This document shows, in pieces, positions 1-64,000 of a stretch of DNA of 64,000 nucleotides (position 1 is the stretch's first letter; each line of letters begins with the position of its first letter). The notes beneath the pieces were generated by a model. That model did no database searches. It had not been told where the DNA came from and saw nothing but the letters and a program-made list of their open reading frames with translations. The position numbers and the translations under genes were made by a program. Source of the stretch: Flavobacteriales bacterium. Its GTDB lineage: Bacteria; Bacteroidota; Bacteroidia; Flavobacteriales_E; Vicingaceae. The DNA lies in NCBI GenBank assembly GCA_029262875.1, contig JAJCYO010000125.1, positions 1 to 64,000 on the forward strand, given 5' to 3'.

Positions 1-1794
1 AGGATTCTTTTGGTTGTAAGCCTCATTGTAGTTATTAGATACCTTTTTATTACTCAAATAAAGAATCAATTCCCTGTCCAATTCTTGGAAAGCCATATCT
101 GGAGCATCAGGACCCTCAGCAATCTTAAAACAGTTATCAAATAAAGCTTGTGCCTTATCATCTGCCACTAATAAATTAGCAACTGAAGACCAGTTATCAC
201 CGGAAACGGCTCTTGCCCAAACTACCCCAACGGTTAAATCGTTTACAGCACCAGGTTCTAAGGTAAATGGTCCGGCAGACTCTAAAAACCTTCTATCTCC
301 AGGAGGATTCCCCTCATTAAACTCTGACCAATTAGCAGGGGAGGCGGTAACACCTTGCGTACTCCAAAACAATGGATCCGAATCTCCAGGAAAAAGTATG
401 TCAGCAGGAACCCCACTTGAATTTGGATGAGAAAAATGACCGTTTCCGCCCCATAGCATGTTAGAACCATCTCTCCATACCCCTCTTAAATAATTGTAAT
501 AATCTAAAGCAGAAGAAGGATCTCCATCACCAGGATGCTGACCAGGGGAACTGTAGTATACAAATTTACGCATTCCATAACGTTCATTGTCCACAATACC
601 ATCACCATATCCAATTCCTAACCCTGGGTAAGGAATACCATTATTGGCCAATGCTGCGGGAATGTTTGTTGTTAATGGGTTATCAATACCATCACTATCA
701 GCAAATGGACCTTCAAAGAAATCTACACCAACTGCAGGGGGTGTTGTTCCGTACCCTTCTGTACCATTTGCGCTTTCATCAGTTGCATCTCCATTGTAAC
801 AATAGCCTAATCCTCTTGATGCATCACACCCAACATAATCATCTGCGAACCCACCTAAATCTGAGTCAACCCACTGTCCAAAGTAAGTTTGGGTTAAGGT
901 AAAAGTAGAACGGTTAATCATTTCATAGTTGTAAAAAGTCATGTCATTTACTTCATCATTGGTCGCAAAAGCAAAAGCTTGACCTCTAATCTCCATACCT
1001 ATAGAAGGACCACCTGACTCAGAATGTGTATTCCCCTTATCATTAAAAACAAACCAAATAGTAGTATCTCCGAACAACCTCACATCTCTTTGTGTTCTAC
1101 AATCAATTTCTCCAAGCAAATCATACTTGGGGTAATCCCCCGAATTAGGATCGTAAAAATCATCTCCATCTCTATCAAAGAAAGGAGCCAAATGCCAATC
1201 TTGACCAAGACTAATGTCTCCATGAGCTGGCCAATCTAATATTTCATCGGGTATTTGATATCCCGGGTATTCATCATTTTCATTACAGTTAGGGTCCTGA
1301 GAACAGTCATACCAGGCATTGAACTCGTCTATCATAGCACGTGATACACCATAAAATCGATCGTACTTTGAACAAGTAGCTGGATCGATTTCAGCAGTAC
1401 TCGTATTTAATGGTCCAGGCCAAAAATCATTACCCGCAGCCCTGAATCGAACGGCTGCTATTTTTAATTGACCGTTAACATCTTGTCCACCCATCCATAA
1501 AGCTCCAGCAAAAATAGAAGTGAATTTAGGATCGGTAACATTACTTCTTTTAGGAATTTCATAATCAGAAATACCATTAGATCTATCTTGCCACATGCTA
1601 CCACCAGTCCCCTCAATACGTGTCCTAACATTATTTAATTCTAAAACAGATAATGCAACAGCAGAAGCGCATCCTGCGGCAGAAGTAGGTGCTTCTCCTC
1701 CACTTTTATTGTTTTTATTGTCATTTGGACCTCTCCTAGAATAAACATTGTTTATCGTTAAAAGGATTGTAAATAATAGGACTAATTTCTTCAT
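1..1794 (-). CDS. Large secreted protein, 3' part outside the window
   Basis: An open frame runs from the ATG at 1792-1794 leftward to base 1 without a stop, giving the first 598 residues. It begins with a typical signal peptide (MKKLVLLFTILLTINNVYS). The mature part is rich in Asp, Gly, Asn and aromatic residues and contains stretches such as SIFAGALWMGG and DWPAHGD. In my memory these resemble long Bacteroidota secreted proteins that end in a T9SS sorting domain. No catalytic motif is recognisable and the C-terminus is not visible, so both the T9SS assignment and the function are inference. The frame is clearly coding: it is long, it has a leader, and composition is even. Confidence 0.8.
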   Translation of the reverse strand, partial: MKKLVLLFTILLTINNVYSRRGPNDNKNNKSGGEAPTSAAGCASAVALSVLELNNVRTRIEGTGGSMWQDRSNGISDYEIPKRSNVTDPKFTSIFAGALWMGGQDVNGQLKIAAVRFRAAGNDFWPGPLNTSTAEIDPATCSKYDRFYGVSRAMIDEFNAWYDCSQDPNCNENDEYPGYQIPDEILDWPAHGDISLGQDWHLAPFFDRDGDDFYDPNSGDYPKYDLLGEIDCRTQRDVRLFGDTTIWFVFNDKGNTHSESGGPSIGMEIRGQAFAFATNDEVNDMTFYNYEMINRSTFTLTQTYFGQWVDSDLGGFADDYVGCDASRGLGYCYNGDATDESANGTEGYGTTPPAVGVDFFEGPFADSDGIDNPLTTNIPAALANNGIPYPGLGIGYGDGIVDNERYGMRKFVYYSSPGQHPGDGDPSSALDYYNYLRGVWRDGSNMLWGGNGHFSHPNSSGVPADILFPGDSDPLFWSTQGVTASPANWSEFNEGNPPGDRRFLESAGPFTLEPGAVNDLTVGVVWARAVSGDNWSSVANLLVADDKAQALFDNCFKIAEGPDAPDMAFQELDRELILYLSNKKVSNNYNEAYNQKNP

Positions 1795-1961
1795 GTCGTT
1801 TCAGTTTTAGGGGTTTCCTACTGTAATTTTACATCAATTTAATTAAAAAAGATAGCAGTATTTCTTGTTTTGCGGGTACTACTATATAAATGGCACTATT
1901 TTCCAAATAAGTGGTAAAAGAGAATATTTAACTAAAACTAATGTTATTATGGTGCAAATAA

Positions 1962-1969
1962 TATCTTTG
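1962..1969 (+). promoter_or_regulatory. -7 promoter box of ispG, close to the start codon
   Basis: TATCTTTG matches the Bacteroidota -7 consensus TAnnTTTG and ends 5 bases before the ispG ATG. Transcription would start at or next to the ATG, so the mRNA is probably leaderless. No good -33 TTG is visible at the usual 19-base spacing. Confidence 0.5.
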
Positions 1970-1974
1970 TAAAG

Positions 1975-3903
1975 ATGAGTTTCTCAAACAAGTATTGCAA
2001 CAGTTTAACGAAATATTCTCGATTACTTACGCGAGAAATTAAAGTTGGTAATCTTGGTATTGGAGGGAATAATCCAATACGGGTGCAATCAATGACTACT
2101 ACTGATACAATGAATACTCAGGCAACCGTTGAGCAGGCGATAAGAATGATAGAGGCAGGATGCGAATTGGTGAGAATCACTGCTCCAAGCAAAAAAGAAG
2201 CAGAGAACTTGGCTAACATTAAGTCTGCGTTAAGAAAAAAAGGTTATGAAACTCCTTTGGTAGCTGATATTCACTTTACACCTAATGCAGCAGAAATTGC
2301 TGCTACTATCGTAGAAAAGGTAAGAATTAACCCTGGAAATTATGCCGACAAAAAGAAGTTTGAAGAAATAGCGTATACAGATGAATCTTACGCTGCTGAA
2401 TTAGAGAGAATAAAGGAGCGTTTAATTCCCTTAATTGCCATTTGCAAAGAACATGGAACGGCCATGAGAATAGGAACTAATCATGGGTCTTTATCGGATA
2501 GAATTATGAGTCGTTATGGGGACTCTGCTATTGGAATGGTCGAATCTGCTTTGGAGTTTTTAAGAATTTGCAGAGAACAAGATTACCATGATATTGTATT
2601 GTCTATGAAATCGAGTAACACTCAAGTTGTCGTTCAGGCTTACCGTTTGCTGGTTAATAAAATGCAAGAAGAAGGAATGGATTATCCATTGCATTTAGGT
2701 GTCACAGAAGCCGGAGAGGCAGAGGATGGTAGAATAAAGTCAGCGGTTGGAATAGGGACTTTATTGGAGGATGGATTAGGGGATACCATAAGGGTTTCGT
2801 TGACGGAAGAACCTGAGTTTGAAATTCCAGTTGCTCAAGAATTAATAAAAAGGTATGAGGGGAGAGCAGAGCATGAGATGATAAAGGAAATTGAAAACAA
2901 TTTAATAACTCCTTTTGAATACAGTCGAAGAAAAACAAATGAGGTATTAAATATTGGCGGGAAAAATGTGCCAATAGTGATGGCAGATTTTTGTTTGAAA
3001 AAGGACATTACTCCTGCTTCCTTTTTTGCATTAGGATATCATTACTCTGTTCCATTAGATAAATGGAACATTACAGATGCTGCGTGTGATTATGTTTTTG
3101 TTGGAGATAAAATTGTCGATTTTGAAACCCCAGGGACACTTGGAATTATTTACAACCATAAAACATGGCTGAGTTATAAAGACAACAGTTTTCCTTTTTT
3201 AGATGTAAAAACTTATCTCGAAGGAGTAGAATTATCAGATAGGTTGAACGTACTATATGTAACTCTGCCAGAACTATCTTTAGAATTAATAGAGAAATTA
3301 AAACTCGATACCACCGTGGTACTGATGATTGATACTTACAACAATCATGGAATGGCTGAACAGCGTAGGTTGTTTATAGAGTTAATGAACAATGACTGCA
3401 AAACACCAATTGTAATTGGACGTGCTTATGGTAATTTAACAGCAACTCAGTTGCAATTGCAAGCAGCAACCGATATGGGAGCCTTATTAATTGATGGTTT
3501 AGGAGACGGTATTTTTGTTGCCGCAGAAGATTGTGGAAGTGATCAATCCATCAATGAAACTGCATTTGGAATTTTGCAAGCGACAAGAACTCGAATTTCT
3601 AAAACAGAATATATTTCTTGCCCAAGTTGTGGAAGAACACTGTTTGATTTGCAAGAAACAACTGCGAAAATTAGAGCGGTAACAGCTCATCTTAAAGGGC
3701 TGAAAATAGGCATTATGGGATGCATTGTAAATGGCCCAGGAGAAATGGCAGATGCTGATTATGGTTATGTTGGAACAGGGATAGGAAAAATAACCCTCTA
3801 CAAAGAAAAAGAAGTGGTACAACGAAATATCCCTGAAGCTGAAGCAGTAGCATCTTTGATTGATTTAATCAAAGAGCATGGCGACTGGGTGGATGCAGAA
3901 TAA
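1975..3903 (+). CDS. ispG: 4-hydroxy-3-methylbut-2-en-1-yl diphosphate synthase, long form
   Basis: IspG (GcpE) makes HMBPP from methylerythritol cyclodiphosphate in the MEP isoprenoid pathway, using a [4Fe-4S] cluster. At 642 residues this is the long form known from Bacteroidota, Chlamydiae and plants, with an extra domain inserted between the TIM barrel (about residues 20-290) and the C-terminal reductase-like domain. The cluster ligands are visible: C549 and C552 in CPSCGRTLFDLQ, C583 in GIMGCIVNGPGEM and E590. The N-terminal barrel motif IRVQSMTTTDT is also present. The gene stands alone, with a -7 box 5 bases before the ATG, and converges on nrdA downstream. Start chosen as the first ATG, immediately after the promoter box. 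Confidence 0.97.
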   Translation: MSFSNKYCNSLTKYSRLLTREIKVGNLGIGGNNPIRVQSMTTTDTMNTQATVEQAIRMIEAGCELVRITAPSKKEAENLANIKSALRKKGYETPLVADIHFTPNAAEIAATIVEKVRINPGNYADKKKFEEIAYTDESYAAELERIKERLIPLIAICKEHGTAMRIGTNHGSLSDRIMSRYGDSAIGMVESALEFLRICREQDYHDIVLSMKSSNTQVVVQAYRLLVNKMQEEGMDYPLHLGVTEAGEAEDGRIKSAVGIGTLLEDGLGDTIRVSLTEEPEFEIPVAQELIKRYEGRAEHEMIKEIENNLITPFEYSRRKTNEVLNIGGKNVPIVMADFCLKKDITPASFFALGYHYSVPLDKWNITDAACDYVFVGDKIVDFETPGTLGIIYNHKTWLSYKDNSFPFLDVKTYLEGVELSDRLNVLYVTLPELSLELIEKLKLDTTVVLMIDTYNNHGMAEQRRLFIELMNNDCKTPIVIGRAYGNLTATQLQLQAATDMGALLIDGLGDGIFVAAEDCGSDQSINETAFGILQATRTRISKTEYISCPSCGRTLFDLQETTAKIRAVTAHLKGLKIGIMGCIVNGPGEMADADYGYVGTGIGKITLYKEKEVVQRNIPEAEAVASLIDLIKEHGDWVDAE

Positions 3904-3938
3904 AAAAGCGCCCTTGTTTTTCAACGAAGGACGCCTTA
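3902..3938 (-). terminator. Terminator of the nrdBA operon
   Basis: On the minus strand the arms AAGGCGTCCTT and AAGGGCGCTT can form a stem of about 10 bp with one bulge, followed by a run of six T. It lies beyond the nrdA stop, between the two convergent genes. Confidence 0.6.
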
Positions 3939-3975
3939 AAAGAAGGATCTTGTACGTCATTAAGACGAATATATT

Positions 3976-6336
3976 TTATCCACTACACATTTCACAATCA
4001 TCAGGATTATCGATAGAACATGCTAAGGCAGCTGCCTCTTCAAGTTCTTTTGCTGTGGGTTGGGGAGCAGCTTTTGCAGCAGTTTCTACTGTAAATTTAA
4101 CCGCATCACGAGCAGCTTTTGTTCTTAAGTAATACATTCCTGTTTTCAATCCTTTTTTCCAGGCATGGAAATGCATTGATGTTAATTTTGCAAAATTTGG
4201 ACTTTCAACAAACAAGTTCAATGATTGAGACTGGCAGATATAAGCACCTCTATCAGCTGCCATATCAATTATCGTTCGTTGCTTAATTTCCCAAACTGTT
4301 TTGTATAAATCTTTTAAGTTTTGAGGTATTTCTGGAATGTTTTGAATAGAACCATTCTCTAACATAATTTGGTTTTTCAAATCATCATTCCATAATCCTA
4401 ATTTATTTAAATCTCTTAGCAAATGTTTATTTACCACAATAAACTCACCGGACAATACTCTTCTGGTATAGATATTTGATGTGTATGGTTCAAAACATTC
4501 GTTGTTTCCTAAGATTTGAGAAGTTGAAGCAGTTGGCATTGGAGCCAATAACAATGAATTTCTCACACCATATTTTGCAACTTCTTCTTTAAGAATATCC
4601 CATTCCCATCTATCGCTTGGAGTAACACCCCACATATCATATTGAAATTCCCCTTTAGAAACAGGAGAGCCTTCGTAAGATTCGTAAGCACCAAGTTTTT
4701 TGGCGATATCTTTAGAAGCAGTCATTGAAGCATAATAAATGGTTTCAAAAATTTCTTTATTCAATGTTTTGGCTTCTTCAGAATCAAAAGGCATTCTTAA
4801 CATGATAAAAGCATCTGCCAAACCTTGCACACCTAGCCCAATTGGACGGTGACGGAAATTAGAGTTCTTAGCGGCTTCAACCGGATAATAATTGTTATCG
4901 ATTATTCTGTTTAGGTTTTTTGTAGCAACATAAGTAATGTCAAATAGTTTTTGATGGTCAAATTTTCCATCAATAACATATTTCGGAAGTGCTAAAGAGG
5001 CAAGGTTACATACAGCAACTTCATCTTTAGAGGTGTATTCCATTATTTCGGTGCAAAGGTTTGAAGAACGAATTGTACCTAAATTTTTCTGATTGGATTT
5101 TTCATTACAAGCGTCTTTATATAACATGTACGGAGTTCCTGTTTCAATTTGAGACTCTAAGATGGTGTTCCATAAATCACGTGCTTTTATGGTTTTTCTA
5201 CCTTTCCCTTCAGCTTCATACTTCATGTAAAGCTTATCAAACTCCTTTCCATAAGTATCATAAAGTCCAGGACATTCGTGAGGACACATCAACGTCCATT
5301 CTCCATCAGATTCAACGCGTTGCATGAATAAATCTGGAGCCCAAATAGCATAAAATAAATCACGAGCACGTTGCTCTTCTTTACCATGATTCTTTTTCAA
5401 ATCAAGGAAATCAAAAATGTCTGCATGCCAAGGCTCAATGTAAACGGCAAAAGAACCTTTTCTTTTTCCACCACCTTGATCTACGTAACGAGCAGTGTCA
5501 TTAAACACTCTTAACATTGGAACGATTCCGTTCGAAGTTCCATTCGTTCCTTTTATGTATGATCCAGTAGCTCGTACATTATGAATGCTTAACCCAATAC
5601 CTCCAGCAGATTGAGAAATTTTAGCAGTTTGTTTCAACGTGTCATAGATTCCATCAATACTATCATCTTGCATGCTCAATAAAAAACATGAGGACATTTG
5701 TGGCTTAGGAGTTCCAGCATTGAATAATGTAGGAGTGGCATGTGTAAACCATTTTTCAGACATTAAATTATAAGTCTCAACGGCAGCATCAATATCTTCT
5801 TTATGGATACCTATAGAAACCCTCATTAGCATATGCTGAGGTCTTTCCGCAATTTCACCATCTAATTTTAACAGGTAAGCTCGTTCTAAGGTTTTAAATC
5901 CAAAGAAATCGTAATTAAAATCTCTATCATAAATAATAGAAGAATCTAATAACTCAGCATTTTTTTGGATGATCTCATGAACATCATCCGCTAAGAGTGG
6001 TGCTTTTTCGTTTGTTTTAGGGTCAATGTAATTGTAAAGTTTCTCCATCGTGGCAGAAAAACTTTTGTCTGTTCCTTTGTGTAGGTTTGAAACAGCAATT
6101 CTTGAAGCTAACAGAGCAAAATCAGGATGCTGTACCGTCATAGTCGCGGCAACTTCTGCTGCTAAATTGTCAAGTTCAGAAGTAGTCACGCCATCATACA
6201 ACCCTTCAATTACGCGCATGGCAACTTTTGTTGGATCAACCAATTCGTTTAATCCCCAACATAATTTTTTGATTCTAGCTGTTATTTTATCAAATTGAAC
6301 AGGCTCTTTTCTTCCGTCTCTTTTTTGTACAAACAT
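3976..6336 (-). CDS. nrdA: Ribonucleoside-diphosphate reductase, alpha subunit (class Ia)
   Basis: Large subunit of aerobic ribonucleotide reductase; reduces ribonucleoside diphosphates to deoxyribonucleotides. The 786-residue chain opens with an ATP-cone ([16 protein letters not shown]), which carries allosteric activity control. The active-site Cys residues are recognisable: MSSCFLLS, the N-x-C-x-E loop in [11 protein letters not shown], and VAVCNLAS. The substrate loop [15 protein letters not shown] is present, and the C-terminus ends with the redox pair CEMCSG that is re-reduced by thioredoxin. It is the second gene of an nrdB-nrdA unit, 27 bases downstream of nrdB. No split or intein is seen. 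Confidence 0.97.
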
Positions 6337-6363
6337 GGTGGTTTCTTGGTTTAATGGGTTGGG

Positions 6364-7410
6364 TTAAAAATCTTCGTCTAAGCTAAATCCTTCATTTAAA
6401 TCTTGAGTACTGTTAGATACCCCTGCTTTTTGATATTCAGCAACTCTCTTTTCAAAAAAGTTTGTTTTTCCTTGTAAAGAAATCATATCCATGAAGTCAA
6501 ATGGGTTTGTTGCATCGTAAACCTTATCACATCCTAATTGAACTAATAATCGATCAGCAACAAATTGAATGTATTGATTCATTAAATCAGCATTCATTCC
6601 AATTAATTTAACAGGTAATGATTCTGTAACAAATTCTGCTTCTATTTTAACAGCATCAGTAATAATTCCAGTTATTTTTTCTTTAGAAAGTTTGTTCACT
6701 AAATGGTTGTTGTACAGTAAACAAGCAAAATCCATGTGCATCCCTTCATCTCTTGAAATTAATTCATTCGAAAAAGTTAACCCTGGCATTAGGCCTCTTT
6801 TCTTTAACCAGAAGATAGAACAGAAACTTCCTGAGAAGAAGATTCCTTCTACCGCTGCAAATGCAACCAAGCGTTCAGCAAAACTTCCATTATCGATCCA
6901 ACGCATTGCCCAATCTGCTTTTTTTCTCACAGGAGGAAAAGTTTCAATGGCATTAAATAAGTAATCTTTTTCTTTCTGATCTTTGATGTAAGTGTCTATT
7001 AGTAATGAGTAGGTTTCTGAATGAACGTTTTCCATCATTACCTGAAAACCATAGAAAAATTTTGCTTCAGTATATTGAACTTCACTTAAAAAGTTTTCTG
7101 CTAAATTTTCATTTACGATGCCATCACTTGCTGCAAAAAATGCTAAAACATGTTTGATGAAATACCTTTCATCATCATTTAATTTGTTTTCCCAATCATG
7201 GAGGTCTGGAGAAAGATCAATTTCTTCAGCAGTCCAAATACTTGCCTGTTGATCTTTGTAAAATTGCCAAATATCATCGTGTTGAATTGGAAACAAAACA
7301 AAACGGTTAGGGTTCTCTTTTAGAATAGGTTCATCATTTACTACTGATGTGTTTTCTGGTAGGACTGATGCTATTTCTAAGTCTTGTTTTGTTGTTGTTT
7401 TTTCTTCCAT
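6364..7410 (-). CDS. nrdB: Ribonucleoside-diphosphate reductase, beta subunit
   Basis: Small (R2) subunit that holds the diiron-tyrosyl radical cofactor for NrdA. Length 348 residues. The radical-site helix [12 protein letters not shown] shows the E-xx-H-xxx-Y pattern, so the radical Tyr is present, unlike Tyr-less R2 types. The second iron-binding helix [10 protein letters not shown] supplies further Glu and His ligands. It is the first gene of the nrdB-nrdA transcript. The acidic C-terminal tail ([10 protein letters not shown]) fits the peptide that docks on the alpha subunit. The upstream 346-base gap is described separately. Confidence 0.97.
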
Positions 7411-7756
7411 GTCTTTTGTTTAAAGCTTTAAATTTGGCACGGTTAACCCTGTATAACAGGTAGTTAATCTATCGTTACAATGTGTGTTAATCGCCAGAAA
7501 GTTTCTTTTGGAAACAAATTGGACTACAAAAATTGGTAAAATAATTGGGCGAGTCAATAGAATTTAATTCACAATTAATCGAAGTTTTCAACAACGAAAA
7601 TCAACATTAAAATGTGTATAAATATTTTTATTTTCTCCAACTAATTGATAGTAAAGAGATTTGACTTGTAGAAGTAAATATTTTATTGAACGATAGATTA
7701 AAAGAGTTGGTCGATTGAATTATTTTGTTATTTTGTTAGAGTGTATTTTAAATAGT
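7411..7756. other. Intergenic region upstream of nrdB
   Basis: 346 bases without a gene. It holds a perfect DnaA-box match, TGTGTATAA (7613-7621; TTATACACA on the other strand), and a short dyad CCTGT-ATA-ACAGG (7448-7460) near nrdB. I see no paired NrdR boxes and no clear TAnnTTTG promoter box for nrdB. Confidence 0.4.
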
Positions 7757-8329
7757 CTATTCAGATTTATTTAAATGTTTATCAACTAACTCTAATTCTT
7801 CAAACCATTTATTTCCAAATTTTCTAATGAGAGGCTCTTTCAAAAACTGATAAGTTTGAACTCCTAATTCTTCTCCAAGGGAGCATGCATCATCACAAAT
7901 GTCCCAGTGGGCATAGTTTACAGCTGTAAAGTTTTTGTATGGTGTTAATCTAACGGGAAACAAATGGCAAGATATTGGCTTTTTAAAGCTGGTTTTATTA
8001 TTTATAAAAGCTTGTTCGATTGAACATTTTGTAATTCCTTTTTCATCAAAAAAAACAAACGCACATTCTTTTCCATTTACCAACTGGGTAACATATTCTC
8101 CATCACCATCAATGGTATACAAATCTTCTTCTAATGCTTGAATAGATGTTTCAGAAAGGTATTCTTTTACCAAAGGGAAAACAGTTTCTAACTCCTTTAA
8201 CTCATCTTCTTCTAATGGAGCCCCGGCATCACCTTCGACACAACAAGCGCCCATACACTTATCCAAATTACAGACAAACTTTTTATCAAGTAAGATTTCA
8301 GAAACTACAGTATCATCAATTTGAATCAT
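7757..8329 (-). CDS. DUF3109 family protein, Cys-rich
   Basis: A 190-residue cytoplasmic protein. The N-terminal Cys cluster (CNLDKCMGACCVEGDAGAP) and later Cys residues (ECAF, TKCSIEQAF, ISCHLFP, WDICDDAC) resemble the DUF3109/YkgJ-like group thought to bind metal or an Fe-S cluster. That role is family inference and no substrate is known. The gene lies 29 bases downstream of the threonine aldolase gene. It also has its own -7 box, TACATTTG, at 8334-8341, exactly 4 bases before the ATG, so a leaderless transcript of its own is likely. Confidence 0.85.
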   Translation of the reverse strand: MIQIDDTVVSEILLDKKFVCNLDKCMGACCVEGDAGAPLEEDELKELETVFPLVKEYLSETSIQALEEDLYTIDGDGEYVTQLVNGKECAFVFFDEKGITKCSIEQAFINNKTSFKKPISCHLFPVRLTPYKNFTAVNYAHWDICDDACSLGEELGVQTYQFLKEPLIRKFGNKWFEELELVDKHLNKSE

Positions 8330-8333
8330 GGAA

Positions 8334-8341
8334 CAAATGTA
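8334..8341 (-). promoter_or_regulatory. -7 promoter box of the DUF3109 gene
   Basis: TACATTTG on the minus strand, a full match to TAnnTTTG, is followed by 4 bases (TTCC) and the ATG at 8329. This supports the chosen start and a leaderless mRNA. Confidence 0.5.
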
Positions 8342-8358
8342 GAATTAAGAGGAGAATT

Positions 8359-9378
8359 TTAAGCTAAACTTTTTAAAATATTGATGGCCTCTGTTAACAT
8401 ATCATCTGTAAAATCAAGGTGGGTAACTAACCGTATTTGCTGTGGACCAAAAGCAACAGATCGAAGTCCTTTTTCCTCCAGCTTACTTATAATTCCAGAA
8501 TAATCGATTTCATCCACCACCTCAAAGACGACAATATTAGTGTAAACAGGTAATACTTTTTTAACATATGATAAACCACCTAATGCATTACCTAATTGTT
8601 TTGCCTTGTTATGGTCTTCTTTTAGTCGTTCGATGTTATTCTCCAATGCGTAAATTCCAGCTGCAGCAATATAGCCTGCTTGTCGCATGCCCCCGCCAAA
8701 CAATTTTCTAATTCTTCTTGCTTTTTTGATGTCCGTTTTAGTCCCTAATAGGAGTGAGCCAATCGGAGCTCCTAACCCTTTAGAAAGGCATACAGATATG
8801 GTGTTAAATTGGGCTCCAATATCTTGAGTAGAATAATTTGCTTCAACAATGGCGTTAAAAATCCTTGCTCCATCTAAGTGTAGTTTTAGGTTTTTAGTTG
8901 AACACAAATTGTTTATTTTTTTGATTTCTTCCAATTCGTAAATGGTTCCACCACCTTTGTTACAGGTATTTTCCAAGCTTACCAATTGTGTCTCGGGAAA
9001 ATGAACATCGTCTGGGTTAATTGCAGTTTCAATTTGTGCTGCTGTTAACCTGCCGTTATCTCCTTTTAATAGTTTTGATGCTAATCCTGAATTAAAACCA
9101 ATACCACCACCCTCATATTTATATACATGAGACAATTCATCGCAAATAATTTCACCAGGAGCGTTCGTATTTAACTTAATGGCTATTTGGTTGGTCATTG
9201 TTCCAGAAGGACAATATATAGCAGCTTCTTTACCAAAAAGAGAGGCCCCTAAAGCTTCTAAATTATTTACAGTTTCATCGTCTTCAAAAACATCATCCCC
9301 CACTTTAGCATTGAACATTGCTTCTTTCATTTCTGCTGTTGGAATCGTAACGGTATCGCTTCTTAAATCAATAATCAT
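8359..9378 (-). CDS. ltaE: Low-specificity L-threonine aldolase
   Basis: PLP-dependent aldolase (fold type I) that splits L-threonine or allo-threonine into glycine and acetaldehyde. 339 residues. It begins with the family signature MIIDLRSDTVT; the PLP-binding Lys is about K200 in CLSKGLGAPIGS, and HLDGAR (about 167-172) supplies the Asp that pairs with the pyridine nitrogen. A frame five codons longer exists, but it would start with TTG; the ATG at 9376-9378 puts the start at the usual family position. The downstream DUF3109 gene may be partly co-transcribed. The tRNA-Cys gene is divergent upstream. Confidence 0.95.
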   Translation of the reverse strand: MIIDLRSDTVTIPTAEMKEAMFNAKVGDDVFEDDETVNNLEALGASLFGKEAAIYCPSGTMTNQIAIKLNTNAPGEIICDELSHVYKYEGGGIGFNSGLASKLLKGDNGRLTAAQIETAINPDDVHFPETQLVSLENTCNKGGGTIYELEEIKKINNLCSTKNLKLHLDGARIFNAIVEANYSTQDIGAQFNTISVCLSKGLGAPIGSLLLGTKTDIKKARRIRKLFGGGMRQAGYIAAAGIYALENNIERLKEDHNKAKQLGNALGGLSYVKKVLPVYTNIVVFEVVDEIDYSGIISKLEEKGLRSVAFGPQQIRLVTHLDFTDDMLTEAINILKSLA

Positions 9379-9437
9379 AGCTTTAATTTTCAATAAAAGT
9401 ATTAAAATTATTATTAGATTTGCAGTCCTAGTAAAAG

Positions 9438-9508
9438 GGTTCCGTGGCCGAGCGGCTAGGCAGTGCTCTGCAAAAGCATCTACAGCGGTTCGAATCCGCT
9501 CGGAACCT
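9438..9508 (+). tRNA. tRNA-Cys (GCA)
   Basis: Complete 71-base cloverleaf: acceptor GGTTCCG/CGGAACC, D stem GCC/GGC, anticodon stem GTGCT/AGCAT around the loop CTGCAAA (anticodon GCA), T stem AGCGG/CCGCT with loop TTCGAAT, discriminator T. The CCA end is not encoded. A terminator follows at once. Confidence 0.97.
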
Positions 9509-9515
9509 CAAGAAC

Positions 9516-9547
9516 AAAAGACCAATACGAAAGTATTGGTCTTTTTT
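9516..9547 (+). terminator. Terminator of tRNA-Cys
   Basis: Perfect stem GACCAATAC/GTATTGGTC with a GAAA tetraloop, extended by A-T pairs and followed by six T. It directly follows the tRNA. Confidence 0.9.
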
Positions 9548-9555
9548 ATTTTGCG

Positions 9556-9563
9556 TACTTTTA
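9556..9563 (+). promoter_or_regulatory. Probable -7 box of the restriction endonuclease gene
   Basis: TACTTTTA is a one-mismatch form of TAnnTTTG, 1 base before the first ATG and 4 bases before the second. The 4-base spacing seen at other genes here favours the second ATG (9568). Confidence 0.35.
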
Positions 9564-9564
9564 A

Positions 9565-10194
9565 ATGATGACGTATACTGGAGGAGAATTAAATTTATTA
9601 AATGGAAAGATGGGGATTTCTGATCCAAATAAAAGTGTTCCTGTTATGAAGTTGATAAAAATTCATCAACCAAAGAGTAAGGAGGCTTTGGTTCAACTCA
9701 TTGCCTATCACAAAAATAAAATCTGTAAATGTGGAATTAAAAGTACAGGAACTGTAGAAGATTTTGGACACAACCTTTACAATGCTCAAATGGAATACTG
9801 GAAAGAAAATAAGTATTCATTAAAAGAGTGCATTCAATGGGAGTATGATCTTTTTGTTGTTCAGTCATTAAAAGGAGGAATCATTGAGAAAAAAGCATTG
9901 ACTGTTTTAGAAAAGAAATTGGAACCATTAATTGTTGAGGAAGCAATGGGTTACCTTGATGAAGAACTGCGTATAGATATCGTCATTTATGATGGGCATA
10001 AAAACGAGATTGCTGGGGTTCAAGTAAAGCCCAATACGTTTAATAAAATGAGGAGCGAAGTAAAACACTTCCAAAAAATGGCAAATCAAAAATGGGGGAA
10101 GCCTGTTTATTTCTTATTTTATGATAAGGAAGAAAATTTTATGACCTTGGATGACGTGGTCAATTCCATTAAGAATTTAAATCTTCTTAAATAG
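9565..10194 (+). CDS. Type II restriction endonuclease, probably MjaI-like
   Basis: A 209-residue protein converging on a DNA cytosine methyltransferase, with the 3' ends overlapping by 18 bases. The C-terminal half shows a PD-(D/E)xK-like core: D138 in LRIDIVIYD, then Q153-V-K155 in GVQVKPNTF, so Gln replaces the usual Glu (D...QxK). The N-terminal TGGELNLLN and the GVQVKPNTF segment recall the MjaI restriction endonuclease family (prototype cuts CTAG), but I recognise this from memory only and the specificity is unknown. The frame contains two adjacent start codons (9565 and 9568). It sits just downstream of tRNA-Cys, a common insertion point for transferred modules. Confidence 0.65.
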   Translation: MMTYTGGELNLLNGKMGISDPNKSVPVMKLIKIHQPKSKEALVQLIAYHKNKICKCGIKSTGTVEDFGHNLYNAQMEYWKENKYSLKECIQWEYDLFVVQSLKGGIIEKKALTVLEKKLEPLIVEEAMGYLDEELRIDIVIYDGHKNEIAGVQVKPNTFNKMRSEVKHFQKMANQKWGKPVYFLFYDKEENFMTLDDVVNSIKNLNLLK

Positions 10195-11148
10195 CTCTTT
10201 TATACTTAACGCTAAGTGATAGCCTAAATTAACCGGAACACTATTTCCTACTTGCCTAGATTGTTCCCCTTTACTTCCAACGAAAATGTAATCTTCGGGG
10301 TAGGTTTGTATTAGAGCCATTTCACGTATCGTAATTCTTCTATTCTCTTTTGGGTGGTAGTAATGGTCACAATTATTATGAACAATAGTGTGGCTTGGTT
10401 TTTTAGCATCTAACCTTCTCATCGCTCTTTTGAGGTCGGAATTATTCCAAAGTTCAGGAGGACAATCTTTCATTGAACCGCCTTCTGGAATGTGTTTAAT
10501 TCGTTTGGTGTTTAGCTCAGATAAATTAGAGATGGAGTGATTCTTATCGGTTTTTTTAAACTTTTTATTTAGAATAACATCACCAACGGCAATGGTTTTT
10601 CCATATTTTGAACGAGATTTAACTGGCTTAGGAAACTCGTATTTAAGATTCAAATCATTTCTCACCCCAACCAAAATTACACGATTTCTACTTTGAGGAA
10701 CCCCATAATCTTTTGCGTTTAACACTTGATTGTATAGGGTATACCCTAGGCTCTCAAATTCTTTTTTGATTAACTTAAAGACATTTCCGCCATCTAATGT
10801 AAGGATGCCTTTTACATTTTCTAACAAGAAAACTTTAGGATTGGCTTCAGTTATTATTCTTGCATACTCTTTAAAAAGCATGTTTCGAGGGTCATTGAAA
10901 GCTCTTTTAGGATTAGCGGTTGAAAACCCTTGACAAGGAGGCCCTCCTATGATTAAATCAGCTTTAGGAATATTTTTTAATTTTCTAATGTCTTCATGAA
11001 CAACATGATCTCCAATATTTAACTTATAAGATGCACATGCTTCTTTGTTAAAATCATTGGCTAAAATAACCTTGAACCCCTTAGCTTTGAGAAAGCCTAA
11101 GTCCATTCCGCCACTGCCAGAAAACAAAGAAATTGTTTTAATGTTCAT
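10177..11148 (-). CDS. DNA (cytosine-5-)-methyltransferase
   Basis: The 323-residue protein has all main motifs of C5-cytosine methyltransferases: I, SLFSGSGGMDLGF (SAM binding, residues 7-19); IV, GGPPCQGFS with catalytic C72; VI, LLENVKG (about 108-114); VIII, QSRNRVILVGVR; IX, RRITIREMALIQTYPEDY; X, QVGNSVPVNLG. The target-recognition segment lies at about residues 180-255 and does not reveal the recognition site to me. It protects DNA against the convergent endonuclease. A -7-like box TAACTTTA (11153-11160, minus strand) ends 4 bases before the ATG, the same spacing as for the endonuclease. Confidence 0.95.
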   Translation of the reverse strand: MNIKTISLFSGSGGMDLGFLKAKGFKVILANDFNKEACASYKLNIGDHVVHEDIRKLKNIPKADLIIGGPPCQGFSTANPKRAFNDPRNMLFKEYARIITEANPKVFLLENVKGILTLDGGNVFKLIKKEFESLGYTLYNQVLNAKDYGVPQSRNRVILVGVRNDLNLKYEFPKPVKSRSKYGKTIAVGDVILNKKFKKTDKNHSISNLSELNTKRIKHIPEGGSMKDCPPELWNNSDLKRAMRRLDAKKPSHTIVHNNCDHYYHPKENRRITIREMALIQTYPEDYIFVGSKGEQSRQVGNSVPVNLGYHLALSIKELFKKI

Positions 11149-11195
11149 GTGGTAAAGTTATTAAAAAGAAGAGTAGGTTAAATTGAGAAAACCAA

Positions 11196-11231
11196 TAAAA
11201 AAAGCCTTGTGAATTTTCACAAGGCTTTTTG
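11196..11231 (-). terminator. Terminator of the type B sorting protein gene
   Basis: Perfect 12-bp stem AAGCCTTGTGAA/TTCACAAGGCTT, flanked by A and T runs, 20 bases beyond the stop of the gene at 11251. It is symmetrical enough to work in both directions. Confidence 0.85.
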
Positions 11232-11250
11232 ATATATAAAACGTATTTAT

Positions 11251-13272
11251 TTACCGTATTAAACTAAACCCACCTTTTTCAAAGTATTCAGTTCCGTCTC
11301 CTCCGAGTGCTTCAATAATGTAATAATAGGTTCCATCAGGAGCCTCAGAACCTGCAGGGGTTCTTCCATCCCAACTTCCTCGAACATTGTTCCATGAGAA
11401 CATTTGTTGTCCCCAACGGTTAAATATTTGACCTTCTACAGAAACTAAGTTTGTGCCTTCAACTGTAAATACATCATTTGATCCGTCTCCATTAGGAGTA
11501 AATACATTCGGAATAATGATTGATGAAGGCTCACAGCTAATAACAGTTATAACAACCGAATCAGCAGATGGAGGACAAGCAGCATTGGTAATGGTCCATA
11601 CAAAAGTATGAGCACCAATTGTTAATCCTGATCCTGATGAATTAGGAAGAGTAGGGTTAGCAATTATACCAGAACTAGATGTTGTCCATAATCCTGCTTC
11701 ACCAGCAATCAAAGGAGTATTCCCATTTAATGTGAAGGACAAGATATCATCACAAAGTTCTTGATCGATTCCTGCGTTTGCTACGGTACCGGGCTCAACA
11801 TTGACGATGACAGTATCTGTGTTTTGACATCCGTTTGCATCTGTACCAGTTACGACATAAGTAGTAGTGGTTAACGGGGTTACTGCTTGGTTTTGACCAG
11901 CACCTAACCCATTATCCCAATTATAGCTAACACCACCTGAGGCACTTATATTACTTATTAAACCAGGACAAATGGTGTCATCAACACTTGCAACAATTAC
12001 TGGTAAAGGATTGATTGTTAATGTTGTTTCAAGAATACTATCACATCCTAAAGAAGTTGAAAGCGTATCATAATAAACACCAGCGGTTGTTTGTAACGCT
12101 CCCCCTAGCAGAATACTCTGACCTTGACAAATTGAATCTGTCGTTTGAGTGTTAACAATAGGGTTGATCGATAACGTTGTAATAATTACACTATCACATC
12201 CTAAAGAAGTTGATAAGGTATCATTATATACCCCAGCAATTGTTTGGAATGCTCCTCCTAACAAAATACTATCACCTTGACAGATTGTAGCGTTTTGTGG
12301 ATTGGAAACAGTTGGGTTTATAGTTACGGTTGTATCTGTTGTAAATGTAGGGCAACCAGCCGTTGAATCTATTGTATATGTTACAGTATAAGTTCCAGGC
12401 GTACTATTTGCCGGAACTATTCCTCCTGTAAGTGTATCTAAAGCAAGACCAACTGCAGGAACTACAGAATATGTTCCACCTAACCCACCAGCAAAAGCAG
12501 GTAATTGAGTAGAAGTATCATTGTCACAGTAGTCTGTAGGGTATGAAAAAACCGCTGTTGGGCAATTTGGAATTATTGATAATATCCAAGGAGAAAAAGT
12601 AGTTTGTCCCACAAAAGGACCAGCTGTTCCTACTCCTGCAACGACTCCTAAATTACCTGGGCCAACTTGAGGGTCCCATACAGAACCATCCCAATGTTGT
12701 GCTTTAACAGTATCTAAAGGGTTTGAAGTTGTGTTTTCAATTCCCAAATAAGAAAAAGTTAAATCGGCTGTTGTTGCTGCAGAAGTTTGGATGTCCCAAA
12801 ATCGATCTAAAGCATATAACACAGAATCAGCAGTTCCCGTCATACTTGTTACAGGGCCAACATTGGTAGCGGCCGGATGAGGGTTGTTAGGAATGTCTGT
12901 TTGCCATGTAGACATATCAATATCACTATTTCCAGCAGTTGTTTTATTAAAAGTAAAAGGAATATAGTCCGCAGCATTACCTGCAACTCCAAATGGAAAA
13001 ACGTAATTTCCTGTTCCTGTTCCTGAAATCCATTTAACGAAATTGTATTGATTTTCGGAATGGATGTGTCCACCACCAGCAAGCCTAGTGATTCCAGCAG
13101 TATTCGATTCGTTAACAACCAAATAGACTGGAGTTCCAGCAGCACCACCATTCATTACGGTAATACCACCATTTAACACAAGCGCATTTTGAGCTTGCGT
13201 TATAGAACAACACGAAACAAGCAATAGAAAGAGACATACTCTGCTCCAATATTTATGTTTGTATATTTTCAT
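11251..13272 (-). CDS. Secreted protein with T9SS type B sorting domain
   Basis: 673 residues with a signal peptide (cleavage after ITQAQ) and a C-terminal type B sorting domain of the CHU_C kind: IPNVFTPNGDGSNDVF, FNRWGQQMFSW, SWDGRTPAG and DGTYYYIIEA. The middle consists of Ig-like/adhesin segments, including two copies of a 51-residue unit (SILLGGA...TLSTSLGCDS). Such proteins are exported by T9SS and often act as surface adhesins. The longest frame starts with TTG at 13293; the ATG at 13270-13272 places the leader correctly and is preferred. It is the last gene before a strong terminator. Confidence 0.88.
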   Translation of the reverse strand: MKIYKHKYWSRVCLFLLLVSCCSITQAQNALVLNGGITVMNGGAAGTPVYLVVNESNTAGITRLAGGGHIHSENQYNFVKWISGTGTGNYVFPFGVAGNAADYIPFTFNKTTAGNSDIDMSTWQTDIPNNPHPAATNVGPVTSMTGTADSVLYALDRFWDIQTSAATTADLTFSYLGIENTTSNPLDTVKAQHWDGSVWDPQVGPGNLGVVAGVGTAGPFVGQTTFSPWILSIIPNCPTAVFSYPTDYCDNDTSTQLPAFAGGLGGTYSVVPAVGLALDTLTGGIVPANSTPGTYTVTYTIDSTAGCPTFTTDTTVTINPTVSNPQNATICQGDSILLGGAFQTIAGVYNDTLSTSLGCDSVIITTLSINPIVNTQTTDSICQGQSILLGGALQTTAGVYYDTLSTSLGCDSILETTLTINPLPVIVASVDDTICPGLISNISASGGVSYNWDNGLGAGQNQAVTPLTTTTYVVTGTDANGCQNTDTVIVNVEPGTVANAGIDQELCDDILSFTLNGNTPLIAGEAGLWTTSSSGIIANPTLPNSSGSGLTIGAHTFVWTITNAACPPSADSVVITVISCEPSSIIIPNVFTPNGDGSNDVFTVEGTNLVSVEGQIFNRWGQQMFSWNNVRGSWDGRTPAGSEAPDGTYYYIIEALGGDGTEYFEKGGFSLIR
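12005..12295 (-). repeat. Internal tandem repeat, 153-bp period
   Basis: The sequence CTATCACATCCTAAAGAAGTT recurs at 12038 and 12191 on the plus strand, exactly 153 bases (51 codons) apart, within two similar copies of one adhesin segment. Confidence 0.7.
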
Positions 13273-13320
13273 TTCGTATAGTTTAGGTTTCAAATAATGA
13301 TTAAAAGAGTTGAATAAAAA

Positions 13321-14811
13321 TTATTTGTTTTCTAAAGCCTCAATTCTTTGTTCAAGTTTTTCGATTATCGCTTGTTGTTCTTTCATAGCTTCTACTAATA
13401 CAGGAATCAACACCGTATAACTTAATGTTTTTACTTTGTATACATTCTGTTCTCTTGACATTCCATTATCCATTGGCCCGTCAGATGAATGTAAATTAGC
13501 TTCCCTAACTATATGTGGGAAAATATCTTCTACTTCCTGTGCAACAAAACCTAATTGCTTTGTTTCAGTATCAAGGTTTACATCTGGATAATTTGTTTTA
13601 TCAAAATTATATTCAACCCCTCTCAGCTGCATTATTTTTGATAGAGAACCATCTAATGTTTTAATGTTCTTTTTTAATCTTTTATCAGAAACATTTTGCC
13701 ATGCCTGTGTCCCTCCGGCCCAACCGTTGGCAAAAATTGCCCAACCTAATCCACCACCAACATATCCTCCTAAGACACCTGTTCCATCTGCACTGTTAGC
13801 AAATCCTTCAACTCCAGCAGCCGTTCCAACACCGTTTATCGCAAGCCCCATTAAGCCGTTTGCAGCTAAGGCAGTTCCACTATAATTCGTTATACCAAAC
13901 CAACCTCTACTACCATTTGCAGCATTTAAACTTTGGGCTCTGGCAATTGCATCTCCAGCATTGTTGAAGTCCCACATGGTGTGAAAGTTACCATTAGCAA
14001 CATTATTGTTATAGTGTATATAAGTCGTTGGTGTAGCTGTTCTAAACCCAATATTTCCATTTGCTTCAATGGTCATTCTTTCAAGGTTACTACTTCTAAA
14101 TTTCACATCAGCACCATTAATAGAACCCATAAAGTTGGCACCTGCAACAGGGTTATTTCCTGTAGTTAACCAAGCAGCAGCCGTAGAAGTAACAGGCCCA
14201 CCTGATCCAGCAGTTCCATTCACAGTCACTGTTCCGTTTGCGTTAAGGGTTGGTGTTGTCAAAGTCCAGCTTGGGCCCATTGGTCCAACAGGTCCTTGTA
14301 TTCCCTGAATTCCTTGAGGTCCGGCAGGTCCAGCTGCTCCAGCAGGTCCGGTTAATCCGATTGGTCCTTGAGGTCCGGCAGGGCCAGCAACCCCAGCAGG
14401 TCCAGCAGGTCCGATTGGCCCAGCAACTCCGGCAGGTCCAGCAGGTCCGATTGGTCCAGCAGCACCAGGAGGTCCAGCGGGTCCAGCGGGTCCAGCAGCA
14501 CCAGGAGGTCCAGCAGGTCCAATAGCTTGTACCCATGCAGCACCATCCCAATACCAATAACCAAGAGCACCACCTATCATGGCAGCATTCGTATTATATA
14601 CTAATAGACTTGTCGCAGGAGCAGGAATTGTAACAACATCAGCTGTTGAAGTTAATGCTACTCGAGGAACTAAAAGTCCTTTGTCAGGATAATCGATATC
14701 GAGAGCGGCTGACGCATTAGGAACAGCACCTGTAGTATTAATACCAACATTTTGCCCAAAAGCAAAAGCCGAAAGTGATACTAGAACTAAAGTTAGAAAT
14801 AGATTTTTCAT
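13321..14811 (-). CDS. Collagen-like surface protein with S74 self-chaperone domain
   Basis: 496 residues in four parts. First a signal peptide (cut after SAFAFGQ) and a short head that includes the Bacteroidota motif [16 protein letters not shown]. Then about 27 uninterrupted Gly-X-Y triplets (about residues 102-184), rich in Pro and Ala, able to form a collagen triple helix. Then a Gly/Asn-rich shaft. Last, a C-terminal peptidase S74 / intramolecular chaperone domain starting at [10 protein letters not shown], where the Ser-Lys pair is the expected autocleavage site, ending in a coiled coil ([17 protein letters not shown]). S74 domains trimerise phage tail spikes and similar fibres, so a trimeric surface fibre released by self-cleavage is a reasonable inference. 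No T9SS sorting domain is seen. Confidence 0.85.
14270..14523 (-). repeat. Collagen-coding repeat DNA
   Basis: About 250 bases of 9-base (Gly-Pro-Ala-like) units such as GGTCCAGCA on the plus strand. The repeat makes several spurious long open frames on both strands and could expand or contract by slippage. Confidence 0.85.
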
Positions 14812-14953
14812 AATTTTTTTAATTTAATTTAAATATTGTGTAGTTAGTTTTTTCAAAAATTTAAGATGAATACCTGCTAATGTAATCATCTATAATAGTA
14901 TTCAGACGATAAATATAAAAAAAGGTTGCATATATCCTTAACTAATGTGCAAT

Positions 14954-14985
14954 AAAAAAGCCCTAACAAAAAGTTAGGACCTTTA
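14954..14985 (-). terminator. Terminator of the YceI-family gene
   Basis: On the minus strand GGTCCTAAC and GTTAGGGC pair (one wobble) around a T-rich loop, followed by TTTTTTATT; 30 bases beyond the stop of the gene at 15015. Confidence 0.75.
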
Positions 14986-15014
14986 AAAATATTTTTTTGT
15001 AAAAATAGGAGGAA

Positions 15015-15608
15015 TTATTCCGCGGCAATTTTAAATTTAATAATGAACTCGTCATCTATCATTTTATCACCTAATCCTTCAAAGAATTTTCCAGATCCAT
15101 ATTTAATATCATATAAAGTTCTATCTACTTTAAGCTCAGCGTACGCAGCTAATTTCCCATCTTTTAGTTCTATTGTGGCCGGGAATTCGATGGGCTTACT
15201 AATACCTTTAATGGTTAAATTTCCAGTTATTGTATACTTGTTTCCTTCCAATTTTTTTGTACCTGTAATCTTTAAAGTGGCTGTGTTGTGGTTTTTTGTG
15301 TCAAAGAAATCACCAGAGCTTAAATGTCCGATAAGTTTTTGAGCCATTTCTCCTTTCATATCTGTAGAAGCCATGCTCGTCATGTCTATCACTACTTTTC
15401 CTCCTGTGATGGTTCCATCATGTAAATGAACTGTTCCACTTTTAATGTTTATTGTTCCAGTATGTTGACCCGTCACTTTTTTACCAACCCAATCAACGTT
15501 GCTTACTTTAGCGTTAATAGATAAGTCACTTTCGTTGTGATTAGCAAAAGAATTGGTCGTAACAGCTGTTAATACCATTATGCTTAATAATAAAATTGTC
15601 TTTTTCAT
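15015..15608 (-). CDS. YceI-family periplasmic protein
   Basis: 197 residues with signal peptide (cut after TTNSFA). The mature part is a YceI-like lipocalin-type beta barrel, a family that binds amphiphilic or isoprenoid lipids. Seen: NAKVSNVDWVGKKVTG near the N-terminus, the central FFDTKNHNTATLKITG, LTIKGISKPIEFP and KVDRTLYDIKYGSG, all in the family order. Ligand and partner are unknown. It is a single gene with a textbook promoter containing a palindrome (15634-15664) and its own terminator. Confidence 0.93.
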   Translation of the reverse strand: MKKTILLLSIMVLTAVTTNSFANHNESDLSINAKVSNVDWVGKKVTGQHTGTINIKSGTVHLHDGTITGGKVVIDMTSMASTDMKGEMAQKLIGHLSSGDFFDTKNHNTATLKITGTKKLEGNKYTITGNLTIKGISKPIEFPATIELKDGKLAAYAELKVDRTLYDIKYGSGKFFEGLGDKMIDDEFIIKFKIAAE

Positions 15609-15633
15609 AATATTTAAATTTAAGTTTAGACTA

Positions 15634-15664
15634 CAAATGTATGTATATACATTTAATGTGCAAA
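15634..15664 (-). promoter_or_regulatory. Promoter of the YceI gene with palindrome in the spacer
   Basis: Minus strand: -33 TTTG (15661-15664), 19 bases, -7 TACATTTG (15634-15641), the full Bacteroidota consensus. The spacer holds the 12-bp palindrome ATGTATATACAT (15641-15652), a candidate repressor site. Confidence 0.75.
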
Positions 15665-15727
15665 CATTTATTTGATTTATTTTTTATAATGTTTTGATTT
15701 ATCAAGTTTAATGCCAAATTATTAGGA

Positions 15728-16051
15728 TTAATCAACTCGTTTTTTCCAGACTTGGTACTTATAGATAAGACCCTTATCGTTGATGTAATAAATGTGTTCT
15801 ATCTCGATAGTTTTTTTGGGGGATAGGTTCTCATCTTCAGTTATCGATGTCTTTTTCCCAAAATACTCTTCGCGAATTTTATAGACATAAGCTTCTGAAT
15901 TATCAAAGATCTTAATTTCCTTTGCTAAACCTTTTGCAGCAATTAATTCACTTTTGGTTTTTCCAATAAAAGGGCTGTTGTAAGTTTGAGGCCCTTTTGG
16001 AGTACAAAAAAAAAGACTTAAAGAAAATAATAGAATAAGAAAATACTTCAT
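15728..16051 (-). CDS. Small putative lipoprotein, unknown function
   Basis: 107 residues. A short hydrophobic leader ends with SLFFC, an imperfect lipobox, so lipid anchoring is possible but not certain. The mature part (FIGKTKSELIAAKGLAKEI, then YKIREEYFG) faintly recalls the SmpA/OmlA-like small lipoprotein fold: a short helix pair followed by strands. It is a lone gene between two secreted-protein genes. Function not recognised. Confidence 0.7.
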   Translation of the reverse strand: MKYFLILLFSLSLFFCTPKGPQTYNSPFIGKTKSELIAAKGLAKEIKIFDNSEAYVYKIREEYFGKKTSITEDENLSPKKTIEIEHIYYINDKGLIYKYQVWKKRVD

Positions 16052-16104
16052 GTCACCTTAAAGGTAACATTTTTAAGGGGTTAAAAAAAAAAAGACGAAA
16101 ATTT

Positions 16105-18684
16105 CTAATGAGAAACAGTAAAGCGTTGCGTTACTGTTTTATTATTTACATCCAATTGAAGGATATAAATACCGTTTGAAAATGTTTCCGTACTTATCGT
16201 AAATGAGTCTTTTCTATTCGAGTTAGCACTTTTTATTAAATCACCAATACTATTGTATACTTTGATGTTAACATTTTCATTTCTTGCATTATCAAAAGTT
16301 ACATTAATGTTATTGTTTGCTGGGTTTGGAAAAATATTGAGATTTGATTCAGTGCTGGACTGTATTATACCAGTAGTATTAAATACCATTACATCTAAAG
16401 TTGCAGTATCTAAGCAACCCCCGTTACTTGCAATTAGTTCAACAGTCCACAAGCCTGGAGTAGTATAAGTATAAATTGGGTTTGGAGCTGATGAAGTCCC
16501 TATTGCATCTCCAAAATCCCATGAATGTCCAACTACATTAGTACTTAAGTTGGAGAAAAATTGAATGTCGCCTCCATTGGTTAATAGTAAATATAAAGTG
16601 TCATTTGGAACAGGAGCGCTAAGAATGGCAACAGGTGCTATGCTAACTACAACCATAATACTATCTGAGTTTTTACAACCATTTGCATCTTCACCCACCA
16701 CCCAATAATTATTTATACTTGATGGGAAAACATAGGGGCTGGCAATTGTTGAATCCGTTAGCGTGTTTTGTGTATTCCAAGTATAAGTATTTGCCCCAGA
16801 AGCATTTATTTGAATAGAATCTCCATTACAAAGATTAACATCTGGACCAGCAGATACGTTTGGTAAATTGAATACAGTTATCAATTGTTGACCAGTATTT
16901 AAACAAGTGTTTGAATCGGTAATATCAACAGTGTAATTACCAGAATTAAACACAGTTATGGATTGAGTTGTATCTCCACCTGGCGTCCATATATAGGCCC
17001 CAAGATTTGTCGCAGTTAATGTTACGGAATCTCCATTGCAAAATGATGTAGGACCGTTAGCTGTGATTGTGGTTGAAGGAAGGGGGTTAACGGTTACAGT
17101 TATGGTATCAAAATCTACACACCCCAAACCATTGGTAGCAGAAACGACATAAGTTGTTGTTACTGTCGGGTAAGCATTTGGGGAGGCAGCACCATTGTCA
17201 CTTAACCCAGTACCAGGAGACCAAGCATAACTTAACGCTCCCGGAGCGTTGGCATTTAATTGAGTAGTATCTCCAATACAAATTGCAACATCACCACTTC
17301 CTGTTGTGGTAAGTTGACACCATTTTATTGTTGAAAAATCTTGACTTGAAACAGGATCGTTACTTGTTCCTGTAACATAAATACTTTCTGCAGCGTCTAT
17401 CTCCATGGCAAAAGCCTGATCACTGTTGCTGGCAGGGCCATCAAAACGAGCTTCCCATAATATACCGCCATTGCTGGTGTCATATTTTATAGTTAAATAA
17501 TCATTGTTTGTACCATTTCCTGCGCTGTATCCTGTAATGTATAAATCACCTGAACTCCCCATTCTCATTTGTTGTGCATCATCATATCCACTGGCAGGGC
17601 CATTATATGTGTCTTGCCATAATAAATTTCCCAAAGGATCATATTTAATCGTTACCATGTTTTCTGCAGTTCCTCCGGCACCCATACTCCTTCCTGTTAC
17701 ATATACATTTTGGTTTGGATCGGTAACAACATCAAAAGCTTTATCTTCATCATTCTGAGGACCATCTACAATTTGAGCCCATTGTTGAACTCCAGCATTA
17801 TTAATCTTAATTGTAACGTAATCATTTTCTGTAGCTAAACCACCATAACTTGCTCCTGCTACATATACGTTGTTAAGGTTGTCAATAGCCAACGCTTCAG
17901 GGACATCAAAAAAGTTTAAAGCTCCATCAAATCTCGAAACCCATTGTTGAGCTCCAGCATTATTATACTTAATGGTGGCAATATCTAAATCCGTTCCAGC
18001 ACCTAAACTATGCCCGCTTACATAAACATTAAATGCAGCGTCAAGTTTAATTTGTGTTCCAGCATCTATACCATTACCAGGGCCATTATATGGTGTTGCC
18101 CACTGTTGTACACCAGCTGAATTATATTGTATGGTTACAAAATTACTTCCCTGAGCACCAGCATCACTTGATCCTGTTACATAAGAATTCCCTACATTAT
18201 CAATCGCAATAGCATAAGCTTCATCAAAACCACCACCTGTTCCATTATATAAAGTTGCCCATTGTTGAACACCAGCTGAATTATACTTTATGGTAACATA
18301 ATCATAATTTGGGCCGGTTGAAGCAGAAAACCCTGTGACATATACATTGCCACTTTGGTCCACAGCAATATCTCTTGCCTCATCTAATGCGCTAGCACTA
18401 CCATTAAATGTAGATGCCCATAATTGATTTCCTAAGCCATCATATTTTACGGTTACAATATCAAAACCATTCGTTCCGTTTGTGAACGAAGTTCCGGTAA
18501 CGTAAACATTCCCACTGGCGTCTATTGCTATTTCCTTACCAGCATCAGCATTAAATCCAGCACTCGTATAGCGGGCTTCCCATAGCACATTAATTTGCGC
18601 ATTAATTGTTGAGCAAGAGACCGCAGCAAAAGCCAACAAAAAAAGTGGCTTGATTAATAGTCTTTTTGTAATGTTAAGTCGCAT
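16105..18684 (-). CDS. Secreted SBBP-repeat protein with T9SS type A sorting domain
   Basis: 859 residues. A signal peptide (cut after STINAQ) is followed by about eight SBBP-type beta-propeller repeats of about 50 residues (pattern: NVYVTGxS...DxxTIKYNxxGxQQW). Next come Ig-like segments (AYAWSPGTGLSDN and similar) and a PKD-like domain (HSWDFGDAIGTSSAPNP). The C-terminal type A sorting domain reads IFPNPANNNINVTF, IKVYNSIGDLI, FSNGIYILQL. It should be exported and surface-attached by T9SS. The promoter at 18717-18746 is a perfect consensus. Length and order fit this common Bacteroidota architecture; the bound target is unknown. Confidence 0.9.
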   Translation of the reverse strand: MRLNITKRLLIKPLFLLAFAAVSCSTINAQINVLWEARYTSAGFNADAGKEIAIDASGNVYVTGTSFTNGTNGFDIVTVKYDGLGNQLWASTFNGSASALDEARDIAVDQSGNVYVTGFSASTGPNYDYVTIKYNSAGVQQWATLYNGTGGGFDEAYAIAIDNVGNSYVTGSSDAGAQGSNFVTIQYNSAGVQQWATPYNGPGNGIDAGTQIKLDAAFNVYVSGHSLGAGTDLDIATIKYNNAGAQQWVSRFDGALNFFDVPEALAIDNLNNVYVAGASYGGLATENDYVTIKINNAGVQQWAQIVDGPQNDEDKAFDVVTDPNQNVYVTGRSMGAGGTAENMVTIKYDPLGNLLWQDTYNGPASGYDDAQQMRMGSSGDLYITGYSAGNGTNNDYLTIKYDTSNGGILWEARFDGPASNSDQAFAMEIDAAESIYVTGTSNDPVSSQDFSTIKWCQLTTTGSGDVAICIGDTTQLNANAPGALSYAWSPGTGLSDNGAASPNAYPTVTTTYVVSATNGLGCVDFDTITVTVNPLPSTTITANGPTSFCNGDSVTLTATNLGAYIWTPGGDTTQSITVFNSGNYTVDITDSNTCLNTGQQLITVFNLPNVSAGPDVNLCNGDSIQINASGANTYTWNTQNTLTDSTIASPYVFPSSINNYWVVGEDANGCKNSDSIMVVVSIAPVAILSAPVPNDTLYLLLTNGGDIQFFSNLSTNVVGHSWDFGDAIGTSSAPNPIYTYTTPGLWTVELIASNGGCLDTATLDVMVFNTTGIIQSSTESNLNIFPNPANNNINVTFDNARNENVNIKVYNSIGDLIKSANSNRKDSFTISTETFSNGIYILQLDVNNKTVTQRFTVSH

Positions 18685-18716
18685 AAGTAACTAATGGTTA
18701 ATGAATTTTAAAGTTA

Positions 18717-18746
18717 CAAAGATAAATAAATTATTATTTCGGACAA
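18717..18746 (-). promoter_or_regulatory. Promoter of the SBBP-repeat protein gene
   Basis: Minus strand TTG (18744-18746), 19-base spacer, TATCTTTG (18717-18724): a full -33/-7 match for the primary Bacteroidota sigma factor. Confidence 0.75.
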
Positions 18747-18817
18747 GTTCAATAATTAACTGGCGTAGATGAATGTGTTGATTTTGTCGATAATTAGTAT
18801 AAGTGTTCGAATTTTTA

Positions 18818-18825
18818 TAATTTTG
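18818..18825 (+). promoter_or_regulatory. -7 box of the type B cargo gene
   Basis: TAATTTTG matches TAnnTTTG and lies 22 bases before the ATG at 18848. No -33 TTG at the usual spacing. Confidence 0.4.
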
Positions 18826-18847
18826 CTTTCTGAATTTGTATGCACAA

Positions 18848-21800
18848 ATGAAACTAAGACACTTATTACTAATATTATTTCTGGCCACCTCTCCATTTTG
18901 GGCCAATGCGACACACGTTGTTGGAGGTTCGTTAACATATGAACACCTCGGAGGTTCGACATATAGGATTACATTTAAAATGTATAGAGATTGTGGACCT
19001 TCAAGTGTACAGTTGCCAAATAACGTAAGAATTGAAGTAAGACAGCCTAACGGATCAAGTTTTGCTCCAGATAAAGATATCGTTATGCCTAAGACACAAG
19101 TTGCGGTTTTAAACCCACCGATTGATACTTGCGCCTTTGACCCAGGAATATGTGTTGAGGAGGCTATCTATACTACTATTGTAAATAATTTACCCCCAAG
19201 CCCAGGTGGCTACCATTTATATTATACGACTTGTTGTAGAAACGCGAGCTTGGTAAATGTGAATAATCCTTTAGGGACAGGTGAGGGGTTTTATACATTT
19301 ATTCCAGACAATAGTACGCTATTGACAAACTCAAGCCCACAGTGGAAAAATTTCACACCAGTATTTGTTTGTCAAGGGACTCCTTTGGTTTTTGATCATG
19401 GAGCCACAGATAAAGATGGAGATTCATTATCTTATTCTTTTTACAACCCTTTTGATAACAATGCACCAACTTTCCCAGGAAATGTTGCAACGTTTACTCC
19501 GATTGTATACAATGGAGGATATACTTTCAACAACCCATTAGGCGGTGGTGGATTTGCTGTAAACCCAGGAACTGGAGTAATAACAGGAACCCCTCCTGCA
19601 TTGGGACAATATGTTGTTGGTGTAAAAGTGGATGAATATAGAAATGGTGTTTTAATAAATACTGTCTATCGAGATTTTCAATTTAATGTAATTAATTGTC
19701 CTCCTATCCCTCAACCAGGAATAGGCCCTACAACGGGTTGCTCAGGCTTGGCAATTCCTTTTACGAATACAAGTACACCTCTTGCAGGGAATAGCTTCTT
19801 TTGGGACTTTGGAGACCTTTCTTCTACTTTAGATACTTCAAATTTGACAAACCCTACTTATGCTTATCCAACAATTGGAACTTATGTTGTCATGTTGGTG
19901 GCTCAAGCATATACGCCATGTGCTGATACGATTTATGATACTTTGACGGTGTCTGGAATTGCACCAGACTTTAATTATACCGATACGGCCTGTGTCAATG
20001 ATCCCGTCAATTTTTTCGATAATTCTACTCCGACAATAAATGCAACAACAAATAGTTGGCAATGGGACTTTGGAGATTTAGGGTCAGCAATTATTCCAGC
20101 TCCTACACATACTTATACTACACCAGGATTATATACTGTACAATTAATTGTTGGAACAGATGCTGGTTGTGTTGATTCGATTTCGAAAACGATGTTTATT
20201 CAATCGCTGCCAGTAGCATTAGCCACAGATACCTTTGCTTGTGTTAGCAACCCTACAACTAATTTAAATGGAAGTGTTATTGGTGCGGGAGGCGGTCTAT
20301 GGGTAGGTGCAGGAACTTTTAGCCCAAGTACTACAGATTTAAACGCAGCATATACACCAACAGCTGCTGAGTTAACGGCTGGGTTTGCGACAATTGTCTT
20401 ATCAACAACAGGAAATGCATTCTGTCCAGCGGCTTCTGATACAATGATTCTTACTTTTTCTATTGGAATTACTGCTGATGCAGGGAATGATGTTTCTGTT
20501 TGTAAAGACAGTGCTTCGGTTCCTTTGGCAGGAACTATTGTTACAGCATCAGGAGGGCAATGGGTCTCAAGTGGAACGGGAGCATTCGTACCTAATCCAT
20601 TTGATATGAATGCAGTTTATGTTCCTAGTTCAGCAGATACGGCAGCGGGATCTGTGAACATTTATTTAAATTCTATTGGGAATGGGAATTGTGTGCCAGA
20701 TTCTGATACGATATTGGTAACATTTACGACCACACCTACCTCAACAATACTCTCTAATGACACAGCTTGTGCGGGTAGTATTTTTATACCAATCAATGCA
20801 AATTCAACCACAGGAACAGGGTATTGGCAAACTATGGGAACAGGCTTTTTCTCTCCAAACGATTCATTGAATACAACAAGTTATTTTGCTGATTCGTTGG
20901 ATAATTTTAATGGCAATGTAACATTGGTGTTTACTTCCACTAATAATGGTGGTTGCCAGAGCTTTTCTGACACGTTAAATGTTGCTTTAATTCCTGCGCC
21001 AACGGCAAATTTCTCTTTTGTTTCTGTTTGTCCAAATGATACTGTTTTCTTTAATGATCTTTCTACTTTTGTTGACCCTATTGTTTCTTGGGATTGGGAT
21101 TTTGATAATAGCAACATTAGCAGCACGCCTAATACATCAATAGTTTATGATTCTGCAGGAACCTATAATGTAAGTTTGATTGTTTCTTCGGCAAATGGAT
21201 GTGTAGATACATTAATTCAACCCGTATTAGTGTATTCATTCCCAAATGCAAACTTTGGTGTTAATGGAGTCTGTGAAGGTGTCAATAGTGTTTTTGTTGA
21301 TTCTTCAACAGTTAATGGTTCTTCAATAGCTACCTGGATGTGGGATTTTGGTGATGGTGGTCTTGATAGCGTTCAAAATCCAACTTATACTTATGCAAAT
21401 AGTGGAACTTATAATGTTAACTTAATTGTTCAGTCTGCTCAAGGTTGCTGGGATACCATCTCAGGACCAGTTTCGATTCAGGGACCTCCAACTGCTGGAT
21501 TTACAAGCAGCCCGGGATCTATAAAAGTTGATGAGAGCTTTATATTTGCTGATATTTCATTTACAAACGTTGTTAATTGGCAGTGGGATTTTGGAGATAC
21601 ATTAGGAACTTCTACTGACCAACACCCAACATATAGCTATGCTGCAGCTGGAAATTATACAGTATGTTTAGTAATTACAGATGTAATGGGCTGTATGGAT
21701 TCAACTTGCGAAGAAGTAATCGTGTTTATGCCACCTGCAGTACCAAATGCGTTCTCTCCTAACGGACAAGGAGGAAATGATGTGTTTAACGTTTTAGGTG

Positions 21801-22000
21801 GACCATACAAGGAGTTAGAATTTAGAATTTACAATAATTGGGGGGAATTAATTTTTGAATCTGATGACCAAAGTAATGGATGGGATGGGACTCGTGATGG
21901 CGTAGAACAACCCATTGGTGTTTATATATATACGGTGAGAGCAGTAACATTGGATGATGAAAGTCATACGCTTAAAGGAGATGTAACATTATTGAGGTAG
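18848..22000 (+). CDS. Large PKD-domain surface protein with T9SS type B sorting domain
   Basis: 1050 residues from the ATG at 18848; a frame four codons longer starts with TTG and is less likely. Signal peptide cut near FWANA. The N-terminal part (THVVGGSLTYEHLGGSTYRI) is a segment I recall from gliding-associated adhesins. Then several PKD domains follow, with motifs FFWDFGD, WQWDFGD, WMWDFGD and WQWDFGD, and Ig-like segments between them. The C-terminus is type B: PNAFSPNGQGGNDVF, RIYNNWGELIF, NGWDGT. It overlaps by one base a PorP/SprF gene. In Flavobacterium, export of type B cargo such as SprB depends on an SprF partner, so this pair is probably a cargo with its dedicated export/anchoring protein. 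Confidence 0.9.
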   Translation: MKLRHLLLILFLATSPFWANATHVVGGSLTYEHLGGSTYRITFKMYRDCGPSSVQLPNNVRIEVRQPNGSSFAPDKDIVMPKTQVAVLNPPIDTCAFDPGICVEEAIYTTIVNNLPPSPGGYHLYYTTCCRNASLVNVNNPLGTGEGFYTFIPDNSTLLTNSSPQWKNFTPVFVCQGTPLVFDHGATDKDGDSLSYSFYNPFDNNAPTFPGNVATFTPIVYNGGYTFNNPLGGGGFAVNPGTGVITGTPPALGQYVVGVKVDEYRNGVLINTVYRDFQFNVINCPPIPQPGIGPTTGCSGLAIPFTNTSTPLAGNSFFWDFGDLSSTLDTSNLTNPTYAYPTIGTYVVMLVAQAYTPCADTIYDTLTVSGIAPDFNYTDTACVNDPVNFFDNSTPTINATTNSWQWDFGDLGSAIIPAPTHTYTTPGLYTVQLIVGTDAGCVDSISKTMFIQSLPVALATDTFACVSNPTTNLNGSVIGAGGGLWVGAGTFSPSTTDLNAAYTPTAAELTAGFATIVLSTTGNAFCPAASDTMILTFSIGITADAGNDVSVCKDSASVPLAGTIVTASGGQWVSSGTGAFVPNPFDMNAVYVPSSADTAAGSVNIYLNSIGNGNCVPDSDTILVTFTTTPTSTILSNDTACAGSIFIPINANSTTGTGYWQTMGTGFFSPNDSLNTTSYFADSLDNFNGNVTLVFTSTNNGGCQSFSDTLNVALIPAPTANFSFVSVCPNDTVFFNDLSTFVDPIVSWDWDFDNSNISSTPNTSIVYDSAGTYNVSLIVSSANGCVDTLIQPVLVYSFPNANFGVNGVCEGVNSVFVDSSTVNGSSIATWMWDFGDGGLDSVQNPTYTYANSGTYNVNLIVQSAQGCWDTISGPVSIQGPPTAGFTSSPGSIKVDESFIFADISFTNVVNWQWDFGDTLGTSTDQHPTYSYAAAGNYTVCLVITDVMGCMDSTCEEVIVFMPPAVPNAFSPNGQGGNDVFNVLGGPYKELEFRIYNNWGELIFESDDQSNGWDGTRDGVEQPIGVYIYTVRAVTLDDESHTLKGDVTLLR

Positions 22001-23007
22001 TGGTGAGACGGAGTAATAAATATTATGTTTTGGCTTTTGCCGGATTAATGATGTTGAGCATTGGTTCTAATGCACAAGATTTTCATTTGTCTCAGCATGA
22101 TGCTGCGGCACTGTACTTGAACCCTGGATTAGTTGGTCAGTTTGATGGAAAATATAGAATCCATGGACATTATAGAACACAATGGGGGAGCTTATCTTCT
22201 AAGTCATACAAAACAGCAGCAATTTCCTTTGACATGCCTTTTGATAAAATGGCGTTTGGAGGACAAATAATTAACAGAAGAGCTGGGGCTGGAGATTACA
22301 ATGCATTAGGAATTTTATTGAATGCTGGATATAGCTTTACTATTGATGAAGCAAAAACACATAAATTTTCTATAGGATTACAAGCTGGCGTAATTCAAAA
22401 AAGTGTTGACTTTGATAAGTTATTTTTTGAAAGCCAATATACAACAGCCGGAGGAGGAACTTTTGACCAATCACTACCGAATGGAGAAACTTTTGGAAAT
22501 TCAAGTTTTTGGTTGCCAGACGTAAATGTTGGGTTTGTTTATTATTATGGCAAAGATCAAATGAGAATTAATCCTTTTATTGGAGCTTCAGCATTTCATT
22601 TAACACAGCCTAATGAGACTTTTTATGGAGAAGAAAGTAAGTTGCCAATTCGTTATATTGGCCACGGTGGTGCAAAAGTGAATTTATCGGAAAAGATACA
22701 GTTAATGCCTAAGTTATTATTTATGCGTCAAGAAAATGCGCAAGAAATCAACTATGGTTTAATGGCACATTATCACCTAAAAGGTTCTGGAGCAATAATT
22801 TTATTTGGCCCAACCTATAGATCTGCCGATGCATTTATTTTAGAAGCTGGAGCTAAGATTGGAAGCTATGAAGCTAAAATTGGTTACGATTTTAATACTT
22901 CTGAATTGAGTGATTTCTCTGACGGTAAGGGAGGTTTTGAAATCTCGTTGACCTATATCCCTAAAGTATTTAAACCTAACCCAATTAAAAACTGTCCAAG
23001 GATATGA
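22000..23007 (+). CDS. PorP/SprF family outer-membrane protein
   Basis: 335 residues with signal peptide (cut after IGSNAQ) and the family start DFHLSQHDAAALYLNPGLVGQFDGKYRIHGH (quoted positions 26-56), predicted as an outer-membrane beta barrel. PorP/SprF proteins help T9SS export or anchor type B substrates. The only usable start is a tandem GTG at 22000/22003; no ATG precedes the leader. The stop of the upstream cargo gene (TAG) overlaps the first GTG, which suggests translational coupling. It overlaps the next gene by four bases (ATGA). Confidence 0.92.
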   Translation: MVRRSNKYYVLAFAGLMMLSIGSNAQDFHLSQHDAAALYLNPGLVGQFDGKYRIHGHYRTQWGSLSSKSYKTAAISFDMPFDKMAFGGQIINRRAGAGDYNALGILLNAGYSFTIDEAKTHKFSIGLQAGVIQKSVDFDKLFFESQYTTAGGGTFDQSLPNGETFGNSSFWLPDVNVGFVYYYGKDQMRINPFIGASAFHLTQPNETFYGEESKLPIRYIGHGGAKVNLSEKIQLMPKLLFMRQENAQEINYGLMAHYHLKGSGAIILFGPTYRSADAFILEAGAKIGSYEAKIGYDFNTSELSDFSDGKGGFEISLTYIPKVFKPNPIKNCPRI

Positions 23008-25124
23008 GATTGAAGGGAGGGTTAGTTATACTGTTTGTCATCATTGGACAACTGCTTTTTGCACAAACCAAAAAGGAGATTATAGAGCAAGGTGATAATG
23101 CTTATAAAAATGAGAATTATGCTTCTGCTGCCTATTTTTACAAGAAGGTTATTGATAAAAAAGGGGTTTCTAGTGGGTTAGTTCACCCTTATGAAGCACG
23201 TAGTTGGGTTGCTCCACCAAAAAAGAGTAAAGCAGAAAGAGATTCTCTACAGCAAGAAAATGCGGATACCAATTCTTATGGAGATGATGCTGTTGTTTTG
23301 CATAAATTAGCAAACGCTTATCGCAAAAACCATGATTACTTAAATGCAGAAACGTGGTACGCTATAGCTGTAAAATACCCAATTGATGTGGTAGAAGAGG
23401 ACTTGCAAAGTTCCAAACTATGGTACGGTGAAGCCTTAATGAAGAATGAAAAATACGAAGAAGCTGTTGTTCAATTCGAAGAGTTTAAAAAGGAAACTCC
23501 AGACATGGAACTTTCTAAAAGAGCAGATAAGGATATCGTTGGATGTTATTTTGCACAAGATCCAAGTTCAACTAATAATGGCGCTACTGTTAGCTTAAGT
23601 GATTCAAATATGAATTTTGGAACATCAAGTTATGGAGTGAATTTTTTCGGTGATGAAATGACAATTATTTTTTCTGCAGCAGGGCCTAATGGAATTGTAA
23701 AGGATGAAAAATCTAAAGAAGACAGTAAATTCTTAAGTGACTTTTATATTGCTCAAAACTTTATGGGTGAAGGATATGGTTCTCCATCTAACTTTGCTCC
23801 GCCAATTAACTCTGAAAATAATGAAGGAGCAGGTGTTTTATCTATTGATAGAACAACATTTTATTTTACACGAAAATCAGCGGTAAACAATAAAGAAGTC
23901 GCTATTTGGGTAAGTAAAAACTTTAACAACCAATGGTTAACTCCTTTAAAATTAGATAATAAAGTTAATGTTGAAGGATACAAATCCATGCACCCAGCAT
24001 TATCAATGGAAGGTGATGTTCTCTATTTTTCATCCGATCGACCAGGTGGATTTGGAGGAATGGATATTTGGTATTGCAACATTGATGACTATGGTGGGTT
24101 AAGCGATCCAATTAATATGGGGAATAATACAAACACACCAGGAGATGAAGTAACTCCTTTCTTTAATTACTTTACAAAAACACTTTATTATTCTTCAGAT
24201 GCTATGGGAGGTGTTGGTGGATTGGACATTTACAAGACCACTTATAACGAAGATGAAGAATCGTGGAGTAACCCTAAAAACATTGGCAAACCATTCAACT
24301 CAAGTAAGGATGATGCGTATTTCATTATTAATAAAGATCAATCAAAAGGATTTTTATCTTCAGATAGAACAACTTGTGATTGCGGGGATGAGTACGAAGG
24401 GTCTATTTATTGTTATAAGATCTTTCAATTTGGTCAGCCAGATATGAAATTTAGTATAAGTGGAACGGCATTTAATGCTGAAACAGACGAAGTTATACCA
24501 AATGCGTTAATCTCATTTAAAGACATTAGAGGGAAAATGGATCCGGTTTTCATGACTACGGATGAACAAGGAAATTATAAGAGGGATTTACAAGTTGGGT
24601 GGGATCTATTTTTAAAAGCGCAAAAAGCTAAATATTTTGGTGATGCAGCAAATATTACAACAAGCGGATTAACAGAGTCGAAACATTTTATACAAGACTT
24701 TTTCTTAACTCCGATTCCTTTAGGAGAGTTAGAAATTCCTGGAATTGAATATGATTTTGATGCAGCAACGCTACGACCGAAGTCAAAGGAAATCTTGGAT
24801 AAATTAGTCGAGTTCTTGCAACTTAACGATAACATTACCATCGAAATTAGATCACATACCGATTCTAGAGGGAATGATGATTATAACTTAAAGCTTTCGG
24901 ATAAAAGAGCAGCTTCTGTTGTGAAATATCTTATTGCTCATGGGATCAATAAAGCGAGGTTAGAATCTAAAGGAATGGGTGAAACTGAACCGTTAGATGA
25001 TTGTTCTAAATATGACGATTGTGGTGATACTGGTAAAGACGATTGTGATTGTCATCAAAAAAATAGAAGAACTGCATTTAAAACCACAAGTGAGGATTTT
25101 AAAGATGTTTTTAAAGGAAAATAA
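23004..25124 (+). CDS. PorE-like OmpA-family protein
   Basis: 706 residues. Domain order: signal peptide (cut after LLFAQ); TPR-like helices (EQGDNAYKNENYASAAYFYKK and NAYRKNHDYLNAETWYAIA); a WD40/PD40 beta-propeller (for example LYFSSDRPGGFGGMDIWY and LYYSSDAMGGVGGLDIYK); a carboxypeptidase-regulatory-like beta domain (about 490-560); and an OmpA C-terminal peptidoglycan-binding domain (IEYDFDAATLRPKS, IEIRSHTDSRG, NLKLSDKRAASV). This order is the one described for PorE of Porphyromonas, a T9SS component that ties the machinery to peptidoglycan and contacts PorP. Start by the ATGA overlap with the PorP/SprF gene. Confidence 0.9.
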   Translation: MRLKGGLVILFVIIGQLLFAQTKKEIIEQGDNAYKNENYASAAYFYKKVIDKKGVSSGLVHPYEARSWVAPPKKSKAERDSLQQENADTNSYGDDAVVLHKLANAYRKNHDYLNAETWYAIAVKYPIDVVEEDLQSSKLWYGEALMKNEKYEEAVVQFEEFKKETPDMELSKRADKDIVGCYFAQDPSSTNNGATVSLSDSNMNFGTSSYGVNFFGDEMTIIFSAAGPNGIVKDEKSKEDSKFLSDFYIAQNFMGEGYGSPSNFAPPINSENNEGAGVLSIDRTTFYFTRKSAVNNKEVAIWVSKNFNNQWLTPLKLDNKVNVEGYKSMHPALSMEGDVLYFSSDRPGGFGGMDIWYCNIDDYGGLSDPINMGNNTNTPGDEVTPFFNYFTKTLYYSSDAMGGVGGLDIYKTTYNEDEESWSNPKNIGKPFNSSKDDAYFIINKDQSKGFLSSDRTTCDCGDEYEGSIYCYKIFQFGQPDMKFSISGTAFNAETDEVIPNALISFKDIRGKMDPVFMTTDEQGNYKRDLQVGWDLFLKAQKAKYFGDAANITTSGLTESKHFIQDFFLTPIPLGELEIPGIEYDFDAATLRPKSKEILDKLVEFLQLNDNITIEIRSHTDSRGNDDYNLKLSDKRAASVVKYLIAHGINKARLESKGMGETEPLDDCSKYDDCGDTGKDDCDCHQKNRRTAFKTTSEDFKDVFKGK

Positions 25125-25346
25125 GCCTCGTTCCTTAGCCTAAATTTATATTTCTGTATCTTTTTTCTTATTCTGTATTTTACATATAGAACCTTTTAAA
25201 TTACCTATCCGAGTTTTATTAATTCGATTTTAACATGAGGTTCGGTATCCTGCGCAGTGATACTTTTTTTAATCAAAATGATTTTTGATTTAATGGATAA
25301 TTATTGTCCAAACAAGAAAGTATTGTTTAACTAAAATTTAAAGACT

Positions 25347-26969
25347 ATGAGCGGAGGAAACCTATCACCACGACAAAAAATGATTGGAATGATGTATTTA
25401 GTGCTTACAGCATTATTGGCATTAAATGTTTCAAAAGACATCTTAAATGCATTTGTTTTGATTAACACAAGTTTAGAAAACACTGTTGTTAATTATGATG
25501 AAAAAAACGAATCAATGTATTCAGATTTCAACGTAGCAAAACAATTTGACCCAATTAAAGTAACACCATATTGGAGTAAAGCACAACAGGCAAAGCAGCT
25601 TTCCTCGGACTTAATTAATTACATCAAAGAACTCCAAATTAAGTTGATGAAGGAAACGGAAAAGATTACAGAAAATGAAGCAGATACGTTGCAGCTAAAG
25701 TTTGTAAACGCTAAAGACAATTATGATATACCAACAAATATTATGATTGGACAAACTGAAGATGGGTCAAAAGGATTGGCCAGAGAGTTAAAAAATAAAT
25801 TGATGAGCTATAAAGCAGAAATGCTAAGCTTGTTTAACAAGGAACAACAACAATTGTTGAACATAGATTTAAAAACAGATGATGTAACGACAGATTCTGG
25901 CAAGGAAAATTGGGAGATGGGTAATTTTTATCATACTCCTTTAGCAGCAACCATCACTATTTTATCAAAAATACAAACAGATGTAAAAAAAGTAGAGTAT
26001 GATGTTGTGAGTAACCTTTTAAAAAAAGCAGGTAAAAAACAATTTAATTTTGATACGATAATGACAAGAGTGATACCGAGCTCCAATTATGTTATGTTAG
26101 GGGAGGATTATAAAGCGGATGTTTTTTTAGCAGCTTTTAGTACGACTCAAAATCCAGAAATAGTAATAGGGGATTATGATTCTACGAAAAACAACTTGTC
26201 AACTGTAATAGATACGGTTCCAGTTTCCAATGGGTTAGGGCAGTATACGGTTGCTACATCAAAAGAAGGAATTTTTAGTTATGAAGGAGTTTTAAAATTG
26301 AAAAAACAAGGTGGTGGAGTTGAGAACTTCCCTTTTACGTCAGAGTACATCGTTGCGAAACCAAGCTTAGTGGTTTCTCCAGATAAAATGAATGTATTTT
26401 ATATAGGCCCTAAGAACCCTGTTTCTATTTCTGTTCCGGGGGTTGCATCTGAGAATATTAAAGCAACCATTACTGGTAGTGGAAATAGAATTACAAAAAC
26501 GGGCAACGGAAAATATGAAGTAAAATTAAGTACTGGATCACCCAAAAATGTGGACATTAAAGTAAGTGCTGTAATGGCCAATGGTGAAACCAGAGGCATG
26601 GGAAAAATGGAGTTTGTTGCGAAAAAGCTACCAAAGCCTTTATCCTCTTTTTTAGGTAAGTCGGGTGAATTTTCGATAAAAAAGAGAAAAGTATCGACTT
26701 TCCCTATCGTAAAAGCAAGCTATGGAAAAGACTTTGTGTTTACGGGGTTGCCTTTAACGGTGACCAATTGCTACATTGAAGTGTATAGAGATGGGGAAAG
26801 AATTTATGAGAACAACAAAATGAAAACAAGGTTTATCCCTGACGCTGCAAGAGAATTTTTTCGAGAAAGGCTTAGAAAAGGAGATAAGATATTTTTTACA
26901 AGAATAGCAGTAAAGGACATCAATAATCAAACCATAGAATTACCAATAATCATTATTACGGTAAAGTAG
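25347..26969 (+). CDS. GldM/PorM-like protein, without GldKLN neighbours
   Basis: 540 residues. The N-terminus MSGGNLSPRQKMIGMMYLVL followed by TALLALNVSKDILNAF is the single transmembrane segment typical of GldM/PorM; the rest is a long periplasmic shaft of helical and beta domains. GldM forms the rotary T9SS motor with GldL. Here no gldK, gldL or gldN is next to it; instead it follows the cargo-PorP-PorE set with a 222-base gap, so it probably has its own promoter. It may be an extra GldM paralogue or the only copy in a dispersed set; this window cannot decide. Confidence 0.85.
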   Translation: MSGGNLSPRQKMIGMMYLVLTALLALNVSKDILNAFVLINTSLENTVVNYDEKNESMYSDFNVAKQFDPIKVTPYWSKAQQAKQLSSDLINYIKELQIKLMKETEKITENEADTLQLKFVNAKDNYDIPTNIMIGQTEDGSKGLARELKNKLMSYKAEMLSLFNKEQQQLLNIDLKTDDVTTDSGKENWEMGNFYHTPLAATITILSKIQTDVKKVEYDVVSNLLKKAGKKQFNFDTIMTRVIPSSNYVMLGEDYKADVFLAAFSTTQNPEIVIGDYDSTKNNLSTVIDTVPVSNGLGQYTVATSKEGIFSYEGVLKLKKQGGGVENFPFTSEYIVAKPSLVVSPDKMNVFYIGPKNPVSISVPGVASENIKATITGSGNRITKTGNGKYEVKLSTGSPKNVDIKVSAVMANGETRGMGKMEFVAKKLPKPLSSFLGKSGEFSIKKRKVSTFPIVKASYGKDFVFTGLPLTVTNCYIEVYRDGERIYENNKMKTRFIPDAAREFFRERLRKGDKIFFTRIAVKDINNQTIELPIIIITVK

Positions 26970-26970
26970 T

Positions 26971-27525
26971 TTAATTAATAGAGGCTTCATCAATGCGTTG
27001 GTGAGCCTCTTCTTTTATAGCATTCTCCACAACCCCATTTAGACTAATATCACTAAGGCCAGGAATGAGAATTAATGCAACACTGCTAATAGGCTTATAG
27101 AGTAAGGAAGAGTCTTGCATTTCAGGTTCTATGAAATTAAGCTCAGCATTAACGTTATTGACTAAGTTTAGCACTACGCTAATGATTAATGCAAATTTGA
27201 GCATCCCGAAAGCCGCTCCAGTTATTTTATTAACCAATCCAAGGGCAATCATTTTTATAAATTTTTCTAACAATTTAGCCAAAGCAAAAACGGCAATAAC
27301 GATTATTATAAAAGTGATTGCAAAAGAGATTAAAGGCATAATTTTTTCTGAGATATCGAACATTTCACTGAGGTATTTGGCTGAAATTGCTGAAAATTTA
27401 ACTCCTCCCCAAACACCTAAAAAAAGAGCAACTAAAGAGGAAACTTCAATGATAAGACCTTTTTTAAACCCTTTAAAAGCACCCCAAAGTAGTGGTATTA
27501 TAATAATGACATCAAAATAGTTCAT
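26971..27525 (-). CDS. CvpA family membrane protein
   Basis: 184 residues with four hydrophobic segments. The N-terminal NYFDVIIIIPLLWGAFKGFK motif and the following KGLIIEVSSLVALFLGVWGG are typical for CvpA (colicin V production) proteins, inner-membrane proteins of poorly known role in envelope homeostasis. It converges on the GldM-like gene with a 1-base gap; the terminator of that gene is embedded in the last codons of cvpA. Confidence 0.88.
   Translation of the reverse strand: MNYFDVIIIIPLLWGAFKGFKKGLIIEVSSLVALFLGVWGGVKFSAISAKYLSEMFDISEKIMPLISFAITFIIIVIAVFALAKLLEKFIKMIALGLVNKITGAAFGMLKFALIISVVLNLVNNVNAELNFIEPEMQDSSLLYKPISSVALILIPGLSDISLNGVVENAIKEEAHQRIDEASIN
26980..27017 (+). terminator. 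Terminator of the GldM-like gene inside the cvpA 3' end
   Basis: AGAGGCTTCATCAA-TGCG-TTGGTGAGCCTCT forms a 13-bp stem with one bulge and a wobble, followed by TCTTTT on the plus strand. It lies in the last codons of convergent cvpA. Confidence 0.7.
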
Positions 27526-27617
27526 TGTCTCAAAACTACATTAATACTATTCTACTGTAGCTACAAAAAACATTGATTTATTAAAGTTAGATTGTTTATA
27601 CCTAAATGATAAGTCCT

Positions 27618-27625
27618 TATTTTTG
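27618..27625 (+). promoter_or_regulatory. -7 box deciding the start of the following gene
   Basis: TATTTTTG matches TAnnTTTG and is followed by CACC and ATG at 27630. The earlier in-frame ATG at 27606 lies upstream of the box, so the later start is preferred. Confidence 0.5.
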
Positions 27626-27629
27626 CACC

Positions 27630-27962
27630 ATGGAAAAAACGTTGGAAGAAAAGTGGATTGAGGTGCAAAAAATGATTTTTAAGCGTTTTGGAGAGCAATT
27701 AGATGAACAAACCATCCTCTTTATTGTTGGGCTACAAGAATTAGGGAAAAATGATGCTGATTATAAAAAAGAAGAAAAATTAGACATCATTCATATCGGC
27801 ATTTGTACTGTTCTTAGCGACTATGGTTATTACCAGTTTATAGGAAAAGATGATGAGGGGTGGCCTCATTTTAAGAACATAAAAAAACTCCCCAATGAAA
27901 TTCATGGGGAGAGTCAACAAGCTCTTTTAAAAGAAGCAATTATAAATTACTTTAATTTATAA
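27630..27962 (+). CDS. Conserved hypothetical protein
   Basis: 110 residues, cytoplasmic, mostly helical (MEKTLEEKWIEVQKMIFKRF...). I recall similar short proteins as conserved in Bacteroidota without known function. The -7 box 4 bases before the ATG argues for this start and against the ATG 24 bases earlier. The 3' part of the frame carries a hairpin that on the minus strand can end transcription of the convergent lipoprotein gene. Confidence 0.75.
   Translation: MEKTLEEKWIEVQKMIFKRFGEQLDEQTILFIVGLQELGKNDADYKKEEKLDIIHIGICTVLSDYGYYQFIGKDDEGWPHFKNIKKLPNEIHGESQQALLKEAIINYFNL
27881..27911 (-). terminator. Terminator of the minus-strand lipoprotein gene, inside a convergent gene
   Basis: Minus strand: CTCCCCATGAA and TCATTGGGGAG pair with a small bulge and are followed by a run of T. 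It sits about 50 bases beyond the stop at 27963, within the opposing coding sequence. Confidence 0.65.
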
Positions 27963-28382
27963 CTACTGAACTTCTACCGTTTCGTTATAATTATTTTCAT
28001 GACTAGATTGTCTTACCTGCTCTATTTTAACAACTCTATGTCCATAAAGTGTATCAACAACAGGGTTTAACAAGGTGTCTAAATAATTTTTATAATAGAT
28101 AACATCAACATCTAATACTGCGGAAAATTTGAAGTCAAACATTGCAACACCAGCAGCATCTGCTGTATGTGTTTGATCCATTAATGCATCATTGATTGTA
28201 CTACCAGGCTGACCAGCATCTGGACCAGGCCAAGCATGAACAATTGCAGCAGGAGCAACAGTTCCATCCTTTTCTATAACATTAATTATTAATCTAGGGC
28301 CTCTTTCTTTTTTACTACATGCGCCAATGACCATGGCCACCACAAGTAAAACACCAATTGTATAGATATAGTTACGTTTCAT
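27963..28382 (-). CDS. Putative lipoprotein with carboxypeptidase-regulatory-like fold
   Basis: 139 residues. The signal peptide ends in VVAMVIGAC-S, a good lipobox, so the mature protein should be lipid-anchored. The rest (LIINVIEKDGTVAPAAIVHA, then GVAMFDFKF) looks like a small beta-sandwich of the carboxypeptidase-regulatory or PEGA type, judged from the pattern only. It is a single gene, divergent from the cyclophilin gene. Function not recognised. Confidence 0.75.
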   Translation of the reverse strand: MKRNYIYTIGVLLVVAMVIGACSKKERGPRLIINVIEKDGTVAPAAIVHAWPGPDAGQPGSTINDALMDQTHTADAAGVAMFDFKFSAVLDVDVIYYKNYLDTLLNPVVDTLYGHRVVKIEQVRQSSHENNYNETVEVQ

Positions 28383-28462
28383 TTCTTCTAATTTTAATCC
28401 TTCAAAACCTTAAATAAGGCATAAATTCTTAATATTGTAATTAACAAATATAACAAATTATC

Positions 28463-29140
28463 ATGACAAAGAAAATATTTTCTCTGATCTTCATCTTGAC
28501 AATTCTCTTCAATATCAATGGATTGGCTCAAAAAAACAAGAAACAAACCAAGGTATTAATCTCCACATCATATGGCGATATAAAATTGGTTTTGTATAAT
28601 GAAACGCCCAAACATAGGGATAACTTCATAAAATTGGTAAAAGAAGGGTTTTATGACAGTACGTTGTTTCATCGAGTTATTGAAGGGTTTATGATACAAG
28701 GGGGAGATCCTGATTCGAAGGGTGCTAAAAAGGGAAAACAGCTCGGAAATGGCGGTCCAGGATATACTATTCCGGCAAAGTTTAAAAGTAATCTTATTCA
28801 TAAAAAAGGAGCTTTAGCTGCCGCTAGACAGCCAGATTATGTGAACCCAAATAAAGAATCATCAGGATCACAATTCTACATCGTTCAAGGGAAAAAGTTT
28901 ACAAAAGAGGAATTGGACCAATTTATAAAAGATAGAAATTTACAGGTAAAGTATACTGAGGAACAATATAAAACATATGCGGAAGTCGGTGGAACACCTC
29001 AGTTGGACATGTTATATACGGTTTTTGGAGAAGTAATAGAAGGGTTTGATGTGATTGATAAAATAGCTGCAGTAGCTAAGGGTAGAGCAAATAGACCAAA
29101 AGAAGATGTTAAAATAACAATGAAAATTGTTAAAAAATAA
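28463..29140 (+). CDS. Exported cyclophilin-type peptidyl-prolyl isomerase
   Basis: 225 residues with signal peptide (cut after NINGLAQ). Catalytic-site motifs of cyclophilins are present: FHRVIEGFMIQGGDPDSKG (with the catalytic Arg), GSQFYIVQGK and FGEVIEGFDVIDKI. An insertion of about 30 residues (KKFTKEELDQFIKDRNLQV and after) between the last two is common in this phylum. It should help protein folding in the periplasm. It lies 3 bases before pheS and is probably co-transcribed with it. Confidence 0.93.
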   Translation: MTKKIFSLIFILTILFNINGLAQKNKKQTKVLISTSYGDIKLVLYNETPKHRDNFIKLVKEGFYDSTLFHRVIEGFMIQGGDPDSKGAKKGKQLGNGGPGYTIPAKFKSNLIHKKGALAAARQPDYVNPNKESSGSQFYIVQGKKFTKEELDQFIKDRNLQVKYTEEQYKTYAEVGGTPQLDMLYTVFGEVIEGFDVIDKIAAVAKGRANRPKEDVKITMKIVKK

Positions 29141-29143
29141 GAG

Positions 29144-30169
29144 ATGAAAGAGAAGATAGACGAACTTCTTAGTGAAGTAGCAGCATTTAAGGCTGAGAAT
29201 AATGAACAGTTAGAAGATTTTCGCATTAAGCTATTAGGTAGTAAGGGTAAAATCAAGGCATTGTTTGTGGATTTTAAAAACGTTCCCAATGAGCAGAAAA
29301 AAGAAGTTGGCCAACTGATTAATACACTTAAAGTTAAGGCTCAGGATAAATTAGATGAGTTTAAATCAAAATTAGCAGGAGGAGATCATACATCGGCTAA
29401 TGATATGGATTTAACGAGAACTGCTACTCCTGTAAAGTTGGGAAGTAGACATCCTATCTCTATTGTTCGCAACGAGATTATAGACATTTTTGCTAGAATT
29501 GGGTTTACTGTTTCCGAAGGACCAGAAGTTGAAGATGATTGGCACAATTTTTCTGCATTAAATTTCCCACCAGAACATCCAGCACGAGACATGCAAGACA
29601 CCTTTTTTGTTGAAAGTGAAGAAGGAGATATGGCCTTGAGAACACACACTTCATCGGTACAGGTTCGAATTATGGAAAATACAGCCCCACCGATTCGAAC
29701 ACTTTCTCCAGGGAGAGTTTACCGTAATGAGGCCATTTCTGCGAGGGCACATTGCTTTTTTCATCAAGTAGAAGGATTGTACATTGCCGAAAATGTTTCT
29801 TTTGCAGATTTGAAACAAACCTTAATGTATTTTGCCAAAGAAATGTTTGGTGAAAAAACAAAAATTAGGTTAAGGCCTTCTTATTTTCCATTTACGGAAC
29901 CAAGTGCAGAAATGGATGTTTCTTGCTCTGTGTGTTCAGGAAAAGGATGTAATGTGTGTAAATACACGAGGTACTTAGAGATTATGGGTTGTGGTATGGT
30001 TGATCCTAATGTGTTAGAAAACTGTGGAATTGACAGTAAAAAATATACAGGGTTTGCTTTCGGAATGGGAGTGGAACGTATCGCAATGCTCAAATATAAA
30101 GTGAACGATTTACGATTATATTCTGAAGGCGATGTTCGTTTTTTAGAACAATTTAAAGCTGCTTTTTAA
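29144..30169 (+). CDS. pheS: Phenylalanine--tRNA ligase, alpha subunit
   Basis: 341 residues. An N-terminal coiled coil binds tRNA; the class II catalytic core has motif 2 (TLSPGRVYRNEAISARAHCFFHQ-like block at about residues 185-208) and motif 3 (AFGMGVERIAMLKY). A Cys-rich insertion (CSVCSGKGCNVC), common in Bacteroidota PheS, is present. PheS works as an alpha2-beta2 enzyme; pheT is not in this window. The gene follows the cyclophilin gene by 3 bases and ends before a terminator. Confidence 0.96.
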   Translation: MKEKIDELLSEVAAFKAENNEQLEDFRIKLLGSKGKIKALFVDFKNVPNEQKKEVGQLINTLKVKAQDKLDEFKSKLAGGDHTSANDMDLTRTATPVKLGSRHPISIVRNEIIDIFARIGFTVSEGPEVEDDWHNFSALNFPPEHPARDMQDTFFVESEEGDMALRTHTSSVQVRIMENTAPPIRTLSPGRVYRNEAISARAHCFFHQVEGLYIAENVSFADLKQTLMYFAKEMFGEKTKIRLRPSYFPFTEPSAEMDVSCSVCSGKGCNVCKYTRYLEIMGCGMVDPNVLENCGIDSKKYTGFAFGMGVERIAMLKYKVNDLRLYSEGDVRFLEQFKAAF

Positions 30170-30209
30170 AGGCTAATAACTTATCATAAATAGTTGAAAA
30201 TCCCTTTCG

Positions 30210-30235
30210 AATCCCGTTGGGGATTTTTTATTTTT
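30210..30235 (+). terminator. Terminator after pheS
   Basis: AATCCC-GTTG-GGGATT followed by TTTTATTTTT. An alternative pairing uses an upstream copy of AAATCCC at 30199. Confidence 0.75.
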
Positions 30236-30251
30236 ACTCAAAATTTATGTT

Positions 30252-31526
30252 ATGAATGTATTAGTACTTGGTTCAGGAGGAAGAGAACATGCTTTCGCAT
30301 GGAAATTGGCTCAAAGCCCAAAATTGGAGAACCTTTTTATTGCTCCTGGAAATGCTGGAACAGCACAAGTGGGAACCAACATAGAAATTGGAGTAAACGA
30401 TTTTGATGCCATTAAAGATTTTGTGCTGAGCAATGATATTAAAATTGTTGTTGTAGGCCCTGAAGATCCTTTGGTAAATGGAATTCATGATTATTTTTTA
30501 GCAGATGATGAGTTGAAAAACATAGGTGTAATAGGTCCTAAAAGAGATGGAGCAGAGTTAGAAGGGAGCAAGGAATTTTCTAAAATATTCATGGAAAAGC
30601 ACGGGGTTCCAACGGCTAAATACCAAAGTTTTACCAAGACCAATTTAGAAGATGGTTATACTTTTTTAGAAACATTATCTCCTCCATATGTCTTAAAAGC
30701 GGATGGCTTGGCAGCAGGGAAAGGAGTACTCATTTTAGAAGATTTAGAAGAAGCAAAAACAGAGCTTTCTAACATGATAGAAAGTGGAAAATTTGGAGAT
30801 GCTTCTGCTACAGTGGTTATCGAAGAGTTTTTACATGGAATTGAACTTTCAGTTTTTGTGCTGACTGATGGAGAGAGTTATAAAATATTGCCATCGGCAA
30901 AGGATTATAAAAGAATAGGTGAAGGAGATAAAGGATTAAATACAGGAGGAATGGGAGCAATATCACCGGTGCCGTTTGCGGATAGTGCTTATTTACAAAA
31001 AGTGGAAGACTTAGTAGTTAAACCAACCATTGCTGGATTAAAGGCAGATGGAATTGATTACAAAGGGTTTATTTTTATTGGTTTGATGAATGATAACGGA
31101 AATCCTTCGGTAGTTGAATACAACGTTAGAATGGGGGACCCAGAAACAGAGGTCGTTATTCCTCGAATTAAATCAGATTTACTTGATTTATTCGAAGGAG
31201 TTGCCAACCAAACACTTCATGAAAAAACGTTTGAAGTAGACGAAAGAATAGCTACAACCGTAATGTTGGTGTCAGGAGGATATCCTGAGGGGTATGAAAA
31301 AGGGAAAGTGATGACAGGTTTTAATACCATTGAAAACAGTATTCCTTTTCATGCAGGGACCAAAAAAGATGGTGAAAATATAGTAACAAGTGGTGGAAGG
31401 GTGTTGGCCTTAACTTCTTTTGGTGCTGAGATCAAAGAGGCTTTAGATTATTCTTTTGCCAATGCTGAAAAAATACATTTTGACAAAAAATATTACCGTT
31501 CAGACATTGGGTTTGACTTAGTCTAA
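30252..31526 (+). CDS. purD: Phosphoribosylamine--glycine ligase
   Basis: 424 residues, the usual GARS length. Joins glycine to phosphoribosylamine in purine synthesis with ATP. Motifs: N-terminal MNVLVLGSGGREHAFAWKL, ATP-grasp loop LKADGLAAGKGVLI, NTGGMGAISP and the metal-binding EYNVRMGDPE. Single gene after the pheS terminator; other pur genes are not nearby. Confidence 0.97.
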   Translation: MNVLVLGSGGREHAFAWKLAQSPKLENLFIAPGNAGTAQVGTNIEIGVNDFDAIKDFVLSNDIKIVVVGPEDPLVNGIHDYFLADDELKNIGVIGPKRDGAELEGSKEFSKIFMEKHGVPTAKYQSFTKTNLEDGYTFLETLSPPYVLKADGLAAGKGVLILEDLEEAKTELSNMIESGKFGDASATVVIEEFLHGIELSVFVLTDGESYKILPSAKDYKRIGEGDKGLNTGGMGAISPVPFADSAYLQKVEDLVVKPTIAGLKADGIDYKGFIFIGLMNDNGNPSVVEYNVRMGDPETEVVIPRIKSDLLDLFEGVANQTLHEKTFEVDERIATTVMLVSGGYPEGYEKGKVMTGFNTIENSIPFHAGTKKDGENIVTSGGRVLALTSFGAEIKEALDYSFANAEKIHFDKKYYRSDIGFDLV

Positions 31527-31583
31527 ACCAAGCTTTAAAAGAATTTCAGTATATTAGTAGTTCATTATAGCTAATATACTTGT

Positions 31584-32015
31584 ATGCTTAAAGCCTTCAT
31601 AACATTTACGTTAGTTCTCTTTTTTTTAGGAGGAAATGCTCAAGTTGAGACGACCCCAACTGATTTTAATTCACCGAAAAAATATGAAGAGAAAACACTT
31701 GGAGGATTAGATGATAAAGGGCATAAAGCATTTAATAATATAGATCACCCTTTGTCAATTACTGGGGGAGGATTAACAGTTTTAGGGGAAGTTTTGTATG
31801 TAATCGCTTCAGAAAGGTTGGGAAAACAACCAATAGATGATCCTTTTTTAAAAAGCTATTCACCACAGACATCTTTGCATTATATTGGCATTGGGGTTTT
31901 TGCTACTGGAGCAATCTTATTTGCTATATTTTCTACTGAAAGGGATGTAAATGTTCCTAAACGGAAAAAGAAAAAAAGTTACAATGCTGCTGATTGGGAA
32001 ATTGTCTCAGAGTAA
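31584..32015 (+). CDS. Putative membrane protein, unknown function
   Basis: 143 residues. It has an N-terminal leader (MLKAFITFTLVLFFLGGNAQ) and one further hydrophobic stretch near the C-terminus (IGIGVFATGAILFAIF) followed by a Lys-rich tail (KRKKKKS), so the tail should face the cytoplasm if it is inserted. Charged linker in between. No family recognised. It lies 24 bases before the Crp-family gene. Confidence 0.65.
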   Translation: MLKAFITFTLVLFFLGGNAQVETTPTDFNSPKKYEEKTLGGLDDKGHKAFNNIDHPLSITGGGLTVLGEVLYVIASERLGKQPIDDPFLKSYSPQTSLHYIGIGVFATGAILFAIFSTERDVNVPKRKKKKSYNAADWEIVSE

Positions 32016-32039
32016 TAATCGAATTTCAGAATAGAGTTA

Positions 32040-32663
32040 ATGACCGAATTAGAAATAAAAAAACATTTACCTTTTTTAGAACCTGACTTATTACAAGAAG
32101 TAATTACTTCTGGAGTAATTCAGGAGATACCTGCTGATGTCACCATTTTAGAAGAGGGTGTTTATGTAAAAATGGTACCTATTGTATTGGAGGGGTTGGT
32201 AAAGGGGTATACCCGCTATGAAGATAAAGAGCTATTGTTATATTACATTCATCCTAACGAGAGTTGTGTCATGTCATTTTCAGCAGGGTTAAACAATGAA
32301 AAAAGTAAGATTAATGCCGTTACTATAGATGACTCTAAAGTTCTATTACTGCCTTCAAATAAGGTACAAGAATGGGTAAAACGATTCCCTAATTTTAATC
32401 GCATATTTTATAATCAATACAATGTTCGATACCAAGATTTATTAGACACCATACACCATTTAATTTTTGATAAGTTGGATGTAAGGCTATATAATTATTT
32501 AAAGGAAAAAGTGGATTTGAAAGGTGAACCGGTTATAAGTATTACTCATCAACGCATTGCCAACGAATTGGGAACAGCAAGAGAAGTGATAAGTCGGTTA
32601 CTTAAAAAGTTAGAAAAGGAAAACAAGATAGGACTTACAGATAAGGGAATAAGAGTATTGTAA
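32040..32663 (+). CDS. Crp/Fnr family transcriptional regulator
   Basis: 207 residues: an N-terminal cyclic-nucleotide-binding-like beta barrel (about 20-120) and a C-terminal winged helix, with the recognition-helix region TAREVISRLLKKLEKE. The FNR-type N-terminal Cys cluster is missing, so it is not an Fe-S oxygen sensor; the effector is unknown. A 20-base dyad just after the gene (32679-32698) and the small membrane-protein gene beyond it are possible targets. Confidence 0.9.
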   Translation: MTELEIKKHLPFLEPDLLQEVITSGVIQEIPADVTILEEGVYVKMVPIVLEGLVKGYTRYEDKELLLYYIHPNESCVMSFSAGLNNEKSKINAVTIDDSKVLLLPSNKVQEWVKRFPNFNRIFYNQYNVRYQDLLDTIHHLIFDKLDVRLYNYLKEKVDLKGEPVISITHQRIANELGTAREVISRLLKKLEKENKIGLTDKGIRVL

Positions 32664-32678
32664 CTTTTGTCACCAAAT

Positions 32679-32704
32679 TAAAGAAGATTTCTTCTTTATC
32701 TTTA
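32679..32704 (+). promoter_or_regulatory. Dyad and -7-like box before the DUF2892 gene
   Basis: TAAAGAAGA-TT-TCTTCTTTA (32679-32698) is a dyad with 9-base arms. It overlaps a -7-like box TATCTTTA (32697-32704). It may be an operator, perhaps for the adjacent Crp-family regulator, or a weak A-T stem ending the regulator transcript. Confidence 0.4.
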
Positions 32705-32733
32705 TACCATATTCACTATTAAAACATTAGATT

Positions 32734-32937
32734 ATGAAAAAGAATATGGGATCCATTGATAAAATTATTAGAGTTTTAGTTGCTATTGTCGCTGCTGTGT
32801 TGTTTTTTACAGGAACAGTTACTGGCGTTTTAGGGTACATCCTTTTAGGAGGGGCAGCAATATTTTTACTAACCAGTTTAGTAAGCTTTTGCCCGTTGTA
32901 TGCACCTTTTGGAATAAGTACTTGTAAAAAGAAATGA
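32734..32937 (+). CDS. DUF2892 small membrane protein (YgaP-like)
   Basis: 67 residues. MKKNMGSIDKIIRVLVAIVA and two hydrophobic helices around GVLGYILLG, then SFCPLYAPFGISTC, are the known pattern of DUF2892, the membrane part of YgaP-type rhodaneses. The conserved CP..AP..I motif is present. Here no rhodanese domain is attached. The gene is next to the Crp/Fnr-type regulator gene, which supports a regulatory link. Confidence 0.88.
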   Translation: MKKNMGSIDKIIRVLVAIVAAVLFFTGTVTGVLGYILLGGAAIFLLTSLVSFCPLYAPFGISTCKKK

Positions 32938-32950
32938 TTAAACGGATAAT

Positions 32951-32988
32951 AAAAAAAGAGAACGGTGAACTACTTCGCTCTCTTTTTT
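32951..32988. terminator. Bidirectional terminator between convergent genes
   Basis: AAAAAAGAGA ... TCTCTTTTTT with inner pairing TGAA/TTCG-like bases; the A and T runs allow use from both sides. A separate 14-bp perfect palindrome, CTTGCTTAAGCAAG, follows at 32995-33008. Confidence 0.65.
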
Positions 32989-33024
32989 GAATTACTTGCT
33001 TAAGCAAGCTAAACTAACGTTTAA

Positions 33025-34056
33025 TTATTGTGTTTTTCCGTAATTATATATCTTTATAACAGTATCAAAGTATTTATTAGCAGCATCTAAGACGGCATTT
33101 CCATATTTTTCGGGAGTAGTATAAATTTGAAATGTTTTAGCATATTCAATTTTATTATTTCTTCTGTTTTTTAGTATTGTAGGAACCTCTCCTTTAACTT
33201 CTTCAATTTTATCTACAAAAGGTTTCTGAGAAACGATATCATGAAATAATCCTACAGAAAACATTTGACCAAGTTCTGTATGCCCTTTTATAGTTGTTGA
33301 GCTTAAATTTTTACCAAGTTCAGCTAAAGATTCCGAACCTAAATTTTGTACGATTCTTACTCCAGGATACAGTTTTTGGTCTCCACCTTCACTCCAATTA
33401 AAATAAGTCGTTTTGGTGTTTCCTGCTGTTGAACTCCCAGTAACTGTGACATCAGCATGAGCTGTAGCTAACATGTCAGCAAAATCAACATATAAGGTAA
33501 ATTCCATTACATTTTTTTTGAGTTCTTTGGCTATTTTTTTTCCACCAGGAACCAATACAATTACGCGGTTATAATGAGGAGTTCCATCATAAGACACAGC
33601 ATATGCTAACCCCTGTGATTTCGAATACAGTTCTCGATCTTCTTGTGTTTTTTTGATTTTTTCAGTGTTTTTAGAATCTTTAAAAGTACTCCAGGTTGAA
33701 ATATCAACACCTGCTTCAGTTTTCATTCGTTCTATAAATTTTTGAGCTACATTATCCGTAATTTGCTGAAGATCAGTATCTGAAATACCGGCCAGCATCC
33801 CATAAGCTCCACTGGAAGCTTTAACTTTAGCACCTACCTGTTTACTTTTGTCCATATCCTTTGCTGTCATTGCTGTGGTTAACTTATAAACAATAGTGAA
33901 TTTGCACATGGCCCATTCTGTAGTCTTAAAGAATTTCTTATGGCCAGTCCAGGCTCCATACTCTTTTTCGAGTTTTTTCATTTCCTTTTTATCTTGTGCA
34001 AACAGTTGGTTCGTAATTCCAATTGTAAACACAAGGATGTATATGATAGTTTTCAT
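33025..34056 (-). CDS. Secreted protein of unknown function
   Basis: 343 residues with signal peptide (cut after NQLFAQ). The mature protein is mixed alpha/beta with many Lys residues and no Cys after the first segment except one (WAMCKF). No motif is recognised and no T9SS sorting domain is seen. It lies 19 bases downstream of the SBBP-type cargo gene and is probably co-transcribed with it, hence under the same dyad-marked promoter as that gene. Confidence 0.75.
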   Translation of the reverse strand: MKTIIYILVFTIGITNQLFAQDKKEMKKLEKEYGAWTGHKKFFKTTEWAMCKFTIVYKLTTAMTAKDMDKSKQVGAKVKASSGAYGMLAGISDTDLQQITDNVAQKFIERMKTEAGVDISTWSTFKDSKNTEKIKKTQEDRELYSKSQGLAYAVSYDGTPHYNRVIVLVPGGKKIAKELKKNVMEFTLYVDFADMLATAHADVTVTGSSTAGNTKTTYFNWSEGGDQKLYPGVRIVQNLGSESLAELGKNLSSTTIKGHTELGQMFSVGLFHDIVSQKPFVDKIEEVKGEVPTILKNRRNNKIEYAKTFQIYTTPEKYGNAVLDAANKYFDTVIKIYNYGKTQ

Positions 34057-34075
34057 AATAGTTCGTTTATGTTGA

Positions 34076-35785
34076 TTATTGATTAATCATCTTTTTACTT
34101 AACAATAACTTTCCAGTCTCCGAAGAAGTTACCCTTAATATGTATACTCCTAAAGAGAGACTTTTAGTATTCAAAACTTGCGTAGTTGTTTTTGTTTGTA
34201 GTCGTGAAATGGATTGTCCTGTCATATTAAATAGTTCAATATTAATTGCCAACCCATCTTCGTTTGCAATGGTTAAGCTCCCATTAAATGGATTAGGGTA
34301 TGCACCAATTGCAACGTGCTCTTCAATCATTTCAATTCCAACAGGTGCTGCTGATCCAAGTTTGGCCAGAAAAAATCCTTTTCCATCCTGAGTGTTTATG
34401 ATGGAACCATCAAAAGCTAAAGCAATACTTTGGTAAAAACCAGTAATATAAACTCCGGTTCCACTTACCACAATGTCGTTAGCTCCATCTCCTAAAGCAC
34501 CAAATGCACCGGGAACAGTATCAAGAGCTTTCACACCCCAATCTTCATTTCCATTTGGGTCGTAACTTAAAATGAATAAATCACCAACGTCTCCATTAGC
34601 TGTGAGTAATGTATTTGTTCCAAAGGTAAAACTACCAGCAGACATACTTCCAGTTACGAATGTAGTACCATCATTTGCAGCATAAATTCCAGTAGCATAA
34701 TTATTTGCTGTGGTGGAGTTTCCAACTTGGCTTGCCCAAACTGCGTTTCCCGTTGCATCATATTTGGTTACAAAAGAACAGTCATCAAAGCCTCCAGCAC
34801 TTAACGTGGCAGTTGCTCCAAAAGTGATGTCGGAGCTAAAAAAGCCAGTAAAATATACATTGTTTTGGTTATCTGTTGAAACTCCTGTGCCACGGTTTAC
34901 GGCAGATGAAGACCCTGTTACTACGGGTGTCTTTGACCAAATGTAAGCGCCAGTATTACTGTGTTTAGCGAAAAACACATCGGTATTGGAAGTTGAGGTA
35001 ATGGTATCATTAAAGAAAATAGAGCCTTTAAAAGACCCAATGGTGTATACTTCCGTTCCAGAGGAATTAATTGCAATATCATTTACTTGAACACCAGAGA
35101 AGTTTCCTCCACTTGCATTGCTTGCCCATTGAGTCACCCCAGAAGTGTTAAATGCTGCAACAAAAGGAGCAGTTACTGCAGCTTGGGTATTAGTCATGGT
35201 AATTGAATTCCCCATGTCTATTGTTCCTCTATAGTTTCCACCCACATAAATGGTTCCACCATTATCTAATACAATGGCATTCCCAATACAGTGGTCCTGA
35301 GAAAAACCAGAAGCCGCATAAAAGTTGGCCCAAACAGGTGTACCATTGCCATCAACTTTTAGGATGTACATTGATTTTCCAAAAGTATTAGTTGAGTTTA
35401 AGGTTATTGTACCAAAATCAATACTTCCTTGAAACCCCCCAGTTACGTAACTATTTCCTGCAGCATCTGTATAAATAGCATCTGCAGTTGGTTGGGATCC
35501 TCCATCTGATTGAATGGCCCATATGAAGTTTCCAGAAGAATCATGTTTAGCAATAAAAATTTCTCCTTTAAAGGAACCTTGAGTTGCTAATAATGTAGTT
35601 GCTCCAAAAACTAAACTGTCTTTAAAAGTACCCGTAGAGTAAATGTTACTCATTGCATCAGCACTTAAGTCTGTTCCAATTTTATCATTTCCTTGAGAAG
35701 TTGATGATGATGCCCACTCCCAAGTAGGTTGAGCGAATAGTGTTCCACTTGAAATTGTAAATAATATTAGTAAAAGTTTTTTCAT
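34076..35785 (-). CDS. Secreted SBBP-repeat protein with T9SS type A sorting domain
   Basis: 569 residues. Signal peptide (cut after GTLFAQ), then about eight beta-propeller repeats with the pattern GNSYVTGGFxGSIDFG...FIAKHDSSGNFIWA. The C-terminal type A sorting domain reads AIGAYPNPFNGSLTI, IELFNMTGQSI and LSLGVYILRV. Export by T9SS is expected. It is divergent from the sensor kinase gene; its promoter (35811-35841) lies next to the palindrome GGGCATATGCCC, which is also found before the response regulator gene. Confidence 0.9.
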   Translation of the reverse strand: MKKLLLILFTISSGTLFAQPTWEWASSSTSQGNDKIGTDLSADAMSNIYSTGTFKDSLVFGATTLLATQGSFKGEIFIAKHDSSGNFIWAIQSDGGSQPTADAIYTDAAGNSYVTGGFQGSIDFGTITLNSTNTFGKSMYILKVDGNGTPVWANFYAASGFSQDHCIGNAIVLDNGGTIYVGGNYRGTIDMGNSITMTNTQAAVTAPFVAAFNTSGVTQWASNASGGNFSGVQVNDIAINSSGTEVYTIGSFKGSIFFNDTITSTSNTDVFFAKHSNTGAYIWSKTPVVTGSSSAVNRGTGVSTDNQNNVYFTGFFSSDITFGATATLSAGGFDDCSFVTKYDATGNAVWASQVGNSTTANNYATGIYAANDGTTFVTGSMSAGSFTFGTNTLLTANGDVGDLFILSYDPNGNEDWGVKALDTVPGAFGALGDGANDIVVSGTGVYITGFYQSIALAFDGSIINTQDGKGFFLAKLGSAAPVGIEMIEEHVAIGAYPNPFNGSLTIANEDGLAINIELFNMTGQSISRLQTKTTTQVLNTKSLSLGVYILRVTSSETGKLLLSKKMINQ

Positions 35786-35810
35786 GAGTTTAAAGTTTTA
35801 AAGTTCAGAG

Positions 35811-35857
35811 CAAAACTAATTTCAGGTGTGACTTTATACAATAGGGCATATGCCCCA
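35811..35857 (-). promoter_or_regulatory. Promoter and dyad operator of the SBBP cargo unit
   Basis: Minus strand: palindrome GGGCATATGCCC (35844-35855), 2 bases, TTG (35839-35841), 20 bases, TAGTTTTG (35811-35818). The dyad lies between this gene and the divergent kinase gene, so it could serve both. A near copy lies before the response regulator gene. Confidence 0.6.
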
Positions 35858-35894
35858 TTTTTAGCTTATAAGATTTTAGTATCATTGTATATCC

Positions 35895-38800
35895 ATGAGA
35901 GTTAGACTTATAATACTATTACTTTTTATTCCATTATTCAATTTCGGCCAACATCGATTTAGCTATATTGATATTGAGGATGACTTAACAGAAAATTCGG
36001 TTACCGAAATTTTTCAGGATAGTGAGGGGTATCTATGGTTTGCAACTCAAGATGGAATAAGCCAATACGATGGCTATCAATTCAAAAATTATAACATTTC
36101 CAATAATGATTCTCTGTCCTTGTCAGATAATTATTTGTGGGGATTTATTGAAGATTCTTTGGGGTTTCTTTGGGTTTGTTCGAGAAATGGATTAAATAGG
36201 ATTGACAAAAAAACAGGTAAAACAATACAGTTTTTCATTAATTCATCAGGGTCTAATGGAGAAAACCAAGTAGCAGATATTGCTATTTATCAGGGAGACC
36301 TTTTTGCTTTAATTTCAGGTAAAATTTGTAAAATTTATATCAAGCAGGATTATGTTAACCGAATAAACTATATTGTTGAAAATGATATAATAGAAACAGG
36401 TTCTGATACGATTTATGCATTTTATAAGGATGGAGAAAACATCTTTTTTTTACAAAGTGATGGGTTGTTCAATTTTACCACAAAAGAGTTGATGCCAATT
36501 TCGGAATTTCAAAAAGGAATTACCCATACCTTTTTCAAAGCAACTCGAAGGAAAGAGCTTTTGTGGTTTACTAACGGCAAAAAGCTATATGCTTATAACT
36601 CAAAAACTCAACAGATAAATTCATTTAGGTATGATTTTGAAGGAGCGACAATGTATGACCTGCTAACAGTAAAAAATGAATTATGGGTGGCAACAGATAA
36701 TGGGATATTTATTTTTGATGATAATAAATTAATACATCACATTACTAAAAATCAAAGCAATGAGAGTGGAATCTCTTCGAATATTGTTGCTGCCTTAGCC
36801 CAAGATAAAACAGGAAAAATTTGGGTAGGAACTTCTGGAAATGGAATAAATGTATACAATCCTAATCGAGATAAGTTTAAATACTTGTCTAAGGAAACCT
36901 TGGGGGGCGATTATATTATTAGAAGCATAGTTCAAACAAAAAACAATCAATTAATTGTTTGTACCAGTAATAAGGTAATCGTGTTGGAGTTATATGATAT
37001 CACATCTACGCAGTCTAAATTTGCAAGCGATAATGTAAAATCGATTCAAGAATTAAAAGTTAAGGGGCATCAAAATATAGTTCCAACTAAAGTTTTTTTA
37101 GGGTTAAATGGAGACATTTTGCTTGGCACTAAAGGGAATGATATTATTGTTTTAGATAAATATTTTAAGTTTAAAAAGAAAGTTACATTAAACATAGAGC
37201 AGCAACCTACAAATGTAGTTTCAGATATTATTTTAACTCAAAAAGATGAGTTCTGGGTAGCTACTTATTATGGAATATATGTTTTAGATAAAGCGTATGA
37301 TCTAATACAAGTTTTTTCTCCAGACGAAAAAGGATTAACTACTAATTACTTTTTATCTGTTTTTGAAGATACTGAAAATGAGATATGGTTGGGATCTAAT
37401 AAGGGAGTTTATAAGTACAACGAGACAACTAATAAGTTTATCAATTATTCTTATCAAAAAAACAACTTACAAGAGTCTCCTGGTTTTAATTTTGTATGCG
37501 GATTTACTGATTTTGGAGATGGAAATTTATGGATGGCAACTTATGGTGGAGGGCTTTCAAAAATGGATAAAAAGAAAGGAACATTTAGACATTTTACTAC
37601 GGAAAATGGATTGGCTAATAATGTTTGTAATGGATTACTTTCGGATCAGACTAAGAACATTTGGTTGAATACCAACAAAGGGATAAGCAGGTTCAATTCA
37701 AAAACAGAAAAGTTTATTAATTATACAAAATCGGATGGCTTAGATTTTAATGAGTTCAATTTAAATTCATTTTATAAAAATGAGGAAGGAGAAATGTTTT
37801 TTGGAACGCCTATAGGATTAGTAATATTTAACCCAGAAGACATTAAAATTTCCAATTATCAACCACCGGTGATTATAAGTAGGGTAGATGTAAATTATAA
37901 AAATGAAAGTCAGCGATTACAGAATAACCACATAGATATTTATTCAAAAGACAAAGTATTAACCATTCATTATGTAGGACTTAATTTTAGTAATTCTCCT
38001 AAAATTAAATACAAGTATCGATTAGTTGGTTATGATGAGGTTTGGGTGGAAACGAATGAGTTAAAAGCGAACTATACCTCCTTACCAGATGGAGAATTTA
38101 CATTTGCAATTAACACCACCAATGCTGATGGAATTTGGAATGAAACTCCAAAGGAGATTGTCATTGTTGTTCACCCCCCTATTTATAAAACATGGTGGTT
38201 TATTTCACTATCGGGTTTAATTGTACTTGTTCTGGTTGGGTTGGTTATTCGATATTTTGCACAACGCAACATCAAAAAGCGATTGAGAGAATTAAGAGTT
38301 CAACAAGAAATTCACCATGAGAAGCAGCGTATTTCAAGAGATTTGCACGATAACATTGGTGCTCAAATCACTTATTTAATTTCATCTATAGATCAGGAAG
38401 CGTATACTTCAAAACAGGAGGATGTTGTTTTTGATCGTTTGAGTGATAAAGCACGAAATGTCATGAGCCAGTTGAGACAGACAATTTGGGTGATTAGTAA
38501 GGAAGCCATTAATTTGTCGGATTTTGCTCAAAAAGTGAGAGACTATTCTACAAAAATGTTGTCTTTAGCTGGTATAAACGTTTTTGTTCAAGTAAATGGA
38601 AATGAGAATTCTGTTTTAGCCCCGACTATTGTTAGTCATTTATTCAGAATATTGCAGGAAGCTCAGAACAACATCATTAAACATGCTCAAGCATCTGAGG
38701 TGAAAATTGAACTAAGTGTGCAAAATAACTGTATCTATCTTTTTATTGAAGATAATGGAATAGGGATGGGAGAAATTAAAACATGGGACGACCATTTTGG

Positions 38801-38912
38801 GTTGAAAAATATGAAAGATCGAGTAGTAGAAATGAAAGGAAACTTAACCATTGGAAAGACAGAAGAGGGAATTGGGACTCGGATTTCAATTGAAGTACCT
38901 ATAGTAAGTTGA
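35895..38912 (+). CDS. Propeller-type sensor histidine kinase
   Basis: 1005 residues. A signal sequence leads into two seven-bladed beta-propellers built from Reg_prop repeats (GYLWFATQDGISQYDG, KIWVGTSGNGINVYNP, EIWLGSNKGVYKYNE). Then come a Y_Y_Y domain (about 690-760), one transmembrane helix (WWFISLSGLIVLVLVGLVI), a HisKA_3 dimerisation helix with the phosphate-accepting His in SRDLHDNIGAQ, and an HATPase domain (EAQNNIIKHAQ, EDNGIGMG, FGLKNMKDR). The response regulator follows 61 bases downstream. The ligand is not predictable; in other Bacteroidota such sensors bind oligosaccharides. Confidence 0.95.
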   Translation: MRVRLIILLLFIPLFNFGQHRFSYIDIEDDLTENSVTEIFQDSEGYLWFATQDGISQYDGYQFKNYNISNNDSLSLSDNYLWGFIEDSLGFLWVCSRNGLNRIDKKTGKTIQFFINSSGSNGENQVADIAIYQGDLFALISGKICKIYIKQDYVNRINYIVENDIIETGSDTIYAFYKDGENIFFLQSDGLFNFTTKELMPISEFQKGITHTFFKATRRKELLWFTNGKKLYAYNSKTQQINSFRYDFEGATMYDLLTVKNELWVATDNGIFIFDDNKLIHHITKNQSNESGISSNIVAALAQDKTGKIWVGTSGNGINVYNPNRDKFKYLSKETLGGDYIIRSIVQTKNNQLIVCTSNKVIVLELYDITSTQSKFASDNVKSIQELKVKGHQNIVPTKVFLGLNGDILLGTKGNDIIVLDKYFKFKKKVTLNIEQQPTNVVSDIILTQKDEFWVATYYGIYVLDKAYDLIQVFSPDEKGLTTNYFLSVFEDTENEIWLGSNKGVYKYNETTNKFINYSYQKNNLQESPGFNFVCGFTDFGDGNLWMATYGGGLSKMDKKKGTFRHFTTENGLANNVCNGLLSDQTKNIWLNTNKGISRFNSKTEKFINYTKSDGLDFNEFNLNSFYKNEEGEMFFGTPIGLVIFNPEDIKISNYQPPVIISRVDVNYKNESQRLQNNHIDIYSKDKVLTIHYVGLNFSNSPKIKYKYRLVGYDEVWVETNELKANYTSLPDGEFTFAINTTNADGIWNETPKEIVIVVHPPIYKTWWFISLSGLIVLVLVGLVIRYFAQRNIKKRLRELRVQQEIHHEKQRISRDLHDNIGAQITYLISSIDQEAYTSKQEDVVFDRLSDKARNVMSQLRQTIWVISKEAINLSDFAQKVRDYSTKMLSLAGINVFVQVNGNENSVLAPTIVSHLFRILQEAQNNIIKHAQASEVKIELSVQNNCIYLFIEDNGIGMGEIKTWDDHFGLKNMKDRVVEMKGNLTIGKTEEGIGTRISIEVPIVS

Positions 38913-38956
38913 GGCATATGGCCTATTGTAACATTTGATTTGGTTAAAGACCTTTG
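38911..38956 (+). promoter_or_regulatory. Dyad operator and promoter of the response regulator gene
   Basis: AGGCATATGGCCT-like dyad (38912-38924) followed by TTG (38926-38928), 20 bases and GACCTTTG (38949-38956), one mismatch from TAnnTTTG. 17 of 18 bases (GGCATATG to TATTGTA) match the copy before the SBBP cargo gene, in the same position relative to the promoter. Confidence 0.55.
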
Positions 38957-38973
38957 AATCATTATATTTAAGT

Positions 38974-39615
38974 ATGGATAAGATTAAAATAGGGGTAGCT
39001 GAGGACGTGCCAGAGTTGGCAAGAATCATTAAACAAAAGTTTATGGCTTTTGAAGGGGTAGATTTAATCTTTATCGCTTCTAATGGGATAGAGCTTCAGG
39101 AAAAGTTAAAAGAAAATAAAGTAGATGTTATACTGATGGATATCAATATGCCTATAATGAATGGGATTGACGCAACCAGAAAAGTGAAAGAAAAATATCC
39201 AGATATTAAAGTTATTATGCATACTGTTTTTGACGAGGAGGACAAAGTTTTTGAATCAATTTTAGCTGGAGCAACGGGCTATTTATTAAAAGATGATAAA
39301 CCTTCTAAGATTTTATTGTCGATAGAAGAAGCAATGGAAGGAGGAGCACCGATGAGTGTTTCTATAGCGTCTAAGGTTTTAACCTTTATAAAAACAGACA
39401 CCCAAAAAAGCATTGAAAAGTTTAATTTAACCCAACGTGAACTCCAAATTTTACAACGAATAGGGAAAGGAGAAAATTACCAGCAAATTGCCGATATTCT
39501 ATTTATAAGCCCGAAAACAGTTAGAAATCATATAGAAAAGATCTACAAAAAATTACATGTTCATAATAAAGTAGATGCTGTAACTGTGGCCATGAAAAAT
39601 AAATTGATTGTTTAA
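38974..39615 (+). CDS. LuxR/NarL-type response regulator
   Basis: 213 residues: a receiver domain (phosphoacceptor D56 in VILMDINMP, acidic pair E10/D11, conserved K in GYLLKDDKP) and a C-terminal LuxR-type helix-turn-helix (LTQRELQILQRIGKGENYQQ and SPKTVRNHIEKIYKKL). It pairs with the propeller kinase upstream. The longer frame starts with TTG at 38935; the ATG at 38974 gives the standard receiver start MDKIKIGV. The dyad upstream of its promoter and of a divergent cargo gene is its most likely binding site. Confidence 0.95.
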   Translation: MDKIKIGVAEDVPELARIIKQKFMAFEGVDLIFIASNGIELQEKLKENKVDVILMDINMPIMNGIDATRKVKEKYPDIKVIMHTVFDEEDKVFESILAGATGYLLKDDKPSKILLSIEEAMEGGAPMSVSIASKVLTFIKTDTQKSIEKFNLTQRELQILQRIGKGENYQQIADILFISPKTVRNHIEKIYKKLHVHNKVDAVTVAMKNKLIV

Positions 39616-39720
39616 TTAGAGTTCTTTCTACTATCCAAACTTATTTTTCCCAAGACATACCGTATATATAATAATAACTACTAGTTATACATTGTTTAGT
39701 TAATAAGTCAAACAATTCAT

Positions 39721-39751
39721 TATATTTGGCGTTATACTATTTATAGTATAA
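39721..39751 (+). promoter_or_regulatory. -7 box with palindrome at the start point, before the LytTR gene
   Basis: TATATTTG (39721-39728) is a full -7 match. Immediately after lies the inverted repeat TTATACTA-TTTA-TAGTATAA (39732-39751), at the expected transcription start; a candidate operator or 5' mRNA hairpin. Confidence 0.5.
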
Positions 39752-39800
39752 ATATTTAGGTGTAAAACAAGGAAAGTTTAGCATTAACTTTTCTACTTAT

Positions 39801-42410
39801 ATGAGAATTAGTTTAGTCTTATTAATGTTGCTATGTAGTATACATGCTTATACTCAATCGCCTCTTCCTTCCTTTAAAAATTTTACTGTAGCTGATGGTT
39901 TACCTAGCTCTGAAGTATATGATGTTATTCAGGACAGAGTAGGGTACATGTGGTATGCTACGGATAGAGGAGTAGTAAAATACAATGGCTATGAGTTCGA
40001 AACATTTACCACTGAAGATGGCTTAATGGACAATGTTGTTTTTGAGCTTTATGAAGACCCAAAAGGCAGGATATGGATGATTCCCATGAATGGGAAACTG
40101 TGTTTTTTTGAAGGTAATAATATAAAAGAATATCAGTATAATAACGAATTAATTGAGCACCTTAAAGTTCGACACTATCAATCTTTCCAAGTAGATAAAA
40201 ACGATAATATTTATGTTGGAACAACTCTGAGTGGCTTATTGCAAATTTCAGATAAGGGTATAGTAACTAAGACAAAGAGAGGAATGCCATGCACTAATAT
40301 TTTTTTCGGAAAGAGAGACGGATTCGTTTATTCTTATCAAGAGTCAAACCCTGTTAAGTGTAAAAAAAAGATCTTTAATTATCATTATGATAATGTATTT
40401 GTGGGTAACTCTACTGTGAGCCCAATACGATCAAAAGGGGTTTTGATTAAAGAAAATTTATTGTGTTTTAATACTGCCGGCAAACTCATTCTTTATAATA
40501 TAGATAGTGCTAAAATTAGAAGTGAAGCAGTTTTTGGATCTCGTGTTACAAGTTTTGAAAAAATAGACGGTTTATTGTTTGTTGGTTTGGAATTGGGCGG
40601 ATTAAAAGTATTGGTTGAGCAAAATGGAGAATTAATAGAAAAACATCATTTTTTATCAAATTATACCTGTACATCTATAATGAAAGATAAAGAAGGAGGA
40701 TATTGGTTTCCAACAACACAACATGGAGTTTTTTATACGCCAAATTTAGATGTGTTGTCCTACTCTGTTAAAAATGGGTTATACGAAAATTATATAGATG
40801 AGTTAGGAGTAATGGGACAAAAATTGGCCATAAGTTACAGGGATGAATATCAAATTTATGCAGAGAACTCTTTTTCCAAACTCCACCTTATGAATAATAC
40901 GAGTATGCTAATTCAAACGGCATATGACTCGTTAAGGTTTTACAAAAAAGGATGTATTTTTTATTATAACGGAGAAAAGTTAATGAATACCTGTGAAAAC
41001 TTTGTTTATCCTAATTTAAAATCATCTTCGATTCCAGCAAGAAAAAGATTTAAAGGGGCCATTTATTTTTTTAATAAACGAGAAGGGTACAGGTATGATG
41101 AAGAGAAATTTACCAAGATAAGCTTGAGTAAAGAATTTTCAAGAATTGAGGATGTTGAAATAATTGATGAACATACTTTTTGGATAGGAGCGTTAACAGG
41201 TCTATATAAAAAAACAGCAAAAGGTATTAAGGCAATGTCAACTGTTGATTCCTTATTTTCTTATCGGGTGATTGGATTGGATCGAACAGAAAAATATGAG
41301 TTAATTGTGGGAACTAGAGGGGCAGGAATTATTCTAATACAAGGAGATGACATCATAAACATTAATACCAATAACGGGTTAATTGTGAATGATATAACCA
41401 GTTTATACGTTGATGAAGAAGAAAATATTTGGGTAGCTACCAATCGAGGATTGAATCGAATTGATGCCAATAACATAGCGAACATCGATTTTTATTCCAC
41501 CAACGATGGACTTATTTCTAATGAAATTACCAATGTTCGAAGAATCATGAACAAGGTATATGTTGCAACAAAAAGAGGATTGTCAATAATTGATTTGGAT
41601 GCACACAAAAAAACGAATATGGGTGTTAACACCCGTATTGTAAGTGTTAAATTAAATGATGAACTGATCTCACATCAATCTATAATAGATATTTCACCGA
41701 ATGACAAATACCTCGAAATAAACTATTTAGGAATTAATTATGCAGCTTTAGGGAACATACAATACCGATATAGAATCAAAGAAATATCGAATAAATGGCA
41801 GTATACGAAAAATAGAGTTTTAAAATTAGATATTTTCCCAGAACGTGGAACTTATGCCATAGAAATAATGGCCAGAAAACTACCAGATGGAGTTTGGAGT
41901 AAAAAAGCCAAAATGATTACCTTAAAATTTCACCCTCCTTTTTATAAGACAGGTTGGTTTTTAATAACTGCATTGTCTTTATTCTTTATATTAATATATA
42001 TAGGATTTAGAATCAAAGTGTTGGCATATAACCGACATATTCTTCAAGAAATAATGAGTAGGCTATTAAAGAAATTAGGCAAGCAGTCGTATTTGATTAT
42101 TGAGTTAGATAAAAAACAAATAAGAATCAATGAAGCTGATATTTTATTTATACAATCATTTAAAGATTATGTTGAAATAAAAACAGTATCAGACAAATAC
42201 CTGTACCGTTCTACGTTAAAAAATATGGAAGGTAAATTACCATCCATCAACTTTATCCGTGTACACCGTTCTTATTTGATCCAAAAAGATAAAGTTGATG
42301 GCATTTCAAAAGATGAACTAATCATTCAAAATCATCAAATTCCGATTGGTAAAACCTACCAATCTAAACTTTCAGGATTAAAAAATCAATTCTCTAGGTT
42401 AAATAACTAA
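39801..42410 (+). CDS. Membrane-anchored propeller/LytTR regulator
   Basis: 869 residues. Signal peptide (cut after HAYTQ), Reg_prop beta-propeller repeats (VGYMWYATDRGVVKYNGYEF, NIWVATNRGLNRID), a Y_Y_Y domain (about 620-695), one transmembrane helix (WFLITALSLFFILIYIGF) and a C-terminal LytTR DNA-binding domain (INEADILFIQSFKDYVEIKT and IRVHRSYLIQK). There is no kinase or receiver domain, so this is a one-component sensor that would have to bind DNA while in the membrane. It is the gene just upstream of two LytTR half-site repeats and the secreted-protein operon. Confidence 0.93.
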   Translation: MRISLVLLMLLCSIHAYTQSPLPSFKNFTVADGLPSSEVYDVIQDRVGYMWYATDRGVVKYNGYEFETFTTEDGLMDNVVFELYEDPKGRIWMIPMNGKLCFFEGNNIKEYQYNNELIEHLKVRHYQSFQVDKNDNIYVGTTLSGLLQISDKGIVTKTKRGMPCTNIFFGKRDGFVYSYQESNPVKCKKKIFNYHYDNVFVGNSTVSPIRSKGVLIKENLLCFNTAGKLILYNIDSAKIRSEAVFGSRVTSFEKIDGLLFVGLELGGLKVLVEQNGELIEKHHFLSNYTCTSIMKDKEGGYWFPTTQHGVFYTPNLDVLSYSVKNGLYENYIDELGVMGQKLAISYRDEYQIYAENSFSKLHLMNNTSMLIQTAYDSLRFYKKGCIFYYNGEKLMNTCENFVYPNLKSSSIPARKRFKGAIYFFNKREGYRYDEEKFTKISLSKEFSRIEDVEIIDEHTFWIGALTGLYKKTAKGIKAMSTVDSLFSYRVIGLDRTEKYELIVGTRGAGIILIQGDDIININTNNGLIVNDITSLYVDEEENIWVATNRGLNRIDANNIANIDFYSTNDGLISNEITNVRRIMNKVYVATKRGLSIIDLDAHKKTNMGVNTRIVSVKLNDELISHQSIIDISPNDKYLEINYLGINYAALGNIQYRYRIKEISNKWQYTKNRVLKLDIFPERGTYAIEIMARKLPDGVWSKKAKMITLKFHPPFYKTGWFLITALSLFFILIYIGFRIKVLAYNRHILQEIMSRLLKKLGKQSYLIIELDKKQIRINEADILFIQSFKDYVEIKTVSDKYLYRSTLKNMEGKLPSINFIRVHRSYLIQKDKVDGISKDELIIQNHQIPIGKTYQSKLSGLKNQFSRLNN

Positions 42411-42450
42411 TCCGTTCGTCTCAAAAACCCAGTCCGTTCGTCTCAAAAAC
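42411..42450 (+). promoter_or_regulatory. LytTR-type operator: two direct repeats
   Basis: TCCGTTCGTCTCAAAAAC occurs twice, at 42411-42428 and 42433-42450, identical, period 22. Its first nine bases TCCGTTCGT fit the published LytTR half-site pattern [TA][AC][CA]GTTN[AG][TG] at every position, with a 13-base gap between half-sites, as expected for that family. Confidence 0.75.
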
Positions 42451-42545
42451 ACTTTTTTAAAAGGGAATAGAAGCAACCCATGCTTTTTTTTGTGTTAAAT
42501 AAAAACAGAAGAATCAATTTATTAATAAATAAAAAACGAATACTT

Positions 42546-44483
42546 ATGAAGTATAAAATTTTAACTCTAATTGTACTATCAGTTGTAACTTTTACTACAT
42601 ATAGTCAAAATAACAATGGAAACGGCAATGGTAATCCTGGAGGTCTTACTAATGTATGGACACGTACAGGTAATACTGGCGTTTTATCTACGGAATTTTT
42701 AGGAACTAACGATAATACAGATTTAATTTTTAAAACCAATTTACTAGAAAGAATGAGAATTCTCGGTTCAGGAAATATTGGAATAGGAACGGCAACTCCG
42801 TTGAGCACACTTGATTTAACAGGAACCTTTCGTTTAAACGATGGAACACAACAGGCGGGTTATTTTTTAGGAACGGATGCTAATGGAAATGCTGCATGGG
42901 TTTCTTTACCGAACAACAACATCTGGAATTTAAATGGAAACGATGCTTATTATACTGCAGGAAGAGTTGGTATAGGCACAAGTACTCCTGGTGCAACCAA
43001 TCCAAATGCTGTGTTAGAAGTGAAAGGTAGAACCGTTATTGATGGAAATGATCATACCGAAACCCGTTTAACCTTTACGAATGCAGGGATTGGGGCAACG
43101 CAATTTTTTTGGGATGAGCCAACAGACCTTTTCAATATTCAAGCCTCAAGAGTGGGAGGAGCAGGGATCAACTTTATTGTTAGAGATATGCTGAATCAAT
43201 ACCATGATGTACTGAACCTAAATAAAAATACTAATGTTGGAATTAAAACCAACCAACCTAATTCTCCATTAACAGTTGCAGGGACTATAGAATCCACAAC
43301 TGGAGGAATTAAATTTCCTGATGGAACAGTGCAAACAACTGCAGCTACTGTGCTACAGGGATCTTCTGTCAATCCATATACTGATTTATTTGTTTCCGAT
43401 TATTTAAAAGTAGGAAACAACTCTATACATATGGGTTCTGCTAATGCTACAAGTACTGAAAATGAATTTTTTACTACAAATGGGCCATTAATTATTAATA
43501 GTAGTGGTGTTAATGTTAAAAGCGGGACATCCGAAGGACAAAATACCATAATAAATCCCAACGGAGGAAGAGTTGGGATTGGCCATGCTAATATTTCTAC
43601 AGGAGTGGATGTGCATGTTAAAGGGAAAATGTTATTGGACGGAATTAATTCGTCTATGTTTTTTGGTGATGATATTGTGCGTTCAAGAGGTCAGTATGGA
43701 ATTGAGTATGAAAAATGGTCTGGTGGTTTAAATTTTTGGAAACCTTTTGGGAGTACTAATTCTACAGGTGGCGGTGGATTTCAAAATTTCATTCTTTTCT
43801 TAAAAGATAATGGAAATGTTGGAGTAGGAACTTCTAATCCAAAGGATGCTTTTCAGCTGGGAGATAATGAACATAAAATTGTAATGGGTTCAGCAATTGG
43901 TGCTGATTTAGATTTTGGAACCATGTATTTAGGATTTAATGCTGCAAGAGAAGCAGGTGCTTGGTCGACCAATACTGATGGAGCTCATAATGGAGGTGCT
44001 GTTATTTTTTCAGACATAAGCGGAGGAATAAGCTTTGCTAATATAGAAACTGAAGCTGTTGGTAGTTCTAATCAAACAGGTATTACAGATTTAGAATTAC
44101 GAGACAAGACGAGTCTTTATATAAGTAAAAATGGCAATGTGAGTATTGGAACAAAAGATGGACAAGGTTATAAATTAGCGGTAAAAGGGCACATGATTGC
44201 AGAAGAAATAGTGGTTAAACTACATGCTAACTGGCCTGATTTTGTTTTCACAAAAGATTATGGGTTAATGAGTTTAGATGAAGTTGCTTCATTTATTGAA
44301 GAAAATAATCATTTACCAAATATTCCTTCAGCAAATAAAGTATCGGAAGAAGGAATAAATCTAGGTGAAATGGATGCCAAGCTGTTACAAAAAATAGAAG
44401 AATTAACCCTATATGTTATTCAATTGAAAAAAGAGAATGAACGTCAGCAAGAATTAATCAATGATATAATTAGTGGAAAATAA
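42546..44483 (+). CDS. Secreted tail-fibre-like protein, first gene of the cargo operon
   Basis: 645 residues from the ATG at 42546, where a signal peptide (cut after TTYSQ) begins; a longer frame from 42480 would bury the leader. The body has repeated beta-helix-like blocks of tail-fibre type (RVGIGTSTPGA, GNVGVGTSNPKD, NVSIGTKDGQG). The C-terminus (ANWPDFVFTKDYGLMSLDEV, then NLGEMDAKLLQKIEELTLYVI) is a domain common in Bacteroidota surface proteins and ends in a coiled coil. No SDxRxK autocleavage motif and no type A or B sorting domain is seen, so how it is anchored is unclear. Confidence 0.85.
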   Translation: MKYKILTLIVLSVVTFTTYSQNNNGNGNGNPGGLTNVWTRTGNTGVLSTEFLGTNDNTDLIFKTNLLERMRILGSGNIGIGTATPLSTLDLTGTFRLNDGTQQAGYFLGTDANGNAAWVSLPNNNIWNLNGNDAYYTAGRVGIGTSTPGATNPNAVLEVKGRTVIDGNDHTETRLTFTNAGIGATQFFWDEPTDLFNIQASRVGGAGINFIVRDMLNQYHDVLNLNKNTNVGIKTNQPNSPLTVAGTIESTTGGIKFPDGTVQTTAATVLQGSSVNPYTDLFVSDYLKVGNNSIHMGSANATSTENEFFTTNGPLIINSSGVNVKSGTSEGQNTIINPNGGRVGIGHANISTGVDVHVKGKMLLDGINSSMFFGDDIVRSRGQYGIEYEKWSGGLNFWKPFGSTNSTGGGGFQNFILFLKDNGNVGVGTSNPKDAFQLGDNEHKIVMGSAIGADLDFGTMYLGFNAAREAGAWSTNTDGAHNGGAVIFSDISGGISFANIETEAVGSSNQTGITDLELRDKTSLYISKNGNVSIGTKDGQGYKLAVKGHMIAEEIVVKLHANWPDFVFTKDYGLMSLDEVASFIEENNHLPNIPSANKVSEEGINLGEMDAKLLQKIEELTLYVIQLKKENERQQELINDIISGK

Positions 44484-44490
44484 GACCCTT

Positions 44491-46647
44491 ATGGAGAAGA
44501 AAAACATCCGTTTTATGAACGATAAAAAAGACTCTATAATCTACTTGTTATTTGTTTTAATCTTGTTATTTAATTCACAAGCTTCGGCACAAGGGTTAAC
44601 CCAAAAGTGGAATACATTTGAGAAAAAAGAACAAATAAAATTATCTGATGAATTATTTCTTAATTCTAAATATTTTCATTTAGAAAAGGATAATGAAATG
44701 ATTAAATACAAGGAATATGATGATAAACAAGGAAACACACATGCGAAATATTTTCAAACATACAAAGGAATTAAAATAGAGGGAGGGCATTATATTCTTC
44801 ATTATTTAAATGATGATTTGTATGCTATGAATGGAAATATTGTTTCTCAATTACAAATAGATGATACACAACAAATATCAGAAGAGCAGGCAGTTAATAT
44901 TGTTTTAAATAGATTAGTAAAAGAAAATAGTTTCAATTTAGAATATGAAATTAAAAAACCTGATGTTAGAAGCTTAACAGACAAAGATAAACAGCTAAGA
45001 GGAAGTCTAATAATTACGGAAAAGGGAGACGATAAGAAATGGAAACTTTGTTACAAGTTTAATATAGAACTAAATAAGGCACTGGAGTCTTATGATTGTT
45101 ATGTCGATGTTAAATCTGGAGAAATAATTAGCATTGAATCCTCCGCTCGCCATTGTACTGTTGGAACAGCAACAGGTACCACAAGGTATAACGGATCACA
45201 GTATTTTACGACAAAATGGGGAGGGTCATTGGCTCAATATGAGCTTATAGATGATTGTAGAAATATTCGAACAAAACATGCTTGGGGGTGGTTTGATTAT
45301 CATGATGGGACTGATAATTGGGTGTCCTCGAATGATATAGAAGGAGTTAGTGTACATTGGGCCTTACAAAGAGCTTTTGACTATTATGAATTTGCATTTA
45401 ATTTAGCAGGAGTTGATGGGTTTTATATGCCCATCGAAGGGAGAGCAGATGCGAATGGCACCTATTCAAATCAGGCAGCGTGGTCCAATGGTAGAATCTT
45501 TGTTGGGGGTGATAATGGTAGTGATATTAGTTTTGCTACACTTGATGTTATTGGTCATGAATGGACACATGGAGTTGACCAACATTCGGGGCCAAACCTT
45601 ACTGCTCAAGATGAATCCGGAGCACTGAAAGAATCGTTTGCTGATATTTTTGGGGCAATGGTAGAATATTATGTAGAAGGTATGCACAGTGGGATTTATG
45701 TTCATGGGGATGATCATGGTAAAACTTCTGCTCTTGAGAGTTTCCAAGACCCTGGAATTTATGATGCTCCTTCAATTTATGAAGGTCTGAATTGGCATGA
45801 CTATACTACCAATACAAATGATTTTGGAGGTATTCACACGAATAGAGGAGTTCAAAATCACTGGTTTTATTTGTTGGCAGAAGGAGGGAGTCAAACAGTA
45901 GACGGGGTCACCTATAATGTTACTGGTATAGGAATTGAAAACGCAGCCTATGTTACTTACAAAAACTTTAGGGATTATTTAAGTGAATCTTCTGAATACA
46001 ATGACTCAAAAAATGGTTCTATTCTGGCAGCGATAGATATATGGGGAGAATGTGATTGGAAAGTAGAACAGGTAATTAATGCTTGGAATGCAGTAGGTGT
46101 TTCTTCAGTAGGAGGAAAATATTTTAATCACTTTGTCGATTGTAATGAGGTTCAACTTTCATATTCTTTAGGGAATACTTATGGTGCTGATGCATTAAAT
46201 GATATTAACTCTGATTGTCTGTATTCGGCAGGAGAAATAAGTAGATTGGTCGCTGGAAATCAAATCCGGTTTCTTGCTGGAAGTATTTTATCTGGCGATT
46301 TAAGAGCTAGTATAAACTCATGTCTCACAAACAATATGAGGGTTAGCTCAAATCTTTCAAGCTATGCTGGATTAGGAAATATAGAAGTTGATTTTCAAAA
46401 TGAACTTTCTGTACCAAATGTGACTATTAATCCAAACCCTTCAAGTGGTATTTTTAGTATAAAGGTAGGAGAAAATTTCATTACAGGCTCTATGAAAGTG
46501 TACAATAGTATGGGGGTGAAAGTTTATGAAAAAAATGACTTAGATGAGTTTAGTGAGCTTAATCTGGATCAATATTCGAGTGGAATTTATATTCTTAGCT
46601 TAAGAAACGGAGAACGGATTTTTACAAAAAAACTTATAAAGGATTAA
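44491..46647 (+). CDS. M4-family metallopeptidase with T9SS type A sorting domain
   Basis: Thermolysin-like zinc peptidase of 718 residues: leader (FVLILLFNSQASAQ), FTP/PepSY propeptide (about 40-230), catalytic domain with zinc motif HEWTH (about residue 356) and Glu ligand in ALKESFADIFG, catalytic His in GGIHTNRGVQ (about 449), and a C-terminal sorting domain (INPNPSSGIFSI, KVYNSMGVKVYE, SSGIYILSL). All catalytic parts are present, so it should be active after export. The frame could also start at GTG 44473, inside the previous gene; the ATG at 44491 is chosen. It overlaps the next gene by one base. Confidence 0.93.
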   Translation: MEKKNIRFMNDKKDSIIYLLFVLILLFNSQASAQGLTQKWNTFEKKEQIKLSDELFLNSKYFHLEKDNEMIKYKEYDDKQGNTHAKYFQTYKGIKIEGGHYILHYLNDDLYAMNGNIVSQLQIDDTQQISEEQAVNIVLNRLVKENSFNLEYEIKKPDVRSLTDKDKQLRGSLIITEKGDDKKWKLCYKFNIELNKALESYDCYVDVKSGEIISIESSARHCTVGTATGTTRYNGSQYFTTKWGGSLAQYELIDDCRNIRTKHAWGWFDYHDGTDNWVSSNDIEGVSVHWALQRAFDYYEFAFNLAGVDGFYMPIEGRADANGTYSNQAAWSNGRIFVGGDNGSDISFATLDVIGHEWTHGVDQHSGPNLTAQDESGALKESFADIFGAMVEYYVEGMHSGIYVHGDDHGKTSALESFQDPGIYDAPSIYEGLNWHDYTTNTNDFGGIHTNRGVQNHWFYLLAEGGSQTVDGVTYNVTGIGIENAAYVTYKNFRDYLSESSEYNDSKNGSILAAIDIWGECDWKVEQVINAWNAVGVSSVGGKYFNHFVDCNEVQLSYSLGNTYGADALNDINSDCLYSAGEISRLVAGNQIRFLAGSILSGDLRASINSCLTNNMRVSSNLSSYAGLGNIEVDFQNELSVPNVTINPNPSSGIFSIKVGENFITGSMKVYNSMGVKVYEKNDLDEFSELNLDQYSSGIYILSLRNGERIFTKKLIKD

Positions 46648-48797
46648 TGAAGTGGTTTTTTAAAATATTAGGTGTCCTGGCGCTGTTTTTTATAGGGTTG
46701 CAGCTACGTGCTCAGCCCACAGCTTTAAATGATAGCAACCATGATTACCAAGAGTTAGCCAAACAGTTTTTTAATTCAAACTATATTGATCTTGATGAAG
46801 GAATGAAAATGGTATTAAAATCACAACATAAAGATGAATTTGGAAAAATGCATATGAGGTTCATTCAAACCTATAATAACATTAAAGTCGAATTGGGTTA
46901 TTACAACCTTCATTTTAATGGAAAAACACTTTATGCTCACAATGGTGAGATTGTTTCAAATGTAAGCTTCATAGAAGAAATTATTTTAAGTGAAGCTGAA
47001 GCTATTGATATAGCTAAGCAAGAACTTAAGTTAGAAAATACTGATGAATCAATAACTGTTCGTCAACCCTTAGGATTTTTAGCATTAGATGGAATAACAA
47101 ACATGAGAGGAACATTTTCTCACATAAAGAATAAGGAGACCGGAACCTATGAGTTGTGTTATAATTTCACCTTAGTGAATGATAATGCTTTAAAAGTTTA
47201 CGATTGCTGGATAAATGCAACTACTGGGCAAGCTAAGCTATTACGAGATGCGGCTCAATATTGTTCTATAGGGACAGGTAGTGGTAATACGGGTTATTAT
47301 GGTAATCAAACATTAACAACACAATGGACGGGTTCAATTACAAAGCATAGGTTAATCGACTATTGTCGGAATATTATAACCAAAAAGTGCAACAGTACTA
47401 ATGGTTCTGGACAATGCACAGGAGGTCATTACAGTGATGATGATAATAACTGGACTGATGGAGATGACTTGCAAGGAGTTAGTGTTCATTGGGCTACTCA
47501 GAGATCCTATGACTATTTTGACTTTGCTTTTAATTTTCAGGGTGTTGATGGAGATGCAGTTGTGACTGTTGATGCTAGAGCTGGGTGGACTGGAGGAAAT
47601 AGTGCCGCTTGGCAATCTACGAATCAGTTGGTTATTGCGGGACCAAGTAATGGTATAGGGGGGTTTACTGCTTTAGATGTAATTGCCCATGAATGGACTC
47701 ATGGAATCATCCAACACTCTTCTGGATTGTACGGGAATCTGGAGTCAGATGCTTTAAACGAATCATTTGCCGATATTTTTGGTGTTATGACAGAGTATTT
47801 CGTTGAGGGAATTACTCCGGGAATATATCAAATAGGTGAACGGATAACAAATATAGAATTAATACCAGAACTTGGTACAACGGCAATTAGTAATCTTCAA
47901 GATCCTTCTTTGACCAATCAAGCTTCAATTTATGAAGGAGTAGATTGGTATTCTGGGCCATCAGATAATACTTTTGAGTATGTGAATCGAGGAGTACAAA
48001 ATCATTGGTTTTATTTATTGGCAGAAGGAGGTTCACAGACAATTGATGGAGTTACCTATAACGTAACGGGAATAGGAAAGGAATCTGCTGCGCAAGTTGC
48101 ATTTAAGAATTTAAGAGATTATTTAAGTGAGTACTCCGAGTATAACGATAGTAAGAATGGTTCTATTCTGGCAGCAATAGATTTATGGGGAGAATGTGAT
48201 TGGAGAGTTGAGCAAGTAATAAATGCCTGGAATGCAGTCGGGGTATCCTCTGTAGGTGGTAAATACTATGAAACTTATATGGATTGCTTTCGATCTAACG
48301 TTTTTACAGCGTTAGGATGGTCCTATAATGAGAATGCGCTTCATACGTTACATGCTGAATGTGATTTTATTGGAGGAGGTCCAGTAGAACTTAGTGCTGG
48401 AACAAAGATTCGCTTTGCAGCAGGGGCTGTTTTAAGAGATGGTATTCACGCTCGTATAAACCCTTGTTTAACCAGCAATATGAGATATTCTTTTCCTTCT
48501 AATTATGCTGGAATTGGAAATACAAGTATTGAAACCAATGAATTTCCCGGTGAAAAAGAATTTCAAGAACTTAACATATTTCCTAACCCGACTAATGGAA
48601 AATTCACGATAAGTATAAAAGATTATAATGGAATAGGGACAATTGAGGTTCATAATGTAATGGGGCAACAAGTCTATTACTTTAAAGGAAATTTTTCCCA
48701 ACATGAAATAGATTTAAGCCATGAGAAAAATGGGCTTTATATAGTTAAATACACGAATGAACAAGAACAGCTTACACAACGAATTATAAAACAGTAA
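46647..48797 (+). CDS. M4-family metallopeptidase paralogue with His-to-Tyr change
   Basis: 716 residues, same layout as its neighbour: leader (LRAQ), propeptide, zinc motif HEWTH (about residue 348), Glu ligand in ALNESFADIFG, type A sorting domain (IFPNPTNGKFTI, VHNVMGQQVYYF, NGLYIVKY). At the position of the thermolysin catalytic His (GGIHTNRGV in the neighbour) it has TFEYVNRGV, so the His is replaced by Tyr445. Zinc binding should remain but peptidase activity may be low or altered. The first base of its ATG is the last of the upstream TAA. Confidence 0.92.
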   Translation: MKWFFKILGVLALFFIGLQLRAQPTALNDSNHDYQELAKQFFNSNYIDLDEGMKMVLKSQHKDEFGKMHMRFIQTYNNIKVELGYYNLHFNGKTLYAHNGEIVSNVSFIEEIILSEAEAIDIAKQELKLENTDESITVRQPLGFLALDGITNMRGTFSHIKNKETGTYELCYNFTLVNDNALKVYDCWINATTGQAKLLRDAAQYCSIGTGSGNTGYYGNQTLTTQWTGSITKHRLIDYCRNIITKKCNSTNGSGQCTGGHYSDDDNNWTDGDDLQGVSVHWATQRSYDYFDFAFNFQGVDGDAVVTVDARAGWTGGNSAAWQSTNQLVIAGPSNGIGGFTALDVIAHEWTHGIIQHSSGLYGNLESDALNESFADIFGVMTEYFVEGITPGIYQIGERITNIELIPELGTTAISNLQDPSLTNQASIYEGVDWYSGPSDNTFEYVNRGVQNHWFYLLAEGGSQTIDGVTYNVTGIGKESAAQVAFKNLRDYLSEYSEYNDSKNGSILAAIDLWGECDWRVEQVINAWNAVGVSSVGGKYYETYMDCFRSNVFTALGWSYNENALHTLHAECDFIGGGPVELSAGTKIRFAAGAVLRDGIHARINPCLTSNMRYSFPSNYAGIGNTSIETNEFPGEKEFQELNIFPNPTNGKFTISIKDYNGIGTIEVHNVMGQQVYYFKGNFSQHEIDLSHEKNGLYIVKYTNEQEQLTQRIIKQ

Positions 48798-48819
48798 ATC
48801 AAAATTAAAAAAAAGGAAA

Positions 48820-51800
48820 ATGAAGAAAAAGAGTTTAATAGTATTGGCAATGTTTATTTCTTATTTGGGTTTTGGACAAGATTTAATAGTTAATGGGGAT
48901 TTTGAAGATGGAAACCCGGCTTGTGCAACTGAACTTCCCCCCCAATGGCAAAAAGGGTGTTCTTTACCGTCTGGTGGATTTTTTCCAGGGAGTCCAGATC
49001 ATGTTGATTTTAATGTATGTTCTTCAGGTCTTGTTTGTCCTGACCCAGTTGAGGATTTATGCAATAGACAACCGCAATGGGGAGTTTTACCAGATGAAAT
49101 AGGTCACTCAAAATATGCACATTTTGTTAAACACCATATTGTAAATGAGGCAAGCATTCATAATTTCGATGAACGGATAGGGCAATGGTTAAACCCCCCA
49201 TCATTTTCAGAAGGTTGTTATAATTTGTCTTTTAATGTTGCTAAATCGATTCTTCCAATACAGGTAAATCAATATACTCCTTATCATGTTATCGAGGTTA
49301 CTTTAGTAAATACTGCTAATTGCCTAACTGTGCCTGCTCTAGTGCTATTTGAAACACCTGTAATAACGAATACTACCTCATGGATAAATTATTCTACATC
49401 TGTACAAGTAGATGCAGTTCAGGCCGCGACCTATAATAGAATAGAATTTCGCATTAAGGATTTTCCAGCGAGTACCCCTACTTATGAGACGGGAGTATTT
49501 ATTGATGACGTAAAATTTGTAAAAACAAATGTGCCACAAGCCGATTTTGATCTTTCATATATAGCACCTTGTGCTGGAAATGCAATAATCGCGGATGGTT
49601 CACCAAGTACGAATAGTGATGAATACCATTGGGAAATAGTAGAAGTTAATGAGTTTAACAATCCAATAGGAATAACTTACACACAACCCAATCAAACAGG
49701 AGCGCCAGGAGCAACTGTGATGCAATCTGTTTTTGGTCCCATGGGCTTTACTTTTGAATCAGGAGGGTGTTATAAAATAAGTTTATCGATAAATAACAGT
49801 TGCGGTCCCGCAGATACATGGACAGAAACAATTTGTTTAGATAGTACAGATATTGACTTGATAGTAAGTCCTAACCCAGCTTGTGTTGATGAACCAGTAT
49901 TTATGGAAATAGAAGGCCCATTTGGGGTACTTGTTTCTCCATATGAGTGGTATGAATCAGGAAATTTAGTAAACTCAGGACCAACATGGAATGTTTCTAG
50001 CGGGTTCTCTTCCAGTACAACAATTCAAATTTTAGGGACTACAACACACGGGTGTCCTATTAGTGAGCAGTTTACTATAAACATTGAGCCCGATCCCGAT
50101 CCTACATTTACATTTAACGATCCTGACGGAAACTATTGTTTCGGAGAACCAGTAATACTAACTGTAAATTCTATAGTAGGATCTGTAAGTAACGAATGGT
50201 GGATAGAAGAAGATACTGGCGTATTGCCAGCATTTGACCCTTTAGCAGGGGCCGTTCTTTTGGGTTCAGGCTCAAGTTTGGATATTATTAATGCAGGATT
50301 CTCTTTACAAGGAGATAAATGCTATTGGGTAAAACATGTTGTTAATTCTGCTAATTGTGGATTGCAAGAAGAAATCAAGCGGTTTTGTTATCATAATAAC
50401 CCTGTTTTAAATTTGCAAGCGACTTATGTGTTGTGTGAAGGAGAGGATTTCCAACTTAGTTTAGGGTTTGTTAAAGGGCATACATTTTCTTGGACTATTG
50501 TAGAAAACATAACAGGATCGTCTGTTACTCAAAGTACGCCATTTGTAAATTATACCCCTGAAACAGGTAGTAATGGTTTCTCATTTACAGTAACGGTTAC
50601 TAATTCATTAACTGGATGTAGCACAACCAAATTTTCTCAAATTGAGATTATTTTACCTCCTTCTCCACCGGTAGCTTCAGGACCGTTATGTGGACCAGGA
50701 AGTACTGCAACTTTTACTACTAATGGACATTCTGGTTTCACATATACTTGGTTCGATCAAACTTTAAAACCCCCATTGGGCACAGGAACGAGTATTACCT
50801 TAGGAGCAGGCAGTTATGAATTGGTGGCTGTTTACGATGATGGAAATACCAAATGTACCTACAGTTTTTTATTTACTGCTGTAGAGCATTCTTTACCCGT
50901 ATTAACAGCTCAAAATTTACTTATAGGAACTTGTGATCCATTGCATATAGCTGCAACAGCAACAGGGAATGGACCATTTTTATTTGACTTAAGTGGAGAT
51001 CATACAGTGGGACAGCAATCGAGCGGAGATTTTACTTTCTTCCCTCCTGTAGTATCTAACGACCCTAATTTAATATTTAATTTCTTGGTTACAGTTACTG
51101 ATATTAATGGCTGTATTGATACTGAGCCTGTAGGGGCATTTAACCCTCCTTATTGGGGAGCGCCAAGAATTCAAGGGACGAATTCAAACCTTATTAGCTC
51201 TGGGACACCAGGCCCAGGAGCTGTAATATGGAAAGTAACAGATCAATTATATACGGTTGCTGGAGCCCCTTCGTTTCAACCATATTATAATAATATTTTA
51301 TCCTATGAGTTAACCATTACTGAGCAAGAAGTTTATGCTCTCAACGGGCACTCAATACCATTTTACGAATATAGTGATGTTGTAGCCCCGGGAGATCCTG
51401 ATGGTTTTGTTGGATTAGAAATAACATGGGATGAGACTTCAAATACTGGAATTACACCTATTCCGTCAAATTTATTTTCAGGAGTTTACCAGTATCAATT
51501 AAATTTAAAAAATTGTTCAGTAGATTATACTTCTTGTGAATTAGGAGAGTTGTGTAATTTTATAAATACAGAATTTAAAAGTGCTACCTGTGAATTATTA
51601 CAAACACAAGCTGAAGTAGATGCATTTGGGGCGATAAGTTTTGGTGTAGTTGATTGTATCTTCATTTTAGATAACGGGAATGACCCTATTTTAGATTTAT
51701 CTTCATTAAATAATATTACCTCAGTTACTGGAGGACTATCTGTTTATGGATGCGGTTCATTAAGTTCATTAAGTGGCTTAGATGGTATAACTTCTGTAGG

Positions 51801-52602
51801 AGGATTATCAATAATAAATAATTCTGGATTGGTAAGTTTAAATGGTTTAGAGAACTTAGCACAAGTAGGGGGAGATTTTACCATGCAATTTAATAATGTG
51901 TTAACAGAACCTTGTGCCATTTCAAATTTATTAAACACCAACGGAGCAATTGGTGGAGCTGTAACAATCTCAAACAATGTTCCAGGGAAAAGCAATAACA
52001 AGAATGTTATTATTCATAGATGTTCTAAGAAGAAAAAATCAAGATTGATTCCACCACAATGCGGGGGGAGTATTCCTATTCCTCAGGAAAAAGTGTATGC
52101 AGAAGTTATTCAAGGAGCAAATAAATATAAGTTTCTTGTAACCGATCCTGTTACATCATTGAGTGCTGAAAAAGAAAAAACAGCGAACAGTTTTCAACCA
52201 TCATCTGATTTTTCAGGGATGATTACTGGAAAAACTTATGATGTTGAAGTTGCTGTTAAGAAAGGAAACAGTTGGGGAACCTATGGTCCAAAATGTCAGT
52301 TATCAATTCAGAGTGTTGGAAGTGGAAATAGAATTGTGGTTGTAGGTGATAGCCAATGGAATTTTATAAATGAGATTTCTATTTCCCCCAACCCCAATAA
52401 CGGTCAATTTACAATTAATGTAAAAGGCTTTGATGGAGAAGGAGAAATTAAAGTGTTTAATATGGTAGGGCAACAAGTTTATTACTATAGTGGCACTTTT
52501 ACACAACATGAAATTGATTTAACCCAAGAAAAGAATGGTTTATACATTGTGAAATATAGTAACAGCAATAGTCAATTTGTAGAACGGATTGTGAAACAAT
52601 AA
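48820..52602 (+). CDS. Large secreted multidomain protein, T9SS type A
   Basis: 1260 residues. Signal peptide (cut after YLGFGQ) and an N-terminal galactose-binding-like domain (LIVNGDFEDGNP, then VFIDDVKFVK at about 225-235). Several Ig/PKD-like beta domains follow. A leucine-rich stretch at about 950-1045 (LSSLNNITSVTGGLSVYGCG, LSSLSGLDGITSVGGLSI) recalls receptor-L repeats, and then a fibronectin-like domain. The type A sorting domain (SPNPNNGQFTINVKGFDGEG) is almost identical to those of the next two genes. Probable surface adhesin or binding protein; ligand unknown. Fourth gene of the operon, 22 bases after the previous stop. Confidence 0.88.
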   Translation: MKKKSLIVLAMFISYLGFGQDLIVNGDFEDGNPACATELPPQWQKGCSLPSGGFFPGSPDHVDFNVCSSGLVCPDPVEDLCNRQPQWGVLPDEIGHSKYAHFVKHHIVNEASIHNFDERIGQWLNPPSFSEGCYNLSFNVAKSILPIQVNQYTPYHVIEVTLVNTANCLTVPALVLFETPVITNTTSWINYSTSVQVDAVQAATYNRIEFRIKDFPASTPTYETGVFIDDVKFVKTNVPQADFDLSYIAPCAGNAIIADGSPSTNSDEYHWEIVEVNEFNNPIGITYTQPNQTGAPGATVMQSVFGPMGFTFESGGCYKISLSINNSCGPADTWTETICLDSTDIDLIVSPNPACVDEPVFMEIEGPFGVLVSPYEWYESGNLVNSGPTWNVSSGFSSSTTIQILGTTTHGCPISEQFTINIEPDPDPTFTFNDPDGNYCFGEPVILTVNSIVGSVSNEWWIEEDTGVLPAFDPLAGAVLLGSGSSLDIINAGFSLQGDKCYWVKHVVNSANCGLQEEIKRFCYHNNPVLNLQATYVLCEGEDFQLSLGFVKGHTFSWTIVENITGSSVTQSTPFVNYTPETGSNGFSFTVTVTNSLTGCSTTKFSQIEIILPPSPPVASGPLCGPGSTATFTTNGHSGFTYTWFDQTLKPPLGTGTSITLGAGSYELVAVYDDGNTKCTYSFLFTAVEHSLPVLTAQNLLIGTCDPLHIAATATGNGPFLFDLSGDHTVGQQSSGDFTFFPPVVSNDPNLIFNFLVTVTDINGCIDTEPVGAFNPPYWGAPRIQGTNSNLISSGTPGPGAVIWKVTDQLYTVAGAPSFQPYYNNILSYELTITEQEVYALNGHSIPFYEYSDVVAPGDPDGFVGLEITWDETSNTGITPIPSNLFSGVYQYQLNLKNCSVDYTSCELGELCNFINTEFKSATCELLQTQAEVDAFGAISFGVVDCIFILDNGNDPILDLSSLNNITSVTGGLSVYGCGSLSSLSGLDGITSVGGLSIINNSGLVSLNGLENLAQVGGDFTMQFNNVLTEPCAISNLLNTNGAIGGAVTISNNVPGKSNNKNVIIHRCSKKKKSRLIPPQCGGSIPIPQEKVYAEVIQGANKYKFLVTDPVTSLSAEKEKTANSFQPSSDFSGMITGKTYDVEVAVKKGNSWGTYGPKCQLSIQSVGSGNRIVVVGDSQWNFINEISISPNPNNGQFTINVKGFDGEGEIKVFNMVGQQVYYYSGTFTQHEIDLTQEKNGLYIVKYSNSNSQFVERIVKQ
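52386..52602 (+). repeat. Sorting-domain repeat, copy A
   Basis: About 215 bases coding the type A sorting domain, up to the stop codon. By eye about 90% identical to copies B (53363-53578) and C (54382-54597); a more diverged relative ends the gene at 48797. Confidence 0.85.
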
Positions 52603-52621
52603 TTAAAAATTAACAGGAAAA

Positions 52622-53578
52622 ATGATGAAAACGAAATTTTTAATGCTAATAATGATGTCCTATTCCTTTTTTGGATTTGCTCAGAATTTAGTTCCAAACT
52701 CAAGCTTTGAATCGTACTTTCCTTGCCCAAGTACAGTTAGCCAGTTTAATGTACTTAGTGATTGGACTATTCCGAATATAGGCTCAAGTGATTATTTTAA
52801 TGCTTGCGCACCAATTGGTAGTTGGTCGGTTAATGTCCCCAATAATTTGAAGGGTGTTCAGTCTGCCAATACGGGTACAGGTTATGCAGGTATTTACCTA
52901 ACATCGCTCGATCCATTTTCACCAATTGCTTATAGAGAATACTTACAGGTACAATTAACCAGCACCTTAACTGCTGGTCAACAGTACCTTGTTCAGTTCT
53001 ATTGGAGTTTAGCTGATTCGTCTTCTCATTCAGTTCAAGAAATAGGAGTCTATTTTTCTGCTTTTCAAATCAACTATAGCCAGCCTACTAATTTACTTTA
53101 CACCCCTCAGGTTGAACAAGTTGGAACCCCGTTAAACAACTCATCAGGATGGTCCGTGTTTCAGCAAATATATACCGCTACAGGTAACGAAAATTATTTG
53201 ATTATTGGAAATTTTAGAGACATTGCAAATACGACACTCGACTCTACTGGCGTTCCTTGTTCTTTGATAGAATGTTTTGCCTATTATTATATTGATGATG
53301 TAAGCGTGAGTATTTCCACGAATGTAACTGAATTGAGTAATTTCACTGGAGTAACCCTTTTTCCCAACCCCAATAACGGTCAATTTACTTTAAATGTAAA
53401 AGGCTTTGATGGAGAAGGAGAAATTAAAGTGTTTAACATGGTAGGCCAACAAGTTTATCACTATAGTGGCACTTTTACGGAACATGACATTGATTTGACT
53501 CAAGAAAAGAATAGCTTATACATTGTTAAGTATAGCAATGATAATGGTCAATTTGTAAAACGAATTGTGAAACAATAA
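52622..53578 (+). CDS. Secreted protein with galactose-binding-like domain, T9SS type A
   Basis: 318 residues; signal peptide (cut after FFGFAQ). The mature start NLVPNSSFESYFPCPSTVSQ, together with GYAGIYLTS and REYLQVQLTSTLTAGQQYLV, is typical of a Bacteroidota carbohydrate-binding-like beta-sandwich often found with OmpA-type proteins. The C-terminal sorting domain is repeat copy B. Two start codons are adjacent (52622, 52625). 19 bases after the previous gene. Confidence 0.87.
   Translation: MMKTKFLMLIMMSYSFFGFAQNLVPNSSFESYFPCPSTVSQFNVLSDWTIPNIGSSDYFNACAPIGSWSVNVPNNLKGVQSANTGTGYAGIYLTSLDPFSPIAYREYLQVQLTSTLTAGQQYLVQFYWSLADSSSHSVQEIGVYFSAFQINYSQPTNLLYTPQVEQVGTPLNNSSGWSVFQQIYTATGNENYLIIGNFRDIANTTLDSTGVPCSLIECFAYYYIDDVSVSISTNVTELSNFTGVTLFPNPNNGQFTLNVKGFDGEGEIKVFNMVGQQVYHYSGTFTEHDIDLTQEKNSLYIVKYSNDNGQFVKRIVKQ
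53363..53578 (+). repeat. Sorting-domain repeat, copy B
   Basis: Second copy of the sorting-domain DNA block; shares with A and C the run GTAAAAGGCTTTGATGGAGA without change. Confidence 0.85.
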
Positions 53579-53652
53579 ATAATAATATATTAGGGATGAA
53601 AGTCATAGTTGTATTATTAATCGTGATTATAAGTAGCAATTTTTATGCTCAA
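53579..53652 (+). repeat. Upstream-plus-leader repeat, copy 1
   Basis: The segment after the previous stop through the signal peptide (AATATATTAGGGATGA ... TTTTTATGCTCAAA) resembles 54598-54671, which has AATATATAAGGGATGA ... TTTTTATGCTCAAA, with the same spacing to the ATG. Confidence 0.6.
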
Positions 53653-54597
53653 ACAACCACTATTCCTGATGTGAATTTTGAGCAAGCTTTGATTGCAAGA
53701 GGATATGATTCTGGAGTGCCCGATGGAATGGTTCTTACAGTTAATATTGATACAGTAACGGTTCTGTCGGTTGATTTTAGTTTTATCAATGATTTAACAG
53801 GGATTGAAGATTTTACAGCTTTGACATCATTAGATTGTTATAATAATCAATTGACCAATTTAAATGTTACCCAAAATACTGCTTTAACTCACTTAGGGTG
53901 TTATTTTAACCAGTTAACAAGTTTGGATGTTACACAAAACACATTACTTTCATCTCTCTTTTGTGAAAATAATCAGTTGAGTAATCTTGATGTAACTCAA
54001 AATACTGCATTACAATATTTTTATTGTGAAAATAATCTATTAGCCAACCTTAATGTTACTCAGAATAGTGCATTAATCCAATTGCAATGTTTTAATAATC
54101 AAATGAGCAGTTTAAATTTGACTCAAAATGCACTATTGACAGATTTAGTCTGCCATAATAATTTACTAAGTTGCTTAAATGTTAAAAATGGAAATAATAC
54201 CATTTTAACTACCTTTTTTGCGTCACTCAACCCAAGCTTAACCTGTATAGAAGTGGATAATGTTATCTATTCAACTACCAATTGGACAAACATTGACGCA
54301 AGCGCTTCTTTTAGTACCAATTGCTCAAATCCTTGTGCTGTCGGTATAGAGGAATATAATTTTTCAAAAGTATCACTTCACCCTAACCCCAACAACGGTC
54401 AATTTACTGTAAATGTAAAAGGCTTTGATGGAGAAGGGGAAATTAAAGTGTTAAACATGATGGGTCAACAAGTATATCACTATAGTGGAGCTTTTACGCA
54501 ACATGAAATTGATTTGACTCAAGAAAAAAATGGTCTGTACATTGTGAAGTATAGTAATGATAAAGGTCAATTTGTAGAACGGATTGTCAAACAATAA
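53596..54597 (+). CDS. Secreted leucine-rich-repeat protein, T9SS type A
   Basis: 333 residues; signal peptide (cut after SNFYAQ), then the motif TTIPDVNFEQALIARGYDSG common before such repeats. About six LRR units of 21 residues follow (pattern CxxNQLTxLDVTQNTxLxxL), then a Cys-containing cap (LTCIEVDN), then sorting-domain copy C. LRR proteins of this kind mostly bind other proteins. Fifth cargo-type protein of the operon, 17 bases after the previous gene. Confidence 0.9.
   Translation: MKVIVVLLIVIISSNFYAQTTTIPDVNFEQALIARGYDSGVPDGMVLTVNIDTVTVLSVDFSFINDLTGIEDFTALTSLDCYNNQLTNLNVTQNTALTHLGCYFNQLTSLDVTQNTLLSSLFCENNQLSNLDVTQNTALQYFYCENNLLANLNVTQNSALIQLQCFNNQMSSLNLTQNALLTDLVCHNNLLSCLNVKNGNNTILTTFFASLNPSLTCIEVDNVIYSTTNWTNIDASASFSTNCSNPCAVGIEEYNFSKVSLHPNPNNGQFTVNVKGFDGEGEIKVLNMMGQQVYHYSGAFTQHEIDLTQEKNGLYIVKYSNDKGQFVERIVKQ
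54382..54597 (+). repeat. Sorting-domain repeat, copy C
   Basis: Third copy of the sorting-domain DNA block, ending at the LRR gene stop; with silent and a few coding differences from A and B. Confidence 0.85.
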
Positions 54598-54671
54598 ATG
54601 GTAATATATAAGGGATGAGATTTTTGATTGTATTAATAACGTTGATTATAAGCAATAGTTTTTATGCTCAA
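54598..54671 (+). repeat. Upstream-plus-leader repeat, copy 2
   Basis: Copy of 53579-53652 in front of the beta-barrel gene. Together with the sorting-domain repeat on its left side it suggests that a block (sorting domain, gap, leader) was duplicated. Confidence 0.6.
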
Positions 54672-55364
54672 ATTTCTGACGAAGAACCTGATAGGTATTC
54701 AGCTATGCCAGGTTCAAATCGGCCAGAACATTCTTTTGAGAAAGGAAAATTCTATTTTGATCTTCAAATGGCCTTTGGTGGATTTTATGGTCAAGAGCTT
54801 TCTGCAACAACTAACAATTGTAATTTTAATACCTTAACGATTAATAACATTGAGAATAAGAAAAAGGAGCTTACAGAAGGGATGCTAATCATCCCTCTTT
54901 TGGTAGAATACTCCTTAAGCTCTAAAATGGGAGTAGGAGTGGAATACAAACATTTTGGTTTCCTTAACAGTTCTACCACTCACGGATCTGGACAAGATTT
55001 TGGAGGTCGTTTCAGTTATCATTTTATCAATTATGACTATCAAGATTTGTATGTTGCCCTTGGAGTTGGGGTTTCGAATCTCAAATCTATACCAGCAAGT
55101 GAACTTCGGGCACCGGTGTATACTAACCTAAGTGGAACTGGATATTATTTGAAAGTCAATTTTGGATATCGAGTATTCATACTTAAAGATGTAGCCATTA
55201 GCACTAGTATTAACTACGCTTATTCAAGTTACTCTAATATGAAAGGCACCTATACTCAATTTGGTAGGGATGCTGAGACAAATGCTTTTGAGTTTGATAA
55301 AAGTGCTTCAATACAGGCTCAGAGCTTCTATATTGCTTTTGTAGGATTATCTTTTAAACTCTGA
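54615..55364 (+). CDS. Outer-membrane beta-barrel protein
   Basis: 249 residues; signal peptide (cut after NSFYAQ) and alternating hydrophobic strands (KFYFDLQMAFGGFYG, MGVGVEYKHFGF, GRFSYHFINYDY, FYIAFVGLSFKL) ending with a C-terminal aromatic/aliphatic strand, typical for a small barrel. Last gene of the operon. Its upstream sequence and leader resemble those of the LRR gene. It ends 2 bases from the convergent glyS stop; no terminator is visible between them. Confidence 0.82.
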   Translation: MRFLIVLITLIISNSFYAQISDEEPDRYSAMPGSNRPEHSFEKGKFYFDLQMAFGGFYGQELSATTNNCNFNTLTINNIENKKKELTEGMLIIPLLVEYSLSSKMGVGVEYKHFGFLNSSTTHGSGQDFGGRFSYHFINYDYQDLYVALGVGVSNLKSIPASELRAPVYTNLSGTGYYLKVNFGYRVFILKDVAISTSINYAYSSYSNMKGTYTQFGRDAETNAFEFDKSASIQAQSFYIAFVGLSFKL

Positions 55365-55366
55365 TT

Positions 55367-56902
55367 TTAGTTCAACACCTTTCTAAGGTCCAACTTATCT
55401 TTTAAGATAGCTTCTATTTTATCAATGGCAACACGTTCTTGTTGCATGGTGTCCCTATCTCTAATGGTTACGGTATTGTCTTCTAATGTTTGATGATCTA
55501 CCATAATACAGAAAGGTGTACCAATGGCATCTTGTCTTCTGTAGCGTTTTCCAGGAGAATCTTTTTCATCATAATTACAGTTGTAATCGTACTTCAAAAT
55601 AGTAAGAATTTCCCTTGCTTTTTCAGGCAAACCATCTTTACGGGTTAATGGCATTACAGCAACTTTAATAGGCGCTAAAAAAGCTGGAAGTTTCAATACG
55701 GTTCTTTCCGTATCATTTTCTAATTTTTCTTCCGTATAAGCAGCAGAAAGAATGGCCAAAAATGTTCTATCTAAACCAACTGAAGTTTCTACCACATAAG
55801 GAACATAGCTTTCATTAATTTCTGGATCGAAGTATTGTAATTTTTTACCTGAATGTTCTTCGTGTTGTTTTAAATCAAAATCTGTTCGCGAATGAATTCC
55901 TTCTAATTCTTTAAACCCCATTGGGAAATCAAATTCGATATCACAAGCTGCATTGGCATAATGTGCTAATTTCACATGATCATGAAAACGGTAATATTTC
56001 TCATCTATTCCTAAAGATTGATGCCAGTTGAAGCGTTGCTCCTTCCAGTGCTCATACCATTTCATTTCTTCTCCTGGACGCACAAAAAATTGCATTTCCA
56101 TTTGCTCGAACTCACGCATTCTAAAAATAAACTGACGAGCAACGATCTCGTTTCTAAAAGCTTTACCGATTTGTGCAATTCCAAAAGGAATTTTCATTCG
56201 TCCAGATTTTTGTACGTTGAGGTAGTTCACAAAAATACCCTGAGCCGTTTCTGGTCGTAAATAAATGGTGTTAGCAGCTTCAGCAACAGCACCAATTTCA
56301 GTAGAAAACATTAAGTTAAATTGTTTTACATCTGTCCAGTTTTTAGAACCACTAATTGGGCAAGCAATACCTAAATCTTCAATTAACGTTTTAACCCCGG
56401 CCAAATCATCATTGTCCATTGCCAGTTTAAAGCGAGCATTGATGTCATCAATTTTAGTTTGGTTTCTCAGAACATTAGGGTTAGTAGCTCTAAATTGTTC
56501 TTCATCAAAATCATCTCCAAAACGCTTAATGCCTTTAGCAACATCTTTCTCTGTTTTTAATCGAATTTTTTCTAAGTGTTCTTCAATTAATACATCGGCA
56601 CGGTATCTTTTTTTAGAATCTTTATTGTCAATTAGAGGATCGCTAAAAGCATCGACATGACCAGAAGCTTTCCAGGTAGTTGGATGCATAAATATTGCAG
56701 CATCAATTCCTACAATGTTTTCATTCATGTTCACCATCGCCTTCCACCAATAATCTTTGATGTTTTTCTTCAGCTCAGCACCCATTTGACCGTAATCATA
56801 AACGGCACTTAACCCATCATAAATTTCACTTGATTGAAATACATATCCGTACTCTTTAGCGTGAGATATGATTTTTTTTAGATTGTCTTCATTTGCCGCC
56901 AT
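55367..56902 (-). CDS. glyS: Glycine--tRNA ligase (single-chain alpha2 type)
   Basis: 511 residues. Class II synthetase of the dimeric archaeal/eukaryotic-like type. Motifs: YLRPETAQGIFVNY, motif 2 FRNEIVARQFIFRMREFEQ, and motif 3 SVGLDRTFLAIL, followed by an anticodon-binding domain (IKVAVMPLTRKDGLPEKARE). The short upstream gap (17 bases to a cargo gene stop) contains a -7 box (TACTTTTG) 4 bases before the ATG, so it has its own promoter and probably a leaderless message. Confidence 0.97.
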   Translation of the reverse strand: MAANEDNLKKIISHAKEYGYVFQSSEIYDGLSAVYDYGQMGAELKKNIKDYWWKAMVNMNENIVGIDAAIFMHPTTWKASGHVDAFSDPLIDNKDSKKRYRADVLIEEHLEKIRLKTEKDVAKGIKRFGDDFDEEQFRATNPNVLRNQTKIDDINARFKLAMDNDDLAGVKTLIEDLGIACPISGSKNWTDVKQFNLMFSTEIGAVAEAANTIYLRPETAQGIFVNYLNVQKSGRMKIPFGIAQIGKAFRNEIVARQFIFRMREFEQMEMQFFVRPGEEMKWYEHWKEQRFNWHQSLGIDEKYYRFHDHVKLAHYANAACDIEFDFPMGFKELEGIHSRTDFDLKQHEEHSGKKLQYFDPEINESYVPYVVETSVGLDRTFLAILSAAYTEEKLENDTERTVLKLPAFLAPIKVAVMPLTRKDGLPEKAREILTILKYDYNCNYDEKDSPGKRYRRQDAIGTPFCIMVDHQTLEDNTVTIRDRDTMQQERVAIDKIEAILKDKLDLRKVLN

Positions 56903-56906
56903 GGGG

Positions 56907-56914
56907 CAAAAGTA
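56907..56914 (-). promoter_or_regulatory. -7 box of glyS
   Basis: TACTTTTG on the minus strand, full match to TAnnTTTG, 4 bases (CCCC) before the ATG. The -33 position would fall inside the end of the upstream gene and has no TTG. Confidence 0.45.
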
Positions 56915-56918
56915 TATT

Positions 56919-58384
56919 TTATTCTTTAACTATCTTATATGTTGAATTAGATTGTTTATTTTTTATTTGAACCGTATAAATTCCAGTTGGCAAATGATTT
57001 AACGCTATTGCTTTTTTAGGACTGTTATTTATACGATAAACTTCCTGACCACCAATGTTGAAAAAGGTAATGTCATTAATAGCATGATTTAAGTTTTTGA
57101 TGTAAAGTACATCCTTTACTGGGTTTGGATATAACATTGGGGCTGTTTCTATAACTGTTTCGTTTAAACCAACAGGTAAAGCAGCACTGTAACGTTGGGC
57201 AAATATTCCTATTCCAGAACCATCCTGGAAATAGCTTTCCCAGGCAATAATGAATTCTCCGGTGGGGCTCATGTTTACTGAAGGACTGGATTGACCATCT
57301 ATTATTTCAGTATTGGCCTGAAATTCTGGACCTAATGGCAAACCTGCTGTATCAAACCGTTTAGCCGCAACACCATAATTATCCCCATCGTGCCACCAGC
57401 TTTGCCAAACCACTGTAAAGTTTCCTAAACTATCAATGGCTACGTCCACCTCTATTTGAAAGCTACTGGTGTACTCTGTATTTACCCATATTTCTGGACC
57501 TTTGGCTGTACCGACTATATCATACTGTCTGGCATAAATTCCACCACCATCACCATCTTGCCCCCAGCTACAACAAAATCTCCTCCGTTTGTCATGGCTA
57601 AAGCTGAGAATTCTTGGTGGTCAGTAACATAAGAGTTGACTTGAAATAATGTGCTTATAGGAATTCCAGTTGAATCATAACTCCTCGCGAAAACGCCCCT
57701 TCCATCTGAATCCAAATCATGAAAACCTATGACAAAGTTTCCGGTTGGTCCCATGGCGACATCGCATCTTATGAAATTACCTCCTGGCGGACTTGACACC
57801 AATGTTTCTGAGGTTGTTGGGGTGCCTAAGTTATCATATAACCGAAACATAATGTCATCTGTGTTTCCATTCAACATTCCGCTCCATGAAACCCAAGCAA
57901 CCGCAAAGTTTCCATTATTGTCCATGGCGATGCTTGGATGGCCCTGCATGAGTGCCGTAGTTTGATTCACTTGAACTTCTCCACCTAATTTAACTCCAAA
58001 CTTATTAAAGCGTTGGAAAAACACACCATCATCATCACCATCCTGATAAGCACTTGTCCAAACAACAACAAAATTTCCGGCTAAGTCCATGGCTACATCT
58101 GGAGAGTATTGATCGTCAACAGTAGTCGTATTGACCATTATTTCACCTCCGAGAGGTGACCCATTTAGGTCGTAAAGCTGAGCAACTATGGCTTCCCCAT
58201 CTAAATCTTGCAACACGCTGGGCCATACTACTACAAAATTTCCCGCAGCATCGCTGGCTAATTTAGGCTCGTATTGATCGTCCGTGGTGTAAGTGTTAAC
58301 CTGTATTTCGGTTCCAATTTTAACTTGCGCATTGATAGCAATAGAAGCTAAAAAAGTGAATAATAAAATGGTTAATGTTTTCAT
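56919..58384 (-). pseudogene. Secreted repeat protein gene with a one-base frameshift, T9SS type A
   Basis: Two frames join into one protein of about 488 residues. The first (58384 to 57515) has a signal peptide (cut after SIAINAQ) and repeats of about 50 residues of the form DxxGNFVVVWxSxxQDGDxxGVFxQRF. The second (to 56919) continues the same repeats and ends with a type A sorting domain (LYPNPVKDVLYI, FFNIGGQEVYRI, PTGIYTVQI). At 57561-57569 the minus strand reads GTAGCTGGGGGCAA; adding one base gives GTA-GCT-TGG-GGG-CAA (VAWGQ), which restores the repeat pattern. The change is next to a G run, so it may be a sequencing error or a real defect. If real, the protein loses its sorting domain. 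Start ATG at 58384 preferred to 58426. Confidence 0.8.
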
Positions 58385-58398
58385 GTTTCTAAGTGGTT

Positions 58399-59994
58399 TT
58401 ACTTTATAATAATTTTTTGAACCCATTCCTGTTTTTCAGAAATCAGTTTAATGAAGTACAATCCTTTTGACAAATCAGATAAATCAATTTTAGGATTAGG
58501 GTTCATCTCTTTAATTAGTTTGCCTGAAATATCGATTACCATAATTTTTTCCAAATCATGGGCCGTAATATTCAATATTCCCGTTGTTGGATTAGGAAAA
58601 ATGTTTTGATCGGTCAGAGAAGTTTCATGAATTGAGAGGGGTAAACTAATTTCAAATGCACCTAAATCAATGTTTCCATTAATAGGCCTTGGAATACGCT
58701 GCATGTGCTTAACATATTGTTCGGATAAGTTATAATTTGTCGGATAACTGTAAGATGATAATACGTTATAGCAGGGAGATGTTGTCTGTAGTTGGTAATC
58801 TTCAGAAGAGACATTAACAAAGCCAGGGGTTGTTCCAGACAAGCTACTATTTAATGTGGATGTTCCTGTTATGTTGTTCGAAAACCAATTATCAGAACCG
58901 CTTAAGTTGGATGTACCTGACATTAAATCATACGTAGCAGCATCTGCTTTATAAAAAATATTATTGTCGGCAATAATATTTGCGACACTATCCGAAAGGT
59001 TGAAAATTCTTCTTGTTCCCCAAGTTCGAGTGTCTTTTATTATACAAGTATTATTATAAAAATAGCATGTACCTAAGCGATAGCTTCCAGGGTTATCTGC
59101 TCCAAAGTGAACAATTCGAGAATTTTCAGAATTGTCAGGCTTAATAATTACATTGCCATATACGTAAGCGTCTGCTGTATATAATGCTGAGAAACCAACG
59201 TATTCGACCAAGTCGAGACTGCTATTTCTTCCTCCTTCAATCCAATTGTATCGAATAACAGTTGTTTGCGCTCTACTTTTTACTTGTTGACCGTTACTTA
59301 GTAACTCTCCAATATGGCAATACTGCATAGTAATAGTAGAATTATTACCACTACTCAAGTACAGGTTATGAATAAATGAATTTAACCAAGAACAAACACC
59401 ATTATCATAAATGTGGCAGTATTCAATAATCAAATTCTGATCATCTCCTTCCCCACTCTGAAGCCCTATTCCATTATTGGTAATGTCACAATTCCGTATG
59501 GTTACGTTTTTTCCCCATGAAACACGGATTCCACTAGCATTTGCTTGATAGGCTATACCGGAATTCCCTTGGTCATCTGTGAAAAGATTAAGATTATTTC
59601 CTCCTCTAATTTCAAACCCATCTACAGTGACGTAATCTGATTGTACAGATCCAGCTTGCCCAATAAGTAAGACTTGTCGATCTTCATTCCAGTAGCTCGA
59701 AGTTGTATTACTGAGTGCATTGGTTCCATCTAAAATGGGTTTATTACCACTAATGTCAGCAACCCCAATTAATACGACAGGATTATTAGATGTACCAATT
59801 CCATGCAATAAAAATTTTTCATAATAAGGAGATGGTTTGTAAAAAACTTTTACGCTATCTCCCGCTTGTAAATTGTGAGTGGGTACTTGCAAAATACTTG
59901 AATAGGTTTTGTTCGGACCAACTTCATATGTGGTAGCACGAATGGTTCCAATAAACGAGATGACACAAAGTAATGTGCTTATAAATAATTTCAT
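58399..59994 (-). CDS. Parallel beta-helix secreted protein, T9SS type A
   Basis: 531 residues; signal peptide (cut after IGTIRA), then right-handed beta-helix coils (YVTVDGFEIRGGNNLNLF, NVTIRNCDITNNGIGLQSG, LIIEYCHIYDNGV) as in polysaccharide lyases and adhesins. A short helix cap NGNIDLGAFE precedes the type A sorting domain (IFPNPTTGILNI, VIDISGKLIKE, SKGLYFIKLI). Enzymatic activity cannot be inferred, as no lyase-specific catalytic set is recognisable. Its stop is 15 bases upstream of the next gene's start, so the two are probably co-transcribed. Confidence 0.88.
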   Translation of the reverse strand: MKLFISTLLCVISFIGTIRATTYEVGPNKTYSSILQVPTHNLQAGDSVKVFYKPSPYYEKFLLHGIGTSNNPVVLIGVADISGNKPILDGTNALSNTTSSYWNEDRQVLLIGQAGSVQSDYVTVDGFEIRGGNNLNLFTDDQGNSGIAYQANASGIRVSWGKNVTIRNCDITNNGIGLQSGEGDDQNLIIEYCHIYDNGVCSWLNSFIHNLYLSSGNNSTITMQYCHIGELLSNGQQVKSRAQTTVIRYNWIEGGRNSSLDLVEYVGFSALYTADAYVYGNVIIKPDNSENSRIVHFGADNPGSYRLGTCYFYNNTCIIKDTRTWGTRRIFNLSDSVANIIADNNIFYKADAATYDLMSGTSNLSGSDNWFSNNITGTSTLNSSLSGTTPGFVNVSSEDYQLQTTSPCYNVLSSYSYPTNYNLSEQYVKHMQRIPRPINGNIDLGAFEISLPLSIHETSLTDQNIFPNPTTGILNITAHDLEKIMVIDISGKLIKEMNPNPKIDLSDLSKGLYFIKLISEKQEWVQKIIIK

Positions 59995-60095
59995 GATTTC
60001 TTTTTTAATAGTTCCTATACATTGTTTTAAATTAAGAGGTGCTTAAAACAAAAAGGTTGGGTGGACGAAGAAAAACACTTGAATATCAGAGACTT

Positions 60096-60136
60096 AAAAA
60101 ACAACTGTCCAGTTTTATTAAAAACTGGACAGTTGT
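60096..60136 (-). terminator. Strong terminator of the amidohydrolase genes
   Basis: Perfect 16-bp arms ACAACTGTCCAGTTTT / AAAACTGGACAGTTGT with a 4-base loop; on the minus strand it is followed by a run of six T. It lies 66 bases beyond the stop at 60203. Confidence 0.9.
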
Positions 60137-60202
60137 GAGTGATAGGGAAATTAATTCATGAAGAACCAATTCTACATCACGAAAAGAGTTATATGAAATT
60201 GT

Positions 60203-61486
60203 TTATTGATCAGTATATTTTCCACTGTACTTTCTATACAATTTCTTCTGATGGTTGTCTATGTCTATATGGCGGCCTTGAATAAATGCGCCTATAACAT
60301 CATTGCTTCTCATGTCTAAAGCATCTCCATTAGAAATAAAGAGGGTAGCATCTTTACCAACCTCTAAACTACCAGTAGTCTTGTCTATTCCTAAAATTTT
60401 TGCTGTATTTAAGGTAATTAGTTTTAATGCTTCTTCTTTATCCAAACCATAAGCTGCAGCTGTACCAGCATAAAAAGGCAAATTACGTGTTCCCATGGCT
60501 TCCATATCACCAGAGTTTTCTAAGCAAAATAAAACGCCAGCATCAAATAACATATGCGGTAACTTATATGGTAGATAAACGTCATCCTCTTGTCGTTGAG
60601 GTAAACTGTGTACTCTTTTTAAAATGACAGCTACTTTGTTTTCTTTAAGCATATCAGCAACCATCCAAGCATCATAACCACCAACAATTACCATTTTAGA
60701 GACCTTATGTTTTTTAGAAAAATTGATGGCTTCGGTAATTTCTTTTACAAAATTAGCATGGATGTAAAGTGTTTTTTCTCCATTAAAAACTCCTCGCATC
60801 GCTTCAAACCGTAGATTTTTTTCTGGATAATCTGCTGTTTTAGAATAAGCTAAAGCATTGGTGAAGAAATCATTTAATTTGGTGACAGACTTGTCATACT
60901 CTTTGTTCTTTTTCCCATTCCATCGGCTAAACATTCCCGACCAGTTTAAATGCACACCATCATCTTTTTTGTAAACAGCATCTTCCCAGTTCCATGCATC
61001 AAATTGTACAATTGAAGATGTTCCTGAAATGGCACCACTTCTTGGAGTAGCCTGCGCTAATAAAATACCATTAGAGCGAACAGTTGTCGTAATTTTAGAT
61101 TCTGTATTGTAAGCAATAATAGACCTTACATGTGGTTTAAACATTCCATATTCCGAATAATCGTGAGTCATTCTTACGGCTCCAATCTCAGTTAACCCTA
61201 AAGTAGAATTTGGTGCAATGATTCCAGGATAGACATGTTTATTAGGTATATTAATTACCGTATCAAATTGGCTAAAATCTATTTTAATTGCTGCAGCATT
61301 GGCTACAATGGTTAATTTGCCATCTTCAAAAGCAATCGCAGAGTTTTGGATTATTTTTCCGTTGCCTAAATGAGCAACACCGTTTAGCAGCATTATCTTT
61401 TTGGTCTGCTTTGGCGCAGGAGTTTCGATTTGAGCATTAACACTCAAAAGTGATCCTGTCAATAGTATTAAGAGTATGTTCTTCAT
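60203..61486 (-). CDS. Amidohydrolase-like protein lacking the HxH motif
   Basis: 427 residues with signal peptide (cut after LLSVNAQ). The fold pattern is that of imidazolonepropionase-type amidohydrolases (AHLGNGKIIQNSAIAFEDGK at the start; AAYGLDKEEALKLITLNTAK, TGSLEVGKDATLFI near the end). At the place of the metal ligands HxH (usual PGIIDxHxH) it reads PGIIAPNSTLGL, so both His are replaced. It may use another metal site or be a non-catalytic partner of the next larger amidohydrolase, from which it is separated by 11 bases in the same operon. Confidence 0.88.
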   Translation of the reverse strand: MKNILLILLTGSLLSVNAQIETPAPKQTKKIMLLNGVAHLGNGKIIQNSAIAFEDGKLTIVANAAAIKIDFSQFDTVINIPNKHVYPGIIAPNSTLGLTEIGAVRMTHDYSEYGMFKPHVRSIIAYNTESKITTTVRSNGILLAQATPRSGAISGTSSIVQFDAWNWEDAVYKKDDGVHLNWSGMFSRWNGKKNKEYDKSVTKLNDFFTNALAYSKTADYPEKNLRFEAMRGVFNGEKTLYIHANFVKEITEAINFSKKHKVSKMVIVGGYDAWMVADMLKENKVAVILKRVHSLPQRQEDDVYLPYKLPHMLFDAGVLFCLENSGDMEAMGTRNLPFYAGTAAAYGLDKEEALKLITLNTAKILGIDKTTGSLEVGKDATLFISNGDALDMRSNDVIGAFIQGRHIDIDNHQKKLYRKYSGKYTDQ

Positions 61487-61497
61487 ATTAACTAATA

Positions 61498-64000
61498 TTA
61501 TTCACCAACCGTATCACAGTGGTATAATTTTGGTTTTTTACCGTTAGGCGCTTGTGTTTTAGCACCACCTTTTTTAGCTGAAATCATTTTTTCAATGATT
61601 CGTGCTTTTTCTTTTTGATTTTCTTTTTGTCTTTTAGCGTCTTCTTCAATATCAAAATAAACAGCTCCATCAATTATTGTTTTTTCTACTTTAGCATAAA
61701 TCGACAATGGATTATCCGACCATAAAACAACATCAGCATCTTTACCCACTTTAATGCTTCCCATTTTGTGATCGAGGTGTAATAGTTTGGCAGGATTGAG
61801 TGTTACGAACTTTAAGGCTTCTTCTTCACTAACCCCACCATATTTAACTGCTTTAGCTGCTTCTTGATTTAACCTTCTTCCCATTTCTGCATCATCTGAA
61901 TTGTATGCAACAGTAACTCCTTGATTGTGCATTATTGCTCCGTTGTAAGGGATGGCATCATTTACTTCAAATTTATAAGCCCACCAATCTGAGAAAGTCG
62001 AACCACCAACTCCATGTGCTTTCATTTTATCAGCTACTTTGTACCCTTCTAAAATATGGGTAAATGTATTTACTCTAAACCCCATAGAATCTGCCACATG
62101 CATTAACATGTTAATTTCTCCTTGTTGGTAAGAATGACAAGAAATAAATCGCTCTTTATTGATAATCTCGTTTAAGGTTTCCATCTCCAAGTCTATTCTT
62201 GGTGCAGGCGTATTTTCTCTATCCTTTTCTGGAATTGCAGCAAAAGCATCCCATTTTGCTTGATACTCTTTTGCCCTTATAAATGCATCATAGTATACTT
62301 GTTCAACTCCCATTCTTGTTTGAGGGAACCTGCTTGTTCCACCAGCACGCTTTACATTTTCTCCCAAAGCAAATTTTATAAACCCATCAGTGTCTTTGAT
62401 TTTCATTTCTTCTGGAGAACTTCCCCATTTTAGTTTTATCAAAGCAGATTGCCCACCAACTGGATTACATGAACCGTGTAATAATTGAGATGCTGTAACA
62501 CCACCGGCCAGTTGACGGTAAATATTAACATCATCAGAATTAACAACATCTGCAATACTTACTTCAGCAGTTACTGATTGTGTACACTCATTAACTCCTC
62601 TACTAATGGCAATATGAGAATGCTCGTCAATAATTCCTGAAGATAAATGCTTGCCTTTACCATCAATAATTTTTGCCCCTTCAAAAGAGAGGTTTCGTCC
62701 AACTGCCTGTATTTTCCCATTATGAATAATAACATCCGCATTTTTCATAATCCCTTCTGCTTCGTTAGTCCATACAGTTGCACCTTTTATTAGCATTGTT
62801 TCAGCTTTTGGAAGTGAATCAAATCCATAAGCCATGTTTGGGTATTGAATTTCCGGGACAACTAATGAATCAACCTTACTTTCTTTTTTCTTCTTCTTGT
62901 CATCATCTTTTCCTTTTTTTCCTTTTATTGCTGTCCATTTAATCCAGTTACCATTGGATAGTTGACCATTACCATCCCATATCGCTGCATTGTTAGTCAC
63001 AGTTCCACTTAGTCTAACGGTCCCTTTTTCAAAGTCATCTTTAGGGTTAAAGGTCAGCGAAATGCTATTCTTAAGAACTTTAATGGAAACACTTACCTTA
63101 CTCGTATCTGGTTTGTTGTCTTTTGTCCCGATAATTTGAATACTACCTTTTAATTTTTTTGGCTCACCTTTTACTTTTAAATCATACACTTTTTCTCCCA
63201 AGTTTAAACTATAGTTTCCTCTAACATCAATTATGTTGTAATCAGATATGATATGTTGCTTTCCTCTTATCCAATTTTCATGAATGATGTTTTTCTCTGC
63301 AAAAAGATTCTCAGAAGTAATGATAAAATTGGCCAATTTCCCTTGGGCTAAACTTCCAATTCTGTCATATTCATTAATGAAAGTGGCAGGAGAATAGGTT
63401 AATGCTTTTAGTGCATCTTGTTCAGACAACCCAGACTTGATGGCTTTTCTTAAGTTCTTAAAAAATACTTTTTTGTCTTTTAGATCGGAAGTAGTAATGG
63501 AAAAATCTATTTCATTACTTGCTACAATTCCTAAGTTATATGGAGCAAGCTCCCAGTTTTTAACATCAGAATAACTTACAATCAATGAGTTATAAGGGTC
63601 TGATACCTCGTAGGCTTTTGGGAAATTTACAGGAAGAATTAATTTGCCACCTGTTGCTTTTATTTCCTTTATTCTTTGATACTCATCGCCTTTTCCTTTA
63701 AAAATATACTGCATCTCAAATTCGTCACCAACCTTATCAGCACGTAAAATACTTAGCTTATCATTGGCTTCAAAAATTTGGGGAAGCTTCCAGTTGTCAA
63801 TTATTGAGTTTAACGAAATGTTGTATTCATCAACTTGTTTATTGTTAAACAACCAGTCTACATCATAATAGGTTTGACGTATTAATGCTATCATGCCCAT
63901 TAATGAACCCGGGTAACTTTGTGTAGATGTTCCTTTATTAAAAGATAAATGATTTGCAACATTGTCTTTAAGCATTACTGCATTAGCTTGGTCATTTCCT
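61498..64000 (-). CDS. Large double-domain amidohydrolase, 5' part outside the window
   Basis: The frame is open to the end of the window (codons GNDQANAV precede the internal Met at 63975), so the protein continues upstream; at least 833 residues are visible. The first part resembles a degenerate amidohydrolase (SEQDALKALTYSPATFINEYD, GSLAQGKLANFIIT). A charged linker (KGKKGKDDDKKKKKESK) follows. The second amidohydrolase domain has metal ligands HSH in SSGIIDEHSHIAISRG, further His in SCHSYQQGE and FTHILEGYK, and an Asp in YNSDDAEMG. A periplasmic hydrolase acting on peptides or amides is likely. It is the first visible gene of the two-gene unit. Confidence 0.9.
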   Translation of the reverse strand, partial: GNDQANAVMLKDNVANHLSFNKGTSTQSYPGSLMGMIALIRQTYYDVDWLFNNKQVDEYNISLNSIIDNWKLPQIFEANDKLSILRADKVGDEFEMQYIFKGKGDEYQRIKEIKATGGKLILPVNFPKAYEVSDPYNSLIVSYSDVKNWELAPYNLGIVASNEIDFSITTSDLKDKKVFFKNLRKAIKSGLSEQDALKALTYSPATFINEYDRIGSLAQGKLANFIITSENLFAEKNIIHENWIRGKQHIISDYNIIDVRGNYSLNLGEKVYDLKVKGEPKKLKGSIQIIGTKDNKPDTSKVSVSIKVLKNSISLTFNPKDDFEKGTVRLSGTVTNNAAIWDGNGQLSNGNWIKWTAIKGKKGKDDDKKKKKESKVDSLVVPEIQYPNMAYGFDSLPKAETMLIKGATVWTNEAEGIMKNADVIIHNGKIQAVGRNLSFEGAKIIDGKGKHLSSGIIDEHSHIAISRGVNECTQSVTAEVSIADVVNSDDVNIYRQLAGGVTASQLLHGSCNPVGGQSALIKLKWGSSPEEMKIKDTDGFIKFALGENVKRAGGTSRFPQTRMGVEQVYYDAFIRAKEYQAKWDAFAAIPEKDRENTPAPRIDLEMETLNEIINKERFISCHSYQQGEINMLMHVADSMGFRVNTFTHILEGYKVADKMKAHGVGGSTFSDWWAYKFEVNDAIPYNGAIMHNQGVTVAYNSDDAEMGRRLNQEAAKAVKYGGVSEEEALKFVTLNPAKLLHLDHKMGSIKVGKDADVVLWSDNPLSIYAKVEKTIIDGAVYFDIEEDAKRQKENQKEKARIIEKMISAKKGGAKTQAPNGKKPKLYHCDTVGE

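Follow-up and report, generated by a model that had tools for sequence, protein, structure and literature searches.

The restriction endonuclease MjaI cuts CTAG. Its gene has been cloned, expressed and characterized (PMC4752239). Among the methyltransferases that act on CTAG, M.MthZI is an experimentally characterized 4mC enzyme, and M.BfaI and M.MjaI are M.MthZI homologues that, according to REBASE, were characterized in unpublished work; the members of this group have 303–364 aa and carry SPPY in place of the DPPY motif (PMC5867850).

We analyzed a pair of genes in a stretch of 64,000 nucleotides (hereafter, the window) from the genome of a Flavobacteriales bacterium. As in MjaI-type systems (PF09568; R.MjaI/M.MjaI, CTAG), the endonuclease of this pair scores over the Pfam cut-off and its genome is depleted of CTAG. 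Unlike these systems, the window endonuclease belongs to a divergent subfamily and its partner is a C5-cytosine methyltransferase, whereas M.MjaI is described as a 4mC CTAG enzyme in PMC5867850. Endonucleases with 54–67% identity to that of the window occur in the same convergent order in Gelidibacter (L125–L127), Bacteroidales (L128 and L130) and Methanobrevibacter (L135); however, their methyltransferases are of the N6_N4_Mtase type and that of the window is of the DNA_methylase type. Judging from their sequences, the two genes most likely form a working Type II restriction-modification pair. We consider it probable that this two-gene system combines a CTAG endonuclease with a phage-related C5 enzyme that protects CTAG and has replaced the N4 guardian.

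Gene anatomy of the locus

The endonuclease gene (209 aa; positions 9565–10194, + strand), a predicted CTAG cutter identified from its open reading frame, Pfam, homologues, alignment and a structural model, faces the gene of the C5-cytosine DNA methyltransferase (323 aa; 10177–11148, – strand), the predicted protector of the endonuclease's site, identified from its open reading frame, Pfam and solved relatives. The 3' ends of both genes overlap by 18 bases (10177–10194). On the left, the insert that carries the pair adjoins a tRNA-Cys (GCA) gene (9438–9509, + strand; ARAGORN), which is kept in congeners. A terminator-like hairpin 3' of the tRNA gene (9516–9545, + strand) ends 19 bases ahead of the endonuclease start codon, and a second one lies past the insert (11199–11230, – strand). 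An earlier reading made from the letters alone (the sequence-only reading) had described a convergent endonuclease and C5 methyltransferase with an 18-base 3' overlap, next to tRNA-Cys, and these positions agree with it. Because the endonuclease has both a Pfam match and homologues, and the C5 enzyme both a Pfam match and a match to M.HaeIII, a chance reading frame can be excluded for both genes on sequence grounds.

The endonuclease belongs to a divergent RE_MjaI subfamily

Against Pfam RE_MjaI (PF09568), the 209-aa protein scored 24.6 bits (E = 2.6e-5), a narrow margin over the cut-off of 22.7. It had no match in the genome_contigs collection when used as a single query, nor any in the viral_contigs, plasmids or phages collections. 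Among GTDB genome records we found 16 homologues with 44–67% identity, mostly from Bacteroidota but also from Methanobrevibacter, Aliifodinibius and KSB1, and 12 of the 16 subfamily rows matched RE_MjaI at 1e-3. RE_MjaI as a whole was found in 63 of the 395 phylum genomes searched. We then compared the subfamily profile with RE_MjaI subgroups built from hand-chosen rows (11 for subgroup 1, 18 for subgroup 2 and 2 for subgroup 3; partial and other rows were omitted, and L030, L035 and L044, whose flanks are cut by contig ends, were left out of the family alignment). The profile matched subgroup 2 with a probability of 98.5 (E = 3e-15, 190 columns) and the third subgroup with a probability of 97.2 (E = 4e-11); in direct comparison it matched subgroup 1, whose members score best in Pfam, weakly (probability 0.25, E = 0.24). 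With a Pfam score above the cut-off, subfamily rows that match RE_MjaI and a profile related to subgroups 2 and 3, the earlier assignment of an MjaI-like endonuclease stands, and the 209-residue protein does have a family match.

The D...(Q/S)xKP core of the RE_MjaI family is present in the window endonuclease as D138, Q153, K155 and P156. These residues, together with E108 and D132, are invariant in all 16 rows of the subfamily alignment, which consists of the window and 15 of the 16 loci (L138, with its homologue split between two frames, was omitted). From the alignment and the predicted placement of strands, D138 (codon at 9976–9978, + strand) is a predicted metal ligand of a PD-(D/E)xK-type core, in which Q153-V154-K155 (10021–10029, + strand) would form the QxK element; the codon of the invariant E108 is at 9886–9888 (+ strand). 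The D...QxK core named by the sequence-only reading is thus invariant in 16 of 16 rows, but its view that a Gln at the usual Glu position is rare was not supported. In the family alignment, Q occupies this position in both the window's subfamily and subgroup 2 (QIKP), and S prevails in subgroup 1 (SIKP). QxK is thus ordinary within the family: QxK, or mostly SxK in one subgroup, is the family rule.

In the AlphaFold model of the endonuclease (mean pLDDT 89.6), QxK lies on a strand and D138 starts the preceding strand. A Foldseek comparison of this model with solved structures gave no match at E ≤ 0.001. The best VIA-align Z scores were obtained with VRR_NUC (8.4), BsaWI (8.2) and Hjc-like (8.1) chains, all of which we take to be of the PD-(D/E)xK fold class, and these matches span 87–105 residues of the C-terminal half at 3.0–3.8 Å. 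The model-based matches are compatible with the PD-(D/E)xK class for the endonuclease, without proving it.

The C5 methyltransferase and its phage-borne relatives

The 323-aa protein matched Pfam DNA_methylase (PF00145) with 279 bits, and the C5 motifs FSGSGG, GGPPCQGFS, ENV, QSRNR and QVGNSVP are all intact, in keeping with the earlier identification as a C5-cytosine methyltransferase. The catalytic motif GGPPCQGFS, presumably motif IV, is encoded at 10921–10947 (– strand). Among solved structures, the closest relative over the full length was M.HaeIII (E = 1.1e-51), the representative of a C5 type that acts on GGCC. However, the target-recognition region of the window enzyme (residues 209–270; 10339–10524, – strand; boundaries set by eye from the alignment) is not conserved with M.HaeIII, and GGCC is not depleted in the window genome; nor did we find a match of this region to a characterized enzyme.

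The nearest relative of the C5 enzyme, with 65% identity, is on two IMG/VR phage contigs (L141 and L142/L209), one of which carries only the second half of the gene. The identity is highest in the target-recognition region (54/62, 87%), compared with 108/174 in the N-terminal part and 10/34 just before the region, which makes a common target of both enzymes probable. Unlike the window gene, the phage-contig gene adjoins genes matching baseplate-wedge families, and no endonuclease is seen beside it in the sequence of the two contigs. On the longer contig, CTAG occurs 17 times versus 33.5 expected, which is not below GATC (13/34.6) or CATG (16/40.9).

Other relatives are more distant. At E = 1e-60, a search of 395 class and 296 phylum genomes returned, besides the window, only G421 (44% identity). 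This match covers one half of a protein of 736 aa (L062:2485–4695), which has two PPCQ motifs, apparently consists of two C5 methyltransferase domains and is encoded next to a large P-loop-containing gene. The C5 matches in plasmid (118) and phage (17) records were all less than 60% identical, and the 8 plasmid C5 neighborhoods examined, out of 20 listed, contained no endonuclease annotated as MjaI-family.

The C5 gene takes the place of the usual partner

We surveyed the partners in 57 RE_MjaI stretches (L016–L056 and L125–L140) using tblastn with reference proteins; L054 and L137 represent the same place, and many stretches are cut by the 1.5-kb flanks or by contig ends. Most of the 57 stretches carry one of two SPPY amino-methyltransferase types, and the C5 methyltransferase from the window had no relative in any of them at E = 1e-4. 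In seven stretches (L041, L052, L053, L131, L132, L134 and L140) we saw none of the methyltransferase types sought, and L047 has only a methyltransferase fragment. Among the 16 subfamily loci, 11 have one SPPY amino-methyltransferase type (N6_N4_Mtase; assigned by Pfam for L125 and by tblastn for the others). This gene is immediately convergent with the endonuclease gene in nine loci, and the 3' ends overlap in five convergent loci of the subfamily (L125, L126, L127, L129 and L139); it is on the same strand as the endonuclease in L136, and one gene intervenes in L137. Because subfamily partners are mostly convergent SPPY methyltransferases, the window's C5 gene sits, as judged from gene order, where the usual partner would be and points the same way. 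These counts (0/57 and 11/16) also support the suspicion of the sequence-only reading that a C5 enzyme is an unusual partner here.

Two of the loci, L130 (4405–6728) and L135 (4358–6737), contain a subgroup-1 endonuclease and a window-subfamily endonuclease in tandem with a single methyltransferase. This arrangement suggests a single mark as the protection from both endonucleases, and a target common to the two. In Capnocytophaga felis (L138:3724–6313), a frame-broken copy of the endonuclease separates the two genes, methyltransferase and endonuclease, of an MjaI-type system of subgroup 2 and looks as though inserted into it.

No SPPY (PF01555-type) methyltransferase lies beside the window endonuclease, the neighbor of which matches PF00145. 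We also searched the window genome for other guardians of three methyltransferase families (PF00145, PF01555 and PF02086). PF00145 matched this C5 enzyme only, and PF02086 had no match. PF01555 had one match over the cut-off (on contig C115) and one below it, which we read as an RNA-methyltransferase-like frame. The C115 enzyme was rejected as a hidden partner: its neighbor is an endonuclease VII-like gene, and it shares 22% identity with the methyltransferase that usually accompanies the subfamily.

The pair is an insert next to tRNA-Cys

In blastn comparisons, tRNA-Cys was present in 12 of the 13 congener stretches, all except that of G009. Five of the 13 (G001, G002, G003, G008 and G013) have an empty site, at which sequence matching window positions 11194–11247 onward comes directly after tRNA-Cys; at the empty site of G002, a hairpin nearly identical to the one right of the pair in the window is the first feature past tRNA-Cys. 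Sequence matching window position 15013 onward is found within about 140 bases of tRNA-Cys in G004 and G006, and after 1.2 kb in G005; there was no match right of tRNA-Cys in G007, G010, G011 and G012. Because five congeners show the empty site, the pair is, on this sequence comparison, an insert of about 1.65 kb with two genes only, located approximately at 9548–11193 (each edge ± some 40–50 bases). Acquisition beside a tRNA gene had been put forward earlier together with the lack of an att repeat; the empty sites favor the former, and we likewise found no att-like direct repeat joining the insert ends, on which ground att-site integration was rejected.

The stretch after tRNA-Cys (window position 9510 onward) differs among congeners, and therefore the region right of this gene may be a variable spot. 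An open reading frame at 13321–14811 contains a collagen-like Gly-Pro-rich repeat, and its C-terminal part presumably resembles a phage tail-fiber autochaperone.

The locus might also be taken for two unrelated neighbors, namely an MjaI-type endonuclease that has lost its N4 partner and is either degenerate or protected in another way, and a phage-related C5 enzyme that stands alone and has a target of its own. Such an association would be in line with the four of 16 homologues (L131, L132, L134 and L140) whose stretches showed none of the methyltransferase types sought, and with the two phage contigs, on which the nearest C5 relatives have no adjacent endonuclease in the available sequence. 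However, both genes are intact, the C5 gene is positioned and oriented like the usual partner and overlaps the endonuclease gene at the 3' end, the insert contains these two genes only, and the CTAG loss described below is specific to the window genome within the genus as sampled. We therefore regard unrelated neighbors as unlikely.

CTAG is specifically depleted in the window genome

We computed expected word counts with a maximum-order Markov model. In the 342 kb of the window genome, 115 CTAG sites were observed against 674 expected (0.17), the ratio being 0.26 in the window and 0.15 outside. RE_MjaI was found in none of the 13 congeners. Ten of them, with like GC content, showed ratios of 0.53–0.78 (nine values): G002 0.68, G005 0.64, G006 0.68, G012 0.58, G010 0.67, G011 0.75, G008 0.53, G003 0.58 and G001 pooled with G013 0.78, the last four entries in this list resting on 6.5–9.6 kb each. 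G004 and G009, measured over no more than 2–3 kb, are not among these ten. For G007, the ratio was 0.26 in four contigs (GC 0.44) and 0.72 in C28, the contig with its tRNA-Cys locus; the four CTAG-poor contigs may not belong to G007. Ratios in members of the same family were 0.64 (G016), 0.60 (G018) and 0.76 (G020).

Across a broader set of genomes, the pooled ratio was 0.15 (59/403) for 11 further carriers of RE_MjaI and 0.63 (970/1530) for 17 genomes without it, with GC content differing between the two groups; G183 (1,001 bases) was unused, G260 gave no stretch, and G079 and G429 carry a partial RE_MjaI domain. Exceptions ran in both directions: ratios were low in G119 (0.19), G152 (0.11) and G059 (0.25), all without RE_MjaI, and higher in G431 (0.48) and G669 (0.44), which carry it. 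The 16 subfamily loci pooled to 0.37 (88/238), ranging from 0 to 1.10 (L135).

Among nine palindromic 4-mers compared with four congeners, CTAG alone was far under the congener level; CATG and GATC were low as well, but equally so in the congeners. We further counted how many congener sites are kept in the window genome, using aligned orthologous bases and sites present in at least one of 10 congeners (these positions are not independent). The fractions were 10/140 for CTAG, 88/189 for CATG, 41/124 for GATC, 35/165 for GTAC, 54/362 for AGCT and 19/128 for TCGA. When at least two congeners agreed, they were 2/13 for CTAG (a small sample), 31/54 for CATG, 14/27 for GATC, 10/28 for GTAC and 15/62 for AGCT. 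Conversely, 19 of the 57 congener words aligned to CTAG sites of the window genome are also CTAG.

Of 84 single-base CTAG losses, 33 were C>T or G>A and 32 were T>A or A>T; the corresponding numbers for GTAC (n = 73) were 25 and 27. There is no clear C-to-T excess among the CTAG losses (33/84 versus 25/73 for GTAC), and thus no sign of 5-methylcytosine there. Because the spectrum of substitutions is mixed, the loss looks like the result of selection against the site and not of deamination, and it is neutral on the kind of methylation; m5C hypermutation as its cause was rejected for the same reason. GGCC, considered as a shared target from the likeness to M.HaeIII, was rejected as well, since its ratio of 0.93 shows no depletion and the recognition region differs. 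The sequence-only reading had held that a C5 partner might imply a target other than CTAG; with CTAG the specifically depleted palindrome and GGCC not depleted, this is not favored.

In one form of that idea, the genes are a true restriction-modification pair in which the endonuclease has drifted to another target that it shares with the C5 enzyme, and the scarcity of CTAG stems from an older, lost system. The CTAG loss could indeed date from an earlier system in the lineage. In addition, the subfamily has diverged (the score against RE_MjaI is 24.6 bits, and the direct match to the best-scoring subgroup is weak), the C5 partner differs in class from the partners in other loci, and its recognition region is unlike that of M.HaeIII. 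We nevertheless consider a drifted target quite unlikely, because CTAG alone, among the nine palindromes, falls far under the level of the four congeners, and because close homologues (44–67% identity) mostly retain the usual partner. Scarcity of CTAG for reasons other than restriction (general counter-selection or 5mC deamination), which overlaps with a drifted target and with unrelated neighbors and is exclusive of neither, is suggested by the several CTAG-poor genomes without RE_MjaI, but it is quite improbable given the ten congeners of like GC content at 0.53–0.78 and the many kinds of change, not mainly C-to-T, by which sites were lost.

A proposed exchange of the guardian methyltransferase

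For the reading of a CTAG system with an exchanged guardian, we infer the following mechanism. The 209-aa PD-(D/E)xK-type nuclease, with its D138/Q153xK155 core, most likely cuts unmethylated CTAG, and the convergent C5 enzyme most likely methylates the cytosine of CTAG, by which the host would be protected. The C5 gene is the candidate guardian because an active endonuclease requires protection of the remaining CTAG sites, and this gene is the sole adjacent candidate. The C5 enzyme would have taken over from an N4 enzyme, and would derive from a phage methyltransferase or have a common ancestor with one. A CTAG endonuclease whose guardian was exchanged is the simplest reading of the locus. 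Within the subfamily, 10 of the 15 inner branches of the endonuclease tree are open, and we therefore rely on parsimony for the direction in which the partner changed.

We propose more tentatively, and with slightly more doubt than confidence, that the system retained its CTAG endonuclease and took up as its new guardian an anti-restriction C5 methyltransferase carried by phage, with the protective 4mC giving way to 5mC on one and the same cytosine. Such a phage enzyme would be CTAG-specific and would serve against the widespread MjaI-family endonucleases. In our searches of open-licence papers, no title or abstract opening described a C5 enzyme at CTAG or a partner exchange of this kind. If the exchange is true, the methyl mark and the enzyme class that guard a restriction site can be replaced with the endonuclease and the site unchanged, and a phage-related methyltransferase is indicated as the source of the new guardian. 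The reading predicts a C5 methyltransferase for CTAG, and the pair offers a testable case of restriction systems surviving a change of partner.

CGNCG avoidance in the same genome

A second word, CGNCG, is absent from the window (22.7 ± 4.1 in shuffles) and from the 342 kb of the window genome (0 observed, 95 expected), in which CG pairs spaced by 0 and by 2–8 bases do occur. It is also absent from G098 (0/221), G059 (0/40), G016 (0/24) and G006 (0/14), and low in G002 (2/14), G005 (3/23) and G012 (3/19); the other 21 genomes measured have at least 0.6 of the expected number. This avoidance is strong and unrelated to RE_MjaI.

On contig C115 of the window genome (C115:39004–40258; L063:5005–6259), an N6_N4 methyltransferase gene overlaps an endonuclease VII/His-Me finger gene, a pair that we take to resemble the Hpy99I class (CGWCG). 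Endonuclease_7 was found in three of 20 genomes. The endonuclease VII-like gene was rejected as the sole cause of the absence of CGNCG, given that five avoiders have no Endonuclease_7. However, the three carriers are all among the eight genomes that lack or avoid CGNCG, with none among the 12 others, and therefore the endonuclease VII-type gene on C115 may explain part of the CGNCG loss.

Follow-up and report, generated by a model that had tools for sequence, protein, structure and literature searches.

A putative LytTR operator between a membrane-anchored propeller regulator and a secreted-protease operon in a Flavobacteriales bacterium

Introduction

In a member of the Flavobacteriales (family Vicingaceae; assembly GCA_029262875.1) two identical repeats lie between the gene of a LytTR regulator and a series of genes for secreted proteins, which raises the question of what the repeats are for and which protein reads them. 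A first-pass annotation, made from the letters of the DNA, proposed that they form an operator through which the regulator activates the genes that follow. The window analysed here is the whole stretch of 64,000 nucleotides (contig JAJCYO010000125.1, positions 1 to 64,000, forward strand).

LytTR operators are defined as pairs of ~9-bp direct repeats, 10-13 bp apart (PMC11347149). The prototype of the membrane-fused LytTR subfamily is CoxC of Afipia carboxidovorans, an MHYT-LytTR membrane regulator that acts as a repressor (PMC11347149) and is the sole characterised membrane-fused LytTR protein that was found.

Results

The regulator and the downstream operon

The gene upstream of the repeats (39801..42410, + strand) encodes a protein of 869 aa with a signal peptide, a double beta-propeller (Reg_prop), a Y_Y_Y-like domain, one transmembrane helix and a C-terminal LytTR DNA-binding domain (42114..42374, + strand; 71.9 bits). 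The LytTR match (E 3.5e-18; 66.1 bits with a curated cut-off of 22.6) assigns the domain to PF04397, and Reg_prop and LytTR were the sole Pfam families in the protein. The single transmembrane helix was located at aa ~718-743 by hydropathy and in the AlphaFold model (mean pLDDT 70, pTM 0.55), in which the domain order was as in the sequence. The description of the protein as membrane-anchored with a C-terminal LytTR domain was thereby confirmed. In Foldseek searches, the outside part of the regulator matched the periplasmic sensors of BT4663 (E 1e-33), BT3049 and BT4673 and, more distantly, PorZ of the type IX system; phmmer searches with the regulator resulted in matches to 3v9f (E 1e-25) and 4a2l (E 3e-22). 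There were 15 LytTR matches elsewhere in the genome, one of them a fragment. Directly upstream of the regulator, positions 35895-39615 encode a propeller histidine kinase of the HisKA_3 type and a LuxR-type response regulator (38935-39615).

The seven co-directional genes downstream (42546-55364) overlap or are separated by at most 22 nt, and all of them encode exported proteins; the earlier description of a tightly packed group with two M4-type enzymes held in full. Gene 1 (42546..44483, + strand) encodes an exported protein of 645 aa with a signal peptide and no Pfam match. Genes 2 (44473..46647) and 3 (46647..48797), both on the + strand, encode M4 (thermolysin-type) metallopeptidases that were recognised by Pfam, carry the HEWTH motif and end in a type IX sorting domain. 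The same type of sorting domain was detected by Pfam in the products of gene 4 (48820..52602, + strand; secreted, 1260 aa), gene 5 (52622..53578, + strand; secreted, 318 aa) and gene 6 (53596..54597, + strand; leucine-rich-repeat protein, 333 aa). Gene 7 (54615..55364, + strand) encodes an exported protein of 249 aa, also with a signal peptide and no Pfam match, which is probably an outer-membrane barrel. The C-terminal Por_Secre_tail domain of type IX cargo is thus present in five of the seven proteins, the exceptions being the products of genes 1 and 7.

The repeats in the window

The 18-mer TCCGTTCGTCTCAAAAAC was found in two exact copies on the + strand, at 42411-42428 and 42433-42450, with a start-to-start distance of 22 bp. 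The first base of half-site 1 is the base that follows the stop codon of the regulator. No further TCCGTTCGTCTCAAAAAC site was detected in the window when up to 3 mismatches were allowed, and none of 100 shuffles contained the 18-mer twice. In both copies, TCCGTTCGT matches the LytTR half-site pattern [TA][AC][CA]GTTN[AG][TG], with a gap of 13 bp, so the identity of the copies and the fit to the pattern, both reported earlier, were reproduced. The strict pattern pair with a gap of 12-13 bp occurs once in the window compared with 0.15 expected from base composition; because 0.15 such pairs are expected per window, the match to the consensus is unremarkable and, taken alone, weak evidence for an operator. 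The remarkable points are that the copies are identical and conserved, and it is the comparison with relatives that carries the operator case. The gap, 13 bp here and 12 or 13 bp in relatives, lies within the range that defines LytTR operators. Bases 2-10 of each repeat form the core CCGTTCGTC, which is a published site of the LytTR protein AlgR (PMC4064291).

Conservation in relatives

Relatives of the regulator were gathered within the family, in a set of 395 genomes of the class and in named contigs, resulting in 24 non-redundant single-chain regulators. A TTC[AG][TC]C.CA pair with a spacing of 21 or 22 bp was found within ~110 nt past the stop codon in 20 of the 24. The same pair score was reached in 0.4% of dinucleotide-shuffled regions and in one of 21 regions upstream of the same regulator genes; propeller proteins without LytTR gave scores of 12 or lower, none of them at the pair score. 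In a held-out test, the matrix was built from six genus members only, the spacing was left free between 18 and 25, and the other 18 regulators were scored. Thirteen of these 18 exceeded the 1% null threshold, and all the matches were at 21 or 22 bp. No downstream pair was found for four of the 24 regulators (L059, L093, L094 and L102); L059 has a transposase-like gene downstream, and L093 and L094 belong to genome G030.

The orthologue in MAG NORP85 (G001), 50% identical to the regulator, is followed two bases past its stop codon by ATTCGTCTCAAAAAC in two copies 21 bp apart, and this pair precedes a different exported gene than the pair in the window. The site of the orthologue reads GGTATTCGT, which departs from the 5' half of the published LytTR consensus. 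Further regulators, those of G002 and G004, are followed at the same location by GTTCATCAC/GTTCRTCAC-like pairs. The family-wide conserved core is TTC[AG][TC]C.CA rather than the full 9-mer. An exact-sequence search in the genus resulted in no match outside the genome itself because the flanks of the core diverge; the protein-led search recovered the sites. Looking for paired sites in the genome and its relatives had been put forward as a check by the first-pass annotation, and such pairs were found after the 20 regulators and twice in the genome itself. In G178 (C95, L191), two paralogous propeller-LytTR regulators at a single locus are each followed by their own operator pair and their own type IX cargo gene.

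A scan of the 395 class genomes with the operator pattern only gave matches in 8 genomes, the reversed control pattern in none. A propeller-LytTR gene or a remnant of one precedes the two sites of the genome studied here and those of G069 and G262, the G180 site lies behind the gene of a soluble LytTR regulator, the G308 site has a LytTR gene ~300 nt upstream, the sites in G046 and G160 were without a nearby LytTR gene, and the G419 match is a tandem array. The G180 site (C12; L197:1500-1535) is a TTCATCAC/TTCATCCC pair with a spacing of 21 bp, 3 nt past the gene of a soluble LytTR response regulator of 239 aa; this type of operator is therefore not confined to membrane regulators. By these distributions, the operator seems to belong to LytTR proteins more widely and most consistently to the propeller-TM-LytTR architecture. 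When operator and promoter were searched together across the phylum, the two sites of the genome were recovered together with one match without a nearby LytTR gene, which is likely due to chance. Two further arrangements were observed. G046 carries three near-identical TTCRYCGCAAGCTCAGGTCACTTCGTCGCAAAGTTCTG pairs (L232, L238, L241) before paralogous exported genes, and no LytTR gene lies closer than 1.5 kb. In G419 (C39:25855-25970, L203), the unit TTCATCCCAAACAAACCCTGA, whose 21 bp correspond to roughly one operator period, is present six times in tandem upstream of an aspartate-semialdehyde-dehydrogenase-like gene.

Promoter position

A -7 box, TTTTTTTG, was identified at 42485..42492 (+ strand); it differs from TAnnTTTG at one position and lies 48 nt past the TTC of half-site 2. 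TAnnTTTG-like boxes occupy the same position in relatives: with at most one mismatch allowed, 15 of the 20 pairs are followed by such a box, its first base being 47-48 nt past the second TTC, compared with ~0.5 expected (P ~6e-21, binomial). In the window, the 30 nt that precede the box contain no TTG of a -33 element. The view that the promoter has neither a good -33 nor a good -7 box was thus correct for the -33 element, as the TTG is absent, and did not stand for the -7 box, which is present at a conserved distance. In F. psychrophilum, the -7 box covers -12 to -5 (PMC9723704), and half-site 2 is therefore placed at about -60 and half-site 1 at about -82 to -85. Transcription is predicted to start near 42497. 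The alternative ATG of gene 1 at 42480 lies upstream of this predicted start, so that 42546 is likely the start codon of the gene. At two operators away from intact regulators (L210 in contig C121 of the same genome and L244 in contig C135 of G001), TAnnTTGT stands at the box position instead of TAnnTTTG and resembles SM5, an alternative promoter motif in F. psychrophilum (PMC9723704).

Agreement between half-sites

At core position +4 (T or C), both half-sites have the same base in all the 20 pairs (100%) compared with 56% between pairs. The corresponding values for position +6 were 17 of 20 (85%) and 32%. After relatives with more than 45% identity were removed, position +4 agreed in 9 of 9 pairs (P 0.03) and position +6 in 7 of 9 (P 0.05). 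Such agreement is as would be expected if one protein reads both half-sites. A correlation between LytTR residues and site bases was also sought, with K788 and D789 of the window protein as candidates; it was set aside due to the lack of a clean separation and strong confounding by descent.

The anatomy of the locus, the conservation, the spacing, the distance to the promoter and the half-site agreement come directly from the analysis. The earlier reading of the repeats as a LytTR operator gains support from their position behind regulators of one kind, the spacing of 21-22 bp, the distance to the -7 box, the AlgR core and the half-site agreement, and it extends beyond this genome.

Copies of the operator at other loci

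The genome has exactly two operator pairs, both of them behind the tail of this regulator and before exported genes. The second one is part of a block in contig C121 (24298-24526; L024:7293-7530), where a remnant of the regulator 3'-end of 50 codons, 67% identical to the regulator over aa 822-869, is followed by the pair and a gene for type IX cargo of 490 aa. The two copies, in the window and in C121, share 107 of 150 positions (71%) in the coding remnant and are ~49% identical past the repeats. In the 36-nt operator, 34 positions match between them, for which P is ~6e-4 if the operator were evolving like the coding remnant. The other LytTR loci of the genome had no such pair within ~1.5 kb.

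Three identical operator pairs were found in G001, one of them behind the intact regulator. The pair at C90:22359 (reverse strand) stands after the decayed last 40-odd regulator codons and before a gene of 1315 aa with SprB repeats. That at C135:9645 (reverse strand) retains the last few bases of the tail together with the whole promoter and leader and precedes the gene of a type IX protein of 905 aa with SprB repeats. These two loci, L243 and L244, are the analogues of the C121 block.

A tail with an operator before a new exported gene was thus observed in three cases, the C121 block and the two in G001, and the repeats and those tails that could be compared are nearest to the regulator of their own genome. 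Duplication of the locus with loss of its 5' part would be the plain explanation of these copies. Operators on 3'-end remnants of the regulator before other exported genes, in this genome and in G001 as its closest relative, suggest that the regulon grew by copying of tail plus operator. In G069 and G262, the further pairs lack a regulator remnant and are followed, at a distance of exactly 48 nt, by a -7-like box. Evenly balanced is the broader proposal that Bacteroidota membrane one-component switches built of a propeller and LytTR enlarge their regulon by placing a cassette of their own 3'-end and operator before genes of exported proteins, after which the coding remnant decays and the operator stays.

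Discussion

We consider it highly likely that the upstream regulator uses the two repeats as its operator and through them turns on the seven-gene operon in response to an outside signal. The membrane protein, with its sensor outside and its DNA-binding domain inside, very probably switches on the neighbouring operon of secreted proteases. The regulator would be a single-chain LytTR protein of the inner membrane, its propeller and Y_Y_Y-like sensor being periplasmic, followed by one transmembrane helix and a cytoplasmic LytTR domain. Each protomer would bind one half-site through LytTR, with the two half-sites on the same face of the DNA at a distance of two helical turns. From its sites at about -85 and -60, the regulator would contact RNA polymerase at a promoter with a -7 box and no -33 box, and the contact would turn on the operon, whose products are for the most part type IX cargo and include two thermolysin-type proteases. 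The extracytoplasmic signal may be a polymer or a peptide, as sensed by related propellers. We infer the binding to the operator, activation rather than repression, and the outside origin of the signal.

The same operator and regulator could also work in the opposite direction, the bound regulator repressing the operon until relieved by a signal, in the manner of CoxC at PcoxB. CoxC is itself a membrane-fused LytTR protein and a repressor, and a membrane-bound protein could bind constitutively. However, the CoxC operator overlaps the -35 element, whereas the half-sites here keep to positions of about -60 and -85 and lie ahead of the polymerase boxes, as in AgrA; the window also lacks a visible -33 TTG. 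Repression is accordingly rather unlikely. Less probable still is that the repeats are bound by a different protein, whether another of the LytTR proteins encoded in the genome or the response regulator of the LuxR type (38935-39615). There are many other LytTR proteins in the genome, a kinase adjoins the regulator, and a similar pair lies behind the gene of a soluble LytTR regulator elsewhere (L197); as the motif was found near that regulator and before G046 exported genes that lack a LytTR gene within 1.5 kb, another LytTR protein could in principle bind. On the other hand, the genome's other LytTR genes have no pair within ~1.5 kb, and the repeats have an AlgR-type core. The kinase/LuxR pair is not beside the related regulators in G001, G002 and G004, whereas the repeats are, and this pair was set aside as controller since it does not travel with the module. 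It is hardly credible that the repeats are not regulatory DNA at all and instead act as an RNA element, terminate transcription of the regulator gene or belong to a mobile repeat. The block of tail plus repeats does occur in more than one copy per genome, but the repeats are direct and not inverted, the RNA fold z-score was -0.2 with no Rfam match, no transposase was recognised next to the copies in either genome (G000, the one studied here, and G001), and the spacing and promoter distance are exact across many families.

The preferred reading, activation by the upstream regulator, resembles several known systems in part. The core is shared with AlgR of Pseudomonas aeruginosa (PMC4064291). AlgR, however, is a soluble protein that contains a receiver domain, and it has single sites that are scattered and in some cases distant from the promoter, whereas the regulator here is membrane-anchored and the sites form a fixed pair. 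Direct repeats in pairs, separated by ~12 bp and located upstream of the -35 region, are also known from AgrA of Staphylococcus and from HdrRM and BrsRM of Streptococcus mutans, and the promoter-proximal repeat of AgrA is centred at about -60 (PMC4227749), as is the operator here. Those regulators are soluble and controlled by a kinase or a separate membrane inhibitor, whereas here the sensor and the DNA-binding domain form one chain with no kinase or receiver. LytTR regulatory systems of the HdrRM type (LRS) combine a soluble regulator with a separate adjacent membrane inhibitor (PMC6193735), and the present regulator is a single chain with its own transmembrane helix. With CoxC it shares the fusion of LytTR to a membrane sensor. 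The MHYT sensor of CoxC lies within the membrane, and CoxC represses CO oxidation genes from an operator over the -35; the regulator here had no MHYT match, its sensor is a periplasmic propeller, the repeat pair is placed at about -60 and the genes downstream encode secreted cargo.

The sensor fold itself is that of the periplasmic double propellers in Bacteroides hybrid two-component systems (BT4663, BT3049; Foldseek E to 1e-33). The output of those systems is of the AraC type. They carry a histidine kinase, a receiver and AraC in one chain, whereas the present regulator has only Reg_prop and LytTR, with the LytTR output directly after the transmembrane helix. No description of propeller-LytTR regulators or of a TTCGTC-type LytTR site in Bacteroidota was found in the open-access literature searched. 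What appears to be new, within the open literature searched, is an operator like those of LytTR activators that is tied to a membrane one-component propeller regulator, and the layout of sensor, tag pair and promoter recurs in many distant relatives.

Propeller-sensor regulators are abundant in Bacteroidota, and for the type with LytTR output no described target or site was found. The rule that emerges, TTC[AG][TC]C.CA at 0-110 nt past the stop codon, then at 21-22 bp TTC[AG][TC]C.CAAA, and a -7 box 47-48 nt further on, would allow targets to be predicted from sequence and would connect an outside sensor with exported proteases, adhesins and binding proteins. The agreement of the half-sites at +4 and +6 may serve as a starting point for a LytTR recognition code, and the copies of tail plus operator would provide a concrete route for the growth of a regulon.
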